From NCBI GenBank assembly GCA_902728285.1, contig CACVBU010001300.1, positions 20,497 through 84,496 of the forward strand: a stretch of 64,000 nucleotides of DNA. The letters are read 5' to 3'. Shown piece by piece: positions 1 to 64,000 of the stretch; positions within the stretch are counted from its first letter, which is position 1, and the number at the start of each line of letters is the position of its first letter. Source of the DNA: Clytia hemisphaerica (Eukaryota; Cnidaria; Hydrozoa; Leptothecata; Clytiidae). The position numbers were made by a program, and so were the translations under genes. The notes under the pieces are model-generated. The model was given only the letters and a program-made list of their open reading frames with translations. It ran no database searches and was not told the origin of the DNA.

Positions 1-46
1 AAAAAGTAAAAATAGTCGCTCTAAAGGTAAGGATTTTCCTCTTTTT

Positions 47-1099
47 AGGTCTTTTTTTGGACCTACCCCGGTGGAGGTCCTATAAATTAACCTCTGTTCG
101 TTCGTTCGTTCGTTTGTTCGTTCGTTACCAACTTTTCTCGAGATTGGCTCTTTTATTGTTTATGATTTTTTGCACAAAGATGCATAACTATAAACCCTCG
201 AATTTGACGGAGCCTGATTTTTGAAAAAAAATGTTTTTGGGCAAATTTGGGCCAAAAAACGGCTAAAAAATGGTTTTTTTTGGACTTTGCAAAAAATTGG
301 ATCATTATTTATTTCTAATCTTTTGCATGTAAGTAGGGTACCATCATAGGTATAAGATGGCTCAAGCAGGATTTTGCAAAAAAAATTTGTTGACTCAAAA
401 AACGCATGTTTATCTATAAGAATCACTATTAATAAGCATACATCAATGTTCTTAGTCAAATTACTCAATTTTTTTTATGAGATAGATGTTTTTTTTGCTC
501 ATGAGGGCTTACTTTTGAAGAATATGTGTGTTTAGACATGAAATTTTGGTTGCTTGGCGTGTTTTTATAGAAAAACTGGCCAAATTCGATATATTTTTAT
601 AAGCACATTATCAATTACTTAGGTATTAGCTTTTCTCGAGATTGGCTCTTTCATTGTTTATGATTTTTTGCACAAATATGCATAACTATAAACCCTTGAA
701 TGTGACGGAGCTCGATTTTTGAAAAAAAATTTTGGGGTAAATTTCGGCTAAAAATCGGCCAAAAAAGAGTTTTTTGGACTTTGTGAAATATTGGATCATT
801 GTTTTTTTCTGATTTTTTGCATGAAAGTAGGTAAAAGATGGCTGAAGCAGATTTTTGTAAAAAATAATTTTTCAGCTCAAAAAAATTACTAATTTTTTGA
901 CGAGATGGATGGTCTTTTGCTCACGAAGTCTTGAATATGAAAATGTTTTTTTCATAAGAAACAAACGACTAATTTTAATAGATCGTCACTATTTGTGTTC
1001 TGAATGATTGTTTAATGGTCACGTCACGTATATATCAATTATAAATATGTTAAATGCACAAATAGGTAGGTCCATAAAAGTATCACTTGTTAATGGTAC
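47..1099. repeat. 1-kb dispersed repeat, copy 1
   Basis: Begins TTTTTTTGGACC, then a (TTCG)n microsatellite (about 95-127), and ends at AGGTAGGTCCATAAAAGTATCACTTG. It is colinear with 58405-59452. Inside, a segment starting CTTTTCTCGAGATTGGCTC is duplicated (about 133 and 632). No coding potential. GGACCT/AGGTCC at the two ends may be short inverted termini. Class unknown. Confidence 0.7.
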
Positions 1100-1900
1100 A
1101 ACCATGAAAAGAAATCATGAAAAATAAAAGAAATTTCTAAATTTTCTATAATTGTCTCTCTAAGAGTAACTGTTGCCGTCTTTGTCTCTGTAAAGAATGG
1201 TGGAAGTCTGGTCCGCACATACCCGATATTCTAGTACCCCCTAGTACCCCCTCCCCGCAGTACACCTTACGATGTGGTGGAATGCAACAGGGTACATTTT
1301 AAGGGAACGAACTTTGACAAGCAACGAAAATCTTGAAAAATTTAGATATTGGCGACCTATTGACCTTGTTTTGAGCAATTTTGATGAATCATTTAGGCAA
1401 AATGCAAAAAGGATAAATTTTGTGAGAATTTATTTTAGCGAGTGAGTAAAATATTTAATTTTGGCGAGAACAAATTTTGGCAAATTTTTTCCCTTTATGT
1501 AAATCATTTACTGGCAAACACATGTTTGTCTTAAGAACACGAGGTTCAATTTTCGCCGAAACCTTTGAACAAATTAAGAACAGCTGGCTCAGATTTCAAA
1601 AATAACTTAAGATTGATTTGATAATGATAAGAATACTTAAGCCTGAAAATCTCCAAAAAAAATTACTGTTTCTTATAAAAAGTAAAGGTATGCGCAAACC
1701 TCAAAAAAATTACTGTTTCTAGTACAACACCTCTCCGAGTGTGAGTGCAAAAAGATTGTATAAAATTTCCCTGTGGGATTCCACTTTTTCCACACAACTG
1801 CTTTTGTTGAACTTCTAATGGTAAGGCTTCCTTCTTCTTTCAATTATTTTAAATTTACACAGCTGTCATTCCAGCGAGGTTTTAAAAGTTTGATCATTCA

Positions 1901-2137
1901 CACGTTTTTTTTTATAAGAACATCCAAAATTTTTGAAGCCTTTGGATTGGGTTTCGAGCCTGAAAATGTTCTTAACATAATCTTATTTTAACCAATTTGT
2001 GATCATTTTTACCAATTTTCCTAAGAAGTCGAGTATTTTTGAGTTCATAAAACCTTAAAATGTTCTTAACTTGTTCTTAACATTTTGGCCGTCGAACCCT
2101 TATGTTCTTATAAAGTTTGTTCTTATAAAAAAACGTG
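1901..2137. mobile_element. TA-MITE, CACGTTTTTT...AAAAACGTG family
   Basis: Ends CACGTTTTTTTTTATAAGAA / TTCTTATAAAAAAACGTG, followed by TA on the right; the left flank is CA, so one TSD base is mutated. The interior is built from diverged TGTTCTTAAC repeats. Non-coding. Confidence 0.75.
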
Positions 2138-2139
2138 TA

Positions 2140-4017
2140 CAGATCGAATTTTAACTCAACAAACCGTAATGGACCAGAATTGAATTGATTTTATATCCTC
2201 AATATAATTGATGATTGAAATTTGATGGTTTTTCGAATATTAAAATCTGAGATTCTACTGACATATTTTTTTTCTCATTTCTATTGAAAAATCAACTGCA
2301 AGGATGATTGATGGAGTGATGCTACCAACAAATGAAAAAATTGAACACAAAGCGAGTTAGGTACTTTAAAACACATATGATTTATCAAACCCTTTTGTTT
2401 TTTACTCGTATGATTTGATCACAATTCAGGGCTGAAAGCATCGAGTGAAGACCCGAAGGGAAAATGAACCTTTAAGATTTGCACCGCATTTAGAATAATG
2501 GATTGAAACTATCGCTTTCTTTGTTTTCACGCGGCATATTTTCCATTCCATTGTTTGTGTTAAAGTCGTTCTAGATCGGATTTAATAATGGCTTAATTTC
2601 CAATCTAGAGTTTCAACTCGATAGTGTGAAAGGAACTTTTAAACGCACTCTTCAATTTTGAAGTCATTTTTCTCTCTACAGCGTTTCACATTGGTTTCCC
2701 TGCACACCAGCCAGTTAGTTCAGTAACCAGCTGCAAGATCACATATGCATCTGTTGCACAACCTCAGGTATTTTTGCACTCTTTTACTTTACACTTAAAT
2801 TGCATCATTCTGAAAATAAGATATCCTCATTTTTCTTTCTGAAAAAGTAAGGGCTACTCATGTCAAAATGCACTGTAGTTTGACACAAATATTGGTACAA
2901 TATGGTTAAAAAGAACACCAGTGGCACTTAGGCTAAAGAGATTTGGGGACAGAGGAGACAGGCTTTTTTTCACCACAATTCCTAAAATGTGCCTTTATAT
3001 TTAAGTGGATCTAGAAAAGTATTATAAAATTTTCGACTAGTAGCGGCATTCTAAAGAACTTTAGATTGTGAAGGCTTTAGTCCGCCTTTTGTAAATTTTG
3101 ACCTCCGAAGGATCCTTTTTTCAAACCTTAACAGAACAATCCGTCGATTGGGAAAAGTAGTACCTGAACCGTTTCCATATAACATGTAAAGTTGTTTGAT
3201 AGTGAAAGTTTTTGAAGTTCTGAAATTTATTTGAGGTATGCAAAGGTTTTATTTTCGCATTAGCCTCTTAAAAAGGTTGTCTACAAACATTTAGTCCACA
3301 TTTAGTCTGCACTTGTAAATAGAGTATAAACAATAATAAAAAGGTCATAAATCACTTATTATTGCTTTCGTCTCTTCTTCTCAACTTTCAAGTCATCCAA
3401 TTTCTGCAAACATTTTATTTCACAAGAATTTTTAGACTTTGCATCTCTTTCTCAGTTCTTAGTCTTTGGACTGGTTAATTAAAAATCGTTAAGAGTTTAC
3501 AGTATAATATTTCCTGAATGCAAGTTCATAATGACCTTATCTTTATCTTTAAAATAAAGTTGGATTCCAGGAATTCCTGACACGTACTGAAAATCTTTAC
3601 ATTGACTTGATGCTACCTATGCTTACAATAAATTGACTTTTTCTAACGCAATAGAGTTTTGCTTGCTTTTAAAGGGACGTTTTTTGCCAAGTGATGAAAC
3701 GACGAAGTGAACCCCTATGATTTCATTGTCTCTTTAAAAAAAAGAGGTTGCCACTTTTTGATGATGTTGTTTGTCAAAATACAGTCAATTGTATAAAGAG
3801 GAGTGAGTAGATTGTTTTTGTAGAGCACATGGGTTTTTAAGGATGTGATTTCTCATTATGAAGAACTACATAGACGTTGATGGATTTGATTTTTCTTTGG
3901 GAAATTTTGGTGCTTCGATGGATGTGAATGTGTTTTTTATTGTTGTATTGAGAAAAAATAGTGTATAGGGCCCCTACGTATAGTTTTGCAATTACTTAGA
4001 GCTAGTCTACAAAATAG
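2140..4017. other. Gene-free AT-rich intergenic stretch
   Basis: No convincing ORF, RNA gene or delimited element. A decayed fragment of the CATTGAG-type family may lie at 2450-2545. The rest is unassigned. Confidence 0.5.
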
Positions 4018-4140
4018 AAAGCTCCAGGCTTTTAGGTCTACAGGCACTGCTATGGGCGGCCACTAGTGACATCCACCGGGAATTCGCTTTTTAATAGGAT
4101 TAAACATGAAACGAAGGCAGATATGAAGTAGCCTAACTTA
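4018..4140. repeat. Short dispersed repeat, copy 1 (pair with 15550-15640)
   Basis: AGCTCCAGGCTTTTAGG(T/C)CTA near one end and AACGAAG(G/A)(C/A)AGATATGA-GTAGCCTA near the other are shared with 15550-15640, which is shorter. Class unknown. Confidence 0.45.
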
Positions 4141-4250
4141 GTAGAATCTATTAGTATTACCAACTTTTTAAATGACTACGTATTCATTTCATATACTGTA
4201 GCTTTTGGTCAAATCCATCGTTGGCCACTATTCAAAATTCTCAATGTTAT

Positions 4251-4450
4251 CAAAAGGTTTTTCTTAAGAACAAACTATATAAGAACACAAGGCTTCGATG
4301 GCCAGAATATTAAGAACTAAGGTAAGAATATTTTGAGGACTCTAAACATCTTATCTTAAAATACAAAAATACTCACAAAATGGTGAAACTCAAAAAGTTA
4401 AGAACATCAGAAGGCTTCAAAAATTTTGCATGTTCTTATAAAAACCTTGT
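4251..4450. mobile_element. TA-MITE of the TATAAGAACA family, diverged ends
   Basis: Same interior words as the family (AAGAACA, GGCTTCGATGGCCA, TTGTTCTTATA type), with ends CAAAAGGTTTTT / AAAACCTTG and TA on the right. Confidence 0.55.
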
Positions 4451-4517
4451 ATTAAATTTTTGTATTTGATTTGAAAATACTTTCAGTCGTTGTTCACTAT
4501 TCAAAATTATTCTGAAT

Positions 4518-4700
4518 AGGCCATTTTACAGTCGAAATGGATCATGGGTAATCAGGACTGATTGCGCCCCAATTTAACGGTTTCCCGTTGGTTAGACGTA
4601 AAAATCTCTAAAAATTTTCAAAACATTTAACCAATAGTAATTCGTTAGTAGCGTGCAATGGTTCTGATTACCCATTACGCTTTGCGACTGTGAAATGGCC
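4518..4700. mobile_element. Small TA-flanked MITE, GGCCATTT(T/C)ACAGTCG ends
   Basis: Inverted ends GGCCATTTTACAGTCG and CGACTGTGAAATGGCC with inner GGGTAATCAG / CTGATTACCC arms, flanked by TA on each side; 183 bp, non-coding. Confidence 0.65.
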
Positions 4701-5462
4701 TATGTTTAATACTAAGGATCATGAGGGTGAAAAAAGAGTTAAAAATCCAAGTGCATACATTTCTTCTGGACAAGAGCCTCTTTTTATTCTCTTGTAAAAA
4801 GCCGTTTGAATGACCTTTGATAGTTCCTGTTTGAGTTTAGTTATGAGCTCAGTCAAATGAGTGGGTTGCAGGAACCGGGTTCAAAACTTTTGCTTTCATA
4901 CTGCACTGGGGTTTTCTCTGATTTTTTTTGTTGACTTATTGTTTTAATTGTTTAAAAAGGAAAATAAAGAAAATTGACACATTAATGTTAAATCCTTTTA
5001 TAAGAATCGTTTTTAAAGTTAGGTTGGATTTTATCCTCATTAAACAAGCATCCACTGTACAGAAGAAGGATATAAATCAATCAGATAGGTCCCTTTAAAA
5101 ATATTATGAAGGATGTGTATGTAATAGTTTATTTCAAGTTGACGAACAGGTAGCAACAAAGGTTAATAAAAGTCAATGCTACTTTACAATTTGTAAGGTG
5201 ATTACAAAATTCCGACACCGTCAATATAGGTCAGTTTATATATACGGCAGTTTCTGCACGGGCATGATGTAGGCCTCCAACTTATGAAATACCAAAAGCT
5301 TATCAAATTTAAATGATCAGTTACTATTATTATTAAGAAACCATTATCATAATACACTATCAGACTGTTATTGTGTTATATATGCTTATAAGTAATATCT
5401 CGTGTTATTCACGAGTTAAAACAATCTTTATTATCACAATACAAACGAATAATTATAATACG

Positions 5463-5789
5463 TCACTCGACATAACTAACTTGCATTCCTGAGCTGGAAA
5501 ATAATTTTCTTTGCGTAACGCTCATGTTAATGCCTGTCTCAAGTAGATACTTCTCTCTCATCACTAGCAGCGTCTCTTTTGATGGGTTCATACCACTTAA
5601 TTTTGTAATGAGGTAATATAGAATTGTGTAATATGGTTGTGGGGTGTAATCTGTAAAGAGTTTTCTTTTGTAACAGCTGAATGTGTGTAGTACTGTATGT
5701 GTTGTAATATGGAATGGTATATTGTTGTCTGTTGATATATTGGTGATTACCTTTCTTGATAGCTTCTCCAATGACGCCAATTTTGGCAA
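5463..5789 (-). CDS. Hypothetical 108-codon ORF of unknown nature
   Basis: Open frame starting MPKLASLEKLSRKVITNIS and ending SSSGMQVSYVE. Composition is less biased than random ORFs here, and there is no repeat in it. No domain is recognised. An AAAG|GTAATC sequence early in the frame could be a donor instead, which would make this a partial exon. No supporting neighbour or promoter is visible, so it may be chance. Confidence 0.15.
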   Translation of the reverse strand: MPKLASLEKLSRKVITNISTDNNIPFHITTHTVLHTFSCYKRKLFTDYTPQPYYTILYYLITKLSGMNPSKETLLVMREKYLLETGINMSVTQRKLFSSSGMQVSYVE

Positions 5790-5926
5790 ATTATATATTT
5801 TTTAATTTTCAAAATTCAAAAAGACGACATTTTGATATATTGTTGGATGTCTCGGAGAAGAATGAAGACCACGTTTACACGCTACGGTGATGCTATTTTA
5901 GTTTTTACGTCATTTCCAACCAATAG

Positions 5927-6236
5927 AATGGGCTTTTCAAGAAAAAAACTTTACCCCCACTGTTTAGGATATTGATTTTTCGAAGTATCGAACCCACTGG
6001 ATATCCACTCTTGAAAATATGCTCAACCCCATGGATATCCTCTCTTATAAAGATGCTTACCCCTGGATATCGTATTTTTTACTCGAAAAGACACTTTACC
6101 CCCTGGATATCTGCTACCTTGTAGATATTTAAATCCCCTATGGATATCCACTTTTGAACAAAAATCGTTAACACCCCCCCCCCCCTCCCCGATATCCTCA
6201 ACTTGGGGGCACAGACTATTTCTTGAAAAGCCCATT
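5927..6236. mobile_element. MITE with AATGGGCTTTTCAAGAAA ends and internal ATGGATATCC repeats
   Basis: Perfect 18-bp inverted ends AATGGGCTTTTCAAGAAA. The interior carries about seven copies of (C)TGGATATC(C), each preceded by a CCCC tract, and a poly-C run at about 6174-6186. TSD is not clear. Confidence 0.6.
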
Positions 6237-6300
6237 AGCTTCATTTCGTTTCGGAGCGAAACGGAACTGTTACCTACGAACATGGTCAAATCTTCCACCA

Positions 6301-6388
6301 ACACTGCTCTGTTGATACTTATGTTCTTGATATTTCGGCCATCAAAGCCTTATGTTCTTATTCAGTTTGTTCTTTTAAAAAACGTGTG
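6301..6388. mobile_element. Truncated TA-MITE fragment (TATAAGAACA family)
   Basis: Only the right half of the family is present: TTCGGCCATCAAAGCCTTATG followed by the TTTGTTCTTTTAAAAAACGTG end; the left end is missing. Confidence 0.5.
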
Positions 6389-6766
6389 AAGTGTTCCAAA
6401 TTTGAGCAATTTTCCTAGTGCATTTAGGTTTAGAGGTTTTGTTGATCTTGCAACCAACTTACACAATTGGAGATCGGTTTTCTTATGAAAAGTCTATGAT
6501 TCTACTTTTTGCGAGATTTGGTATCTGCTTTGTGCAACAATGGTTACCTGTATGTGATGAGCGGGGTGATGAGTTTTTCAATGTTTCACAATGTGGCTTT
6601 TCCATCTTTGCGAAAGTGCAAAACTCAAGAGATATATAATACTTATGCAGTTTTCATTTTCTTTTGGTAGAAAGTTTCCCTTAATTCTTCTTGGAATTGA
6701 AATTGCACAATTTGAGGCTTAGAGTTTTACTGCGGTTGCTTTCAGACGTAGAATATCTATCAACTA

Positions 6767-7037
6767 CACTTTTATTTTTTATGAGAACAATTTCATAAAA
6801 ACGAAGAGGCTCAAAATCGCCAAAAAATAAGAATATCTTAAGAACAATGCTGAGCCTGAAATTACTCAATTTCAAGCAATTTGGGGTTCAAAGTAATAAA
6901 AATTGGGTATACCGCTTAAATACCTCAGTTGCACCCTATCGATAAGAACAGGATAAGAACAATTTGAGGCTTGACTTCCAAAAAAATGAGAACAGCCGAG
7001 CCTCAGCAAAATTTTACTGGTTCTTATAAAAAAAGTG
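6767..7037. mobile_element. TA-MITE, CACTTTT subfamily
   Basis: CACTTTTATTTTTTATGAGAA / TTCTTATAAAAAAAGTG ends with TA on both sides. It shares the interior words GCTGAGCCTGAAATTACTC and TCAATTTCAAGCAATTT with 9799-10044. Confidence 0.75.
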
Positions 7038-7039
7038 TA

Positions 7040-8440
7040 GCCAACGTAAGTCTATTATCGATGTCGATACATTATGGTTTTAGTAAAAAGGCCTTTGAAT
7101 TAGTTTGTAAACACATAAGTCAAATCGTTCCTTTTTGATCTGATTCATTTCCAGGCCGAAAGTTTGCTGTTTTCATAGGTTAGCTGACAAACAAAGCTAT
7201 ACATGACGCAAGCTCTTGAAATTGGCTCAATTCATTCATTTTTTTAAATAAATTTCCGAGAACTTAACATGAACAATTCTTACATTTGAAACTGCGCCAT
7301 AAATTTTGTCTTTCCTTTTAGATGGTTTTTGATGGTCTGACGAAGTAAAGTATAGTTTAACTAGTAGTTCGCCAGTTTGGAGTCCTTTAGTTACCTGGAT
7401 ATTCAGGTAGGCTGTAATTATTTTTTTGAATTTTTTTTTGGGTAAATACCTGTTCTTCATAAATCTATTTGCATACCATTAAAAAGAAGCAGTGCACACG
7501 TATTCACTCTGTTTGTTTTATGACTGCGTATCGTGTATAAAATTCCCGTTCAAGAGTTACACTAAATTTGGGGTAACCTGTTTAAAATTCAATCTTCTTA
7601 AAAAAAACATAGAAATCCAATGACTTTATCAACCTCTAGCCATTGATAAAACTTGAAGATCTCTCATATAAGGCTTACTAATCTACTAATCAAGCTAATC
7701 AAGTTTCTAAAACTCAAAAACACAAAGACGGGAACGCATCCTCTATAACAAAACATATCAGAGGGGATGCGTGCAGCCTAATAATAAAGAAGCAATGCGC
7801 ATGCGTATTAAATAATTGCGTACAGTAAAGAAGTGACCGATCTTTAGTTTATAGTTATCTATCTAGACCAAACGTTAACCTTAAAACATTAAAATTTGAA
7901 ACAATAGTTTGCTGCTTCTTGGATATCCAGTCTAACAAAATTGTTAGAAATTATTTAAGTTTTTACAGAAACGGGATGTCTTTTTACATCGATAAATCTT
8001 AATTGAATCTTGAGAAAGTCAAACAAATGACAATTTAGGGATTAAACAATGTCAAATATGACATGGTAATTGGTTTCATTTTAGTCCCAAAATGACAAGT
8101 AGAGTCGTTTAAAAAGTTACATTTTCTTGAATGAACAACGTGACGATCCAGGATGTCTAGGTAGTGCCACAAAGGGGTTTATGGAGGTTTTATGAAGGTT
8201 ATCTTGTAACTTTTATAATAATTATATGATGGCTGAAGAATTTCACCACTAATTTTAAATAGTGCTATTTAGATATATGACTGTCAAGGGACCAAGGGTT
8301 TTTTTTAGAAAGATTCAGATTACGGAGTATTTTATATTACTTCCCTGCTGAGGGAAATGTTCGAATTACAGAAAGATTCAAATAATAGAGGTTCGAATTG
8401 TAGAAAGTTGATTTGTATTGTGTCAGCATGGTATACTTTA
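7040..8440. other. Gene-free stretch with a small hairpin
   Basis: Nothing coding is seen. GGGAACGCATCCTCT...AGAGGGGATGCGTGC (about 7731-7770) forms a short hairpin; 8340-8410 has decayed pogo-like words. Confidence 0.4.
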
Positions 8441-8631
8441 ACTTTACTAAATTGTGATTGGTTTTTAACTGGCGGAAAAACCATAAAAGTGGGGAGGCTG
8501 AAGACTCAAAATGGGTTAAAACTCGCTAAGAATTTGAGAAAACAATCTCATTTACTCAAAAGTGGGGAGGCTGAAGTCTCCCCAGTCTCCCCGTTTCCGC
8601 CGTATACTTTAGTTTTACTAAATCGTGATTG

Positions 8632-8931
8632 CCCGGGGGGGTACTACCCTTGTCGACCGACGGGGGTGCTCCGCTGAGGTTCGAAAAATGGACCCTACGT
8701 GGGACTCGAAATTTGCGAAAAAAGTGACCCTGAATGGGACTGAAATTCCAAAATTTTCTCAAATTTTCTCCTTTTTCCCCAAATTTTCCAAAAATAGGCA
8801 CCCTACGAGGGACTGATTTTTCTATTTTGGTGTTTTTGCGACCCTACCTGGGACTCGTGGAGGTTAAAAAAGGTACCCTGACCAGCGGAGCATCCCCGTA
8901 ACCCATCTTGCCCTAGTACCCCCCCCCCGGG
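8632..8931. mobile_element. 300-bp hAT-like MITE with 8-bp TSD
   Basis: Ends CCCGGGGGGGTACTA / TAGTACCCCCCCCCCGGG, flanked by the exact 8-bp duplication CGTGATTG (8624-8631 and 8932-8939). A related uninterrupted sequence (TTTACTAAATTGTGATTGG at about 8443) gives the empty-site structure. The interior has diverged GACCCTACGTGGGACT-type repeats. Non-coding. Confidence 0.85.
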
Positions 8932-9798
8932 CGTGATTGGTTTTTAACTGCTCATCGCATATGAATGCAAATCGATTTAAACTGATTGAGAGTTAAACTT
9001 TAAGGTCAAAATGATCTGACCTTTACTCGTTAGTTGAGATCTTCGATTGATTATGCATTTCACTGATTTCACTGTCTTAGTCAAAGCGCTATAAGTTATC
9101 TTATTTTGGTATTTGATTGTTTTAGTTAGTCGCATGTACTTGGAATCAGATCTGATTATGTGTTATGGTTTTACTACTCTCTGCACAATTAAGAGTCCTC
9201 AATACTTGAGTAGAGCTTGTAGCATAAGATTAAGAAACAAGTGTATTACTTCTCAATCTTTCAAGTTTCTTGCTTACGCCAAGTTGCGATTTCTCTTGTT
9301 TGCAATACTTTTCCTTTTTCTGTTTGTCTTGTATATAAATGGATGTAAACAAAACAAATTCTGACTTGTCATCAATAATAACCTACTTTTTTTCGGTTGT
9401 ATGCCTTTTTAGTAACATTCATATATCAAGTGTCAACCCAAGCATCACTTAAGAGAAATTCTTTTTATAAGAATATTGTATTGTTCAAAGATAGAGATAT
9501 TTCAAACTAACTTAACTTGGGAGTATCACAATTTTGGCTTAGCTTAATTTTTAGTTCTTTAGATTTGATTTTGCCTTTCTGTTTTAAAATTTATCTTGAA
9601 ATTCATCCATTGATTTTTTCAAATTCAAAGTTGTTTAAGATTCTTTCTTATAGATCAAAACAGTTTGTTACAAGTGAGACGTTAGGTATTACAAATAAGC
9701 TGCTTTTCTTAACATAGTATCACGCGTATAGAGCACAGGGCAAGTGTTGAGTGAAAGGTTTCATTAAGTCATACGAAATTATGAGCTACGACGTAATA

Positions 9799-10044
9799 CA
9801 CCTTTTTTATAAGAACAATGTATAAGAACATCTAGGCCAAAAAATAATTAACAATTTAATAATACTGCTGAGCCTGAAATTACTCAATTTCAAGCAATTT
9901 AGGGGTCAAAGCAGTAAATATTGGGTATAACTCAATTACACCCTTAAATAAGAACAGGATGACAACAATTTTTTGCTCAAAGTGCCAAAAAATAAGAAAA
10001 GCCGAGGCTCAGCAAAATTTTACCGGTTCTTATAAAAGAAAGTG
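9799..10044. mobile_element. TA-MITE, CACTTTT subfamily
   Basis: CACCTTTTTTATAAGAACA / GTTCTTATAAAAGAAAGTG ends with TA on both sides; the interior is shared with 6767-7037. Confidence 0.75.
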
Positions 10045-10137
10045 TATATACTTTTATTGGCTCTAGGTCACGCTTTAGCATCGATGTCCCTTAACTGTGT
10101 TGCAAACTCTTCCATCCGTCACTTACACGCTTTTTCT

Positions 10138-10543
10138 TAGACTGGAGTCGTTTATAATGCGTGTAATCCTAATAATACCAATACTAATAATAATAATACG
10201 GGATTTAGTTTGTATAAACGACTGGAAGAATCCGGTGTTCCAGCCTTATAGATACCCCGGCTAGCTACGCAGAATCTTGCGTAGTGAGAAAACAATTTAT
10301 CAAGCAACAACAAACTCTCAAAACGAAATCAACTCAAATGAAAAACTTTCAATACACAAATCCACACATATTTTTTTTCTCAAGAATTATTTTGAGCAGG
10401 AAAAAATTATAATTGCAATATTGACAATTTTCTTTTGTTTAGAGTTAGTGCACAAAGGTTTCTAGACGACTCAAATTGTTCCATTCATTACTTTTTGCTT
10501 TATTTCTACTATGTATAAATTAGTCGTCTAGCTTGCTCGACTA
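10138..10543. mobile_element. 406-bp TAGACTGG...GACTA element, 9-bp TSD, copy 1
   Basis: Flanked by the exact 9-bp duplication GCTTTTTCT (10129-10137, 10544-10552). Near-identical to 37106-37504. Non-coding; contains three short hairpins (GTCGTTTATA...TATAAACGAC, CTACGCA...TGCGTAG, CTAGACGACT...AGTCGTCTAG) and a TAA microsatellite. TIR limited to TAG/CTA plus weak similarity. The 9-bp TSD suggests a Mutator-like element. Confidence 0.85.
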
Positions 10544-11019
10544 GCTTTTTCTTCAAGAACAATTATACGAGAACGCGAGGCTGAGTATTGGAATAATTTT
10601 CAACTAATTAAAGTAAGTCCAATTTCTAAGTCTAAAAATTAGTGAATCTCTTGGAAAATATCCCCTTTAGAATCCTACCCACAACAAGGTAATTTGAATA
10701 GATTTAAGATCAATATGATATGATATTCTTATAATTAACTCTGTGAGGTCTCCAAGCACCCTGCTAATAATAAGTAGTAAAAACAAGTTTTACTATTGAT
10801 CTCGTCCAAGTTCAGTAAGGTGTAATAGGAAACCCACAACAATGCATTATCAACCATTTGCTGTTAAGACTTGAATTACACAAAGTAAGCCACGTTTCTA
10901 CAGGATCTCACAAAACAGGTCGATCAGTGATTGTTGAGTGATTTCTTTTGATTCTGAAATTTTTGGAAGAAGACGAACTGACTAACTAGCTAGATATATT
11001 GGAGTTTAGATGTTCTTAG

Positions 11020-11298
11020 CATCGAGGTTAAAGCCCCGAAGACGCTAGAGAGGAATCTTCAACCTTTCTTAACCAAGAAAAATTGAAGCCTTAGATTTAC
11101 GCCGCGTTTCGAATTAGAGATTGAATCTAGCCTTTCTTTGTTTTAAAGCGGCATATTTGAAATCTGGCGATGGGTTTTACTTTCAATTTGGATTTTGCGG
11201 GAAAACCACGTGGGGCTCTCGTATTGGCTGGGAAGAGAGTGGCTTCATTTTCATTTCAAGAGTTTCAAATATAGCCCCTTCGAAGCTTGAAATTAATG
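11020..11298. mobile_element. Diverged member of the CATTGAG...CAATG hAT-like family
   Basis: Starts CATCGAGGTTAAAGCCCCGAAG and ends CCCCTTCGAAGCTTGAAATTAATG; interior words (GAAGCCTTA, GCCGCG, GATTGAATCTAGC, TTTGTTTT) match 36450-36739 and 49681-49942. The 8-bp flanks GTTCTTAG/GTTTTAGT are similar but imperfect. A further decayed piece lies at about 2450-2545. Confidence 0.55.
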
Positions 11299-12654
11299 GT
11301 TTTAGTGTTGATTACACCCCTGTTTCGGTGATCTGCTGAGAACTTTTTAAGCCGTTGACGACGAAATGATGGAGCCAAACATGAATTGGTAGTGAAATAG
11401 TCAAAATCTAGTGTAAGGGGTTTTTATCCCGTTGTTTGGAACTTCAAAATCCAAACGTCTTTCCAAGTAAATGAGGGATTCAATATAGTTTTCTATCGAG
11501 GATGGAATTCCGGGGAATTTTTATCACTCGGGATGATTTATTTATGTACACTGAGAAACTTTGTGTTTAGGCGTCAGCGCCACAAACCAGGGATTCGAGG
11601 TTCCAATGTTCCGTTCAGTTCATATATAGCCGAGTTGGATGTGAAAACAATAAAAAAAAACCTTCTAAAAGTCCTTGGTTACTGGGTTATCCACGTAATA
11701 TATCAACTTTATCTATCTGTTGATTGTGCATACCGTCCATAAATCGAACACGTACGGGGAACACGATTTTGTTCGAGTTAAGTAGACATTCGAGTTATGG
11801 AGGTTCGAGTTAAAGAGATTCTACTATATAAGGAAAGGGATAACGTCTCGAAAACAATAACACCATCTTAATACAAAAAAATGGGAGGCCTTTAAAGAAA
11901 TAATCAACACCATATTTTAGGCTATCAAGAAAAGAAAGTTGACTAAAATGTCAAAACAGTTTACAAGCTATGGCTCCTCCCTAAAAACCTATCAAAAAGC
12001 TGGAGATTTTGAAGGGTCTTTTTGACATTTTTCGTAATATTTGTTATCTTTGCTGCGATTACTCTTAACAAAAACTCTTCAAAATATGTTTGTTATTTTT
12101 GCACCTCCAGTTCCATAAAAAGTGTTCTCTAGTAAATTTTTGTTGCTAATAAAACGCAAGGTGGGAAATCGGGAGAGTTTTTTTAAGCGGACCAAAACTT
12201 TTGTTCTGATTTGTTAGAAAAGTAGTTTATATTACACCCACTTTGCCAAAACCTTTCGGTTGAATTTAATGACAAGCATTCGAGCTGATATTATGGTATC
12301 ATACTTTTTTCACTTACTGACGGTTTATATCTTTTTAAAATTCACAGTATGAAATTATATCGATATTACAATTTTACCATTTCAAAATACCTATCTTTCA
12401 TTCATCATTATTAAGGGATATGGTGAGCTAACCTTTTGATGTTGACCGCGCTAATCCGCCAAAGGCTCAACTGTGAGCTTGAAAGTATCAATAACGGAAC
12501 GTAACTAGTTATTTTTATTTGCACTTTTGAAGACGGTGGAGTGACTTGTGATGACCCGCAGTTTTGACCCGCAAAATTACCCGTGGGCGGTAAAAGTGTT
12601 GATTTACCATCTGAAGTCAGTTCAAGACCTACCCTGGTCAAAATTCTTGCCAAA

Positions 12655-12780
12655 ATCTTGTAAGATCTGATAAGATCCTAGATAAGATCTGATAAGATCC
12701 AAGTGATATGTCAGATCTTGCAAGTTCTTACCAAGATCTTGCCAAGAAAATCCAAGATCTTGGATAAGTATAGGATCTTA
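12655..12780. repeat. AGATCTTG-rich degenerate tandem repeat
   Basis: Many variants of (G)ATAAGATC(C/T) and AAGATCTTG within 125 bp, alternately inverted because the core AGATCT is palindromic. Confidence 0.6.
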
Positions 12781-12795
12781 CGAGCTAGAACGCCA

Positions 12796-12844
12796 TGATG
12801 AAAATCCAATTCCCCTTGAAGATCGAATTAGAGAGGATCAACTG
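12796..12844. mobile_element. Pogo/Tigger-like MITE, right-end fragment
   Basis: GATGAAAATCCAATTCCCCT then GATCGAATTAGAGAGGATCAACTG followed by TA; identical in words to the right half of 14601-14774. The left half is absent. Confidence 0.6.
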
Positions 12845-13787
12845 TAATTGTAGTTTCATATTATTAAGTGATTGGACCTTAATAATCATGAACGCTCAAT
12901 GTACCAAAGTACTTAGTAGTCAAAGTATTAATTCTATTCGAAACCATTAAAAAACTTCAAGCTGAGCGTAAGATATTGTGTTGAAAGATATAACGCGCAC
13001 GGTACGTTGAAGAGATAAGCCGCTTAACTATTTCATGTCTCTCTACTTTCCCAAATACTCATTACACATTGTTTTTTATTTATAAGTAACTCTAATTTTC
13101 GTGTCAGAGCTGGGGTTGCTTAGCATTCTAGCTCATTTTCTGAAAAATTTGCTTTGGCCACCCCTAATATTATACCCTATTTCTGCTTATTGGGTCATGA
13201 GCTATCGTTTGCCATGCTTAGATTATCTAAAGACCTTTTACTTTACGAGATAGTGAAAAGGATTGTCTAATTTCAGGGCTGGAGCCTTAGCAATTTGGTT
13301 GCTTATAAAGAAAAAAATGTGTACTACGTATCTACGTATTTTGCTCTACAAAATAGTAGTTGGATTCACCAATCTCATCACGGTTGCTCAGTGGAGGATG
13401 TTGGTGTTTCTTGATTACTCGTCAAAGTTTTCTGATTACTCATCAATTTATATTTTAAAGTTTATGATTACTCCGGACATCTTGACAAGAAACTTAATTT
13501 TTCTATGAACCAGACTGGGCTATTCTTTCTTTCAACTTTATCAAATTTCAATTTGATCTTTGGGTTTCTGGTACATGTCCAAAAAAGTCTGGCGATTTGT
13601 TTTTGAGAATTTCTAGTGCTGTCCTAGAGGTCAGTGTTACTTCCAAACTTGTTAGTACTAAGTTAAAGAACCATATAGATTTGTTTTCGCATAGCTGGTC
13701 ATTTTTTCTGTGATTCTTCACAGTTATTTACGTTAATGGATAAACCTTGAAGATTTAATGGTCAACATTACTTCCTCAAAAAATATA

Positions 13788-13950
13788 CACGTTTTCTTTA
13801 TAAGAATAATTTTATAAAGAACACTAAGCTGAAAATTGGCTAAAGCATAAGAACAAATTAAGAACATTCTCAGTCTCAGATTTCAGAAATTACTTATAAG
13901 ACAGTAGTGATTTTAACAGATTTTAACAATTTGATAATTCAGCTGATGAA
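13788..13950. mobile_element. Truncated TA-MITE (CACGTTTTCTTTATAAGAA)
   Basis: TA then CACGTTTTCTTTATAAGAATA and AAGAACATTCTCAG interior, but no right terminus before the neighbouring element at 13961. Confidence 0.5.
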
Positions 13951-13960
13951 ATTTGATTTA

Positions 13961-14280
13961 CCTTATCGGCCAAAACTTAGTCGGCCTTAATTTTAGTCGG
14001 CCTTAATTTTAGTCGGCCTTAATTATAAGTCGGCCCTAATTTTAGTCACCTCGTCAAAATTTAGTCACTAAGGGCCGACTAATAATTAAGACCGACGAAA
14101 AATTTGGACCATTTTTAAATTTACAAGCATATGGAAAATAGGAGAAAGCTTAAAATACTGGAAAATAAGGAAAGCTTAATTATAAACTTTTAATTTAGCC
14201 CAAATTTTTAGTTGGCCCTAATTTTAGTCACCATGCCAAAATTTAGTCACTTAGGGTCGACTAAGTTTTTGCCGATAAGG
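13961..14280. mobile_element. TA-flanked element with CCTTATCGGC ends
   Basis: CCTTATCGGCCAAAACTTAG / CTAAGTTTTTGCCGATAAGG inverted ends, TA on both sides, 320 bp. The interior has four tandem CGGCC(T)TAATTTTAGT units and an inverted counterpart. Non-coding. Confidence 0.75.
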
Positions 14281-14373
14281 TATGCTTAATCATCCTTCCT
14301 TTAGTTTAGAAGGAATTAATTTATAGAATTTAGAGCGATTGAGTCTTCGGTAATAAGCTCATCGTAATGTGGT

Positions 14374-15153
14374 CAGGGCCGGCGAATCGGTTTTAAAAGG
14401 GAGGGGCTAAATGATATAGTGACTAAGGAGGCCCCACCATGGTTGGGGCCGACGGGCCGGAAAATTTTTGAAATTATGGTACTCTACATTAGCTTAGAAT
14501 CGGCCTAAATTTAATTTTTATGAAGTTATTGGAATGAAAAAATCAAAGAAGTTAGGTGTCTTTTTATACTGATAATCGCCAAAGAATATAATACTATATA
14601 CAGTTGACGCTCTTTAATTCGACGTTCTACTATTCGATAGGCTCCCTTATTCGATGAAATGTAAAGTCCCTGTCAACATGAAACTCTCATAAACGACGCT
14701 CCCTTATTCGATAAGCTCCCTTATTCGATGAAAATCCAATTCCCCTTGAAGATCGAATTAGAGAGCGTCAACTGTAATAACAAAATGAAGCCAATAAGTA
14801 AATAAAGCGGGACTTTTACATGTTCAAAATTCGTAAGTAAAATTAGATTTAATGTATGCTTTTAACAGGCAGTAAGCATACAGTAATCAAAGATTAAAAT
14901 TGTCCAAAGTAATTAAAGCGATTCACTCGAGTCGACACAAACTCTGTACCAACTCTTCATCAAGTTTATCCGTTAGATTTTATGGATGTGGAGCAAAGAA
15001 AGATTGTTGTTTTTGAGAAACGTCACCACGTTTCTTCTTTTTCATTTTTTCTTTTTTTTCTCTCACCCTCTCTTTCTCTCTTTTTTTTTCTTTTTTTATG
15101 CAAAAAAGTGGGGGGCTATAGCCCCCCTAGCCCCCCCGGTTTCGCCGGCCCTG
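14374..15153. mobile_element. CAGGGCCGGCGAA-ended element with 5-bp TSD, containing a nested MITE
   Basis: CAGGGCCGGCGAATCGG / CCGGTTTCGCCGGCCCTG termini and the 5-bp direct repeat GTGGT on both sides (14369-14373, 15154-15158). A pogo-like MITE (14601-14774) is inserted inside. The two small ORFs near 14982 are chance frames in its pyrimidine-rich tract. Confidence 0.7.
14601..14774. mobile_element. Pogo/Tigger-like MITE, CAGTTGACGCTCT ends
   Basis: CAGTTGACGCTCTTTAATTCGA / TCGAATTAGAGAGCGTCAACTG ends with TA TSD; the interior repeats CTCCCTTATTCGAT. The CAGTTGAC start and TA target are typical of the pogo/Tigger group. Confidence 0.8.
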
Positions 15154-15549
15154 GTGGTACACTATTGATCAAGACTTTGGGATTTGAATTCTAAGGTGTT
15201 GTAAACTTATTGATCCATAGATTATCCTGAATGTTGTACAACAAGGAACTTCTACACTGAAAAGCAGCTATTCAAAACTATTAAACTTCATCCATCTCTT
15301 CAAAATCTCCTACTTTTTTAGTGGTTTTTGAAACAAATCTTGTTATAAGCCAAAGGATTTCTTTTCTCTTTACAAAACCTCTCCACGAATGAGATATATA
15401 GGGAAAAATAAGAAACAAATCTATTTATCATCTTTATCGTCAACTTAACAAGATGTTAATGGAGTTATGTATAGGATTGTGATATCTTGACGTATGGTTG
15501 TTGGTGATCAGTTTGAACGGTGATTCTCTAGATTCGTAGTCTACACGAT

Positions 15550-15640
15550 AGACAGCAGCTCCAGGCTTTTAGGCCTAAAATTAGGAGTTTTACCCTCGAA
15601 ACGAAGAAAGATATGACGTAGCCTACTAGATTCGAAAATC
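15550..15640. repeat. Short dispersed repeat, copy 2
   Basis: Shares its two end segments with 4018-4140, with the middle shortened. Confidence 0.45.
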
Positions 15641-16230
15641 TGAATTTTGTTTGTCTAGAGGGTTAAATTAGAGCCTTTTTCCACATAGCGAACGCTAAGA
15701 GACGGTTGGGAAGTAAGCCAAGTATGTTTTAATTGGAAGAGTCCATCCTCCTTGTTATAACATTCTAACCAAGTCACTGGATGGAACAGTGATGTGTTTG
15801 AATTATATGATTTGGTCATGGCGTTCTAAATTTCTAATTCAAAAAAAGTAAAATTCTAGATTTAGAATGCAATGAATCCACTTTTTTTCGGGAGAAAGGT
15901 AATATTACCAATTCGCTAGCGAAATTCAGCTCAATTTAGCCTTCAGTTCCTTCACTCTAACCTCTAATGTACAATGCTCAATGTTACGGAACATTAATAT
16001 CGTGACTTTTTATAAATCAGTATTTTTTTATCCCTCTATAACTCTACTTTCAAAAAAGTTTATTAATCTTAATGTTTTCTTTAATTAGTACTCCTTATCT
16101 GATTAATTGATAGTCGTAATTGTATTTTATGTAAAAGACTGATAACATTAGGAAGTAATAGATATAATTCAATCAACATAATATATATTACTAGTGACTT
16201 GGATGAGTATGACCATAGGGAAGTTTATTA

Positions 16231-16387
16231 CAGTTGACGCTCTCTAATTCGATCTTCAAGTGGAATTGGATTTTCATCGAATGAGGGAGCGTCGTTAATG
16301 AGAATTTCTTGTTGACGGGGACTTTAAATTTCATCGAATAAGGGAGCCTATCGAATAGTAGAACGTCAAATTAGCGAATGTTAACTG
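16231..16387. mobile_element. Pogo/Tigger-like MITE, reverse orientation
   Basis: CAGTTGACGCTCTCTAATTCGA start and GTTAACTG end, TA on both sides. The interior is the reverse complement of 14601-14774. Confidence 0.8.
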
Positions 16388-17320
16388 TAGTTAAAAAGTA
16401 CGCTGGTTGTTTTGGACCCGAATTGAGATGTTAGCTGTTGATTATAAAGTGGAGTTTCCTTAACTGAGCACGCTTGGGGAGCTAAGATTTGTTCAAAATA
16501 TGGAGTAAGGTTTATATGGCAATGTTAACTTTTTTTGCGGATGGCCTGACTTGCGGAATTTCGAAAGACGTAGATTTGTTATTTGTTACTGACATAAAAT
16601 AGAAATCGATTTATGGAATTTTTTCAAAAAATTAATTCAACGAATTTGTATTATGTTTTCAAAGGGAGGGGTAATCTCAATTTTTTTTACCTTTGATAAA
16701 CTACCTTTTTAAAGATTTTCAAAGTAAAAATATTTTCGAGATAATTCCAAAATATTAGTATTTAGACCATCTGTAAAGACTGATAAAAACATTTGTGAAT
16801 TAAGTTATAAAAATATTCTTCATATACTGATCAGTCATCTAATTCCCTTATTCGGGAAATTTCATTTTCAAAATATTATAAAAAAGAAGTTTTTTTTATG
16901 TTTTCGAAAATAAAAATGAAATTGGGTGACCTCATCTGATGAAAACAACAGAGGAATATTACAAACCCATCCCGTCACATCTGTGACTAAAATACGAAAG
17001 GAGGAAAAGATATTTTATGAAAAAAATAATCGATTAAAGTTCTTTAAACTTTTTTTTTTATATCAAATTTAATATCGAAAAATTTTAATATAAAAAGATG
17101 AGTTTGAAAGAATTCCTTTGAAGTGATCCGGCGATCATCTATTTTGACCGGGACCTGGGCCTGGTGACATTCTAGTTGATGTATATTATGCAAATTCTCG
17201 TATCTTGATGATTAGTTTATGGTCATCCATGTCTCAGTGACCCGGTAAGAAATTTTTAGCCAATATTTTTTCTGACGGGTGATTTTTTGGTCAATTTTTC
17301 TAATGGTTTATCCCATCGAA

Positions 17321-17477
17321 TTCATGATATTCATGACGTAATGTTTTCTACGAAAAGACCCCGGTTATTGCCAGTAGTGGCAAATTTTATACATATTTTG
17401 TTTAGTTTGAATTTGTCACTACTGGCTAAAACCGGAGTATTTCCGTAGAAAACATTGCGTAATGAATATCATGAATA
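17321..17477. repeat. Imperfect hairpin with about 65-bp arms
   Basis: TTCATGATATTCATGACGTA ATGTTTTCTACG and its reverse complement at 17446-17477, plus inner arms CCCCGGTT...GCCAGTAGTG / CACTACTGGC...AACCGG. Likely a small MITE; no TSD assigned. Confidence 0.6.
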
Positions 17478-18215
17478 CCCGGAAGAATATCCATAATGTT
17501 TTATTTTTAATCTCCATTCGATAAAATCAACTGTTTTTTTATTGGTGAATATTAGTCGAGGTTAGATAGCTTCAAAAGAATTTTAAACCAAATACCATCA
17601 AATCGAGCGTTCCAATACAAGACGAAGACGAATTCGAACGTGTCCGATTAACATTTTTTTTGGTATTTTTGAAACTTGTTGTATGAATCAGCAACGAGTT
17701 ATGAATCTTTGATGCTCACCCGGCATTATATTAGTTTATGTTTTTTATTCGATTCTTCATTAGAGGTTTTCTTGTGATTCATCCTGCTCTTGGTCGAAAC
17801 CTTGTGTTTACTATCTTATCCTAGCGCGTTGCCTGCTTGAATCTCTTTTCGGCACTTTTGATTGGTAGCAAAAATTTCAAATAACAACTTCTTATCTCAG
17901 TACGTATGAATCTTTCAAGCACACTCTATTTCGAGCATGCTTTTGAAATCACGCATGCGCGCGCTGAAGGTTACGTAATGTTTCCTTCACTTTTTGAATT
18001 ATGTTGGATTGATTTCTCTAAAGATACTGTCAGTTCCTGAAAAATTGTTGTCACTTTTTTTGTGAGTACGAAATTTCACATTTGATTATCTGGGCTTTTG
18101 TCTTCTTGTTAGAATGTTTTCGAGATTTTCCTTTAAGTATCATTTTCACATCAATTTGAATCTGACTTCTGTTCTATGTGTGTATTTGTTCTTGAGTTTT
18201 AATATTCAACTAAAA

Positions 18216-18226
18216 GCTGTGATTTG
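18216..18226 (-). promoter_or_regulatory. Gfi1 core site (CAAATCACAGC on - strand)
   Basis: Contains the AAATCACAGC core of the Gfi1 consensus TAAATCAC(A/T)GCA, about 7.2 kb upstream of the predicted start codon. One of seven perfect 10-mer cores in the window, all within 18.2-26.7 kb. Confidence 0.4.
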
Positions 18227-18421
18227 TTTATTTCAAAGCCGCGATTTCTTCAGGGACTATCAACACTCCTTTATATTCAAAGGTATATATTGTCATGAAA
18301 ATGATATGTCGACAATCTTCCAACAGTTGAATCTTTGCGATGGCAATATGGTTGACCTTTTTGGTAAACCTTCCTTTAGCTGTCTTGGTTATGGTTTTTT
18401 TAGAACTGTATTTTAGTGTTA

Positions 18422-18671
18422 CACGTTTTTTAAGAACAAACTATATAAGGAAATAAGGCTTTGATGACCAAAATATTTAGAACAAGTTAAGAATATTCTA
18501 AGGCTTCAAGGAATCTAAGACACTTAATTTATCAGGGAAAAGCAAAAAAAAAAACGCTTACAAAAATTGTGAAATTAAGAACATTTTAAGAACATTTTTA
18601 GGCTTAAATTTCAAAAAGTTGAGAACATCCGGAAGCTTCAAATTTTTTGGACGTTCTTATAAAAAAGCGTG
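18422..18671. mobile_element. TA-MITE, CACGTTTTTT family
   Basis: CACGTTTTTTAAGAACA / TGTTCTTATAAAAAAGCGTG with TA on each side; 250 bp. It sits in one of two tandemly duplicated host segments (see 18748-18965). Confidence 0.75.
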
Positions 18672-18747
18672 TATTTGACTTTTTGGTAGACCTTACGATG
18701 TGTTGGTTGTGGTGATTTTAGAACTGTATTTCTGCATTTAAGTAGTA

Positions 18748-18965
18748 CATGTTTTTTATAAGAACATCTAAAATTTTGAAGCCTTCGGATGATCTTAACT
18801 TTTTTGAGTTTTAAGCCTAAAATGTTCCGTAATAGTCTTATTTTCGCCATTTTGTGGGTATTTTTGTTCGTTTTTCCCCAAAGTCTTAAAAAGTTCTTAA
18901 CTTGTCTTAACATTTTGGCAATCGAAGCCTTATGTTCTTATAGTTTGTTCTTATAGAAAAAGGTG
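18748..18965. mobile_element. TA-MITE, CACGTTTTTT family, opposite orientation
   Basis: CATGTTTTTTATAAGAACATC / TTTGTTCTTATAGAAAAAGGTG with TA on each side; interior reverse-complementary to the neighbour at 18422-18671. Confidence 0.75.
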
Positions 18966-19669
18966 TAGATGATCCCTTGAACGCAGAATATATTAAGTTG
19001 TATGACACGGGTTAGCGACTTCAATTTGGTTTAATCCATGTATGTTTTCTTCTGTGTTAATAGGCTTATAATTTTGATTATGTAACTACTTTTAGTTTAG
19101 TAGTAATGCTTGAGGAAGTGCGCTACATTGGTCTGTCAGTGGAAGTTTGATTGAAGTTTAGTAGTTTGTAATATGGTTCTCTATTTTTCCCTTGCGTTGT
19201 GATACTTCTTGACTATTGACTAACAAACTACAACTGGACCCGGGGGGACTGGGGTGCTAGGTTTGGCGGATGAGAAGTATGTGCGGACGGCACCTCCGAA
19301 AACCGATCCTTAGATAGACCAAATTTTTAGTGAAAAGCGCCCCTTAGCGCCCCTTAGCGGGCCATGGGAACAATATCGATCAGGCCACATGTTTGTGGTC
19401 ATTTAGTTGTTTACAGCGGGAGATATAATCATCCGGATTTTTCAGCTTTTGGAATTTTAGTAGAATCTTTTGAAGACAAAAGGATGATTGTGAAATTCAA
19501 ACAAGAGAGTTTTAATGTTTTAAAACCTTTAAAGCTCTTATTTAGTTTTCTTTTATTGAAAACGATAAAACCTTCAGCAGCTCATAGTATTGTCCTTAAA
19601 TCAAATACGTAATCCGATTTCCGATTTTCAATTCCGATTTCAATTAATCCTAAAAATCCTAAATCCTAA

Positions 19670-19827
19670 AAACATCATTTTTTAAAGCTTTGCGGACTCT
19701 AAAACAGCCGATTTCTTAGGAAAATGGACAAAATTACTTGAAAAGAACGGTGAAATTAATATCATGCTTAGAACGTTTTTAGGCTTAAAACTTAAAAAGT
19801 TTCAAAATATTTTATAAAAGCGTGTAG
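19670..19827. mobile_element. Truncated TA-MITE fragment
   Basis: Interior words of the family (CTCTAAAACAGCCGATTTCTTAGG) and right end TTTTATAAAAGCGTG followed by TA; left end absent. Confidence 0.5.
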
Positions 19828-20374
19828 TAGAGGGAGTAGTAAAGTTTTTGGAAAATTAGTTGAGCGAGCCAGATGTGGAGAGGGAATCTGCCTTTTGATG
19901 ACTTTGACAGACAGAAGAATTGAACAATGTAATGCTTATTATAGACTAAGAAATCAAGATTTTGGGCACAATATTAAAACCCTTCTCTCGAGCACATGTC
20001 ACTTTTCTCGTTCACCAGGGGGCCATAGTGTCTGAAACAAATTACTTCAAAAGGAAAACCTTCAGGCGCAAACAAATATATTATTAAAGAGATTTCATTG
20101 TTTTCCTTAATTATATCAACAATCAAGTGATTTGCTAAATTTTTGTGCAATTATTTGCTTATTGACCCTCGTGTTTTCTTTTGGTGTTGTAACACAGTGA
20201 TGGCCGATCAATTAAAATCAATTAACAACTTCAATATACATTGGACATTGTCAGCTTTATAAGAAACGTTAAATTCTACATTTTGAATCCACTTGCTTCG
20301 TTTTGAATGGACCCTATTTTCGCACTTTACAGATCTTTCTAATGTCTCATTACTCGAATTCATAGACTAATAGC

Positions 20375-20386
20375 TGCTGTGATTTG
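20375..20386 (-). promoter_or_regulatory. Gfi1 core site (11 of 12 consensus positions)
   Basis: Reads CAAATCACAGCA on the - strand, mismatching the Gfi1 consensus only at its first base; about 5.1 kb upstream of the predicted start codon. Confidence 0.45.
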
Positions 20387-22435
20387 CTTTCTTTTGGCTT
20401 GATTCATTATGGTACAATTCTGAGAACGTTTCAACGCTTTGCTCTAATTTTTAATCGTATGGAATATTTGATCTAATAAAGAAAGGTCATTCCATGTGTA
20501 ATAAAACAGCTATAATAACTACATCTAAATTATACTTTTTGTCAACATTTACAAAGGACCATGTTTTGTAATATGCCTCAGTGAGTTACTTCCGACTGCA
20601 GGTGGTCATATTTATTCTTTCACAAAAAATGGTCTTTTATGATTTTTCATCATGACCCTGAAATACAGTATATCAATTTCCGTTACATCAGTCACTTTTT
20701 TGAAAGTTTTATTGTTGATAGTCAGAGTCAAAGATGAATGGATGAGGGGTAATCTGTTTAGCGATGGCTGCATGTTAGAGTGCAATTTTCTCAAAAGTAT
20801 TATGATAGTTCTTTTTATGATATACTGTTGGAACTTGGAAGGAGGCGCGCCGCTGTGCTGACAACGCAGAAACAACAAAATAATTTCTCTCAAAATGTGT
20901 ACTAGCGTTGGGCGGAACGGAGAAGTTGTTGTCTTCCCTTTTAAAGATGCTGTGTAAGCAAATGACAGGAGATCAATTATATGATTTTCTTCAATTTTTG
21001 TTTTTGTTTCAAGCTCAAATGAGATACTCAATTAAAAAAGAGCATTATTTTTTTAGTATTCCCTTAAGCATACAACAGGATTAAGCTGATAAAGGGCCGT
21101 TGTTATTCCTGATTTTTTTTCAATTTCGCAATTTTCCTATACAGAATCTACAAAATAAATCTTCTTTTTGGCATTGTCTTTTCAGTATTTGAAGTAGATT
21201 GATATGGTTTTTGTTTATAGGCGCCTTGTTTGTGTTGTGAAAAAAAAAAAAAAATAAAAATAAAAATAAATCAATTTTTTTTGAAATTTTTATCAAGAAG
21301 TAGTTGGAAAAATCTCAAACAGGTCTGTGCTTTAGAAAATTTTGGCTTTTATCAAATCGAGTCTGTGGAATGAAAGAGTTATCAATTTATAGTGTTATAA
21401 CTCATGCGGCCGCTTGAGTCCTGCTCTTTTTCGACACTAGTTTATCGAGTCCCGTACGGACTCCAGAACAGGACATAGTTTTTTTATCGGGGTACGAGGA
21501 CCACACGAAGATTATAAACGACTGTTTCGGGCTGCACTTTAAGGAGTTAGAATTTCGCGTAGAATGAAGCAAAATTAAACGGATCTGATTTCTTAGTAAA
21601 GGTGTGATAAATTTTCTTCGATTTTTTTATCTAAGATACGGAATTTTGAAAAACGCTTGATGGCGTGTTTCTTTGTCATTGCTAATTTTAGACGAATTAT
21701 TTGATTGTATGAGAAAAAATTTATTTAATTAATCGGTAAATAATTTTTTTTTCTCTCGATTTCTCACAAATTTCTTTCTAGCAATTTATGACTTTTGCTT
21801 TGAATGAAAGATTTACCGCTGTGATAAAGTGAGTCTCTTAATTAGTCGCTCTCAAGTTTCCGAAAGAATGGGTGTTAAAAATTTTCATATACTAATTGAT
21901 TTTAGAGGAAGTGTGATAAATCTCAAGTTTTATTCAGGAGGTTCGTTGTAGCAAGGGGTAATCAGTTCACATGTGTGCTCAAAAATGTCTGCTCGCATTT
22001 GAGACATTTTTCTGTTTTGGCTGGTGACATTGAAGCATGATAGATTTTGGTTCCTTTTATTTTCTTGACTCTGCGTGTTTGGCCTTATCAGAAATTTGTA
22101 AAAATTGGAGAAACCTCGACCATCTAATGATTTCCCCGCGTTGTTAATGGTGAAAATATCATAAGGCCTTGTATAGACGGCGGCTAGGTTAAGTTAGGGC
22201 CTGTTCCTATTAAGTTTATATATTTTGAGGTTTCTTCTTCCTCCTTCTTCGACATATACTAAGATATTCATGTCTTATTACGAAATAGTTCTACTACTGT
22301 ACTGGTGTTTACGTAAAATTGGATTTCTTAGTTTCGAAGAATTAGAAAAAGTCAGAAAAGAGGGAGAAGGTTCTTCATGTTGTTCCTTTTTAATGTATTT
22401 ATGTGTGTTTGTTTTTTAATGTCTTCGTTTTAAGG

Positions 22436-22447
22436 TGCTGTGATTTA
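22436..22447 (-). promoter_or_regulatory. Perfect 12/12 Gfi1 consensus site
   Basis: Reads TAAATCACAGCA on the - strand, matching every position of the published Gfi1 consensus. A second core lies 36 bp downstream at 22472. About 3 kb upstream of the predicted start codon of the Gfi1-like gene. Confidence 0.55.
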
Positions 22448-22471
22448 CCCTCATCCTAAACTCCTAAACTT

Positions 22472-22483
22472 TGCTGTGATTTG
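22472..22483 (-). promoter_or_regulatory. Gfi1 core site (11 of 12)
   Basis: CAAATCACAGCA on the - strand, paired with the perfect site at 22436 at 36-bp spacing and in the same orientation. Confidence 0.5.
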
Positions 22484-25285
22484 TTCATAGAAGAGAAAAT
22501 GTGAGTCTAGTTGATTTCTCGATCATTTTTCTTTTGTTTACTTTTTTACTTTTTTTATTTCACACAAAAGAGAACTCACGTTGGGTTCATTTCAACGAAA
22601 GACACATCAATCAACTTATCATGGTTTTGATGAAGTTATTCGTATTTTCAATTTGTAAGGAGATTGACTTGATGAGAGTTATGATATAAGATATGCACAT
22701 CTGGAGATTTTTTGACTTTTTCTCGAAATTGTTTGAAAAAAATAATTGCGATCTTATCTTTTGTTCGTTTTTTCGAAAACTGAAACATCTTTTGCACGCA
22801 TTTTGTGTATTAACGAAGTTAAAGATGCATTTGCGTTTCAAAGTGGGAAGTTTTTTAGCAGAAGAGTATTTTTGTTTTAGATTTCTTCCATGCTGCGATT
22901 GTTCAAATATTCCGCTTTCGCTTCGTTTCCTCTTTTCTCTCGTTTATATCTCCTTGAAAGCCGATCATAATGATGCGTTATGGGTCTCTTCTACCTTTCC
23001 TATTAAGAAGCATTGTGAAATCAGAGCGTATTCAAATTTTGGATTCAGAATTTTACGCTTTTCCCTCTAAACTTCCCGCTAAAGACTTCAATACAATCCT
23101 TTCAGGTGAATTTTAGATTTTTAGGAAGGGCGTTTATATATGTTTGGAAAGCTTTGCGATGAGTAAGCAAACGATGATTTTCCGTTTTTCGAACAGTTGT
23201 CTTGATTCGCTACTGTAAAAAAGTCTAGTTTTAAATCATAACATTGTAAAAGGGGGGTCATATAATAATGTCTCGTAAAAAGAGGTTAACTAAAAGAAAA
23301 GAAAATAGATAACAAAATTCTAGAAAGGATATATAGTGGAAAATTCCAGCTGATCTGCCGAATTATAGACGCACAGTATTTTATAGAACAAAAGGTCCCT
23401 TTCAGATTAATAGAATTTAAAGACATCAGGCTTTTTATTCTTGTTCTTTTTAACTTAAAACTATTAATTCTTTGTAAAAGACTTTGCAAAAAAAGTAAGA
23501 GGGGAATGGGGGAGAACTTGTTCTTCTCAACCTTTAGTAGAAAGAGATACCAACTTAGTGCCCAGTCTCTTTTTCTCTAACGAATGTGATTTGTTTTAAC
23601 AGTTTGAGAAAGCAGGTACCCACGTGTTTTTGAACTTTCTGTACAGAAAAGTAATCGCGGCTGTTTTAACATGAAGAAGAGAGATATTTCTTTCTCTTTA
23701 TTGAAACATTGGGAAGTTGTGCTCTGTGATGTCTGAGTAGAAGATTAAATTTAGTACATTTTAAAATGTATTACTTCAAATTATTATAACGATAATCTTT
23801 ACATATTTGGAAAATGATGCAAGGGTGAAATAATGAGAAGGGGGAACGATAGATATTACTTTGAAGCCTTGGAGAACTGTTTGCTGTGAAGCAAAAGGTT
23901 ATGTATTTTACTTTGAATTTGGATATGCAAACCGTAAATGATTCTGGCTAGGGTTTGAATATATAGACATCAATTCCCAATATTAAAATTGGTAAAAGAT
24001 ACAGGGCGATGTATGAATTATCGAGACTCAACTGGATTATTTCTATCCTTAATTCTTTTGAACACCCCTGTCTCATCGGCCCGATGACTTCTCATTGTCC
24101 ATCGTGGAATGCGCATTTCAACGGGAAAGAAAATTAAATGTATTTTTCCAACTGGGAACACAGGAGGGTATTTTTGATTTTGATATTTTCATACCTACAC
24201 CAATCTCAACCAATGTGTGCAATTTGAATATCGTAGAGAAGATCTTCGTGCTTTAAGTTCAATCATATGGCTAAAAAGTTAGGATACGTTTTTGTGGTTT
24301 TTAGTTATAGTTTTAAGATGTTAGAAAACGTCTATTTTCCTCTATTTTATAAAGCCTTATTTTTATTAACATTCTTTTGAATTGAATGTCAATTTTTGTG
24401 TGAGTCTTATTGTCTCTCAAACCTAAACATTCTCAAAAACCGAATTCAGCTTTTTTTTTGTCAGAAATGGCAAAATTGTCGTCTTTCGTGTCGATATAGC
24501 TGTTTAGCCGCGTTTAGAAACTGCATCGACCTGCTCTATAATGAACCTTAATTAACTGACCTTTTGTTAAAAAAGAGGGTATTTAATTTTTATGATCTTG
24601 AAGTTATTCGCTTAGTATCCGGCCTTTAATTCGAAGAAACTATAGCTACGCAATTAAAAAATTCGATTGGTTTGAATAGCTTCTTTGCTCACTACTTAAT
24701 GTCGCCGTGGTTAATGATTTTTTCTCTTCTCTTTTTAATTACAGCTCTATAGATGAGAACAAAAGGATCAAATGATAAAAACTCGTAAAAACTATTGTTT
24801 TTAAAAGACCAACCAAGCGAAAAGAATCGGACACAGGCCTCCAACGTTTTTTTATGTACACGAAGACTGCATAAGCATTTTCTGAGAGTCTGGTGAGACA
24901 AATCGCAGTTTTTTGTCGCTCTCTTTTTGTCAGGGTTGTGATTTATCAATCAATGATTTTTTGAAGTGCTTTTTCAAATTTTCATTTTCTGAAAAAGAAG
25001 AAAGAAAAAATCGTGATTGTGAAAAAACAATAACAAAGGCACTGAGAAACTGTCAATAATATTTTTGGACATTGATGGAATGAACGAGCAGAGGAGCAGC
25101 ATTGAAATAATATTATAAACCAAAATATAAAAAAAAGGAGGGCAAGTTTTACTTGAAAATACATTTTGTGAAAATAAATTGGCGTAGTGTAATCCAACAC
25201 ATACATCTGGGAAGCAGTTGGAAAAGCAAGGCGAATAAAAAAAGGAGAAATTTTGTTGTTTTCTCTTATTTGAATTTTCATGCTG

Positions 25286-25293
25286 TGACGTCA
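25286..25293. promoter_or_regulatory. Palindromic CRE-like site TGACGTCA
   Basis: A full CREB/ATF palindrome TGACGTCA lies about 160 bp upstream of the predicted Gfi1-like start codon, a plausible proximal promoter position. No TATA box or initiator was confidently placed. The site is seen directly; function is inference. Confidence 0.35.
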
Positions 25294-25454
25294 GTGAGAA
25301 GTTCACCTACTTTTTGTTTGGACAGGTTTGGAAATCAAAACGAGAAAATTTTTGAACTCCGGAGTACATTAGATCAAATAAAATTTGGACAAAGATTCTC
25401 ACACCAAAGACATTGGGATCTGACTACTCTTTTCGGATACACACATATTGGGAG

Positions 25455-25512
25455 ATGGCAGAGGAAGAAAAGATTGCTCAGGATGCAACTAATTTCCTGT
25501 TCTTTGTTCAAG
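25455..25512 (+). CDS. gfi1: Gfi1/Senseless-like gene, predicted first coding exon
   Basis: Predicted start exon of the zinc-finger gene completed at 31501. It encodes MAEEEKIAQDATNFLFFVQ plus one base of the next codon, followed at once by a donor AAG|GTAATA. The exon ends in phase 1 and the zinc-finger exon opens with two bases before its first full codon, so the join gives a glutamate and keeps the frame open for 232 residues. The ATG has a purine at -3 and G at +4 and is the first ATG in its open frame. The exon lacks the SNAG repressor motif found at the start of vertebrate Gfi1 proteins; fly Senseless also lacks SNAG. The join is inferred from phase and splice signals only. The intron would be 5,988 bp, and an unseen intermediate exon cannot be excluded. 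Confidence 0.6.
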
Positions 25513-26540
25513 GTAATAAAACTTATTTCTTTTTTCTTCTTAGTTTTCATTTCATTCGGGATTTTATTCTTCATTTTTCCCTGATTGATATGATCAATGG
25601 ATTTTTGGGAATAAATGAGTAATAGTTTTCTTTGTTTTCTTAAATTCGTATTCACACCCCTCTCTCGGTGACTGAAGGATTCTTAACCGGTGGGTGTGGG
25701 ACAAAGGGACCAAATGCCAATTAAAAATGGAACCTAATCTCCTATTTATAAAGGGTGGATATTTCAAATTCAATTGTTCACACCTTCACACCTGGACTGG
25801 GTGTCAGAGTAGTATAAAGGAATAAAGGTGAAATGGCAGGGACATTTGTCTGTTTCTGTTTAATTTTTACTGTTTTTCCGCTTTATAGAAATTTCTATTT
25901 TCTTTTTCTAAAGGAAAAAAGTTTAAATGTATTTCCCAATTCGTTAAGTTGACAGAATTTTACAACAATATTTTTCTGATGGAAGCTGCTGAAATAAGAT
26001 ACATCCACTCCACCCCTTGCCAGATTTTCCCCTATTTTGTTCTTTTTAATGTCTTTAGAGGAACGATTCTAATGATTTTATCATCTAAAGCAAAACATAT
26101 GTTTCCTAAGATCGTTTTTTAGACAATACAGGCCTTTTTGCCTCCAGTTTTTGTGCAGGAAAGGATCATAAAAAATTTGGACATCAAATTTTCTATACAA
26201 ATTTATTTTACAAAATGTCTTTTACAAAATCTGGACTCACCCTTTTGTAGAAAATAGAAATAAGAAAAGATATTGTCTTTTTGCCCAACACATTAGCTTT
26301 TTTCAGAATAAAGGAAAAATAGAGACCTTTCCCCTTTTCCTTAACAAGTTATTCCCCGTGGAACTAAAATGCTTTAATAGTCTTGATGAGATTTAATATT
26401 TAGCACATTTTATTCATTCCAAAAAAAAGGTTTTTAGGGTTTGCTGTTTTTTCCTTGTCTTTATATCTTTTCCACTTCTTTAAAGATTTTCATTGAACAA
26501 AAAAAACTGGGGAAAAAAAATGGGAAGAAATCTGAAAATC

Positions 26541-26552
26541 TGCTGTGATTTG
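26541..26552 (-). promoter_or_regulatory. Gfi1 core site in intron 1 (11 of 12)
   Basis: CAAATCACAGCA on the - strand, about 1.03 kb 3' of exon 1; the surrounding DNA is unlike that of the upstream copies. Confidence 0.45.
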
Positions 26553-26640
26553 TTTCAATTTCCTTAAAGAAAATCTTAATCATGTCTTTGATCTTTCCTG
26601 TTTGCAACCTAAGAGACTAAAAAATTAAGGAAATTGGTGC

Positions 26641-26676
26641 GCGCGCTGTGATTTTTTACCGCGCGCGCTGTGATTT
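26641..26676 (-). promoter_or_regulatory. Paired Gfi1 cores at 22-bp spacing in intron 1
   Basis: Two copies of GCTGTGATTT (26645 and 26667), each preceded by a GCGC run, start 22 bp apart, about two helical turns, so both would face the same side of the DNA. This is an unusual GC-rich island in AT-rich sequence. Confidence 0.45.
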
Positions 26677-26770
26677 CTTATGTTATGACACCATAGTACA
26701 CAAATCACATCAATAAAAAATAAAATTTTCTTATCTCGACCGTCCTCACACAAAAATATTTTGATCAACA

Positions 26771-27035
26771 CACTTTTGTTGTAGAACAGCTGTATAAGAA
26801 CATGCTGACAAAAAATCTCAAAAATGACAACGATAATTTTGAAGTTAGAACAGTTTTGAGAACATCTCCCAATTTGGACAAAATTTTGAAGCAATTATCA
26901 ATGAAAACATCAATGATAATTTGTTGGCCTAACTAAGTGACTAAATACTAAAATGCACTAAAATTCATTCTAAAAGGGGAACAATTTGATGCTGAAAATT
27001 TTTGAAATTGATAAAATTTCTTATGAAAAAAAGTG
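26771..27035. mobile_element. TA-MITE, CACTTTT subfamily, in Gfi1-like intron
   Basis: CACTTTTGTTGTAGAACA / TTCTTATGAAAAAAAGTG then TA; left flank CA. 265 bp. Confidence 0.6.
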
Positions 27036-27661
27036 TACAAGCTAAGCACAAAAAGCTGACGAATCATAAACTAAATGTCCATTTATATTTTCTATTGTCT
27101 CTCTCAAAGTGAGGGCGAATAAAAACATTTCTTATCTGCTTAGATCCTTTCCAGAGATCAAACATGGACACATATTTTTATACAAAACTTCAGTCACTTC
27201 AACTATCAACATCATCAAAATCTATAATGATATTAAAAAAATGAGAAATATGTTACAAAAATAAACGAAAAGGTCATCATATACTGAAGGGTTAACGACC
27301 CCTTACGACATTTTTTTGATATTTTGATAGCCGTGGGCAGACAAACCTTACATAAAATCTCATCAATTTTTAGCTAAACATTTTAAGCTTTTGACATTTT
27401 ACATGGAAAGTTTTCAGACTTTATTTAGTTGAGTCCTCTCAACATTTACTTTAGTTTGAATCTTTGAATTAACATGTTGAATTAATAAAAGCCCTGCCCA
27501 GTTTTGAATCATTTTAGGTCAGCTGAGAGCACTGGTTTAACAAGACGATTCATTTTCCTTAAAGGTTTTATTTTAGTGTTCCTGTTTCATATCAGACACA
27601 TATTTCATAAGCAAAAAATGTTTTTCTTTTCATCTTAATGACCAATCTTGCTCCACATAAG

Positions 27662-28150
27662 CAGTCTGTGCCACTAACTCAATCGGGAAGATTCTTCCGA
27701 AATGGGAAGAACCTTCCCGAACGGGAAGAACCTACTCTAATTTTTTTCTGCCTGTTTGGGAAGATTCTTCCTCTTTGGGAAGTTGAAAATTGATTGAATC
27801 TTCGGCGAAGCTGTATGATGACCGGCGAAAATTGATACTTTTTGGAGGTGAAAAAGCATCAAATTTTAAGGTTTTTCACCGAAAGAGAAGCAAACTTTAC
27901 CGTAGAAATCTTGTTAAATTGTGAAAAAACTGTGTAAACATCCCAAAGAGGAAGTTCCAACCCGATCGAGATTTCTTTATTTTCCCGCTTCTTCCCGACC
28001 TGGAAGTCCGTTTTTTAACTTTTACCCGTTTGGGTGTCAAGTTAATTTCCGGTTCGGGAAGGTTCTTCCCATTTCGGAAGAACCTTCCCATTTCGGAAGA
28101 ATCTTCCCATTTCGGAAGAATCTTCCCGATTGAGTTAGTGGCACAGACTG
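27662..28150. mobile_element. CAGTCTGTGCCACTAACTC element, 5-bp TSD, copy 1
   Basis: About 70-bp inverted ends starting CAGTCTGTGCCACTAACTC and built from GGGAAGATTCTTCC-type units, with exact TSD ATAAG (27657-27661, 28151-28155). 489 bp, non-coding. Same family as 36153-36907. Confidence 0.85.
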
Positions 28151-28236
28151 ATAAGTGTCAATCTAATATTATCACTCTTATTTAAAAACAAAACCTTTAA
28201 GAATGCATAAAGTTCTTGAATATTTTTGTTCTGATA

Positions 28237-28655
28237 CACGTTTTTTCAATAAGAACATCCAAATTTCTCGAAGCCTTAGGATGTTCTTAATTTTTTGGGT
28301 TTTAAGTCTTAAAATGTTCTTACCTTGTTCTTAATATTTTGACCATCGAAGCCTTATGTTAGTTATTATATTGTTTGTTCTCATACACGCTTTTTTTTTA
28401 TAAGAATACACTTTATAAGAATGTCCATGATGAAAATGGGCAAAAAATTAAGAATATGGTAAGAATATCACCATCATTGAATTTAGCAACTGAACCTAAG
28501 AATGTCATTTTTAATGCATTTTAACCTGTAGATTGCCAATTTCAATCTTAACCTAAGAATACCGTAAGAATATTTTTGGATGATTTTTGCCAAAAAGTTA
28601 AGAATATCCATGATGAAATGAAAAAACACCATTCTTATAAAAAAAAAGAAGCGTG
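28237..28655. mobile_element. Chimeric pair of TA-MITEs: half element fused to a complete one
   Basis: 28237-28384 is a CACGTTTTTTCAATAAGAAC half element lacking its right terminus. 28386-28655 is complete (CACGCTTTTTTTTATAAGAA / TTCTTATAAAAAAAAAGAAGCGTG, TA flanks) and is the reverse complement of 38164-38442. Confidence 0.7.
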
Positions 28656-28815
28656 TATCAAGAACGTGTATTTTAGAAGCTAGATCGTTGTAATAAAATA
28701 GCCAGAAAATTAATTATTATTCAAAAAACATTTCAACAAATATTTTTCAGCATAAGCTTTTCGTTTTATTAAAAAACATCATCAGTGCATATACAAGTTA
28801 GATCGACATCCCTAA

Positions 28816-30513
28816 AGTCTGTTCACGATAAGTGTGCACTCTTTTTTCTTTTACCTATAACTTTTGAAGGAATTCTTCAATCTTCATAAATTTGGTATCG
28901 TTGGAGAGATATTTGTGAGTGAAACAATTTAAAATCAAAAAGTCTTCAAAAAAATTCTAAAAATGAAGATGAAAATGAAGAAGAAAAAAATGAAGATCTT
29001 GTAGAAAAGTGCTATAACTTTCATTTTCACTGGAGAGATTCTTTGATCTTAGGAGGTCATCACTGTGAAGAAATTTCACTGAAATATTTATTCAATATAA
29101 AGTTATGATACAAAGTTAATAAGTGATTGACCCCAAAAAACAGCAGAAAACAGGGTTTTTAGACGTCAATCAGCTTATACAGGGTTCCCAGCGGTCAGGG
29201 AAAACCTGGAAAACCTGGAAAAAGTAGCTTTTTTGGAAAAAGTCAGGGAAAACCTGGAAAAGTCAGGGAAAATTTAGAAAAAGTAGTGAAAGTCAGGGAA
29301 AAGTCAGGGAACTTTTTTTGGAATAGTCAGGGAAAGTCAGGGAATTCCAAAATCAGTCAACTCCAAATTACAAATGATAATTGAAATGATATTATCCTTT
29401 TCATCTTTCATTTTTGCAGGTATTTTATCAGCCAGTAAGTATTGGTGTATTGTAAGCTCTGTGATATTTATTTATTCCACAGTTCTGACAGTTTTGTTTT
29501 ACTTATCTCTTCATTAGTTTCTTTTATTTCGTTTTAGTGGTAGAAAAATGATCCGGGGGGGGGCACTCAAGGTAAATGACCTACCAGACGTTCGGCCCTT
29601 AAGGGTAGGTTTTTCATAGTTCAGGAAGGGTAGGAAATTACAAAACTGCACTGAACTGGACTGTAAGGGTAGGAAATTGTGATTAAAGGCCAATTTTTTG
29701 GTAAAATTGGCACAAAATTGGTCAATTTTGGAGGAAAAATTTCACATTTTCTTGGAAAATTGCAAAAATTTTTGCCCTTTGAAAAAGTGCACTGTAAGGG
29801 TATGATTTTTCATGGAAATTCACTGCACTCTAAGAGTTCGATTTTAGATAGAAGCCAAATTTTGAAGAAAATCTTTTTAGAAAGAGGAAAGAGGAAAGTT
29901 TTCATTCAAATGATAGCACGTTCATCTTTACATACATACGACGGTACCCCTTTTGTATCCTGGTTTTAGTGGAGTTTTAGTAGACTCACTTTTTAAAAAA
30001 TATATGTATTGAAATTTTGTTAAGTTTTATTTTTTTATCTCAATATGGTGTTTTTCAAAATACCGTTGGGGTGAACGGTCAGGGAAAAAGACCCAATATT
30101 CTGCTCTGGTCAGGGAAAAAGGCACCTTGGTCAATCTAAAAGTCATGGAAAAGGGCCTTTTTTTGGAAAAAGTCAGGGAAAAATATTTCTCTTAAGTGCT
30201 GGGAACCCTGTTATAACTTTGTTTGATATCTTTTGACTGAATTATTATTTTTTAGAATTTTTTTCACAGTGATGACATTCGATGATCAAGGATTCACTTA
30301 AGTGAAAATGATGGTTATAGCACTTTTCTACAAGATCTTCATTTTTTTCTTCTTCATTTTCATCTTCATTTTTAGAATTTTTTAGAAGACTTTTTGATTT
30401 TAAATTGTTCTACTCACAAATATCTCTCCAACGATACCAAATTTATGAAGATTGAAGAATTCCTTCAAAAGTTATAGGTAAAAGAAAAAAGAGTGCACTA
30501 TCGTGAATAGACT
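28816..30513. mobile_element. Long inverted-repeat element with nested insertion, in Gfi1-like intron
   Basis: Arms of about 240 bp starting AGTCTGTTCACGATA and GTGCACTCTTTTTTCTTTTACC match in reverse at 30300-30513, including the TCTCTCCAACGATACC and CTACAAGATCTTCATTTTTT segments. The centre is occupied by a separate element (29180-30210). Transcribed as part of the intron, the arms could form a long hairpin. Confidence 0.75.
29180..30210. mobile_element. CAGGGTTCCCAGC-ended element, 5-bp TSD
   Basis: CAGGGTTCCCAGC / GCTGGGAACCCTG termini with TSD TTATA on both sides. Both ends carry many (A)GTCAGGGAAAA units. The middle (29550-29960) has poly-G and AAGGGTAGG repeats and may itself be an insertion. 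The CAGGG start suggests a hAT-type element of the kind that makes short TSDs (inference). Confidence 0.75.
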
Positions 30514-31500
30514 ATAAATTATTATCGAACAATCACTAGTAACAAATTCATATATCCTTTGTCATTATATTCAAGAATCTTTATTTTCTCAACTAATCTC
30601 CAAGACTAAGCTTATAGACTGTCAAAAAGGTGTTTAGTACTTTACAACAATGACTTTATTCTACTGAAATTCTCTGATTTGTTCAACTGATTTCCTGTCA
30701 CTTCAGCCAAATGTGATTTACTAAAATTGATTGATCTTTTCCGTTTTGATTGTCTATTTTCTGATCTATTGGCAGTCAAAGGAAACAATTCAAATTGTCT
30801 GGCAATTTGAATCGAAGTTTGAGACATTGAGTGAAAATTCCTTTACCAAATGTTTTGAAATGATTTCAAGTAAACCCCCCTTAAATCTTTATATACCCCT
30901 TTCTCGAAAATACTGTAAAAGTTTTTAGCTAAAATGAAGGTACGTATTGGGTTTTTGCTCGACTGAAGTAAATTTTATATTTTTTTCAAGCTACACTTTT
31001 TTCTTGTCGTTGTCTACTAGTAATGTTTCCCTGTGTCTTAACATCATTCTGATATCCAATTAAAACTACCATGGTTTCCCAAGCACATGTTTTTTTTCTT
31101 AAAGATAGATTCTAGTTGTCTTGTCGCTTGACTTTTAGCTCTTTCAATTAATTCGAATTAATTTGTCGCTTTTCAAAATCAATTATTCTGGTATTTTCTT
31201 TATCTATAAGGATAAGGAACCAATTACATTATCTTAAATTCTTACCGTATTTGAAAACCCTTATAAAGTGGTTTCTAGATAATCCGCCACCTTCCTTGTT
31301 AGCTGTAAAGTTGTTTTGACGCACATATAACGTTTATTGGCGCTATTTGGCAGTTGCATGTCAGTTGAGATACCCTGAAATTTGTTTCCCCACTACAATC
31401 TCCTCAAGCCCTGCAATTCTCTTTCTTTTTTCCGCATCCACACTTTCATTTTTTTAATGCATCTCTAAATAGTTTTATTTCTCTCTTTTTACAACAACAG

Positions 31501-32141
31501 AACTTGCAGCAAAGTTACCAGCTAAGAAATTACGAGCGTTTAAAAAAGGACTGACAGAAGATCAGATAGACAACGAAGATGATAATGATTCTTGTGATTC
31601 TGGCTATTCTGGATCCAGTGAAATTGCAACCGATAACAAAATGGCGGAAGTCACTGCGGAAACGGGTAAACGATTCGAATGTTTAGTATGTGGGAAATTC
31701 TTTAAACGACGTTCATCGCTTTCAACACATAAACTTATACATTTGAACGTCAAACCATTCACGTGTACTGTGTGTGATAAAGAGTTTTTACGGAGATCAG
31801 ACTTAAAGAAACATTCGTTAATGCATACAGGAAAGAAACCTCATGAATGTCCTGATTGTGGTAAGGTATTTTCACAATCTTCAAATATGTTAACACATAT
31901 GAGGCGGCATACGGGCGTCCGCCCCTATTCGTGTAATATATGTGGACACGCGTTTTACAGGAAAGTTGATGTCCGTCGACATCAGTCAAGACATTTTAAA
32001 GAAAATAATACGTTAAAGTTACATACAATCACTAATAAAGTCGATATTTCACCACCGCCATCAGCTACCGCCACGATTGCGCCCATGCCTTTTATACCGC
32101 CAAGGCTACAAGGTGTAGCGCAACAACAAATAAAAATGTAA
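31501..32141 (+). CDS. gfi1: Gfi1/Senseless-like zinc-finger exon, terminal coding exon
   Basis: Encodes residues 20-232 of a sequence-specific nuclear transcription factor of the Gfi1/Senseless/PAG-3 family, generally repressors in cell-fate decisions. The exon follows a T-rich tract and ACAACAG acceptor. It begins with a basic patch (LPAKKLRAFKK), an acidic-serine stretch, then four C2H2 fingers at about 80-100, 108-128, 136-156 and 164-184, joined by seven-residue linkers. The recognition-helix region reads RRSSLSTH, RRSDLKKH, QSSNMLTH and RKVDVRRH, closely matching Gfi1 fingers 3, 4, 5 and 6. The two N-terminal Gfi1 fingers are absent, giving the four-finger layout of Drosophila Senseless. 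The tail (185-232) is Pro/Ala/Thr-rich and ends QQQIKM. At 232 residues the protein is short for the family. The stop is at 32139-32141. Family assignment is strong; the N-terminus is less certain. Confidence 0.93.
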
Positions 32142-32427
32142 ACTTTACGGACCAAACACAATATTGTTTTTTTACAACGGATGGTGCGTATTTTTTGGAT
32201 TTTTTTTCTTTTAGTACATCTCTTTTTGAGTTTAATATTTGGAGTTATTTTAGTAATGTATTATATTTGATATTAAGAAAAAAGTCAATACAAGCAATTT
32301 ATCTTTTTTTCTGCTAGAAACGATTTTTGTACATATATACCGACGAAACAACGTAGAAACGAATTTTTTTTGTGCATTTTTATTGTAATAAGAAGAAAAC
32401 GTAGTAAGATTATATACTCGTACTTCA

Positions 32428-32433
32428 ATTAAA
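32428..32433 (+). terminator. Candidate polyadenylation signal of the Gfi1-like gene (ATTAAA)
   Basis: ATTAAA lies about 290 nt after the stop codon and is followed by a G/T-rich tract (TTGGTGTCTCCTGTTTTG), as expected for a downstream element. The 3'UTR between is T-rich with no other obvious signal. Confidence 0.45.
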
Positions 32434-32605
32434 AATTATCTTCTTGGTGTCTCCTGTTTTGAAGTTTCTTTTTCCTCTCCCCGTCCCCTCATCGCTCTTC
32501 ATTTCAGCATGGTAAATTACAATGATATTGGATTTTGAAAAGAAATTTACAGCCCCAACAAAGACGGAAGAGAATTTAGCACAAATTTCTACTTTTCTAT
32601 GATGC

Positions 32606-32780
32606 ACAGTTGACTCTCTCTAATTCGATCTTCATGAGATCAAAAATTTTCTTCGAACTTTAGAAACATTCGAATTACAGAGAGTAATTATAACAACTTT
32701 CAAGCTGAGGGGAAAAATATTTTAGTTCAAATTACAGAAAGATTCGAATTATGGAAGTTCGAATTAGAGTGAGTTTGATG
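32606..32780. mobile_element. Diverged pogo/Tigger-like MITE 3' of the Gfi1-like gene
   Basis: CAGTTGACTCTCTCTAATTCGA at the left; AATTACAGAAAGATTCGAATTA and TTCGAATTAGAGTGAGTTTG at the right; right terminus decayed. Similar decayed words occur at 8340-8410, 11745-11825 and 32865-32900. Confidence 0.55.
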
Positions 32781-33683
32781 TAGATTTATTATTTTCAATT
32801 CAAAAACCCCTTAGCTAGACTAACATTTGACGCACTTCGAAGTCAAAATGGAAATACACTTTTTTCGAATTACAGAGAGATTTGAATTATAGAAATAATT
32901 TTATGAAGGTTTCATCTTGACAATCGGCAACGCTACATAGAAATGACTTTAATGGGGAATATTTACGGTTCAGGAAGATTGCGTGTTTCCTTGGGAAAGT
33001 TGGCTTTGAGCAACCCGGAAAATGGTCGCGGAAGATAAATAGCTGACCTCTCTTATAAAGTCTCTTGTAAAGGAGGAACAATTCACCGGGCAGCTAGGAA
33101 ATTCATCAGTGTAACTGTCTTCTAATTCTGTTTTCCCTATTTTTTTGCTTCCTCATTCGGCGTGAACTTCCAAAACGGATCACTAAAAATCGGTGGAAAA
33201 TTCAAGATGGCGGCCATAAAAAGTATCAAATCGGGAAGTTATATCCTTTCCAGGCAACACCAACTTCCCGTTATGAAAATGTTTCCCGTTAAAGTAATAC
33301 TTACCTTTTTGATATAATTGCTTTGATATAGTTTCCCATTTCTGCACTAACATTCCTTTGCTATTTTACAGCGGAAAAAGACCTACTCATCCTCTAGCGA
33401 AAAAAGTTTCTTATAGGAAATATAGGTCTGCGAATCAGACTAAAAAAGACCAGGACTTCGTGTAGTTGAAAAATGAGCATCGAAAAGTTAGGCAATTTCG
33501 TGAGTAAACACAAGATTTTCCGTACCTACCATTTAGAAACAAATCCTTTTCAATGTAATACCGGTTATCCCGGGAAAAATATTTATGAACCCAAAGAAAA
33601 TCAACAAATTGAAGTCTAACATATATGAATTTTGCTAAGCATATTGAGCCTCGACCCGATTTTCCCGTATGCTTATAAAAAAG

Positions 33684-35158
33684 CACTGGGCGAAATTTCC
33701 AAAGTTGTGGAAATATCATATTTCATGATACAGCACCTGACCCCGAGAATGTAGTAAACCCCGAGAATGTAGGTTTCTCATTTTTTAGCATTGTAGCCCT
33801 AACGATAGTTCAACTTCATAAAAATTTGTTTCATAGCATACTGTTACATCTTATTGATTATTTCTGGACAGAAAATTTTAACTTGAATTAATTTTTTCCA
33901 ACGAAAATCTGAATGGAAGTTGATTGGATATTACCCGAACTGAGACATTTTTTAAATAAATCCTCTCTAAATCGAAATCTATTGGAATTAAATTATGATG
34001 ATAGGGTATTTTCTTAGTCCCAATGAACTAAGGAAATGGGGAAAATTGTCCATTTCAATATTTACTGTTCCGAGTTAGATATTTTGACGAAAATGTTTGA
34101 CCTAACTTTTGGGGTTAGTTGACCTACAATTTGGGGGCTTTTATAACCCGACATAAAAAGTCTGTCAAATTATATAAAACTTGTTTGTTGTACTTTTATA
34201 ACATGAAAGTACTACCTGAGAGATGATTAATGTTGAAATTTTGAGCTTTTACGACGTGTTCCAGACCCGTTGGGGCCCCAGCCCAATCAGAAAATTTGCC
34301 TAAGTTTGGAGCAATAGAATTTCTATTCCAATTTGGACTAAGTAGAAATTTTTGACCCGATGTGGGAAGGGGCAGGGGTGTTGTTACATTATTCACATAT
34401 TTCAACACAAAATTTTCAACCTACAAAATAAAAACAACTTTCCTGTCCCTTCTTTTCGTCCTTCCTTTTACTTTTCCTCATTTGTAGTACGATGAAATTA
34501 ATATATTTGTTAATTTTTTGTCAGCGTATATTTCTAAAGTAATAATTTAATATGAATACCGAAAATATAATACCAAAAATATTCAGATGAATACCGAAAT
34601 TCCATTCTCAACAACCGAATCTTTTCACCTACATTCTGGGGGTTAAAAAGTGAAAAAATGCAATTTTCAGAATAACAAAATCCTCTTTAGAATATTGTTT
34701 TCGCATAAAACATTTCTAAAATTTGCTGTTAGAATTAATCCAATTGAAAAAATATCAACAATTTACTATTACTAGATTTAAAGCCATAAAACCAAACCTA
34801 CATTCTGGGGGCTATAACGTAAATGGGAGTCAACTTCAAGGACCAAAAAAATTGGTCTATCTATCAAAAGTAATGAAACTAACCCCTGGGAAAGGATTTT
34901 GGGAGTTCAAAATTTCGTTGAAAATATTTAATATCTTTTAAAATGCAAATCTACATCTTTCAGGTCTGATTCAAATTTCACCTACATTCTCGGGGTCAGG
35001 TGCTGTACTTCCAATTCTGAAGTTCATTGAAACATCATATTTTCAAGATATTTTCAGTTTTTGGAAATATCATATTTCCAAAAGTTGGAAATATTTTGAA
35101 AATATGATGTTTCAGATTTGGAAATATCATGAAATATATTTTCTTATTTCGCCCAGTG
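33684..35158. mobile_element. CACTGGGCGAAAT-ended element, host of a nested insertion
   Basis: CACTGGGCGAAAT at the left and ATTTCGCCCAGTG at the right, with GGAAATATCAT words inside both ends. TSD not clear. Its interior is mostly the element 33731-35005. Confidence 0.55.
33731..35005. mobile_element. CAGCACCTGACCCCGAGAATG-ended element, TA-flanked
   Basis: Inverted ends CAGCACCTGACCCCGAGAAT / ATTCTCGGGGTCAGGTGCTG, TA on each side, 1,275 bp. The word CCTACATTCT(G/C)GGGG recurs inside (about 34630, 34797, 34980). No intact coding frame. Confidence 0.75.
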
Positions 35159-36152
35159 GAGTATATGTAATGGGCTCAAATGCAGTGTGGTCGGAAAAAC
35201 CGGACAAATTGTAGATAAAACAGATTACTCCTACATTCTGATTTGTCCTGCTGATATATTTTGATTTTAAAGTTCAGTCTTCAGTAAATATTATTTTTCG
35301 TTTATTTGCTTTTTCAAAGGCGTGGGAGGGTAAAATAAACACAAGGGTTGGACTTTTTGGACAGCTTGAGGTTGATAAGGACATTTTTGAATCCAGGCAA
35401 TAGTTTTACATACATTGAAAAACTTCGCATAAAGATTGTTGGATTTTGTTTTATTTTGAAGTAATTTTTTTCGAAATGTACAAGATTTTCCCGAGAGTCA
35501 TTTTCCTCCTTGGGGAAAGATTTGGATATTTTAAATCCTACGCCCATTTCTCCAAACCGATTCTTTGTTGTGAAAATAAAAGTCTCAAAAAGGATTGTTG
35601 ATGAGAAGCCAATGGAGAATATGGAAAATCTACCAAATTAAATTATAACCTCCAGTTCTTCCACTCATAATTTCGAAGGTAAAAATTTTGGTCGAAATCC
35701 TTCATTCTTCAGGGGTAATAAACCGAAAATTTTTATTAATAACTCGGAATGAAATTTTTTATCGTCGGAATAAGAAAATTCCAATTGATTTAATTTTCAA
35801 GGGAAAATTTATTCTAATCTATATCTCAAAATAGAAAAATACATTTTTAAGAGGAAGCTTAGCCAATCGTTGAAAGTTTCTAAATAACAACTTAGATAGC
35901 TTATCTTTCTTTTGTCCCTTGTAGTAATGTCGCCATTTATAAGGACTAGACTCTTTTATGGATCCGAATTATATATATCGTTTTAAAATGTTATTCCTTT
36001 AACAACTTCAGAACAAATTTTACAAACTATTAAATTTAGAATCATTAATTTCCGTGACCTATTCAACCAGTGTGGACAACATTGTCTCAGTGACCCCGGT
36101 AAACATTCTTTCGGTCACTTGACCTATGAGCTATGACCTGAGTTGACGTTGA

Positions 36153-36907
36153 CAGTCTGTGCCACTAACTCGATCGGGAAGATTCTTCCGAAATGGGAAG
36201 AACCTTCACAAACGGGAAGAACTTACTCTATTTTTTCTGCCCGTTTTGGAGAATTCTTCCTCTTTGGGAAGTTGAAAATTGACTGAATCTCGGCGAAGCT
36301 GTACGATGACCGGCAAAAGTTGAAACTTTTTGGAGGTGAAGAAGCATCAAATTTTAAGGTTTTTCACCGAAAGAAAAGTAGACTTTACCGTAGAAATCTT
36401 GTTAAATTGTGAAAAAACTGCGTAAACTTCCCAAACGGGAAGTTCCAACCATTGAGTTTCAAGCCCGAAGGGCTAGAGGTCAATCTCTTTGGTAGGATTT
36501 GAAGCCAACAAATCCTACCAAAGTTGCGCGGCCTTGAGCGACCCGCCTGGTTTTTACACAAATGACAGATTGAAACTAAAATTTACCGCTTAATTTCGAA
36601 AAATATATCACTCGAAAACAAAGGAATTGCTAGATTCAATCCGTCATCAAAAATTCGGCGCATATTTTAAGGCTTCAATTTTTCTTGCCTGAGAAAGGTT
36701 AGAGATTGACCTCTAGCCCTTCGGGCTTGAAACTCAATGGTTCCAACCAGATCGAGTTTTCCTTAGTTTCTCGCTTCTTCCCGATCTGGAAGTCTGTTAA
36801 CCCGTTTGGGTGTTAAGTTAATTTCCCGTTCGGGAGGATTCTTCCCATTTCGGAAGAATCTTCCAATTTTGGAAGAATCTTCCCGATCGAGTTAGTGGCA
36901 CAGACTG
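36153..36907. mobile_element. CAGTCTGTGCCACTAACTC element, 5-bp TSD, copy 2 with nested insertion
   Basis: Same ends as 27662-28150 and exact TSD GTTGA (36148-36152, 36908-36912). It is interrupted by a 290-bp hAT-like MITE at 36450-36739. Removing that insertion restores colinearity with copy 1. Confidence 0.85.
36450..36739. mobile_element. CATTGAGTTTCAAGCCC hAT-like MITE, 8-bp TSD, nested
   Basis: CATTGAGTTTCAAGCCCGAA / TTCGGGCTTGAAACTCAATG ends and exact TSD GTTCCAAC (36442-36449, 36740-36747). Copy 1 of the host element has the uninterrupted GTTCCAACC, which confirms the insertion. Confidence 0.9.
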
Positions 36908-37105
36908 GTTGACGGATGTCAAAATTTAAGCCTTAAGGAGGCGCAACCTAATTAACGCCATCGAGCCAGATTTTCTGTCCTCATTACGAGTAAGAAAATT
37001 GCTAAAGTTGGCTCATCACGCAAAAATAGAGAAAGATTAGGCCACATCACGCATCACACAAAAATGCTTTTTCAATAGAAAAAGAAGGGTTAGAATGATT
37101 AAGAA

Positions 37106-37504
37106 TAGACTGGAGTCGTTTATAATGCGTGTAATACTAATAATACCAATACTACTAATAATAATAATACGGGATTTAGTTTGTATAAACGACTGGAAGA
37201 ATCTGGTGTTCCAGCCTTATAGATACCCCGGCTAGCTACGCAGAAACTTGCGTAGCGTTATCAAGCAACAACAAACTCTCAAAACGAAATCAACTCAAAT
37301 GAAAAACTTTCAATACACAAATCCACACATATTTTTTTTCTCAAGAATTATTTTGAGCAGGAAAAAATTATAATTGCAATATTGACACTTTTCTTTTGTT
37401 TTGAGTTAGTGCACAAAGGTTTCTAGACGACTAAAATTGTTCCATTCATTACTTTTTGCTTTCTTTCTACTATGTATAAATTAGTCGTCTAGCTTGCTAG
37501 ACTA
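37106..37504. mobile_element. 399-bp TAGACTGG...GACTA element, 9-bp TSD, copy 2
   Basis: Flanked by the exact 9-bp duplication GATTAAGAA (37097-37105, 37505-37513). Same orientation and termini as 10138-10543, with a small internal deletion after the GCGTAG hairpin and few substitutions. Confidence 0.85.
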
Positions 37505-37554
37505 GATTAAGAAGGATATCTATGTTGTACGGAGGGCTCTATACTCTCGGGTAT

Positions 37555-37800
37555 CTAATAGCCGGGGGTTGATATAAGGTTGGAAAAAATCTCAAAACTT
37601 AATAAGCGGGGGGGGGGGGTGGAATAAAAATGTCCTGGGTGGAAAATCTTTGAAAAGGAGGCTAATACAGCAGAATTAGGACAAAAAAAGGAACTTTCAA
37701 AAACATTTTCCCAAAAATTAATAAGCGGGGGGGGGGGGGGGGGGGGGGGAGGGGGGGGGGTGGGATGAATAAAAATTCCTTGGTGGAAATTATTAGACAC
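37555..37800. repeat. Two-unit repeat with long poly-G tracts
   Basis: Two diverged units of about 115 bp, each AAAA(C/A)TTAATAAGCG followed by a G run (37608-37618 and about 37727-37760, the second interrupted once or twice). G-quadruplex-prone; prone to assembly length error. Confidence 0.7.
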
Positions 37801-38163
37801 TAATGAGTAACTGGGGAGTTTTCAGAAATCCGAGACTTTCTTATCCGACCGCAAAAAGTCCGACAGTACATTTGACGGGTACCGCCGAAACAGATTCTGT
37901 CCAACAACGAGTGGTAGAAAAAATAAGTTTTCAGCAAAAACAACAGCAGAACAGTGCAGGGAACAAACCCTGTCCGTCCGTCCGTCCGTCCTTTACACTG
38001 GCTTATTAAAAACGGCTTTTATTTGAAATAAATTTGTTCTTTAGTCGTAATTAGAAAACACATTTGGGAGAGATTTCACTGATTAATGACAAAGTAGAAG
38101 AATGGGTGATAAAGAGGCTCGTAAATGATAAAAGATCATGTGACTATTTTCAAACAAAAAATA

Positions 38164-38442
38164 CACGCTTTTTTTTTATAAGAATGGTGTTTTTTCATTT
38201 CATCATGGATATTCTTAACTTTTTGGCGAAAATCATCCAAAAATATTCTTACGGTATTCTTACGGTATTCTTAGGTTAAGATCGAAATTGGCAATCTACA
38301 AGTTGAAATGCATTAAAAATGGCATTCTTAGGTTCAGTTGCTAAATTCCATGATGGTGATATTCTTACCATATTCTTAATATTTTGGCCATTTTCATCAT
38401 GGACATTCTTATAAAGTGTATTCTTATAAAAAAAAAAGCGTG
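38164..38442. mobile_element. TA-MITE, CACGCTTTTTT family
   Basis: CACGCTTTTTTTTTATAAGAA / TTCTTATAAAAAAAAAAGCGTG with TA flanks. Near-identical reverse complement of 28386-28655, differing by few bases. Small ORFs over it are chance frames. Confidence 0.8.
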
Positions 38443-38694
38443 TAGTCGAAGTGGACAAACTTCTGGGTTGATTCAATTTCGTCTGGATTCGGAGTGTTTT
38501 GTTGTCAGACTAGTGTCTGACGAGTGAGATGTACCCGAGTAACTAGATCAGGTTATTACTGTTTCGAAGTTTTTTTTTGAGTTTCTTATACAAAAAATAG
38601 TTACAATAAAATGTTTACAACAAATTTACAATAGAAGAATGAAGAATATCAAAATTTAAATTTATAACAAATAACAGAACTTACTTTATTATAA

Positions 38695-39370
38695 GAAACT
38701 AGCCGGTGCCCGGCGTCGCACGCCGGTTTAGCTGTTTGCTGAACGCATAATGGGAAGGTGGCTTCAACACGATGAAATCAAAGTTTGACTCTACCCTTCC
38801 CGGGTGACGTATCTTTTAACCATATTTTGAAAAAGATTTTTTTGGCAAAAATGATCAGAAAACAGAAACGGCGTCATTCCCAAATTACACCATACCGGCG
38901 ACCAGCGACGTCCGAGACGGCTCTGCAATTAGATTTTTTTCTCGCTTCGCTCGTGTTATATTTGCCGTAGTTCTTGATGTTTAGGAAAACTTTGATGTCA
39001 AGATGAGCGGAGTGAAATAATAGACATGACACGCGATTCGTCGAAAAAAGGCAGCCCGGGGGAGAAGGGTATGGGTATGGGTATGTGCCGGCCTTAAGGG
39101 TGCTTTTTTTGAAACATGGCAGTTTGAAAAATCGGAAGATCAAACTTCAGTCCCACTAAGAATTGGAAAAATAGGAACATTTCAACTTTTTACCCCCAGA
39201 AAGATAGAAATTTGGTCAAATTAGTTCCAAAAAGTGAATTAAAATTCACACAATTTCCCTTCTTTCTTTCTCTTTATTCTGCGAAGAAGGGTCCGAGGGG
39301 CAGGGCCGAAAGTCAGCTCGCAACCATAGTCTCCCCGGAAGGCAGCTAGGACAGGCAGAGAAAAAAGCGT
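38695..39370. repeat. GC-richer dispersed-repeat-like block of unknown class
   Basis: Starts AACTAGCCGGTGCCCGGCGTC with a GGCGTCGCACGCC hairpin and continues with GC-richer sequence (CTCGCTTCGCTCGTG, CCCCGGAAGGCAGC) unlike the AT-rich flanks. The small ORFs are not protein-like. Possibly a retroposon fragment. Confidence 0.35.
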
Positions 39371-40159
39371 GATAGCGCAATTTTATGTTGCTTTTTATAA
39401 AATAACTTCGTCATAACTTCAATAATTTTTCAAATTCAACAATGACTTGGATTTACAGCAATATAATAATCGACATACATATACATGTTTAAAGGTCCCT
39501 TTTTACGAAGTAAGAATTCTAGTTTTTACCACCATCGAATGTATTTTTAATGTTGCTGTTGTTCTAACAAACTTGTCTTGTGATTCTTGTGTTTTATTTT
39601 ACATTTGTTCTTTTCTTTAACAGATTCTGTTTAAAAGATTTCTTTTGTTTTGAAAAGAATTCGAATGTCTCAAATCAAATAAGGTCGTTAATTACATTCG
39701 AAAACATAAAACAAAAGAAAAAGAAAAAAAAAAAGAAAAAAGTCTAATCTATCAATCAAAACAAAGTTTTCATAAAACGGCGCGAATCTGATTTAACACA
39801 TTTGTGGAGCAAGAAGCAAAAGTCATCTTTTAAAAGAACATTGCTTGCGAAAACGAAAGTGACACACAAAAAACAAACAAACCAACAAAAAACAAACTGA
39901 CATACAGACTACGGCTATTAATATATAGATAAGCTATCTATAAATACTTTAAAGTACTTTTAACAAGCCATTTCCCGCATGCAGCAATCCCATTTTCGTT
40001 TTAACTGTGAAAGCTAAATTCGCGGATTCCGGATTCTAGCGTTGCCAGCTAAATTTAGTTCCAATGGAAATTAAAAAAGGCTTATACGTGAAAAATATCG
40101 AAAGAGTAGGAAACAAAGATTTGCGGTGATAATCGATATAATTTATGAGAAAATGATTA

Positions 40160-40165
40160 TTTATT
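40160..40165 (-). terminator. Candidate polyadenylation signal of the RING-CCHC gene (AATAAA)
   Basis: AATAAA on the - strand about 320 nt beyond the stop codon, the first canonical hexamer I noticed in the 3' region. Other hexamers farther on cannot be excluded. Confidence 0.35.
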
Positions 40166-40484
40166 GAATTTTCTCCTTATCACGAATTTTTGCCTCTGGA
40201 AAGAATTTCAGCTGTCGTATATCGAACTCAGTTTAATTGTTAGATTCCTCGTTTTCGGAATACTTTCAAAATTTAATTCATTTCCAATAAAATCCTTTAT
40301 CTGAAGATATTACGAGGGAAAGGTCTTCCTGGACTCTAAAATTAACAACTATACAAAATATACAGTAAAAGAAATGTTCGACATGTTTTCAGGGTGTCTC
40401 ATAAAAACCGCCGAAAAAATTGGATTTGACAGTATATTCCTTTGTTTCGAAACACTCTGTAATATGTTTCCACCATAATCTTGC

Positions 40485-41365
40485 TCAGAATTTGAGTGCG
40501 ACGAAAACCTTGGGTTTAGTACCAGAGCAACTAAAAGGGTTTTTACCAAAAGCACCTTGGAACTGACTGGAGCCATCATCTATTGAACAACCAGATGAGC
40601 CAGATTGTTCAGATGAAGCGGTCTGTTGATGCTGTCGCCGTCGAGGACCTTGCCTCTGACCGAATTGCCCACTTAATGGTAATCCGTACCCCATCATTGT
40701 ATACGATTTATGTGTTTTGTTTAAGCTACCTGGTACATAACTCGGCCTGTATTTAGAGCCGGTTGCCGAGGCCGCAGCGGTCATTGATTTTGAAGTTGGT
40801 TTCTTCGCCGCAGATGAATTTGAAGAGCTTTTGCTAGATATTCCACCTGGAGAACTTGCGTCTTTCAAGTGTGTTTTACTGAGGCCAGGCGTTTTGGAAT
40901 CATACTCTGGTAAATCAACCTGCTGTCTTTGATATTTCAAATATCTTTCACTAAAAACGGTAGCTAAACTCTTCTTTGAGTCTTTTTTAGTGTCGCCTTT
41001 TCTGTCATCATCGCCTCCAATAAGTTTTTTCTTTTGTTTCTTTAAACGTTTGTAAGCTTTCTTACAAATTTTATCGAAAGTAAACTCTTGAGTTAAAATG
41101 AAATCGTCATAAGGTTCATGGGCTGCTCGTCTTCCCGAAGAATGTTCGTCTTTATGGGAGTCAGTCTTAAAGTCTACTAATTGCTCCTCCGGCAGTTCGA
41201 CACGCAGTTCTCTTTCACTGTCATCTTCATTTTTCAATTTTTCATTATCATGACTTTTAACTTCATCATTTTGAGGACAACTATTAAGCCAGTGCCCATC
41301 TTCATCGCATATGTAGCAATGTTCGAGTAGATATGACACACCATTTGGTTCTGGTTGATTGTTCT
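40485..41365 (-). CDS. RING-CCHC protein, exon 3 (zinc knuckle and C-terminal region)
   Basis: Encodes residues 110-401 after a TTTTTATGTAG acceptor. A retroviral-type zinc knuckle C-x2-C-x4-H-x4-C (C125, C128, H133, C138) lies near the start; such knuckles usually bind single-stranded RNA or mediate protein contacts. Then follow an acidic/charged stretch, a lysine-rich segment (KRLKKQKKK), a Ser/Ala/Lys-rich region, and an Arg/Gln/Ser-rich tail ending PKVFVALKF. RING plus zinc knuckle recalls RBBP6/Mpe1, but those have DWNN-CCHC-RING order; here RING comes first and no DWNN domain is seen. The C-terminal half looks disordered. Likely an RNA-associated ubiquitin ligase (inference); I do not recognise a named orthologue. 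Confidence 0.85.
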
Positions 41366-42113
41366 CTACATAAAAAAGTAAAAAGTAAATCAGCTCGAAT
41401 AGAGATTAAGTGCAAGCGAAGAAAGCTTTCTGGGTCACACATGTATGTTGTCCTGTAGATATAAGTTTTTTTAAACCCTTTATTTGACTTAAATTTGGGC
41501 CAGGCATTTGAGACAGTCTCGTATAGCCTCTTGCGGTCGGTTAGAAAATTTTGGACCCTTTTTAGGCCATTTTTGAAAATGTCATTTTTTCGGTACAAAC
41601 TCAGAAAAGAAATTTTGACCGTTCCAATAGCAATTACACCGCTGAACTTGCTCGGCAGAAGCCCGATTACCGAATTTTCCTTCGGCTTATTTTATAGATA
41701 GTTATAATAAGTCTAGCATTTAATATCATAGGCATTGTCTACTGTTCCATCTAGAAGATCATCAAACGAAGAAAAATGGAATTGTTTGTAAAATCCCCTT
41801 AAGTGGCTTGGAAAAATACAATTCTCAGTAATGTTATCAGCTACATGGTTTTTTTTATAAGCATACAAAAATCCGAAAACAGGCTCAGAGATGCTTAGGT
41901 TGAAAGCTTAATAAGGCTGAAAAAATGCTTGAGATGCTTATATCCAAAACAAAAATTTGGGGAAATACTGAAAATCCGTAAAATTCCAGCCAAAATCAGG
42001 AAAAAAACATTTTTCGTAGGCTCAAGTAATGCTTGCCATATGCCATAAACACGTATCCAAGAAGTTATATGTTTTCAAATCAGGCTCAATAGATGAAAGG
42101 GTTTATGTGGATA

Positions 42114-42356
42114 CACGTTTTTTCTAATAACCTCCGGATGTTCTTATCTTTTTGAGGTTTAAGCCTAAAAATGGTCATAAAATGTTCTTATTTTCACCAT
42201 TTTGTCAGATTTTGTGAGTATTTTTATCCAATTTCCTAAGAAATCGGTTGTTTTAGAGTCCATAAAGCCGTAAAATGTTCTTGAAACTTGTTTTTAATAT
42301 TTTGGCCATCGAAGCCTCATGCTCTGATATAGTTTGTTCTTACTTGAGAGAAAACG
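42114..42356. mobile_element. TA-MITE in intron 2 of the RING-CCHC gene
   Basis: TA then CACGTTTTTTCTAATAAC... ending TTGTTCTTACTTGAGAGAAAACG then TA. Its right end lies 14 nt from the 5' splice site of exon 2. Confidence 0.65.
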
Positions 42357-42371
42357 TATACAGTAGGTTAC

Positions 42372-42433
42372 CTTTCATAGTATTCGAGTCATCATCGCTT
42401 ATATCATCTTCTTCTTCAGGATAATCATTATCT
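42372..42433 (-). CDS. RING-CCHC protein, exon 2 (acidic micro-exon)
   Basis: A 62-nt exon that bridges the RING and zinc-knuckle exons. It has a CTTTATAG acceptor and an AAAG|GTAACC donor and encodes the highly acidic DNDYPEEEDDISDDDSNTMK. It enters in phase 2 (AA|A, Lys88) and leaves in phase 1 (G|AG, Glu109), exactly matching both neighbouring exons, which is the main evidence that it is real. A TA-flanked MITE ends only 14 nt past its donor. Confidence 0.75.
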
Positions 42434-43193
42434 CTATAAAGAAACAAATTATCTTCGTTAGATTACTGACAAACTAAACACATAATTTTAGGGATGAAAT
42501 CGTAGGCTTTTAATGAATTAATTTTTGGAGAATAATTTTCTGACCCTAAAAGACACGACATAGACATTTGAAACTACAACAAATATTCGAACAGCAGCAG
42601 AAATCTTAAAACATTTTAATTTTGACGAGAACTTAGCTTTAGGGGAATGACAGTCAAACTTTTTAATTCTGGCGAGAACTAATTTTAGCGAATTTTTTAA
42701 ATTCAACAAAATTAGTTTGCACCAAAATAAGTTCTCTTCGTGTAATCATAAAATATAAACGGAGCCATGAAACAGATACTAGAAAACCCAAGCTTGATAA
42801 TATCACTAAATCTTATAAAACAAACCATGTTATGCATGATTCTTATATTCTGTTATTAAAGGAATAAATATCATCACTTCATCTTTAAAAACATATATAT
42901 TACAACTTGTAAATCAACATGAATGTCTACCTTTTACGGTTTTACCCTCTTAAAATCAGATGAGAAATCTGATTAAATGGGTTTTAAAATAAAGGGGGTA
43001 AAATTGCAAACTACGTTTTTAGCTCGCCACGAATTATTTGGTAGATCCCAAATATAAGTTTATCCATACCTTTGAGAATCCTATTTAGACGTGATGTTCT
43101 TATAAACTATTCATTAATAACAGATGATGGTATTGTACATATAAAGAAGTGATAATAAAAAAAATATTAATAGAAATCAATTAACATTAATAC

Positions 43194-43456
43194 TTATAAG
43201 TATGTATGAGTTCTAATGCTTGTTTGATATAAAGAGGAGCATCCAGCTGGGCTATACATGAAAATCTTTTGATGCTATTTTGTTCTTGACGACAAGTGGG
43301 ACATCTAATTTTCCATTCACTTTTGATAGCATGACTTTCAAGGCAAATACGACAAAACATATGACCACAATCAAGTGTTTTTGGTTGCTTCAGGCAGTCA
43401 TAACATATAGCACATACTAATAACTCTTCGATTCTTTCCTTGAAAGTGACTTCCAT
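43194..43456 (-). CDS. RING-CCHC protein, exon 1 (RING finger)
   Basis: First coding exon of a predicted 401-residue RING-type E3 ubiquitin ligase. It starts at the ATG at 43456 (MEVTFKERIEELLVCAIC) and carries a complete C3HC4 RING: C15, C18, C30, H32, C35, C38, C52, C55, of the TRIM/BRCA1-like style (LDCGHMFCRICLE). RING domains bind two zinc ions and recruit ubiquitin-charged E2 enzymes. The frame would stop at 43187 if unspliced. Instead AA|GTATTA at 43194/43193 is a usable donor in phase 2, and the next exon begins with the single base needed, giving a lysine. The RING itself is certain; the donor is weak but its phase is matched. Confidence 0.85.
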
Positions 43457-43499
43457 TTTTATTGATTCTAAAAGATATCAGACATTCATGTCAAATCAT

Positions 43500-45050
43500 T
43501 TCATATGTAGAAAATTCTAAATTTTATTCTAAATTTTAAAAAAGCTTTCTACAGCTAAATTCCCAAAATTTTAAATGGCTTCAAAAATATTTCGTTGCTG
43601 ATTCGCAAAGTTTTTCACCAAATCAAATATCAAATGCCCAAAGTATAATGAAAATTTTTGTCTTAAAATATTTTCTTTAATGGAGGGACACATTTTCCTA
43701 GACGTGGCGTCAGTTAATTTTGAGGGATCACTTAAAACATGCTTCCATGTTCTGATCGTAGGGTATTGATTAATCCTTTGCAGTCTGATAAGAGAGCCGA
43801 AGGGCAAGATGTCTGGTCATTTAGTAAGCTTTGCAGTTTGAATAAGTTTTATTGCAAAATTGGCAGAGTTTTAGTTCCCTTCAAAGTTTTTGTAACTTGC
43901 AAGATAAAATCAAACGTTTTGGCAGCTAAAAGGTACCATGTCAATTTTCAAAAACAATAGGACCAGTAAACTGACTTCAATTTTTATTTTCCTCATATTT
44001 AGGTCACGACTGGCCGTGATCACAAATAACTTGTGTTCTCATCATTTTTAGGTCCATGAGTGGGTTGAAAATTTTGAATTAAAATTTTGCCGCGGCAAAC
44101 AAGGAATAATCAAATTTACGGCAGCTTTTGCCGCGGCCAATTGCCAGGCCAGTTCAAACATGATGAATTATTTCTTCTCTAGGTAACAGCTGTCTTTTTA
44201 AAGGCTAATCAATAGACCTTTTGCTATTTAGCATGTCATATTGAATAATTGAAGTAGTAACAATAATTGAATGGCTGCAGCAAATACCACAGTATAAGCC
44301 GGTAAAGTTATTTCCTTGTTTAGCGCAGTGTGAGATCTTTATATTTAGACATAAGAGGACATTGAAAATGTTAAATTAGAAACTGAAAAGTAGTTTCTTA
44401 AAAATCAATTAAGAAAAAAATGCCGCAAAAATAACTGAATTGCCAGTAGGATTGATGAATAATGAACACTAATTTTCCTTGTCATAGTTTTTATACTAGA
44501 GCTTTTAATTATTCAACATGACATCATGATTATCAAAAGGTCTGTAAGATGATCTTTATCATTAAAAAATTTATACTGTAGGCTAGGAATAGTCGTTTAG
44601 GAGAACAATGCGATGGTCTATTGAATAAAAAATTACTGCAAATACATTACTTTTCCTCAGCCAGTACTGTCAACTGTTCTATAACTTCGGACTATCTGAC
44701 AAAACATGGGACGGCAATTCGGGCACTATTTCATCGAAACCTCCAAAGTCATTTGATTTGAGTTAATAACGCTGTATCAAAAAATACACGATTTCTCTTT
44801 CGCACCAAGTAGGCTTTTAAATTGAAAAAAAATCTGTAGTGGAACAAACCTTAATGTCTGGAACGAAGAAGACAATATTAGTGGCAAAACAATGGAGCGT
44901 TTGACATCACTCGGGCAGCAAGTTGCACACTTGTTATTTGTTAATCCCATCGGGCAATAGGCGGTTAGGAGGCGGGCGTTCTCTAATTCTCCAATCGGCG
45001 TTCGGTCATTTTTAATGAAAACAAAAAAGTTAAAAAGGGCACGCACGTTA
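43500..45050. other. Upstream flank of the RING-CCHC gene, nothing recognised
   Basis: No delimited repeat and no protein-like frame; a CCGCGGCAAA / TTGCCGCGG inverted pair near 44091-44140 is the only structure noted. A 5'UTR exon or promoter could lie here unseen. Confidence 0.4.
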
Positions 45051-45055
45051 TCAAT

Positions 45056-45653
45056 GGGCCATTCCAGAAAAAAAAATTACCCCCTAATGGATGACACAGG
45101 ATGACATCAATTTTTGAAATAAATTTTGGCACGGAATTCCAGGCAAACTTTAAAGAGAAAGTATCGGAATTCCATGAATTTCACTTAATTTCGCATTAAA
45201 GTATTGGAATTCCATGATTTTTTTAGTACAGTAACGGAATTCCACTGTTTTGATAGGTATTTTGTAAATTTGTTACGGAAATTCCGAACTTTCTTACGAC
45301 CCTGCCTATGCCCCGGACAGTCCGGGGTTTTTTTGATGCGTGCCCGGGGTCCGTATTATTTGTTTTTGAGAGACTACCCCGGACGCCCCAGACAGCCCGC
45401 GCGGTCGCTTTTTATAGAATCGCTGACCGCGCGGGCGTTTAAAGTGTGCTCGGCGATATACGTCCGGGGTAAATTTATGGCGCAAAAATTGGAGCCCCGG
45501 ACATAGGTCCGGGGAAAAAGTTATTTTTTTCAGACCCACATTTGCCCCGGACTGTCCGGGGCATAGGCAAGGTCGTACTTTCTTGAAAGCAATTTGCTAC
45601 AATTCCATGTCGTCCATTGGGGGGGGGGTAACAAATAAAAACTGGAATGGCCC
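45056..45653. mobile_element. GGGCCATTCCAG-ended element, host of a nested insertion
   Basis: GGGCCATTCCAG / CTGGAATGGCCC termini with AAT on both sides; CGGAATTCCA repeats inside. It contains the element 45296-45576. Confidence 0.6.
45296..45576. mobile_element. ACGACC(C/T)TGCCTATGCCCCGG hAT-like MITE, 8-bp TSD, nested
   Basis: Long GC-rich inverted ends (ACGACCCTGCCTATGCCCCG / CGGGGCATAGGCAAGGTCGT) and exact TSD ACTTTCTT (45288-45295, 45577-45584). Internal CCGGAC/GTCCGG repeats and a CGCGCGGTC...GACCGCGCG hairpin. Confidence 0.85.
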
Positions 45654-46798
45654 AATGAAAATTATCGTGACATGTTATGACAGAAAGTATGATTGATAAA
45701 CTTGGTGGAGTTATCAAAACAAAATTGTTGTCAAAGAGATTTTAACAGTAAGTAAAAATACAGGCCAGATATATCAACAGTCCCATGTTTGGACCAATCG
45801 CCCCAAAATTTAGAGCAGTGTTGACGGTACAAAACAGAATAAATTATTTTGTTCCTAGTTAACTAGCTGTGCTGTAAAAGACAAATTAAAAAAGTGATGT
45901 TACCATTAAAAAAATTTCTGCTGGAGTAATTTGTTATTCAATCAGTAGACAATCGTGGTTCTCCCAAACGACTATCTTTTAGCTAGCTAGCTACTAGCCT
46001 AAGCCTAGGCTAAGTGAGTGTTACTATTCAACAGCGTGATGTGATCACCCAAACACACGCTACTGTAATCTTTAAATTAGGATTTTAGCAACAACCCCTG
46101 GGAAAATGAAAAAATTAGGTGAAAGAAAAGCCAACACGTGAAATTTTGTGCACACAATAATGATTTCTGATATTCTTATCTTGATTCTGATTTAAAAAAA
46201 AAGTCCATCAAAATTTCATCCAAAAGTGTACAACCAGAATTAGAAATCAGTGTAGCTAATTGATGATTGATTCCTTGAATGACTACGAAAAAAATATTTC
46301 CTCGGCTTATTTCTTACTTCAGTGTGAAAGAAAGTTTGAGATGCAACATCAAAGAACCAAAGCAAAAGAACACAAATTTCAGAAGATCAAAATTTTCGAG
46401 CAGCCATTTCTAAACTTTGTTTTGATGGTTTGATGACGTAATGGTAAAAAAATTCATAGGCTATTACCAGTCCATTACACGTACAAAAGGCCGATTTTGA
46501 TTGGTAGAAATAATATTCTTGTGCTCCTGAAACGGATGTTGCGTATTATTTATGGCGGGAAAATTAGAAAATGAAGAAATCTGAAAAAAAATGCACGTGC
46601 CATAGGCATAGCTGCGAGGAAGGATATCAAAACATTTTGAAATGAAAGATATTATTTAAAACAACTATTCATTAAACGAAGATCCGGATGAACCATACTT
46701 TGAATACTCAAGGTTTTGAGTAAAGTAAGATGATTTTTCCCGATTACTTTTTTATGCTTTTATTCCTTTTTTTACATGGCCGGCAGTTACATCAATAT

Positions 46799-47074
46799 TA
46801 ATGACCCTGGACACCGCCGTACATTGCGCGGTGGAGTCCGGTGGGCGTCCGGTGGGTGTACGGTGGTATTTTAGGTAAGATCGAAAACACCGTACAACAC
46901 CACCGTACAGAATCCCACCGTACACGGAATTGCCACAGATCCACCCCGGTATTTTTCGTGTACGGTGGCGTGGGACATTTACGGTGGTAAAAATAGGTTA
47001 GGCTCCGCCCACCGTACACCCACCGGACGCCCACCGGACTCCACCGTGCAATGTACGGCGGTGTCCAGGGTCGT
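46799..47074. mobile_element. GC-rich MITE with about 65-bp TIRs and 9-bp TSD
   Basis: TAATGACCCTGGACACCGCC... with near-perfect inverted arms of about 65 bp rich in CCGGTGGG and CCACCGTAC(A) words. TSD CATCAATAT at 46790-46798 and 47075-47083. No coding. Confidence 0.8.
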
Positions 47075-47084
47075 CATCAATATG

Positions 47085-48990
47085 CCTTCTTACCTGTCTT
47101 TAAAAAAATATATAAATAAAAGTAATCACGGAAAATGACGCGAAAAAAAAAGACATAAGTGTGAGAACAGAGTAATCAAACTCGTTAGAAAAAGTACCAT
47201 TAGAAGTCATAAAAAATCAACCTGAATAAATGCAATCGAAATTCCAGAGAACTTCATAATTCCCCAAACAACATTACATTAACTATGTCAAAACCCCATC
47301 ACATAAATTTTACAATTACGTCAGAGTAGACTACGCTCGCCACCGAAGAGGTTTATTTGGAAAGGGTAATTATATTTTATTGTTCGCTTCTTTTTTAAAG
47401 ATTCGCTGGGCTGGAAAAGTATGAATTTCTTTGTTTTACCTACCCCAAATATTTAGGAGGCTGAGTTTTAAACGAATCGTCAAGTTGAAACGATCGATAA
47501 ATGTATCAAGGTATGTTTTATTTACCCCCTGGTGACTTAACAAAAGAGACTTAACTTAGGGAGGTCGGGCTTTACGCGTGCGGCAGTAACAAAACATAGA
47601 TTTTCGAAAAAAAATATTCAAGCTTACATACCTCAAGGAAGGAAACCTCTTTTAACATAAGTATTTTTTCCAAAGTGTAGAGAATTTATTCAGCTTTCTT
47701 TTGCAGAAAAAATCAGCACATCATGTCTTCATTTTCCTTCAAAATTTGAAAATGAGTACTCGCGGGTGAGTTTTTTCAAACGTCTTGTTCGTGGCATGGC
47801 AAAATTTTTTATCTGGGGGTTCTAAAATCCAAAGCGCTAGCCACCCGAAACAGCTATCGACCTGGAATTTTTTGCATCGTCCCCCGCAATAGTTTAGCTT
47901 TTGAGACGTACCACGTTCGTTGGTTGGAGCAACGTATATTTTTCAGGAAGTCAAATTATGTACTTAAAATGCGTTTTTTTTCATTGAAAAAATCAAATTT
48001 TTTTATTGAACGTGTATTTTTTAGAAAGAACAATGTTTTTTCTTTCCAAATGTGAAAAAAGTAAGAATCAAACTGTTTCTGGTGGCAAGCGCTTAGGGAA
48101 AGATTATGGTTTCAGCTACATCTACGGAAAATAAAACTCGCACCAAACCTCCCGCGCGGAATTTTTCATAAAACACTTTCGCTTTTGGTGCCGTAATGAA
48201 GGTACAAAATGGCTGGCGATGCGTGCACGAAAATGCTTGAAAAATTGAACTTCAAAATGGAATATCTTTGGAACTTTAAAGAATTGGAAGGTAAATGACC
48301 CCTCATTTTTCTTCTGATGGTTATGGCTTTCCATTAAACTTGGTTTGGTATTCTGCAAGTAAGTTTGAAATTTCCTCTGACCACCCTACTTAATTCGATG
48401 TTGGAATCCAATTATTGAAAGTTTGTCTCGGCCTTTTTATAATGAGCGAGACATATGTTCTCTGATTACGCAATTTTCATATTGACATTTTCGAGGCATT
48501 TTGATGTAACTGGCCGGTCGCGGTCTCCACTTTCGTGCGGAATGGGTGAGTTTTTTTGCCTGAAGAAAAGATTATGTCATAAAAAAGTTTCGCGCAAACA
48601 AAAAAAACACCAAACAATCAATTGGGCCTGACCAAAGTGCAGATCAGCCTTTAGTTGTTTAACTCTGGCTGCAGTCTGGAGTCTGCTGGATATCACACAG
48701 TTTGGCAAGTTGATGCATAGTACGACAGCGCTGTAAAATTCTGCAACGTTGCACTGCAGTGTTTTTGGCCACGTTTCCACGGAGTGCGCTGCTATTCTAT
48801 GCAACGTTTCTAATTGAAGTCTATTATATTGAAAATTATGAATATATCTGATCATTTTTCTTAAAATAGGGTGGCCAGGTTAAGATTTTGAACTTATTTT
48901 TCAAATTCAAAACCTATGCCATTTGAAAGCCCTTATCATAAGAGAAAATTGAGGGTTAATTTACCTGGCAAAAAGTTTTAGTTCTTGAGA
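47085..48990. other. Gene-free intergenic stretch
   Basis: No element boundaries or protein-like frames were found; scattered homopolymers only. Confidence 0.4.
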
Positions 48991-48994
48991 TATA

Positions 48995-50345
48995 CCACAC
49001 CCGATTAAACGAACTTGTCGAACCAATCGAACAATTGAACTAATCGATCTCCATCGTGCATCGAACGATTAAAGTTTGATTAAAAAAATTAATCGAACTA
49101 CAAGTTTGTGCTCCTCCGCCATCGTATATTAGCTTCTTTTCAAAGCCAAATTCAGAATGTAAATCGGGAAATTACTTCTGATAACGGATTAATCACTTTT
49201 CCTGTATCCTTTTAGCGCCAGAGGCGGTTTGTTGGGGCGTAGTATTCCGCCACTCGGCCACACGCTAAATCGCAACAGAGGGGCTACGGACTTTATTCTG
49301 GATAGACAAATATCCGGGTACAATAACAACAAGCTGTTTAGTTTACTTTTATTGGAATTCGCGTAAATCCTGAGTATGGCCCGAGCTGGCCCGAGAATTC
49401 GGGCCGTGTTGGGGCCACACGCGGGCCACGCACGGGCCACACTCAGGCCAATTTTTGAAAACATGATTTAAACAGGCGTGTAATTTCAGGACTGAATTTT
49501 TTTTACATTTTCTTTGAGAAAAACTTGGTTTCTCTTAATTATATTTTAAATATATGAATGTTGTAAATTCATATAAATATTAAATGTCTTATTTGGTATG
49601 AAAACATAGTTATAAATATACTTAGGGTGGAAATATTTGCTAGTAAACTGGTCCTGGTTTTAAACTGAAGCGTGTCCACGCATTGAGTTTAAAGCCCAAA
49701 GGGCTAGAGTTCAATCTCTAAACTTTCTCAGGCAAGAAAAAGTGAAGCCTTAAAAAATGCGCCGCATCTTTGACGACAGATTGAATCTAGCAATTCCTTT
49801 GTTTATGATTGATATTTTTTTCGAAATTTAGCGGTAAATTTTAGTTTCAATCTGTCATTTGTGTAAAAACCAGGCGAGCCGCTCAAGGCTGCGCAACTTT
49901 GCGAAAGATTGACTTCTAGCCCTTCGGGCTTATACTTCATTGTGTCCACGGGAAGCTCGTAAAGTTTTTTTGAGCGATATAAACAAAACAGACAAATCTT
50001 ATTTTGTACTATTTTGTTTGACTGGACATGCTGAATCAATTTAAATATGGAATCTCCTGACATGGCCCGAACATGGCCCAAATGACTCGGGTCATGTTCG
50101 GGCCAAAAGAATTGAAAGGGTCTCTCTGCCCGAACATGGCCCGAAGAGGCCCAAGAATTCTCGGGCCATGTCGAGGGTCGTGGGAACTGTCGAAATGGCA
50201 ATCGCGTGCCAGGACAAAGTTTTTGCAAGCAAGGGAAGATATATGAGGATTTAATATCATCGATCTAATCGAACTTTTTACTTACCGAACTAATCGAACT
50301 GCTATTGCTTCAAAAATTTTGAGTGTTCGATTAGGTTGCAGAATT
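48995..50345. repeat. Composite repeat: (T)CGAACTAATCGA ends around GGGCC-rich blocks
   Basis: TCGAAC/ATTAATCGA words cluster at 48995-49105 and again at 50265-50335. Inside are two GGCCCGA(A/G)-rich blocks (49375-49450, 50058-50185) partly inverted to each other, with the hAT-like MITE 49681-49942 between them. Boundaries approximate. Confidence 0.5.
49681..49942. mobile_element. CATTGAGTTT hAT-like MITE, 8-bp TSD
   Basis: CATTGAGTTTAAAGCCCAAAG start and CCCTTCGGGCTTATACTTCATTG end with exact TSD TGTCCACG (49673-49680, 49943-49950). Reverse orientation of part of the interior relative to 36450-36739. Confidence 0.85.
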
Positions 50346-50573
50346 TTGCAGCTTTCTCATTATATGCAATTTTCCCCGAACTGATATAATAGTTCAGCTT
50401 TTCTTTTTACAGGCTGATAACCAGAGGGTGTCCAATTATTCGATTGACACCATCTTGTGATAATAGGCATTGAGTCATAAGAGATCCAGTCTACAGAAAA
50501 AAAGAACAACAGCTAGTAGTTTTATTTAGTTTGATTTTTTGTACTTACTTATTTATTTAAATACAGACTGATA

Positions 50574-50975
50574 CCTTATTGGTATTATATTTTGCGTGTT
50601 ATAAAAACATTTTTGTGTCTACTAAATTTCGCGATTGCCAGTTTCTGGAAAGTTTTGCGATCACTAAATTGGGCATTTTCAAAAAGTGGGAATAGTGAAA
50701 GAAATTGACTGATTTCGCTTGAAACACAACGTATTAGGTGTAAAAATATCAAAAATAGTAGATCAAAACTAGTGACAAAAATAGTAACTAAGTGTAACAA
50801 ATAAGTATTTTCGATTTTCGGCCTATTTTGAAAAATTTTCGCGTGTATTTAATTTGGCGATTTTGTATTTTTGAAAAATTTAAATGGTATTAAATTTCAC
50901 GAAATTTGGCCTAAAAAATCGCAAAATTAAGTACCCGCAAAAGTTTGTAACACGCAAAATATAATACTAATAAGG
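50574..50975. mobile_element. TA-flanked element with CCTTATTGGTATTATATTTT ends
   Basis: 30-bp inverted ends (CCTTATTGGTATTATATTTT / AAAATATAATACTAATAAGG, both with GCG(T)GTTA inward) and TA on both sides; 402 bp. The CCTTAT start recalls 13961-14280. Confidence 0.8.
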
Positions 50976-51235
50976 TAGATTAAAACGTAATTGCACAACA
51001 TCAGACTATGGCTCACCAAAGCACTATTATATGATACTATCTTTTTCATAACCAGGTGATCTCAACCGAACGTAATGGACACTCAAACAATAATAGTATA
51101 TAATAGTATTACATAATAGTATTATTTAGACAATTAAAAAAACACCAATTACTCCTTTAGTGGAGTATAAGGTGATCCTCTTATGCCCTTGTGGGCACGG
51201 CCACCTTTGTTCTTTCAGGTTTGACCAGGTTCCTA

Positions 51236-51372
51236 AAAAAGTCGTAGCCAACCCGTACAAAAAGCGGTAACCAACCTGTATGAAAAGCGGTAACCAACTC
51301 TTACAAAAAGTGGCAACCAACCCATACAAAAGCATTAACCAACTTGTATGAAAAGCGGTAACCAACCCGTAT
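51236..51372. repeat. 23-bp minisatellite
   Basis: About six diverged units of GTAACCAACC(C/T)GTA(C/T)(A/G)AAAAGCG. No signs of coding. Confidence 0.75.
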
Positions 51373-51529
51373 GGCTATGAACAACAATCACCAGCGTGAA
51401 CACAGTTGCTATACCGGAAAGCACTGAATATCGCAACTGTATAAATAATTAAATTATAGAAAATTCTAAATTCTGAATTCACCAATAATATGCCAAAACC
51501 TTGTTTATCACCAAAACACTCTCATTAGT

Positions 51530-52960
51530 GGAAAGCTGGTACCATCAACATACGAACCAGGTCTGATGACTGGTGTCTTCAGGAAACAGTTTGTCAGATA
51601 TAAAGAGGCGGTCTTATTGTTTATTCACTGCAAGAAGTCAGGAGGCTAGAACAGGATAATGAATTATTGACATTGAAAATTCAAAATTTTGGCGTGGTTG
51701 TAAACGCCAACGCAGAGAAGGGGTCGCTCTTCTCATTAAAATGGATCCAAACATTGTCACCAATGAGATCCTACAATGACTACAGCATTCATTAAAGTGT
51801 ATTGATGAACAGGGGTGAAAGTTATTGTAGTTTACGCTCCAACTGAACAATCAACTGAATCATCGAAAGATTCATTCTACCATGACCTTAGTAAATGTTT
51901 AACCACCGATAAAAATGAGGAGTTAATTCTTCTTGATGACTTCAATACCATTACCGATGCCGTTGAAAATCATGGGTTTGCTCAACTTCAATTCTATATG
52001 ATATTGAAAGCAATGATAATGGTATTTGTATAATTGACTTTGCTCTTGAAAAAAAACTCTGTCATGAACACTTGGTTTAAACACCCTTCATCGATTCACT
52101 TGATACTCTGATGATGCGTATGGAACCAAAATGAGATTTATTGATGAATGATGAACTGATACAGCAGAACTTTGATGAAAATCTAGATAAAAGCTTTTCT
52201 CAATTTAATAACAAAATTACTTCAAACAATGAAATGGATGCATAACTTATTCCCCATCTTAAGGAAGCCTCAGATAGTCACATTCCAGAACTTAATCGGA
52301 ATCATAACAGCCCTCCATGGCATAATGATCATGAACTGAGAGATCGACTTGAAAAATGTGGCAAAGCCCATCAAAGCGGTGAATAACGATGAACATCATA
52401 AAGGCTTTGTCTTGAAGAATCTTAAACCAAACCACCATAAAACTCTGAAGAATGAAGTCTTGAAAGAAGAAGCCACACAAATTAACTACTATGTTATTAA
52501 TAGTCTAGTTGCTAAGCTATTTACAAAAGCTAAAGCTCAATTAACAACACTAAAATCACCTCAGTCATCTTGTCTACCTGAAAAATGTATTAAACTTTTT
52601 ACAAATCGTTTCAATCCACCCATTCCAAAAGAGGATGAGCTCCTGCCAGAATTATCAACCAATATCCCTGAATTTGTCAACAACCTCAAAGAATTATCCC
52701 GGCAATGTCCAATTAATAACGATATTCAAGACCGCGAGAAAGTCGTTAATAGTCTTCTTAACTTCCTAACATAGGATCCATTGTATTTTAAAAGCATTTT
52801 CAATATAATTCTATCGAGACTCCAAGCGTGGTATTATCATCAACTCTCTGATAATTTGCATGGGTTTCACCAAAACCGTGGTACATAAAGATGATACATT
52901 TGCATTGATGGCATCATTCATATCTTGCCTAAATTATTTTTTTCACATTTTTAAAAAATC
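51530..52960 (+). pseudogene. Decayed LINE (non-LTR retrotransposon): endonuclease and partial RT
   Basis: Multiple frameshifted fragments in order. About 51690-51790 reads like an APE-endonuclease segment (RREGVALLIKMD). 51815-52033 contains VKVIVVYAPTEQ and LILLDDFN, the endonuclease strand and catalytic GDFN motif with its first Gly changed to Asp. 52349-52774 is a charged linker region, and about 52820-52890 resembles an RT segment (SRLQAWYYHQLSDNLHGFHQ in one frame). Stops between the pieces show it is dead. Class (CR1/L2-like or other APE-type) cannot be fixed by eye. No poly(A) or TSD was identified. Confidence 0.7.
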
Positions 52961-53044
52961 ACCTCAACAGAGAGTCGAGTAGTATTATATTCTAAAAACA
53001 GTTATTCAAAATTGTTAGTATTATTTTTGAAAAGAATGTATTGC

Positions 53045-53650
53045 GAAAAAGATAGTGTAGTATGCACTTTTTTGCGCGATATCAGACAGTGTCAATCGTA
53101 CAAATACCAACAAAAATCGCGATTGAAGCAATCAAATGTAATCGAACAAGATTCAATAATTGTGATTCGATTGTTCAACACAGTTGAATCTCAATCAAAC
53201 AGCCGATTCCTGTAATATTATTAATTAATTAGGTAATATTTGATTGTGCTTGATTGCGTTCAAGTATTGTTCGATTGGTTTGATTGAATGTTAATTACGT
53301 TTGATTGAGATTCAATTATGTACGATTAGTTTGATTACAATAATGTTCGATAAGATTGATGGCAATTAGTTGGCCCACTCCTGCCTTTAGAGCTTTAGCG
53401 TTGGCGCCCGCCAATACGCCATGGGAAAATCAAATAAGTGCAAGCGCATTACCACATAGAATAAGAGAGCGATCATAATTAGCGAATGCAATTGAATCAA
53501 TCGAACATAATCGAGCATATTTGAATACAATCAAATGTAATTGACACAATCGAACGGCAAATCCTGGGTAATAATCGATTACGATGTGATAGCTTTCGGT
53601 AGTCGAATCGCAATTATTTGGTTTCGTTTGATTGTGTTCAATTGATTTGA
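53045..53650. repeat. Inverted repeat region rich in AATCGAAC / GATTG words
   Basis: CAATCAAATGTAATCGAACA-type words recur on both strands from 53105 to 53650, with a less repetitive centre (53370-53470). Probably a decayed element; termini not resolved. Confidence 0.4.
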
Positions 53651-54120
53651 TGTTTCATTGACAACAACTGGACAACAGGAAGGATGGACTATGGATGGGA
53701 ATCACTTATATGGGTAAAGGCCACATTTTTGGTACACTGTCCCTTCCGTTACGTTTTTAAACGTTTATTCCGGTCATAACTAAGAAATCAAGGCAAAGTA
53801 CTCAAAATTTTTAACTTTTTTGTGTTCTATGATAAGATGCCCTGTTGTGCGCAGATTTGTAATACTTGCGCAGATTTGTAATACCTGCGCAGATTTGTAA
53901 TACTTTCTGCGCAGATTTGTAATACCTGCGCAGATTTGGAATAAATTTTGCGCAAATTTGTAATACTTGAGCTGCGCAGAAATGTAAAACTTCTCTGCGC
54001 AGATTTGTAATTTGGAATTTAGATTTTTACTTCGAGGGCATATGTTTCCCACGAAGAAAAGTTTCGAAAAAAGACTTAGAAAATAATCAGAAACTCACAC
54101 AAAGGCTGTATATCTTTAGT

Positions 54121-54690
54121 ATGAACATTAACTTTATAAGAAACGAATCAATATATTTTAATCTAATGAAAATTGGCTTTTGGCAGTTGGTTCATTCAAT
54201 AGAAACATGGATTGGGAATAATTTTAAGCATTTTCATTTTTCTTATAAGCATCAACTTTATAAGAAGCGAATCAATATTTTTCAATCTAATGGAAATTGG
54301 CTTTCGGCAGTTGGTTCTTTCAATACAAACATGGGATTTTGAGTAATTTCAATATTTTCATTTTTCTTATAAGCATCAACTTTATAAGAAACGAATCAAT
54401 ATATTTTAATCTAATGAAAATTGGCTTTTGGCAGTTGGTTCTTTCAATACAAACATGGGATTTTGAACAATTTCGATATTTTCATTTTTCTTATAAGCAT
54501 CAACTTTATAAAAAACAAATCAATATATTTCAATCTAATGAAAATTGGCTTTCGGCAGTTGGTTCTTTCAATACAAACATGGGATTTTGAATACAATTTC
54601 AATATTTTCATTTTTCCTATAAGCATCAACTTTATAAGAAACGAATCAATATATTTTAATCTAATGGAAATTGTTCCAATAATTTTCTTT
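54121..54690. repeat. About 124-bp tandem array, five units
   Basis: The word ACTTTATAAGAA(A/G)CGAATCAAT recurs at about 54130, 54255, 54379, 54502 and 54629. Each unit contains TTGGCAGTTGGTTC-like sequence and TTTTTCTTATAAGCATCAA. Confidence 0.85.
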
Positions 54691-55109
54691 TTCATCTTTA
54701 TGTATTTTTTCTATCTAACAACAACAAAAAACATACCGAAGCTTCAACCATCAAACTCTTTTTGAAAGAAAGTTTACTCAAAATAATTTTACTTGAGATA
54801 TCATGCTGGAATGTAATGCAGGTGCTATGAAAGGTGCTATGAAATCCAGTCAGAGGGGACAGGTTTCCTAGCTGGGTAGAAGGTGGTTTTAGAGCAAATC
54901 AATATTTTCTTATCATATCATCTTATAAATTTTTCATCAATTTTGGTACTACCTCTTGAAATGATAAAATGTTGACAAAAATATTTTTATATCATTAATT
55001 GTTTTTTCATAACAAAGTGCATCCCGTACACCCTGTGCCCAAGTTCAGGAGTTGCCATAAAGCCATTATGGTAATAACCGGGAGGGCACATTTCTATACT
55101 TTGTAACAA

Positions 55110-55690
55110 AATGCTTATAAAAATAAACATGTTCATGTTATTCTTCGTACCTTGTTTACTTCGAAATAAACAGTTACCGACAAGAAATAATTTTTATTTT
55201 ACGAGTTATTGATTAGTTTCTTATAAAAGCAGTTCTTATAAAAAATGAATATGTTCATGTTATTCTTCGTACCTTGTTTACTTCGAAATAAACAATTACC
55301 GACAAGAAATAATTTTTATTTTACGAGTTGTGGATTAGTTTCTTATAAAAGCAGTTCTTATAAAAAATGAATATGTTCATGTTATTCTACGCACCTTGTT
55401 TACTTTGAAATAAACAGTTACCGACAAGAAATTATTTTTATTTTACGAGTTATTGGTTAGTTTCTTATAAAAGCAGTGCTTATAAAAAATATGTTAATGT
55501 TATTCTTCGTACCTTGCTCACTTCGAAATAAACAATTACCGCCAAGAAATTATTTTTATTTTACGATTTATTGATTAGTTTCTTATAAAAGCAGTTCTTA
55601 TAAAAAATTATGTCCGCGCTATTCTCATAAACAATTTTTATATTACCAGATAAATTTCTTATAAAAGCTCTGCTTACAAAAGAAATATTA
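55110..55690. repeat. About 120-bp tandem array, four to five units
   Basis: GTTCATGTTATTCTTCGTACC recurs at about 55131, 55253, 55375 and 55493, with each unit ending TTCTTATAAAAGCAG(T)TCTTATAA. The last unit is degenerate. Confidence 0.85.
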
Positions 55691-57319
55691 ATTGATTATT
55701 TATTCGATGTGCTCAATAATCACAACTTTATTTGGGTATTATTTTCTAAGTCTTTTTAATGCATTTTGTTCGCAGAATAGAATTTGGTTACCAATGAAAA
55801 TATCAATTCCAAATTACAAATCTGCGCAGAGAAGTATTACATTTCTGCGCAGAGAAGTATTACATTTCTGCGCAGCTCAAGTATTACAAATTTGCGCAAA
55901 GTTTATTACAAATCTGCGCAGGTATTACAAACCTGCGCAGAAAGTATTACAAATCTGCGCAGAAAGTATTACAAATCTGCGCAGGTATTACAAATCTGCG
56001 CAAGTATTACAAATCTGCGCACAACATGCCCCTTTAAAAATATAATGTGACTATCTATAAATGATTTCTGCACCTTTGAGGTCCCTTTGAAGTCCAAATA
56101 TCTCAATTTATCTTTAAAAAATAATAAAGAAATGAACTTGATCTTAATTTTATTTCTCTAGGGCATAAAACCTACTCAAAAAGTTAACTTCATTCACATT
56201 ATCCCCAAAAGAGGACACTTAATTTTAGTCAAAATTACCTAGTCAAGTTTACTTTTTGGGCCTCTTCTTGTCAGTTTATCATTGGGATGTTACTAGATTC
56301 CATTTCCATGCTCTCATCTAATTTCTAAGCTCAGTTTTTTCAAAAATTGTGCCTGACATGGGAGATGGTCACCAAATTTGTCCCTTCCGTTACGCATGTA
56401 TGATTTGGAATATTTAATCAACTGATTCGCAAGAATCATTTTCCTTTGGTGTAGTTATACCCATAGGACTACTTATTTTCACAAAAGCATTTCTGAATTA
56501 GAATTTGTCTCATGGAGATACTGTGAAGTGAATCTTGTTGTCCCTTCCGTAACGAATGTCCCTTCTGTTACGGCATTTTTTTATAAATGCTAATATAATA
56601 AAAATTCTGAGACTTTTGTTTTTTCTGTTCAAAACTAAGGTATTTGAAGACATTGCAATGTGTTTCAAGCTGAAAAGGTTTGAAACACTTCAATGACATT
56701 TGATGAAAAATAAGCAGAAAAGTGTCCCTTCCGTTACGCTTTTATCATTTAGTTGGTATTTTATGATAGTATTTATCATAGTAATCATAGTTTTGGTAGA
56801 TTTGTTAGACCCTTTGATTAGCTTCCTTCTATTATACCCCAAAAAGATGTTCCATTGTTAAAAATAAGTTAAATATTAAAAAAAAAGACATATTACAAAG
56901 TAATCTACACATCAACTGATAAATTGTCCCTTCCGTTACATAAAATACACTCTACCGTCAACTTGAAAAATATTTATTCAAATTTTATCAGTGGGATTGA
57001 TTCAACAACTCTGAAGAAGCATTTTTCAATAAATGTCTTTCTTGAAATTGCAATATATAGGGAGAAACACCTAGTCTCCATTGGTTTATTGATAAGGGTT
57101 AAAAACTTGACCGGGTGGCAATCAGAGCTACAAACCTTTTATAAAACAATGTTATTGAGGGGCACGCAATTGATTATCATGGTAGAACCATTACTTAATA
57201 CAAATAAATAAGTTTAGAAGCTTTTTGAGGATAAATATTTTTCAGTGTAACGGAAGGGACAGGTGTACCAAAAATGTGGCCTTTACCCATATAGACCTTT
57301 TCTCAATCATGCTGTCATA

Positions 57320-57745
57320 GTGTGCAGAGGGGTCTGAACCCCCCCCATTAATATTTCATCCCCCCCTATAAAGGTATCCCCCCTATTTTCTAATTTTTTT
57401 AATCCCGCACCATTTACAGGGGTCCAAGCCCCCAGCATATAATTTGTATACCAGTATTGGGGAAGAATTTTGATGAATGAATATATTTTTCAGTGTGAAT
57501 TTGTACCAATAGTCAATGAACTTGAAAACACTAGCAAATAAACAGTAAACTAATAATAGTAAAACTAGGAAAAATAAGAAATAAGACTTTCGTTTCATCA
57601 ATATAATAGTTACAATCCCCCCCCCCCCCATTTTTATTTGACCCCCCCCCCCCTATAAGCTCAAACCCCCCATTTTAACTGGAAAATTGCCCATCCCCCC
57701 TATAAAGCCTTCCTTGAAAACTCGGAACCCCCCCCCCCCTTAAAA
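57320..57745. repeat. Poly-C-rich block (CCCCCCTATAA words)
   Basis: CCCCCC tracts alternate with (C)TATAA(A)G and AACCCCCC at 57340-57420 and again at 57617-57740, flanking an AT-rich centre. Likely a decayed inverted element; length uncertain because of homopolymers. Confidence 0.5.
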
Positions 57746-58404
57746 AAAGTCTTTGATAGTTAACAACCTCAATTCACTGTAAAAAGGCCTACTAAAAAAT
57801 CGAAAAAGTTGTTTTGATTTTGATATCTTCATGGAAAACATGTTTATTAGTTTTTTTTAGGAATGACTACATCTGTGACATGATAGGGAGAGTACAATTT
57901 ACTGATTGATTGGTAATTTGGTATGTATTAGTTTGATTTTTTCTTTCGAAGACCAGCATACAGCTTACATGACAAGTTTAGAGGAGTCATGTAGGGTATT
58001 TTCAAGCACTTTTATAACACCACTATTAAAAATTCAATTTCAATGATGTTTCATGTTTACTATAATAAGAAGAACTTTCAGATTCAATTTTGTTCCTGTC
58101 AAGTTGTTAAAATTATTAATTATTTTACAGAGATGATCTTTAATGAGTCACAAGCTGAATAACTATCTCCACAATAATGACAGGTCTCGGACCTGTCCCC
58201 CTTGGGAGGGGGCTAATTTTGAAATCTGCCTAAAAGTTAGTGGGAGCTGTCTCATCCTTTAAATTTAAAGGGGAGGGGCTAAAGATTAGGGGAAAATGGG
58301 TGGCATCAAAGTATTGGGCTGATGATGGCAGATCAGAACATTTTATTTTCTAACTAATTTCCCAAATCCTTAATCAAAATTCTGTTTAATTTTTTTACTG
58401 TTGT

Positions 58405-59452
58405 TTTTTTGGACCTTCCCCAGTGGGGTGGAGGTCCTATAAATTCACCTCTGTCCGTTCGTCCGTCCGTTCGTTACCAACTTTTCTCAAGATTGGCTCA
58501 TTAGTTTTTTCTGATTTTTTGCACAAAGATGCATAACTATAAACCCTCGAATGTGACGGAGCCCGATTTTCGGGAAAAAAATTTTCTGGAAAAATTTGGG
58601 CCAAAAAACGGCTAAAAAAAAAGGTTTTTTGGACTTGGTAAAAAATTGGCTCATTAATTTTTTCTGATTTTTTTGCATGAAAGTAGGGTACCATCATAGG
58701 TAAAAGATGGCTTTAGCAGATTTTTGCAAAAAAAATTTTGTTGACTCAAAAAACGCATGTTTATCTATAAGAATTACTATTACTAAGCAATGTTCTTATT
58801 CAAATTACTCAATTTTTTTATGAGATAGATGTTTTTTTTGCTCACGAGAGCTTACTTTTAAAGAATATGTGTGTTTAGACATGAAATTTTGGTTGCTTGG
58901 CGTGTTTTTATAGAAAAACTGGCCAAATTCGATATTTTTTTATAAGCACATTATCAATTACTTAGGTATTAGCTCTTTTCGAGATTGGCTCTTTCATTCT
59001 TTATGATTTTTTGCACAAAGATGCATAACTATAACCCTCAAATGTGACCGAGCTCGATTTTTGGAAGAAAAAAAACTGATTTTTTGCATGAAAGTAGGTA
59101 AAAGATGGCTCAAGCAGATTTTTGTAAAAAAAGAATTTTTCAGCTCAAAAAATGCATCTTTATCTATAAGAATCACTATTAATAAGCATACATCAATGTT
59201 CTTAGCCAAATTACTCAATTTTTTGATGAGATATGTTTTTTTTGCTCACGAAGTCTTGAATATAAAAGAATATTTTAAGAGCATGAAATTTTGGTTTCCA
59301 AATATTTTTTATAAGAAATAAACGACTAATTTTAATAGATCATCACTATTTGTGTTTTGAATGATTGTTTAATGGTCACGCTCACGTAGATATCAATTAT
59401 ATATGTGTTAAATGCATAACCAGGTAGGTCCATAAAAGTATCACTTGTTTAT
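58405..59452. repeat. 1-kb dispersed repeat, copy 2
   Basis: Direct-orientation copy of 47-1099, with the same GGACC start, a shorter TCCG/TTCG microsatellite, the same internal duplication (58487 and 58977) and the same AGGTAGGTCC end, differing by scattered substitutions and indels. Confidence 0.7.
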
Positions 59453-59459
59453 TGCTAAC

Positions 59460-60960
59460 TTATTGCTTTGTTTAAAGAGTGAACAAATTTCGATTTTTCA
59501 ATTATATCCTCTCTTTCTGTCAGTTTTGTTACTGGGACCTGAACTAAAATTAAAGAATTAGAACTACACTGTTTTAGAAATAAGAGAAGGGTAAGGTGGT
59601 TGTTTGGGGTTAATTTTAGAGGGGAAAGTGTCAGGCTGTGTGCTTTGATCTTTAAAGATTAAGATGAAGCACAAAATCAACAAAATCAAGCAGGTTCTTT
59701 TGAAAATCTAAATAATGACAGGCCAGGTTTTCATCCACTAGCATCCATTGGTTTATAGTCTCGGCTTATCTTTTTAACCCTCTGAGGATTCTTGTGCCAT
59801 TGGTTGTGTTAGTCAGTTTTTTACAAACTTTTTTACAACCTCCTATAAAATGTACTTCCATAAAATACCTAATTTCGAGAATTGCAGTGTTGTAAATAAA
59901 ATTCGAAGTTATTCAATATTTTATCAAAAATGCCTCAAAAATGCCTTCAAAAAATCAAGTTGGTTAGACCCCAAAGAAATCGTAAGGCCCTAAAAGTTCT
60001 ATTTGAAAGCTCATTATGGAAGTGGATAATAAAATTGACTTTCCCAAAACATGGTCATATTGCATATTAAAATGTCACAAATTTGATGTAGATTTAGAAA
60101 AACATTAGCACCATACGTCAAAAATGAAGTCAATGAATATTTTGACCCTTCAAAGCCGTTTTTGACAAAAAAAACAGACACAATTGCATTAGGCATGAAA
60201 TCCTGAAAACTACAAATAATTGTTTTGGGAATGGATTTCTAGCATGTATTTTATCAATTAAATCACGGTTCAGCACCTGAATTGCAGTTTCATAGTTTCA
60301 GTAAGTTTTGAACGAACAAGGGGTTGTAAGGTGTAATAGTGTAGGTTTTTTTTGGCTATGCTTTAGTATCCTAGACTTTTACCCTGGGGTACGTTCAGGA
60401 AAAACAGAATACAGTGACTTGAGGGCTGATTAGAGTCAGGCCGGAAATGTTCGAACATCAGAGAAGGTTGCAGAATCACTAAATTTTAAAAATTATATAT
60501 ATTATGTCTTACAATATTTGCAATGTGAATAGATCAATCCTTCCATTGTCTTTTCTAAAGTTTCGCCAAATTTGTCACTTTTTCGTTCACGATTTTAAAA
60601 ATTCCGTTTTTCTTTACTTTAAATAAATTTGGTATGAAACTGTATATTTTTGTTTCTCCTTGTGTTAAGTTTTGGCATTGGACTAAAAGATCCGTTTCAG
60701 TTGTAATGTTAGATTTTACCGTCAAGAATCAGTATTAATTCTTTTAACACACTGGAAAAGTTAAATTTACAGTAGGTACGAAGTTTCGTCTCAAAATGAA
60801 TTCATATTATTATTATTATTAGCTTGCGATAAAATTCTTATAAACACCTTTCAGAAAAATGTTTTCATTCTTTTTTAACAAGGTATCGATATGTTCTATG
60901 AAACTTGTTTATATTCATCTTTCTTAAAAACGTGGCTTTGCATCATACACTTGTTACTAT
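59460..60960. other. Gene-free AT-rich stretch
   Basis: Nothing coding; an (ATT)n microsatellite at about 60806-60822. Confidence 0.4.
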
Positions 60961-60964
60961 GGTA

Positions 60965-61210
60965 CACGTTTTTTTATAAGAACATCCAAAACTTTCGAAG
61001 CCTTTGGATGTTCTTAACTTTTTGAGTTTTAAAGCCTAAAAATGTTCTTAGCGTGTTCTTATTTTGACCATTTTGTGAATCTTTTTGGCCATTTTCCTAA
61101 GAAATAGGGTGTTTTTTTAGTCCCAAAGTCTTAAGATATACTTAACTTGCTCATAACCTGGTCATCGAAGCCTTATTCTCTTATATAGTTTCTTCTTATA
61201 AAAAAGCGTG
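60965..61210. mobile_element. TA-MITE, CACGTTTTTT family, well preserved
   Basis: CACGTTTTTTTATAAGAACA / TTCTTATAAAAAAGCGTG with TA flanks; 246 bp; a good representative of the family. Confidence 0.8.
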
Positions 61211-61864
61211 TATAAATTCTCACACTATTCACCTGTAGATGGTATATATTTCCTTTTCACAAAGACTCGCTGCTATAATACGTGTCGAGCATAGAATAAG
61301 TATCTTCAATATGTTTGAAAAAACGTGTGCGAATAACGCGATTAATTGCGTTTTTTAAAGCTTTAGAAAGAGATGAATTTTTCGCCAGTGTTTTTGCGTG
61401 GTTGCCATTTGCTCTGTTTCCAATGATCAAGGTCAATGTTCTAAGGATATGTTTTGAGGTAACTAGAGATTACTTTACTATGCCCTATATTCGTTATTGA
61501 ATAGCTGTTATAGTATACCAGAGAAAGCGGTATCAGAAGAATTAGAATATGTCTCGATTCTTGTTTTTATTATCGTTGCGTGAATTTATTTTCTCGGAAA
61601 ACTTCTTTTATTTGAAGAGGGCGTCGATCATCGAATTTAATTTAAATCTTCCCAAAACGGACACTCCAAATACCTTAATGTAGTTGATTTTATACCATCT
61701 TGTCAGACAAAAACGTTATGTAACAACTAGCAATTGTTATAACAAAGGATTTTTATCACTTTTGAAAGGAATACTAACAATGGCGCTATTCTTTTTTCGG
61801 TTTCTAGGGATTTTTCTATAGAGAACGATTCCCAAATTGATACATTTAATGTCGCGCTGCGATG

Positions 61865-62305
61865 TACAGTGAAGGAACACCAATTAAGTCTCTTTTTTGT
61901 TCCTTATGGAACAATCTAAGAAACTCTACTCTTGAGAATTCCATTTTATTCCCTTTTGTTCTCTTTGCAGAGAATAAATTGTTTTGTTTGAATAGAACAA
62001 ATCGGGTCACAACAATGACCCTATTTTGTTCTTTTCTTGTGGACTCAAAGATGTTCCATTATATGAAAGAACAATTTTAATAAACTGCAGGGGATTATTT
62101 GTTCTTTGATATAATGGAACAAATTTAATATACCGCGGGGAATTATTTATTCCTTCATTTAACGGAACAATTTCGATATACTGCGGGAAATTATTTGTTC
62201 CTTTATATGAAGGAACAATTTAAATATACCGCGTAGAATAATTTGTTCCATTCATTGGAGGAATATTTATTCCCTTTGATATGGGAACAATATAGATGCT
62301 CATTT
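61865..62305. repeat. About 55-bp degenerate tandem repeat with GGAACA/TGTTCC words
   Basis: Units of the form TTTGTTC(C/T)(T/A)T..ATAT...GGAACAATTT..ATATACCGCG repeat about five times from 62050 to 62305; looser copies extend left to 61865. Each unit is internally inverted. Confidence 0.7.
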
Positions 62306-62439
62306 AATTATTCAAACAAACGAAAAAAATCTTATCACTAAGAACAGTAAAATCAGTTTTCAAGGGAACAATTAATCTTTGTCATAATAGTGCTGATTAT
62401 TGTTCACTTTCTCATAATTGATAAGAAGATTCTGTACCT

Positions 62440-62900
62440 GTCAAATGGCCAAAGAAGGTCATCACATTTATGATATATTATAATATGGTAGTATAGTATA
62501 GATACCTTATTAACCATAGTATGATAGATTCATGATAATATGATAGAATAAAGATAATATTATGATTATATAGCATATTATTCAAACTATCATAAAATAT
62601 TATACTATATTTTGATTTTAATAGGTTTATGATAAAACAATCATAATATTTTGACCCAATTATATTTTAAGTTTCTGATAACATATAAAACAATGAATAC
62701 ATTATCATCTTATTTAAATCCTATCATAAATATATATATAATATAAATAATATGATATGATTGCATGTTATAATAAAAATAAGTAAATCATTATAATATT
62801 TAAATCATATTATTTGTAGTAAATGATATGATGATATTATAAGACATTAAATATATTATCATTACCTTCAGATCGTAAATATTTTCATATTATATATTTG
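62440..62900. repeat. AT-rich low-complexity block (ATAATATGAT words)
   Basis: Nearly pure A/T with recurring (A)TCATAATAT and ATGATA words on both strands; no gene signal. Confidence 0.6.
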
Positions 62901-63194
62901 AGTAAATTTGAACGATGAACATCTCAAAAAAGAATAACAAATGAACAATTCCCATGGGAATATTTAGTCAACTGATAATTACATCTCAAGAAAAAGAACA
63001 TAATATGAACAATACACACGAGCCATGGACAATTGATGATAAGATTTGACTCGTTCATCAAAATACGAATACCCCCCTTGCAAGTAACAATCCAATCACC
63101 TATCAATTTTCCCTAAGAAAACAAAGAAATATATGACATTTATGACAATAGAACCCCCTGTTGAGGATATGTTTACTGTTTTCAAACAGTATAA

Positions 63195-64000
63195 ATGACA
63201 CAGTTTAAACACTCACTGATCATAAGGAAGGCCAACATGGCCCGCCGGAGGGTGCTCTTCGTCGACTGGCATTCTGTCAATGGATCAGCCAATGGAAAAC
63301 GAAAGTTATCGTTCAATGAAAATGATAAAGGTAAATTTACATGTCCAGCTAAATTGTGCTTACATTCGGACTTTGAAAGCAAAAGAGGTTTAAGAAAACA
63401 CATAGATAACAAGCACCCTTGGTATTACTATTTTGATGACCAGCCAGAAATTAAAAGGGAAGAAGTCGAACTTAACCAGCCTATTATACAAAAGAAAGCC
63501 TCTACAAGTTCCAAATCTTACTATTCAATCGATGAAGGGATCGGAAAATCGTTTTATAGGTGGTTGACCACTACCTGCGGTGGAGGTAAAAATGACCAGA
63601 GAGAAGCTAAACAAGTCGCTAAACGAGCTTTGAAGTTTTTGATGAGCAGTACTGGGGATAAACGAATCTCAAACACCCTTAACTTATGAACTGATTGATT
63701 GCTGTGTTTAGGGTCTACAACAATAATATTGACATTTTTGACTGTTTTTAGACGAACAATGGAAACTATCTTCTTCAGGGGCACTTAATTATGTTAAAGC
63801 TATTTCTGATTTAATGGATTATAGAAAATCATTTGGAATCAATGATAATAAATTGAGGGGTGTTTTACAATCACAGAGTTTATTTGAGGAGAGCAAAGGA
63901 AAATCTGAGGAAAGAAGAAACGCCTTGACGGCACGAGAAACTTTGACCTAGAAACTCTCATTGGTCGAGACAGCTGGGCCACTTTGAAGAAATGGAGGGA
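63195..64000 (+). pseudogene. Broken C2H2 / tyrosine-recombinase-associated-like ORF, running off the window
   Basis: An intact 164-codon segment (63195-63689; preferred Met at 63237) has a C2H2 finger (C-x4-C-x12-H-x4-H in FTCPAKLC...HIDNKH) and a basic helical segment rich in Lys/Arg (QREAKQVAKRALKFLM). Protein-like sequence continues to the edge but in different frames: a fragment around 63700-63750 (CLGSTTIILTFLT), then 63753-63951 (DEQWKLSSSGALNYVKAIS onward), then after another shift LETLIGRDSWATLKKWR. The pieces have the look of one protein broken by stops and frameshifts rather than by introns. I associate this architecture with repetitive tyrosine-recombinase-containing element proteins of cnidarians and molluscs, but no catalytic recombinase residues lie inside the window, so the class is unproven. 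Confidence 0.5.

Follow-up and report, generated by a model that had tools for sequence, protein, structure and literature searches.

Control of a Gfi1-like gene by Gfi1 is known from vertebrates, and published titles also report autoregulation of vertebrate Gfi1 genes. The GFI1B motif is given as aAATCacaGc, with the base after AATC in lower case and so less strictly specified (PMC7649360). Here we describe a 64-kb stretch of Clytia hemisphaerica DNA (the window) in which a Gfi1-like gene lies amid seven copies of a ten-letter word, GCTGTGATTT, to which the gene-silencing protein Gfi1 binds in other animals; read as AAATCACAGC, this word equals the GFI1B form exactly. Among the titles and abstract openings covered by our literature search, no description of such sites in a cnidarian was found.

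An exact-match count of GCTGTGATTT in the window returned seven copies on the plus strand and none on the minus strand, at 18216 to 18225, 20376 to 20385, 22437 to 22446, 22473 to 22482, 26542 to 26551, 26645 to 26654, and 26667 to 26676, as the original prediction had it. Four copies lie 3.0 to 7.2 kb upstream of the ATG (the first at 7.2 kb, the second at 5.1 kb, the third at 3.0 kb, and the fourth 36 bp after the third), and the other three are in intron 1, 1.1 to 1.2 kb past the ATG, beginning with 26542 at 1.1 kb. The sites had been described as lying around exon 1; they do occupy both sides of its coding part (25455 to 25512), but the nearest is 1.1 kb from the ATG. All seven are exact ten-letter cores of the Gfi1-type DNA site (TAAATCAC(A/T)GCA, or core AAATCAC(A/T)GC), and the claimed match to all 12 consensus positions was borne out at 22436 to 22447, the only copy of the seven to carry the full consensus.

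The T-variant, GCAGTGATTT, does not occur in the window. Between 17 and 31.5 kb there are 3 one-mismatch sites versus a mean of 1.4 in 40 simulations (maximum of 5). Sites with two mismatches are in modest excess there, at 29 versus a simulated mean of 18.8 (maximum of 28). This scarcity of close variants and lack of a T-variant, unlike what is found in most site clusters, weigh against reading the copies as an array. The partial site GTGATTT is enriched beyond the seven copies, 8 of its 15 other occurrences in the 64 kb falling within 14.5 kb (P = 0.009), in favor of the array reading; near the sister genes this word occurs about 0.3 times per kb, from which about 4 would be expected in 14.5 kb versus the 8 seen, an excess weaker than that within the window.

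The cluster is beyond chance. Shuffled versions of the window contained a mean of 0.17 copies of GCTGTGATTT (maximum of 2, n = 100), window Markov models of order 1 to 4 gave 0.16 to 0.29 expected copies, and copy-masked local models gave 0.03 to 0.07 for 16 to 28 kb. Genome-wide, the word occurs 1,427 times in 417.4 Mb (706 on the plus strand and 721 on the minus strand), a density from which 0.029 copies are expected in the 8,461-bp span that holds the seven. The Poisson probabilities for this span, which take no account of repeats or of how the word was chosen, are about 3 × 10^-15 for at least seven copies and about 2 × 10^-10 for at least five. Shuffles, local models, and genome-wide counts all reject a chance origin; the excess over shuffled and genome-wide controls bears out the prediction, and the word is not equally dense elsewhere, as far as these counts reach. 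At 100 of the 1,427 genomic places, inspected by eye, there are no more than two copies per 8.5 kb, and the 19.5 kb of contig upstream of the window contains none. Same-strand pairs of GCTGTGATTT separated by 0 to 30 bases occur only twice in the 417-Mb genome, at 22437/22473 and at 26645/26667, both at the Gfi1-like gene, and allowing A/T in the word leaves this result unchanged. Because 26645 and 26667 sit in a 22-bp tandem duplication (26639 to 26680), the independent copies number about six.

The flanks of the seven copies are unlike overall (P = 0.2 on the left and 0.4 on the right), so the earlier claim that they differ stands in general, but a few pairs are mildly alike. The left flanks of 22473 and 26542 resemble each other (P = 0.011, uncorrected, among 21 pairs), and the flank of 18216 is mildly similar to those of 22437 (P = 0.018) and 22473 (P = 0.031). 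A repeat finder placed 18216, 20376, and 26542 in a 21-nucleotide family (76 to 86%) and paired 22473 with 26542 over 27 nucleotides (81%), the 10-mer being included in each case. These few mildly similar pairs weigh against the array reading. A genome search of the flanks, which skips very common words and in which a self-only match is no proof of single copy, covered three of the five distinct stretches, corresponding to five of the seven copies, and returned only self-matches for each: the 141 bp surrounding 20376, the stretch with 22437 and 22473, and the 121 bp surrounding the tandem duplication. By contrast, among eight copies fetched from the 1,427 in the genome, there are two pairs whose members have the same near flanks, and a further copy resembles one of these pairs. 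Neither common flanks nor many genomic flank copies were seen in the flanks searched, the few mildly alike pairs apart. Descent of the sites from one dispersed repeat family, the second outcome set against the original prediction, is thus rejected as far as this test reaches. The density of the word is far over the genome background and, judging by the flanks in three of the five distinct stretches, not repeat-borne, as in a homotypic cluster.

A rather improbable reading is that the copies are a nonregulatory cluster, in which a short word would have propagated locally, much like transposon subterminal repeats, and come to equal a Gfi1 site by accident. Other local word clusters exist, namely, CGGAAGGGAC at 53.7 to 57.3 kb, inside a probable inverted-repeat element, and AGAATGTAGG at 33.7 to 35.2 kb. 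Five of 24 control 10-kb pieces contain some 10-mer with at least five copies in dissimilar flanks, and one control cluster, TTCTTATAAA (window positions 1 to 10000), also has seven copies; that such clusters are not rare in control pieces weighs against the array reading. Local propagation would also suit the plain tandem duplication behind one motif pair, the single orientation, the few close variants, the mildly similar flanks, and an inverted pair (18574 to 18666 and 28243 to 28335; 93 nucleotides, 77% complementary) that brackets six of the seven copies. Of the 39 inverted pairs at positions 16000 to 31600, 25 were listed, and this is the one bracketing pair among them. It omits 18216, and because its words TTCTTATAA and AAAGCGTGTA recur throughout the window, we regard it as a dispersed element present twice; on these grounds we reject a transposon as the frame of the array. 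Several points argue against local propagation: the span of 8.5 kb surrounds an exon of the host, three of the five distinct stretches of flank match only themselves, and it would be highly coincidental for the word to match by accident the consensus of the very family to which the encoded protein belongs.

The single orientation, which has a probability of 1/64 by arithmetic for seven copies or 1/32 for six, is not something that a transcription factor array needs, and it weighs against the array reading. Since all copies are on the coding strand, they might instead work at the level of sense RNA, as a splicing or small-RNA element within a longer primary transcript, or be read by some other factor. 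A G/T excess on the plus strand across much of 16 to 26 kb, as in transcribed introns, and a splice acceptor at about 25.32 kb, 5' of the ATG and good-looking by eye, are in keeping with such a transcript, and the acceptor makes an upstream exon or trans-splicing possible. GCUGUGAU also resembles the fly K-box. These roles nonetheless appear distinctly improbable, given that no Rfam RNA family reaches its gathering score in the 64-kb window, that the copies lie mostly kilobases apart in noncoding DNA, and that the word equals a Gfi1 site over its whole length.

The Gfi1-like gene lies on the plus strand. The coding part of exon 1 (MAEEEKIAQDATNFLFFVQ, 25455 to 25512) ends at a GTAATA donor at 25513, intron 1 (25513 to 31500) holds the last three sites, and exon 2 (31501 to 32141) encodes four C2H2 fingers, the counterparts of Gfi1 fingers 3 to 6, and the stop codon. 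The spliced protein therefore has four fingers and not the six of canonical Gfi1/Senseless. Its N terminus, MAEEEKIAQD, is not a SNAG domain (MPRSFLVK-like), and a pattern search in six frames of the 64-kb window found no SNAG-like peptide; an alternative 5' exon with SNAG may lie outside the window or be of unusual sequence.

The original prediction held that the recognition helices match those of Gfi1 fingers 3 to 6. The contacts of finger 5 (Q, S, N, T) are indeed those of Gfi1, and finger 6 is similar, but finger 4 carries Arg and not Gln at helix position -1 and finger 3 carries Ser at +3, where vertebrate-type Gfi1 has Thr, so that fingers 3 to 5 depart from the vertebrate contacts. In a comparison of contact residues in which 164 of 180 proteins could be parsed, the underlying search having listed 120 of 1,884 matches, finger 4 position -1 is Gln in all 79 parsed proteins that have five to seven fingers and Arg in all 85 that have three or four. 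In a tree, the protein falls on the Arg (R) side of the split that sets it apart from the Gfi1 clade (support, 100/100), among P0002 to P0011; it pairs with P0003 (support, 96/0), the inner order being unsure with 108 columns. No relatives were confirmed among viral contigs. Its four fingers, the Arg in finger 4, and its place in the tree assign the gene, which as found lacks SNAG, to the R-type cnidarian family of four-finger Gfi1-like genes.

These features bear on whether the gene regulates itself, as was originally proposed. From that proposal, a nonchance cluster at a Gfi1-family gene that does not derive from one repeat family, as far as tested, is retained; the helices are altered, SNAG is missing, and Q-type sister proteins, with Gln in finger 4, could read the sites. 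Direct binding of the seven sites by the gene's own four-finger protein now seems unlikely to us. It would agree with the vertebrate titles, with the Gfi1-like contacts of fingers 5 and 6, with the less strict base after AATC in the published motif (PMC7649360), and with the position of the sole close same-strand genomic pairs next to a Gfi1-family gene. By the recognition code (PMC12264921), Arg at helix position -1 should read G, so the protein is predicted to prefer AAATCGC to AAATCAC; the base is A in all seven sites. The predicted R-type site, GCGATTT, shows no enrichment (2 in 14.5 kb versus 7 in 49.5 kb), and GCWGCGATTT is absent from the four stretches examined (those at sister loci C49, C305, and C239 and the contig upstream of the window); GCGATTT is accordingly rejected as the true motif. 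The lack of enrichment of the G form and the A in all seven sites count against the own protein as the reader. Lacking SNAG, the protein as found would have to autoregulate via a different effector, by activation, or in competition with full-length Gfi1. Among described cases, it is disputed whether human GFI1B represses itself in erythroid cells (PMC2962905), and for worm PAG-3 in vitro work could not demonstrate direct binding (PMC2657203).

Other loci of the same genome encode proteins with vertebrate-type contacts in fingers 3 to 5. Contig C49 carries a six-finger Gfi1 (L009), and in L009 and L010 the helices of fingers 3 to 5 (KRSSTLST, HQKSDM(K/R)K, and SQSSNLIT) have the contact residues of vertebrate Gfi1; contig C305 encodes a Q-type Gfi1-family protein with four fingers in the open frame. 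Because Q-type proteins are encoded elsewhere, something other than the gene's own product could read the sites, and the altered finger 4 of that product suggests that a sister Gfi1 may read them. The sister loci are themselves rejected as further clusters: GCTGTGATTT occurs once in 60 kb at C49, near the six-finger gene, and not at all in 50 kb at C305 or 70 kb at C239 (120 kb together). The array is thus no family-wide habit, and its absence from the sister loci weighs against the array reading.

Site counts and flanks leave a real array of Gfi1-type sites well supported, and the Arg in finger 4 together with the Q-type sister genes somewhat favors control by a sister Gfi1, which would fit somewhat better than autoregulation, the second choice. 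Our leading account, held tentatively and at a little under an even chance, is that the seven copies form a real homotypic Gfi1/Senseless-type array controlling the Gfi1-like gene and read most probably by a sister Gfi1 with vertebrate-type contacts. The array, which takes in about 7 kb upstream of exon 1 and reaches into the start of intron 1, would control this SNAG-less four-finger gene; we infer binding of the sites, with the six-finger Gfi1 (C49) or the Q-type protein (C305) as the likeliest reader, and the effect would be to repress the gene or to limit its level or the cell type in which it is active. A more specific form of sister control, which is possible but on balance doubtful, is a duplicated repressor pair under cross-control, in which the six-finger Gfi1 would repress its SNAG-less four-finger sister through the array of exact sites. 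Under such cross-control, the four-finger protein would have drifted in its DNA reading through the Arg in finger 4 and would in this way escape the sites at its own gene.

If the sites are functional, they would constitute a feedback or cross-repression circuit of the Gfi1 family in a nonbilaterian, with cis elements visible by sequence alone, and would permit a direct test of whether such wiring is older than the cnidarian/bilaterian split. They would also permit a test of how a duplicated zinc finger repressor without a repressor domain, and with one contact residue changed, fits into a circuit. Cross-control, if true, would place Gfi1-to-Gfi1-like regulation in a cnidarian.

Compared with known systems, the locus is like vertebrate GFI1/GFI1B self- and cross-control in that several Gfi1-type sites flank a gene of the Gfi1 family, with a word equal to the GFI1B motif aAATCacaGc (PMC7649360). 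Unlike the vertebrate genes, the Clytia gene lacks SNAG, has four fingers, and has a changed finger 4, and its sites are putative; the human GFI1B core promoter oligonucleotide (PMC2962905) has AATC sites in other contexts, whereas here there are seven exact 10-mers. Fingers 3 to 6 are homologous to those of L009 and other six-finger Gfi1/Senseless proteins, which have two more fingers and Gln at finger 4 position -1 and from which the window gene is separated by the 100/100 split (L009 is not in the tree). With the cnidarian four-finger Gfi1-like family (P0002 to P0021, including Hydra "Gfi-1b isoform X2," P0011) it shares four fingers and Arg at finger 4 position -1, and an N-terminal NFLFFV peptide is common to the window protein and P0003, P0006, P0009, P0012, and P0013. 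The array also resembles subterminal arrays of DNA transposons, of which 53.7 to 57.3 kb holds a probable example, in having a short word spread over kilobases, mostly in unlike neighborhoods and mostly in one orientation. That example has similar inverted ends on either side, at 53739 and 57251, whereas the Gfi1-type array has a weak bracketing pair of a dispersed family that omits one copy.

The 64-kb window contains seven copies of the Gfi1-type 10-mer GCTGTGATTT (18216, 20376, 22437, 22473, 26542, 26645 and 26667), every one of them on the plus strand. Dinucleotide shuffles predict 0.17 copies per window and Markov models (orders 1 to 4) predict 0.16 to 0.29; once the copies are masked, local models expect 0.03 to 0.07 in the interval from 16 to 28 kb. 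A 22-bp sequence duplicated in tandem accounts for the copies at 26645 and 26667, one per unit, so about six of the seven are independent, and only the copy at 22436 fits all 12 bp of the Gfi1 consensus. One-mismatch variants are few (3 versus 1.4 expected); two-mismatch variants show a modest excess (29 versus 18.8) that exceeds all 40 simulations. Separately, the plus strand is rich in G and T in most 1-kb steps from 16000 to 26000, which might be a sign of an upstream transcribed stretch.

We extended these counts to the assembly containing the window (417.4 Mb, 951 contigs), where GCTGTGATTT occurs 706 + 721 times and a reversed control word 248 + 238 times. At the mean genome density, 0.029 copies are expected in the 8,461-bp span of the array. 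The sharpest genome-wide result comes from close same-strand pairs (gap of 0 to 30 bases): about 0.08 are expected genome-wide, and the two found in the genome searched (22437/22473 and 26645/26667) both lie at this locus. Relaxing the variable position to A/T yielded no further such pairs in the genome, versus 6 + 5 for the reversed control, and a search of the genome for divergent pairs (AAATCACWGC then GCWGTGATTT, gap of 0 to 30 bases) found none. By eye, at most two of the 100 genomic places listed, of 1,427, share any 8.5-kb span. Window counts, models and genome counts, including the shuffled and genome-density controls, thus bear out the original observation of seven same-orientation copies and even strengthen it.

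Some complex 10-mer was present in at least five copies with dissimilar flanks in 5 of 24 10-kb control pieces, a nonrandom set (18 around sister Gfi1-family genes, 1 from this contig and 5 from the window); one of the five reached seven copies, with the dispersed word TTCTTATAAA. Word clusters as such are therefore not rare in this genome, and what needs explaining is that the clustered word is identical to the published site of the neighboring gene's family. Elsewhere in the window, AGAATGTAGG occurs five times within 1.5 kb (33764-35239), with mostly unlike flanks. A probable DNA transposon (53739-57260), whose inverted ends at 53739 and 57251 resemble each other, carries six copies of CGGAAGGGAC, five sharing one orientation, in the manner of subterminal transposase sites. 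It also holds two tandem arrays, one of 124 bp (54126-54673) and the other of 122 bp (55114-55608).

The flanks of the GCTGTGATTT copies had been said to differ too much for a spreading repeat. Overall they are no more alike than those of random places (P values of 0.2 and 0.4), and three of the five distinct flank stretches (26600-26720, 22380-22540 and 20310-20450, covering five copies) each matched only themselves in the genome, a strong but not absolute result since the search passes over very common words; the other two stretches surround 18216 and 26542. The claim holds in these respects but must be softened for a few pairs with mildly similar flanks. An inverted pair (18574-18666/28243-28335, 77%) brackets six of the seven copies; we rejected it as the frame of the array, as it leaves out 18216 and its words recur through the window. 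It appears to represent two oppositely oriented copies of a dispersed element with the words TTCTTATAA and AAAGCGTGTA.

The window gene has a coding exon 1 (25455-25512), an intron (25513-31500) and an exon 2 (31501-32141). Its protein, P0001, is EukProt TCONS_00027888 (one residue different by eye); the TCONS naming and a Clytia-labelled relative, P0078, make Clytia hemisphaerica the probable source. P0001 has four C2H2 fingers, equivalent to Gfi1 fingers 3 to 6, and its N terminus (MAEEEKIAQD) lacks the SNAG repressor domain. Among the matches listed, 164 of 180 proteins could be parsed: helix position −1 of finger 4 is Arg in each of the 85 that carry three or four fingers, P0001 included, and Gln in each of the 79 that carry five to seven. 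Gln-type members among these matches include named proteins from vertebrates, other bilaterians and anthozoans. In a tree built from 135 distinct finger regions the two types split at 100/100, although the tree rests on 108 columns and carries a long-branch warning. This Arg speaks against the proposal that the recognition helices of P0001 match those of Gfi1 fingers 3 to 6. The exon 1 peptide DAxNFLFFV is common to the related proteins P0003, P0006, P0009, P0012 and P0013 and is possibly an unrecognized N-terminal motif; by eye, none of these five or P0001 starts with SNAG. Intron 1 also contains two inverted-repeat MITE look-alikes, at 27662-28150 (67-nt arms, 93% complementary) and 28834-30498 (285-nt arms, 90%). 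A 306-amino-acid minus-strand open frame at 40485-41405, with a CCHC-like HCYICDEDGHWLNSCP and no Pfam match, is probably an exon of another gene.

Could P0001 itself read the sites? According to a review of the recognition code (PMC12264921), G is read by Arg and A by Gln, with helix position −1 (numbered −7 there) specifying the 3′ base of a triplet. With fingers 5, 4 and 3 on xAA-TCA-C(A/T)G, the code would place finger 4 position −1 at the A of TCA, so that P0001 should prefer AAATCGC. Yet the predicted Arg-type site, GCGATTT, shows no enrichment around the gene (2 in 14.5 kb versus 7 in 49.5 kb), unlike GTGATTT (15 versus 7). Because the published motif, aAATCac(ta)gc (PMC7649360), is looser at the base after AATC, this argument is moderate rather than decisive.

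Two sister genes have the finger 3 to 5 contact residues of vertebrate Gfi1: L009 (contig C49), a six-finger Gfi1 (KRSSTLST, HQKSDMKK and SQSSNLIT), and L010 (C305), a further Gln-type gene with four fingers in the open frame and HQKSDMRK in finger 4. GCTGTGATTT occurs once in 60 kb around L009 and is absent from 50 kb around L010, from 70 kb around two near-identical Arg-type genes on C239 and from the 19.5 kb of contig directly upstream of the window; the array thus marks one gene among those examined, not all. The C239 genes (L012 and L013, 28 kb apart) are identical by eye from TDSSSD to the open-frame ends, suggesting that they either duplicated recently or are an assembly duplicate, and the genome has more zinc-finger loci besides these.

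Together, these results support the part of the earlier interpretation in which the seven copies form an array of predicted Gfi1-type sites; overall, that interpretation is partly supported, and the support does not extend to an ancient autoregulatory loop. In our best reading, a Gfi1-family protein would control the window gene through these sites, and this putative reader is more likely a sister protein whose contact residues are of the vertebrate type than the gene's own SNAG-less product. A sister Gfi1 such as L009 would presumably repress through SNAG and LSD1. Sister control and autoregulation alike must contend with the single orientation of all copies, the scarcity of close variants and the local word clusters elsewhere in the genome. 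In known systems, direct binding by worm PAG-3 is described as not demonstrated (PMC2657203), and autoregulation of human GFI1B in erythroid cells is disputed (PMC2962905); autoregulation of vertebrate Gfi1 genes is cited in the literature.
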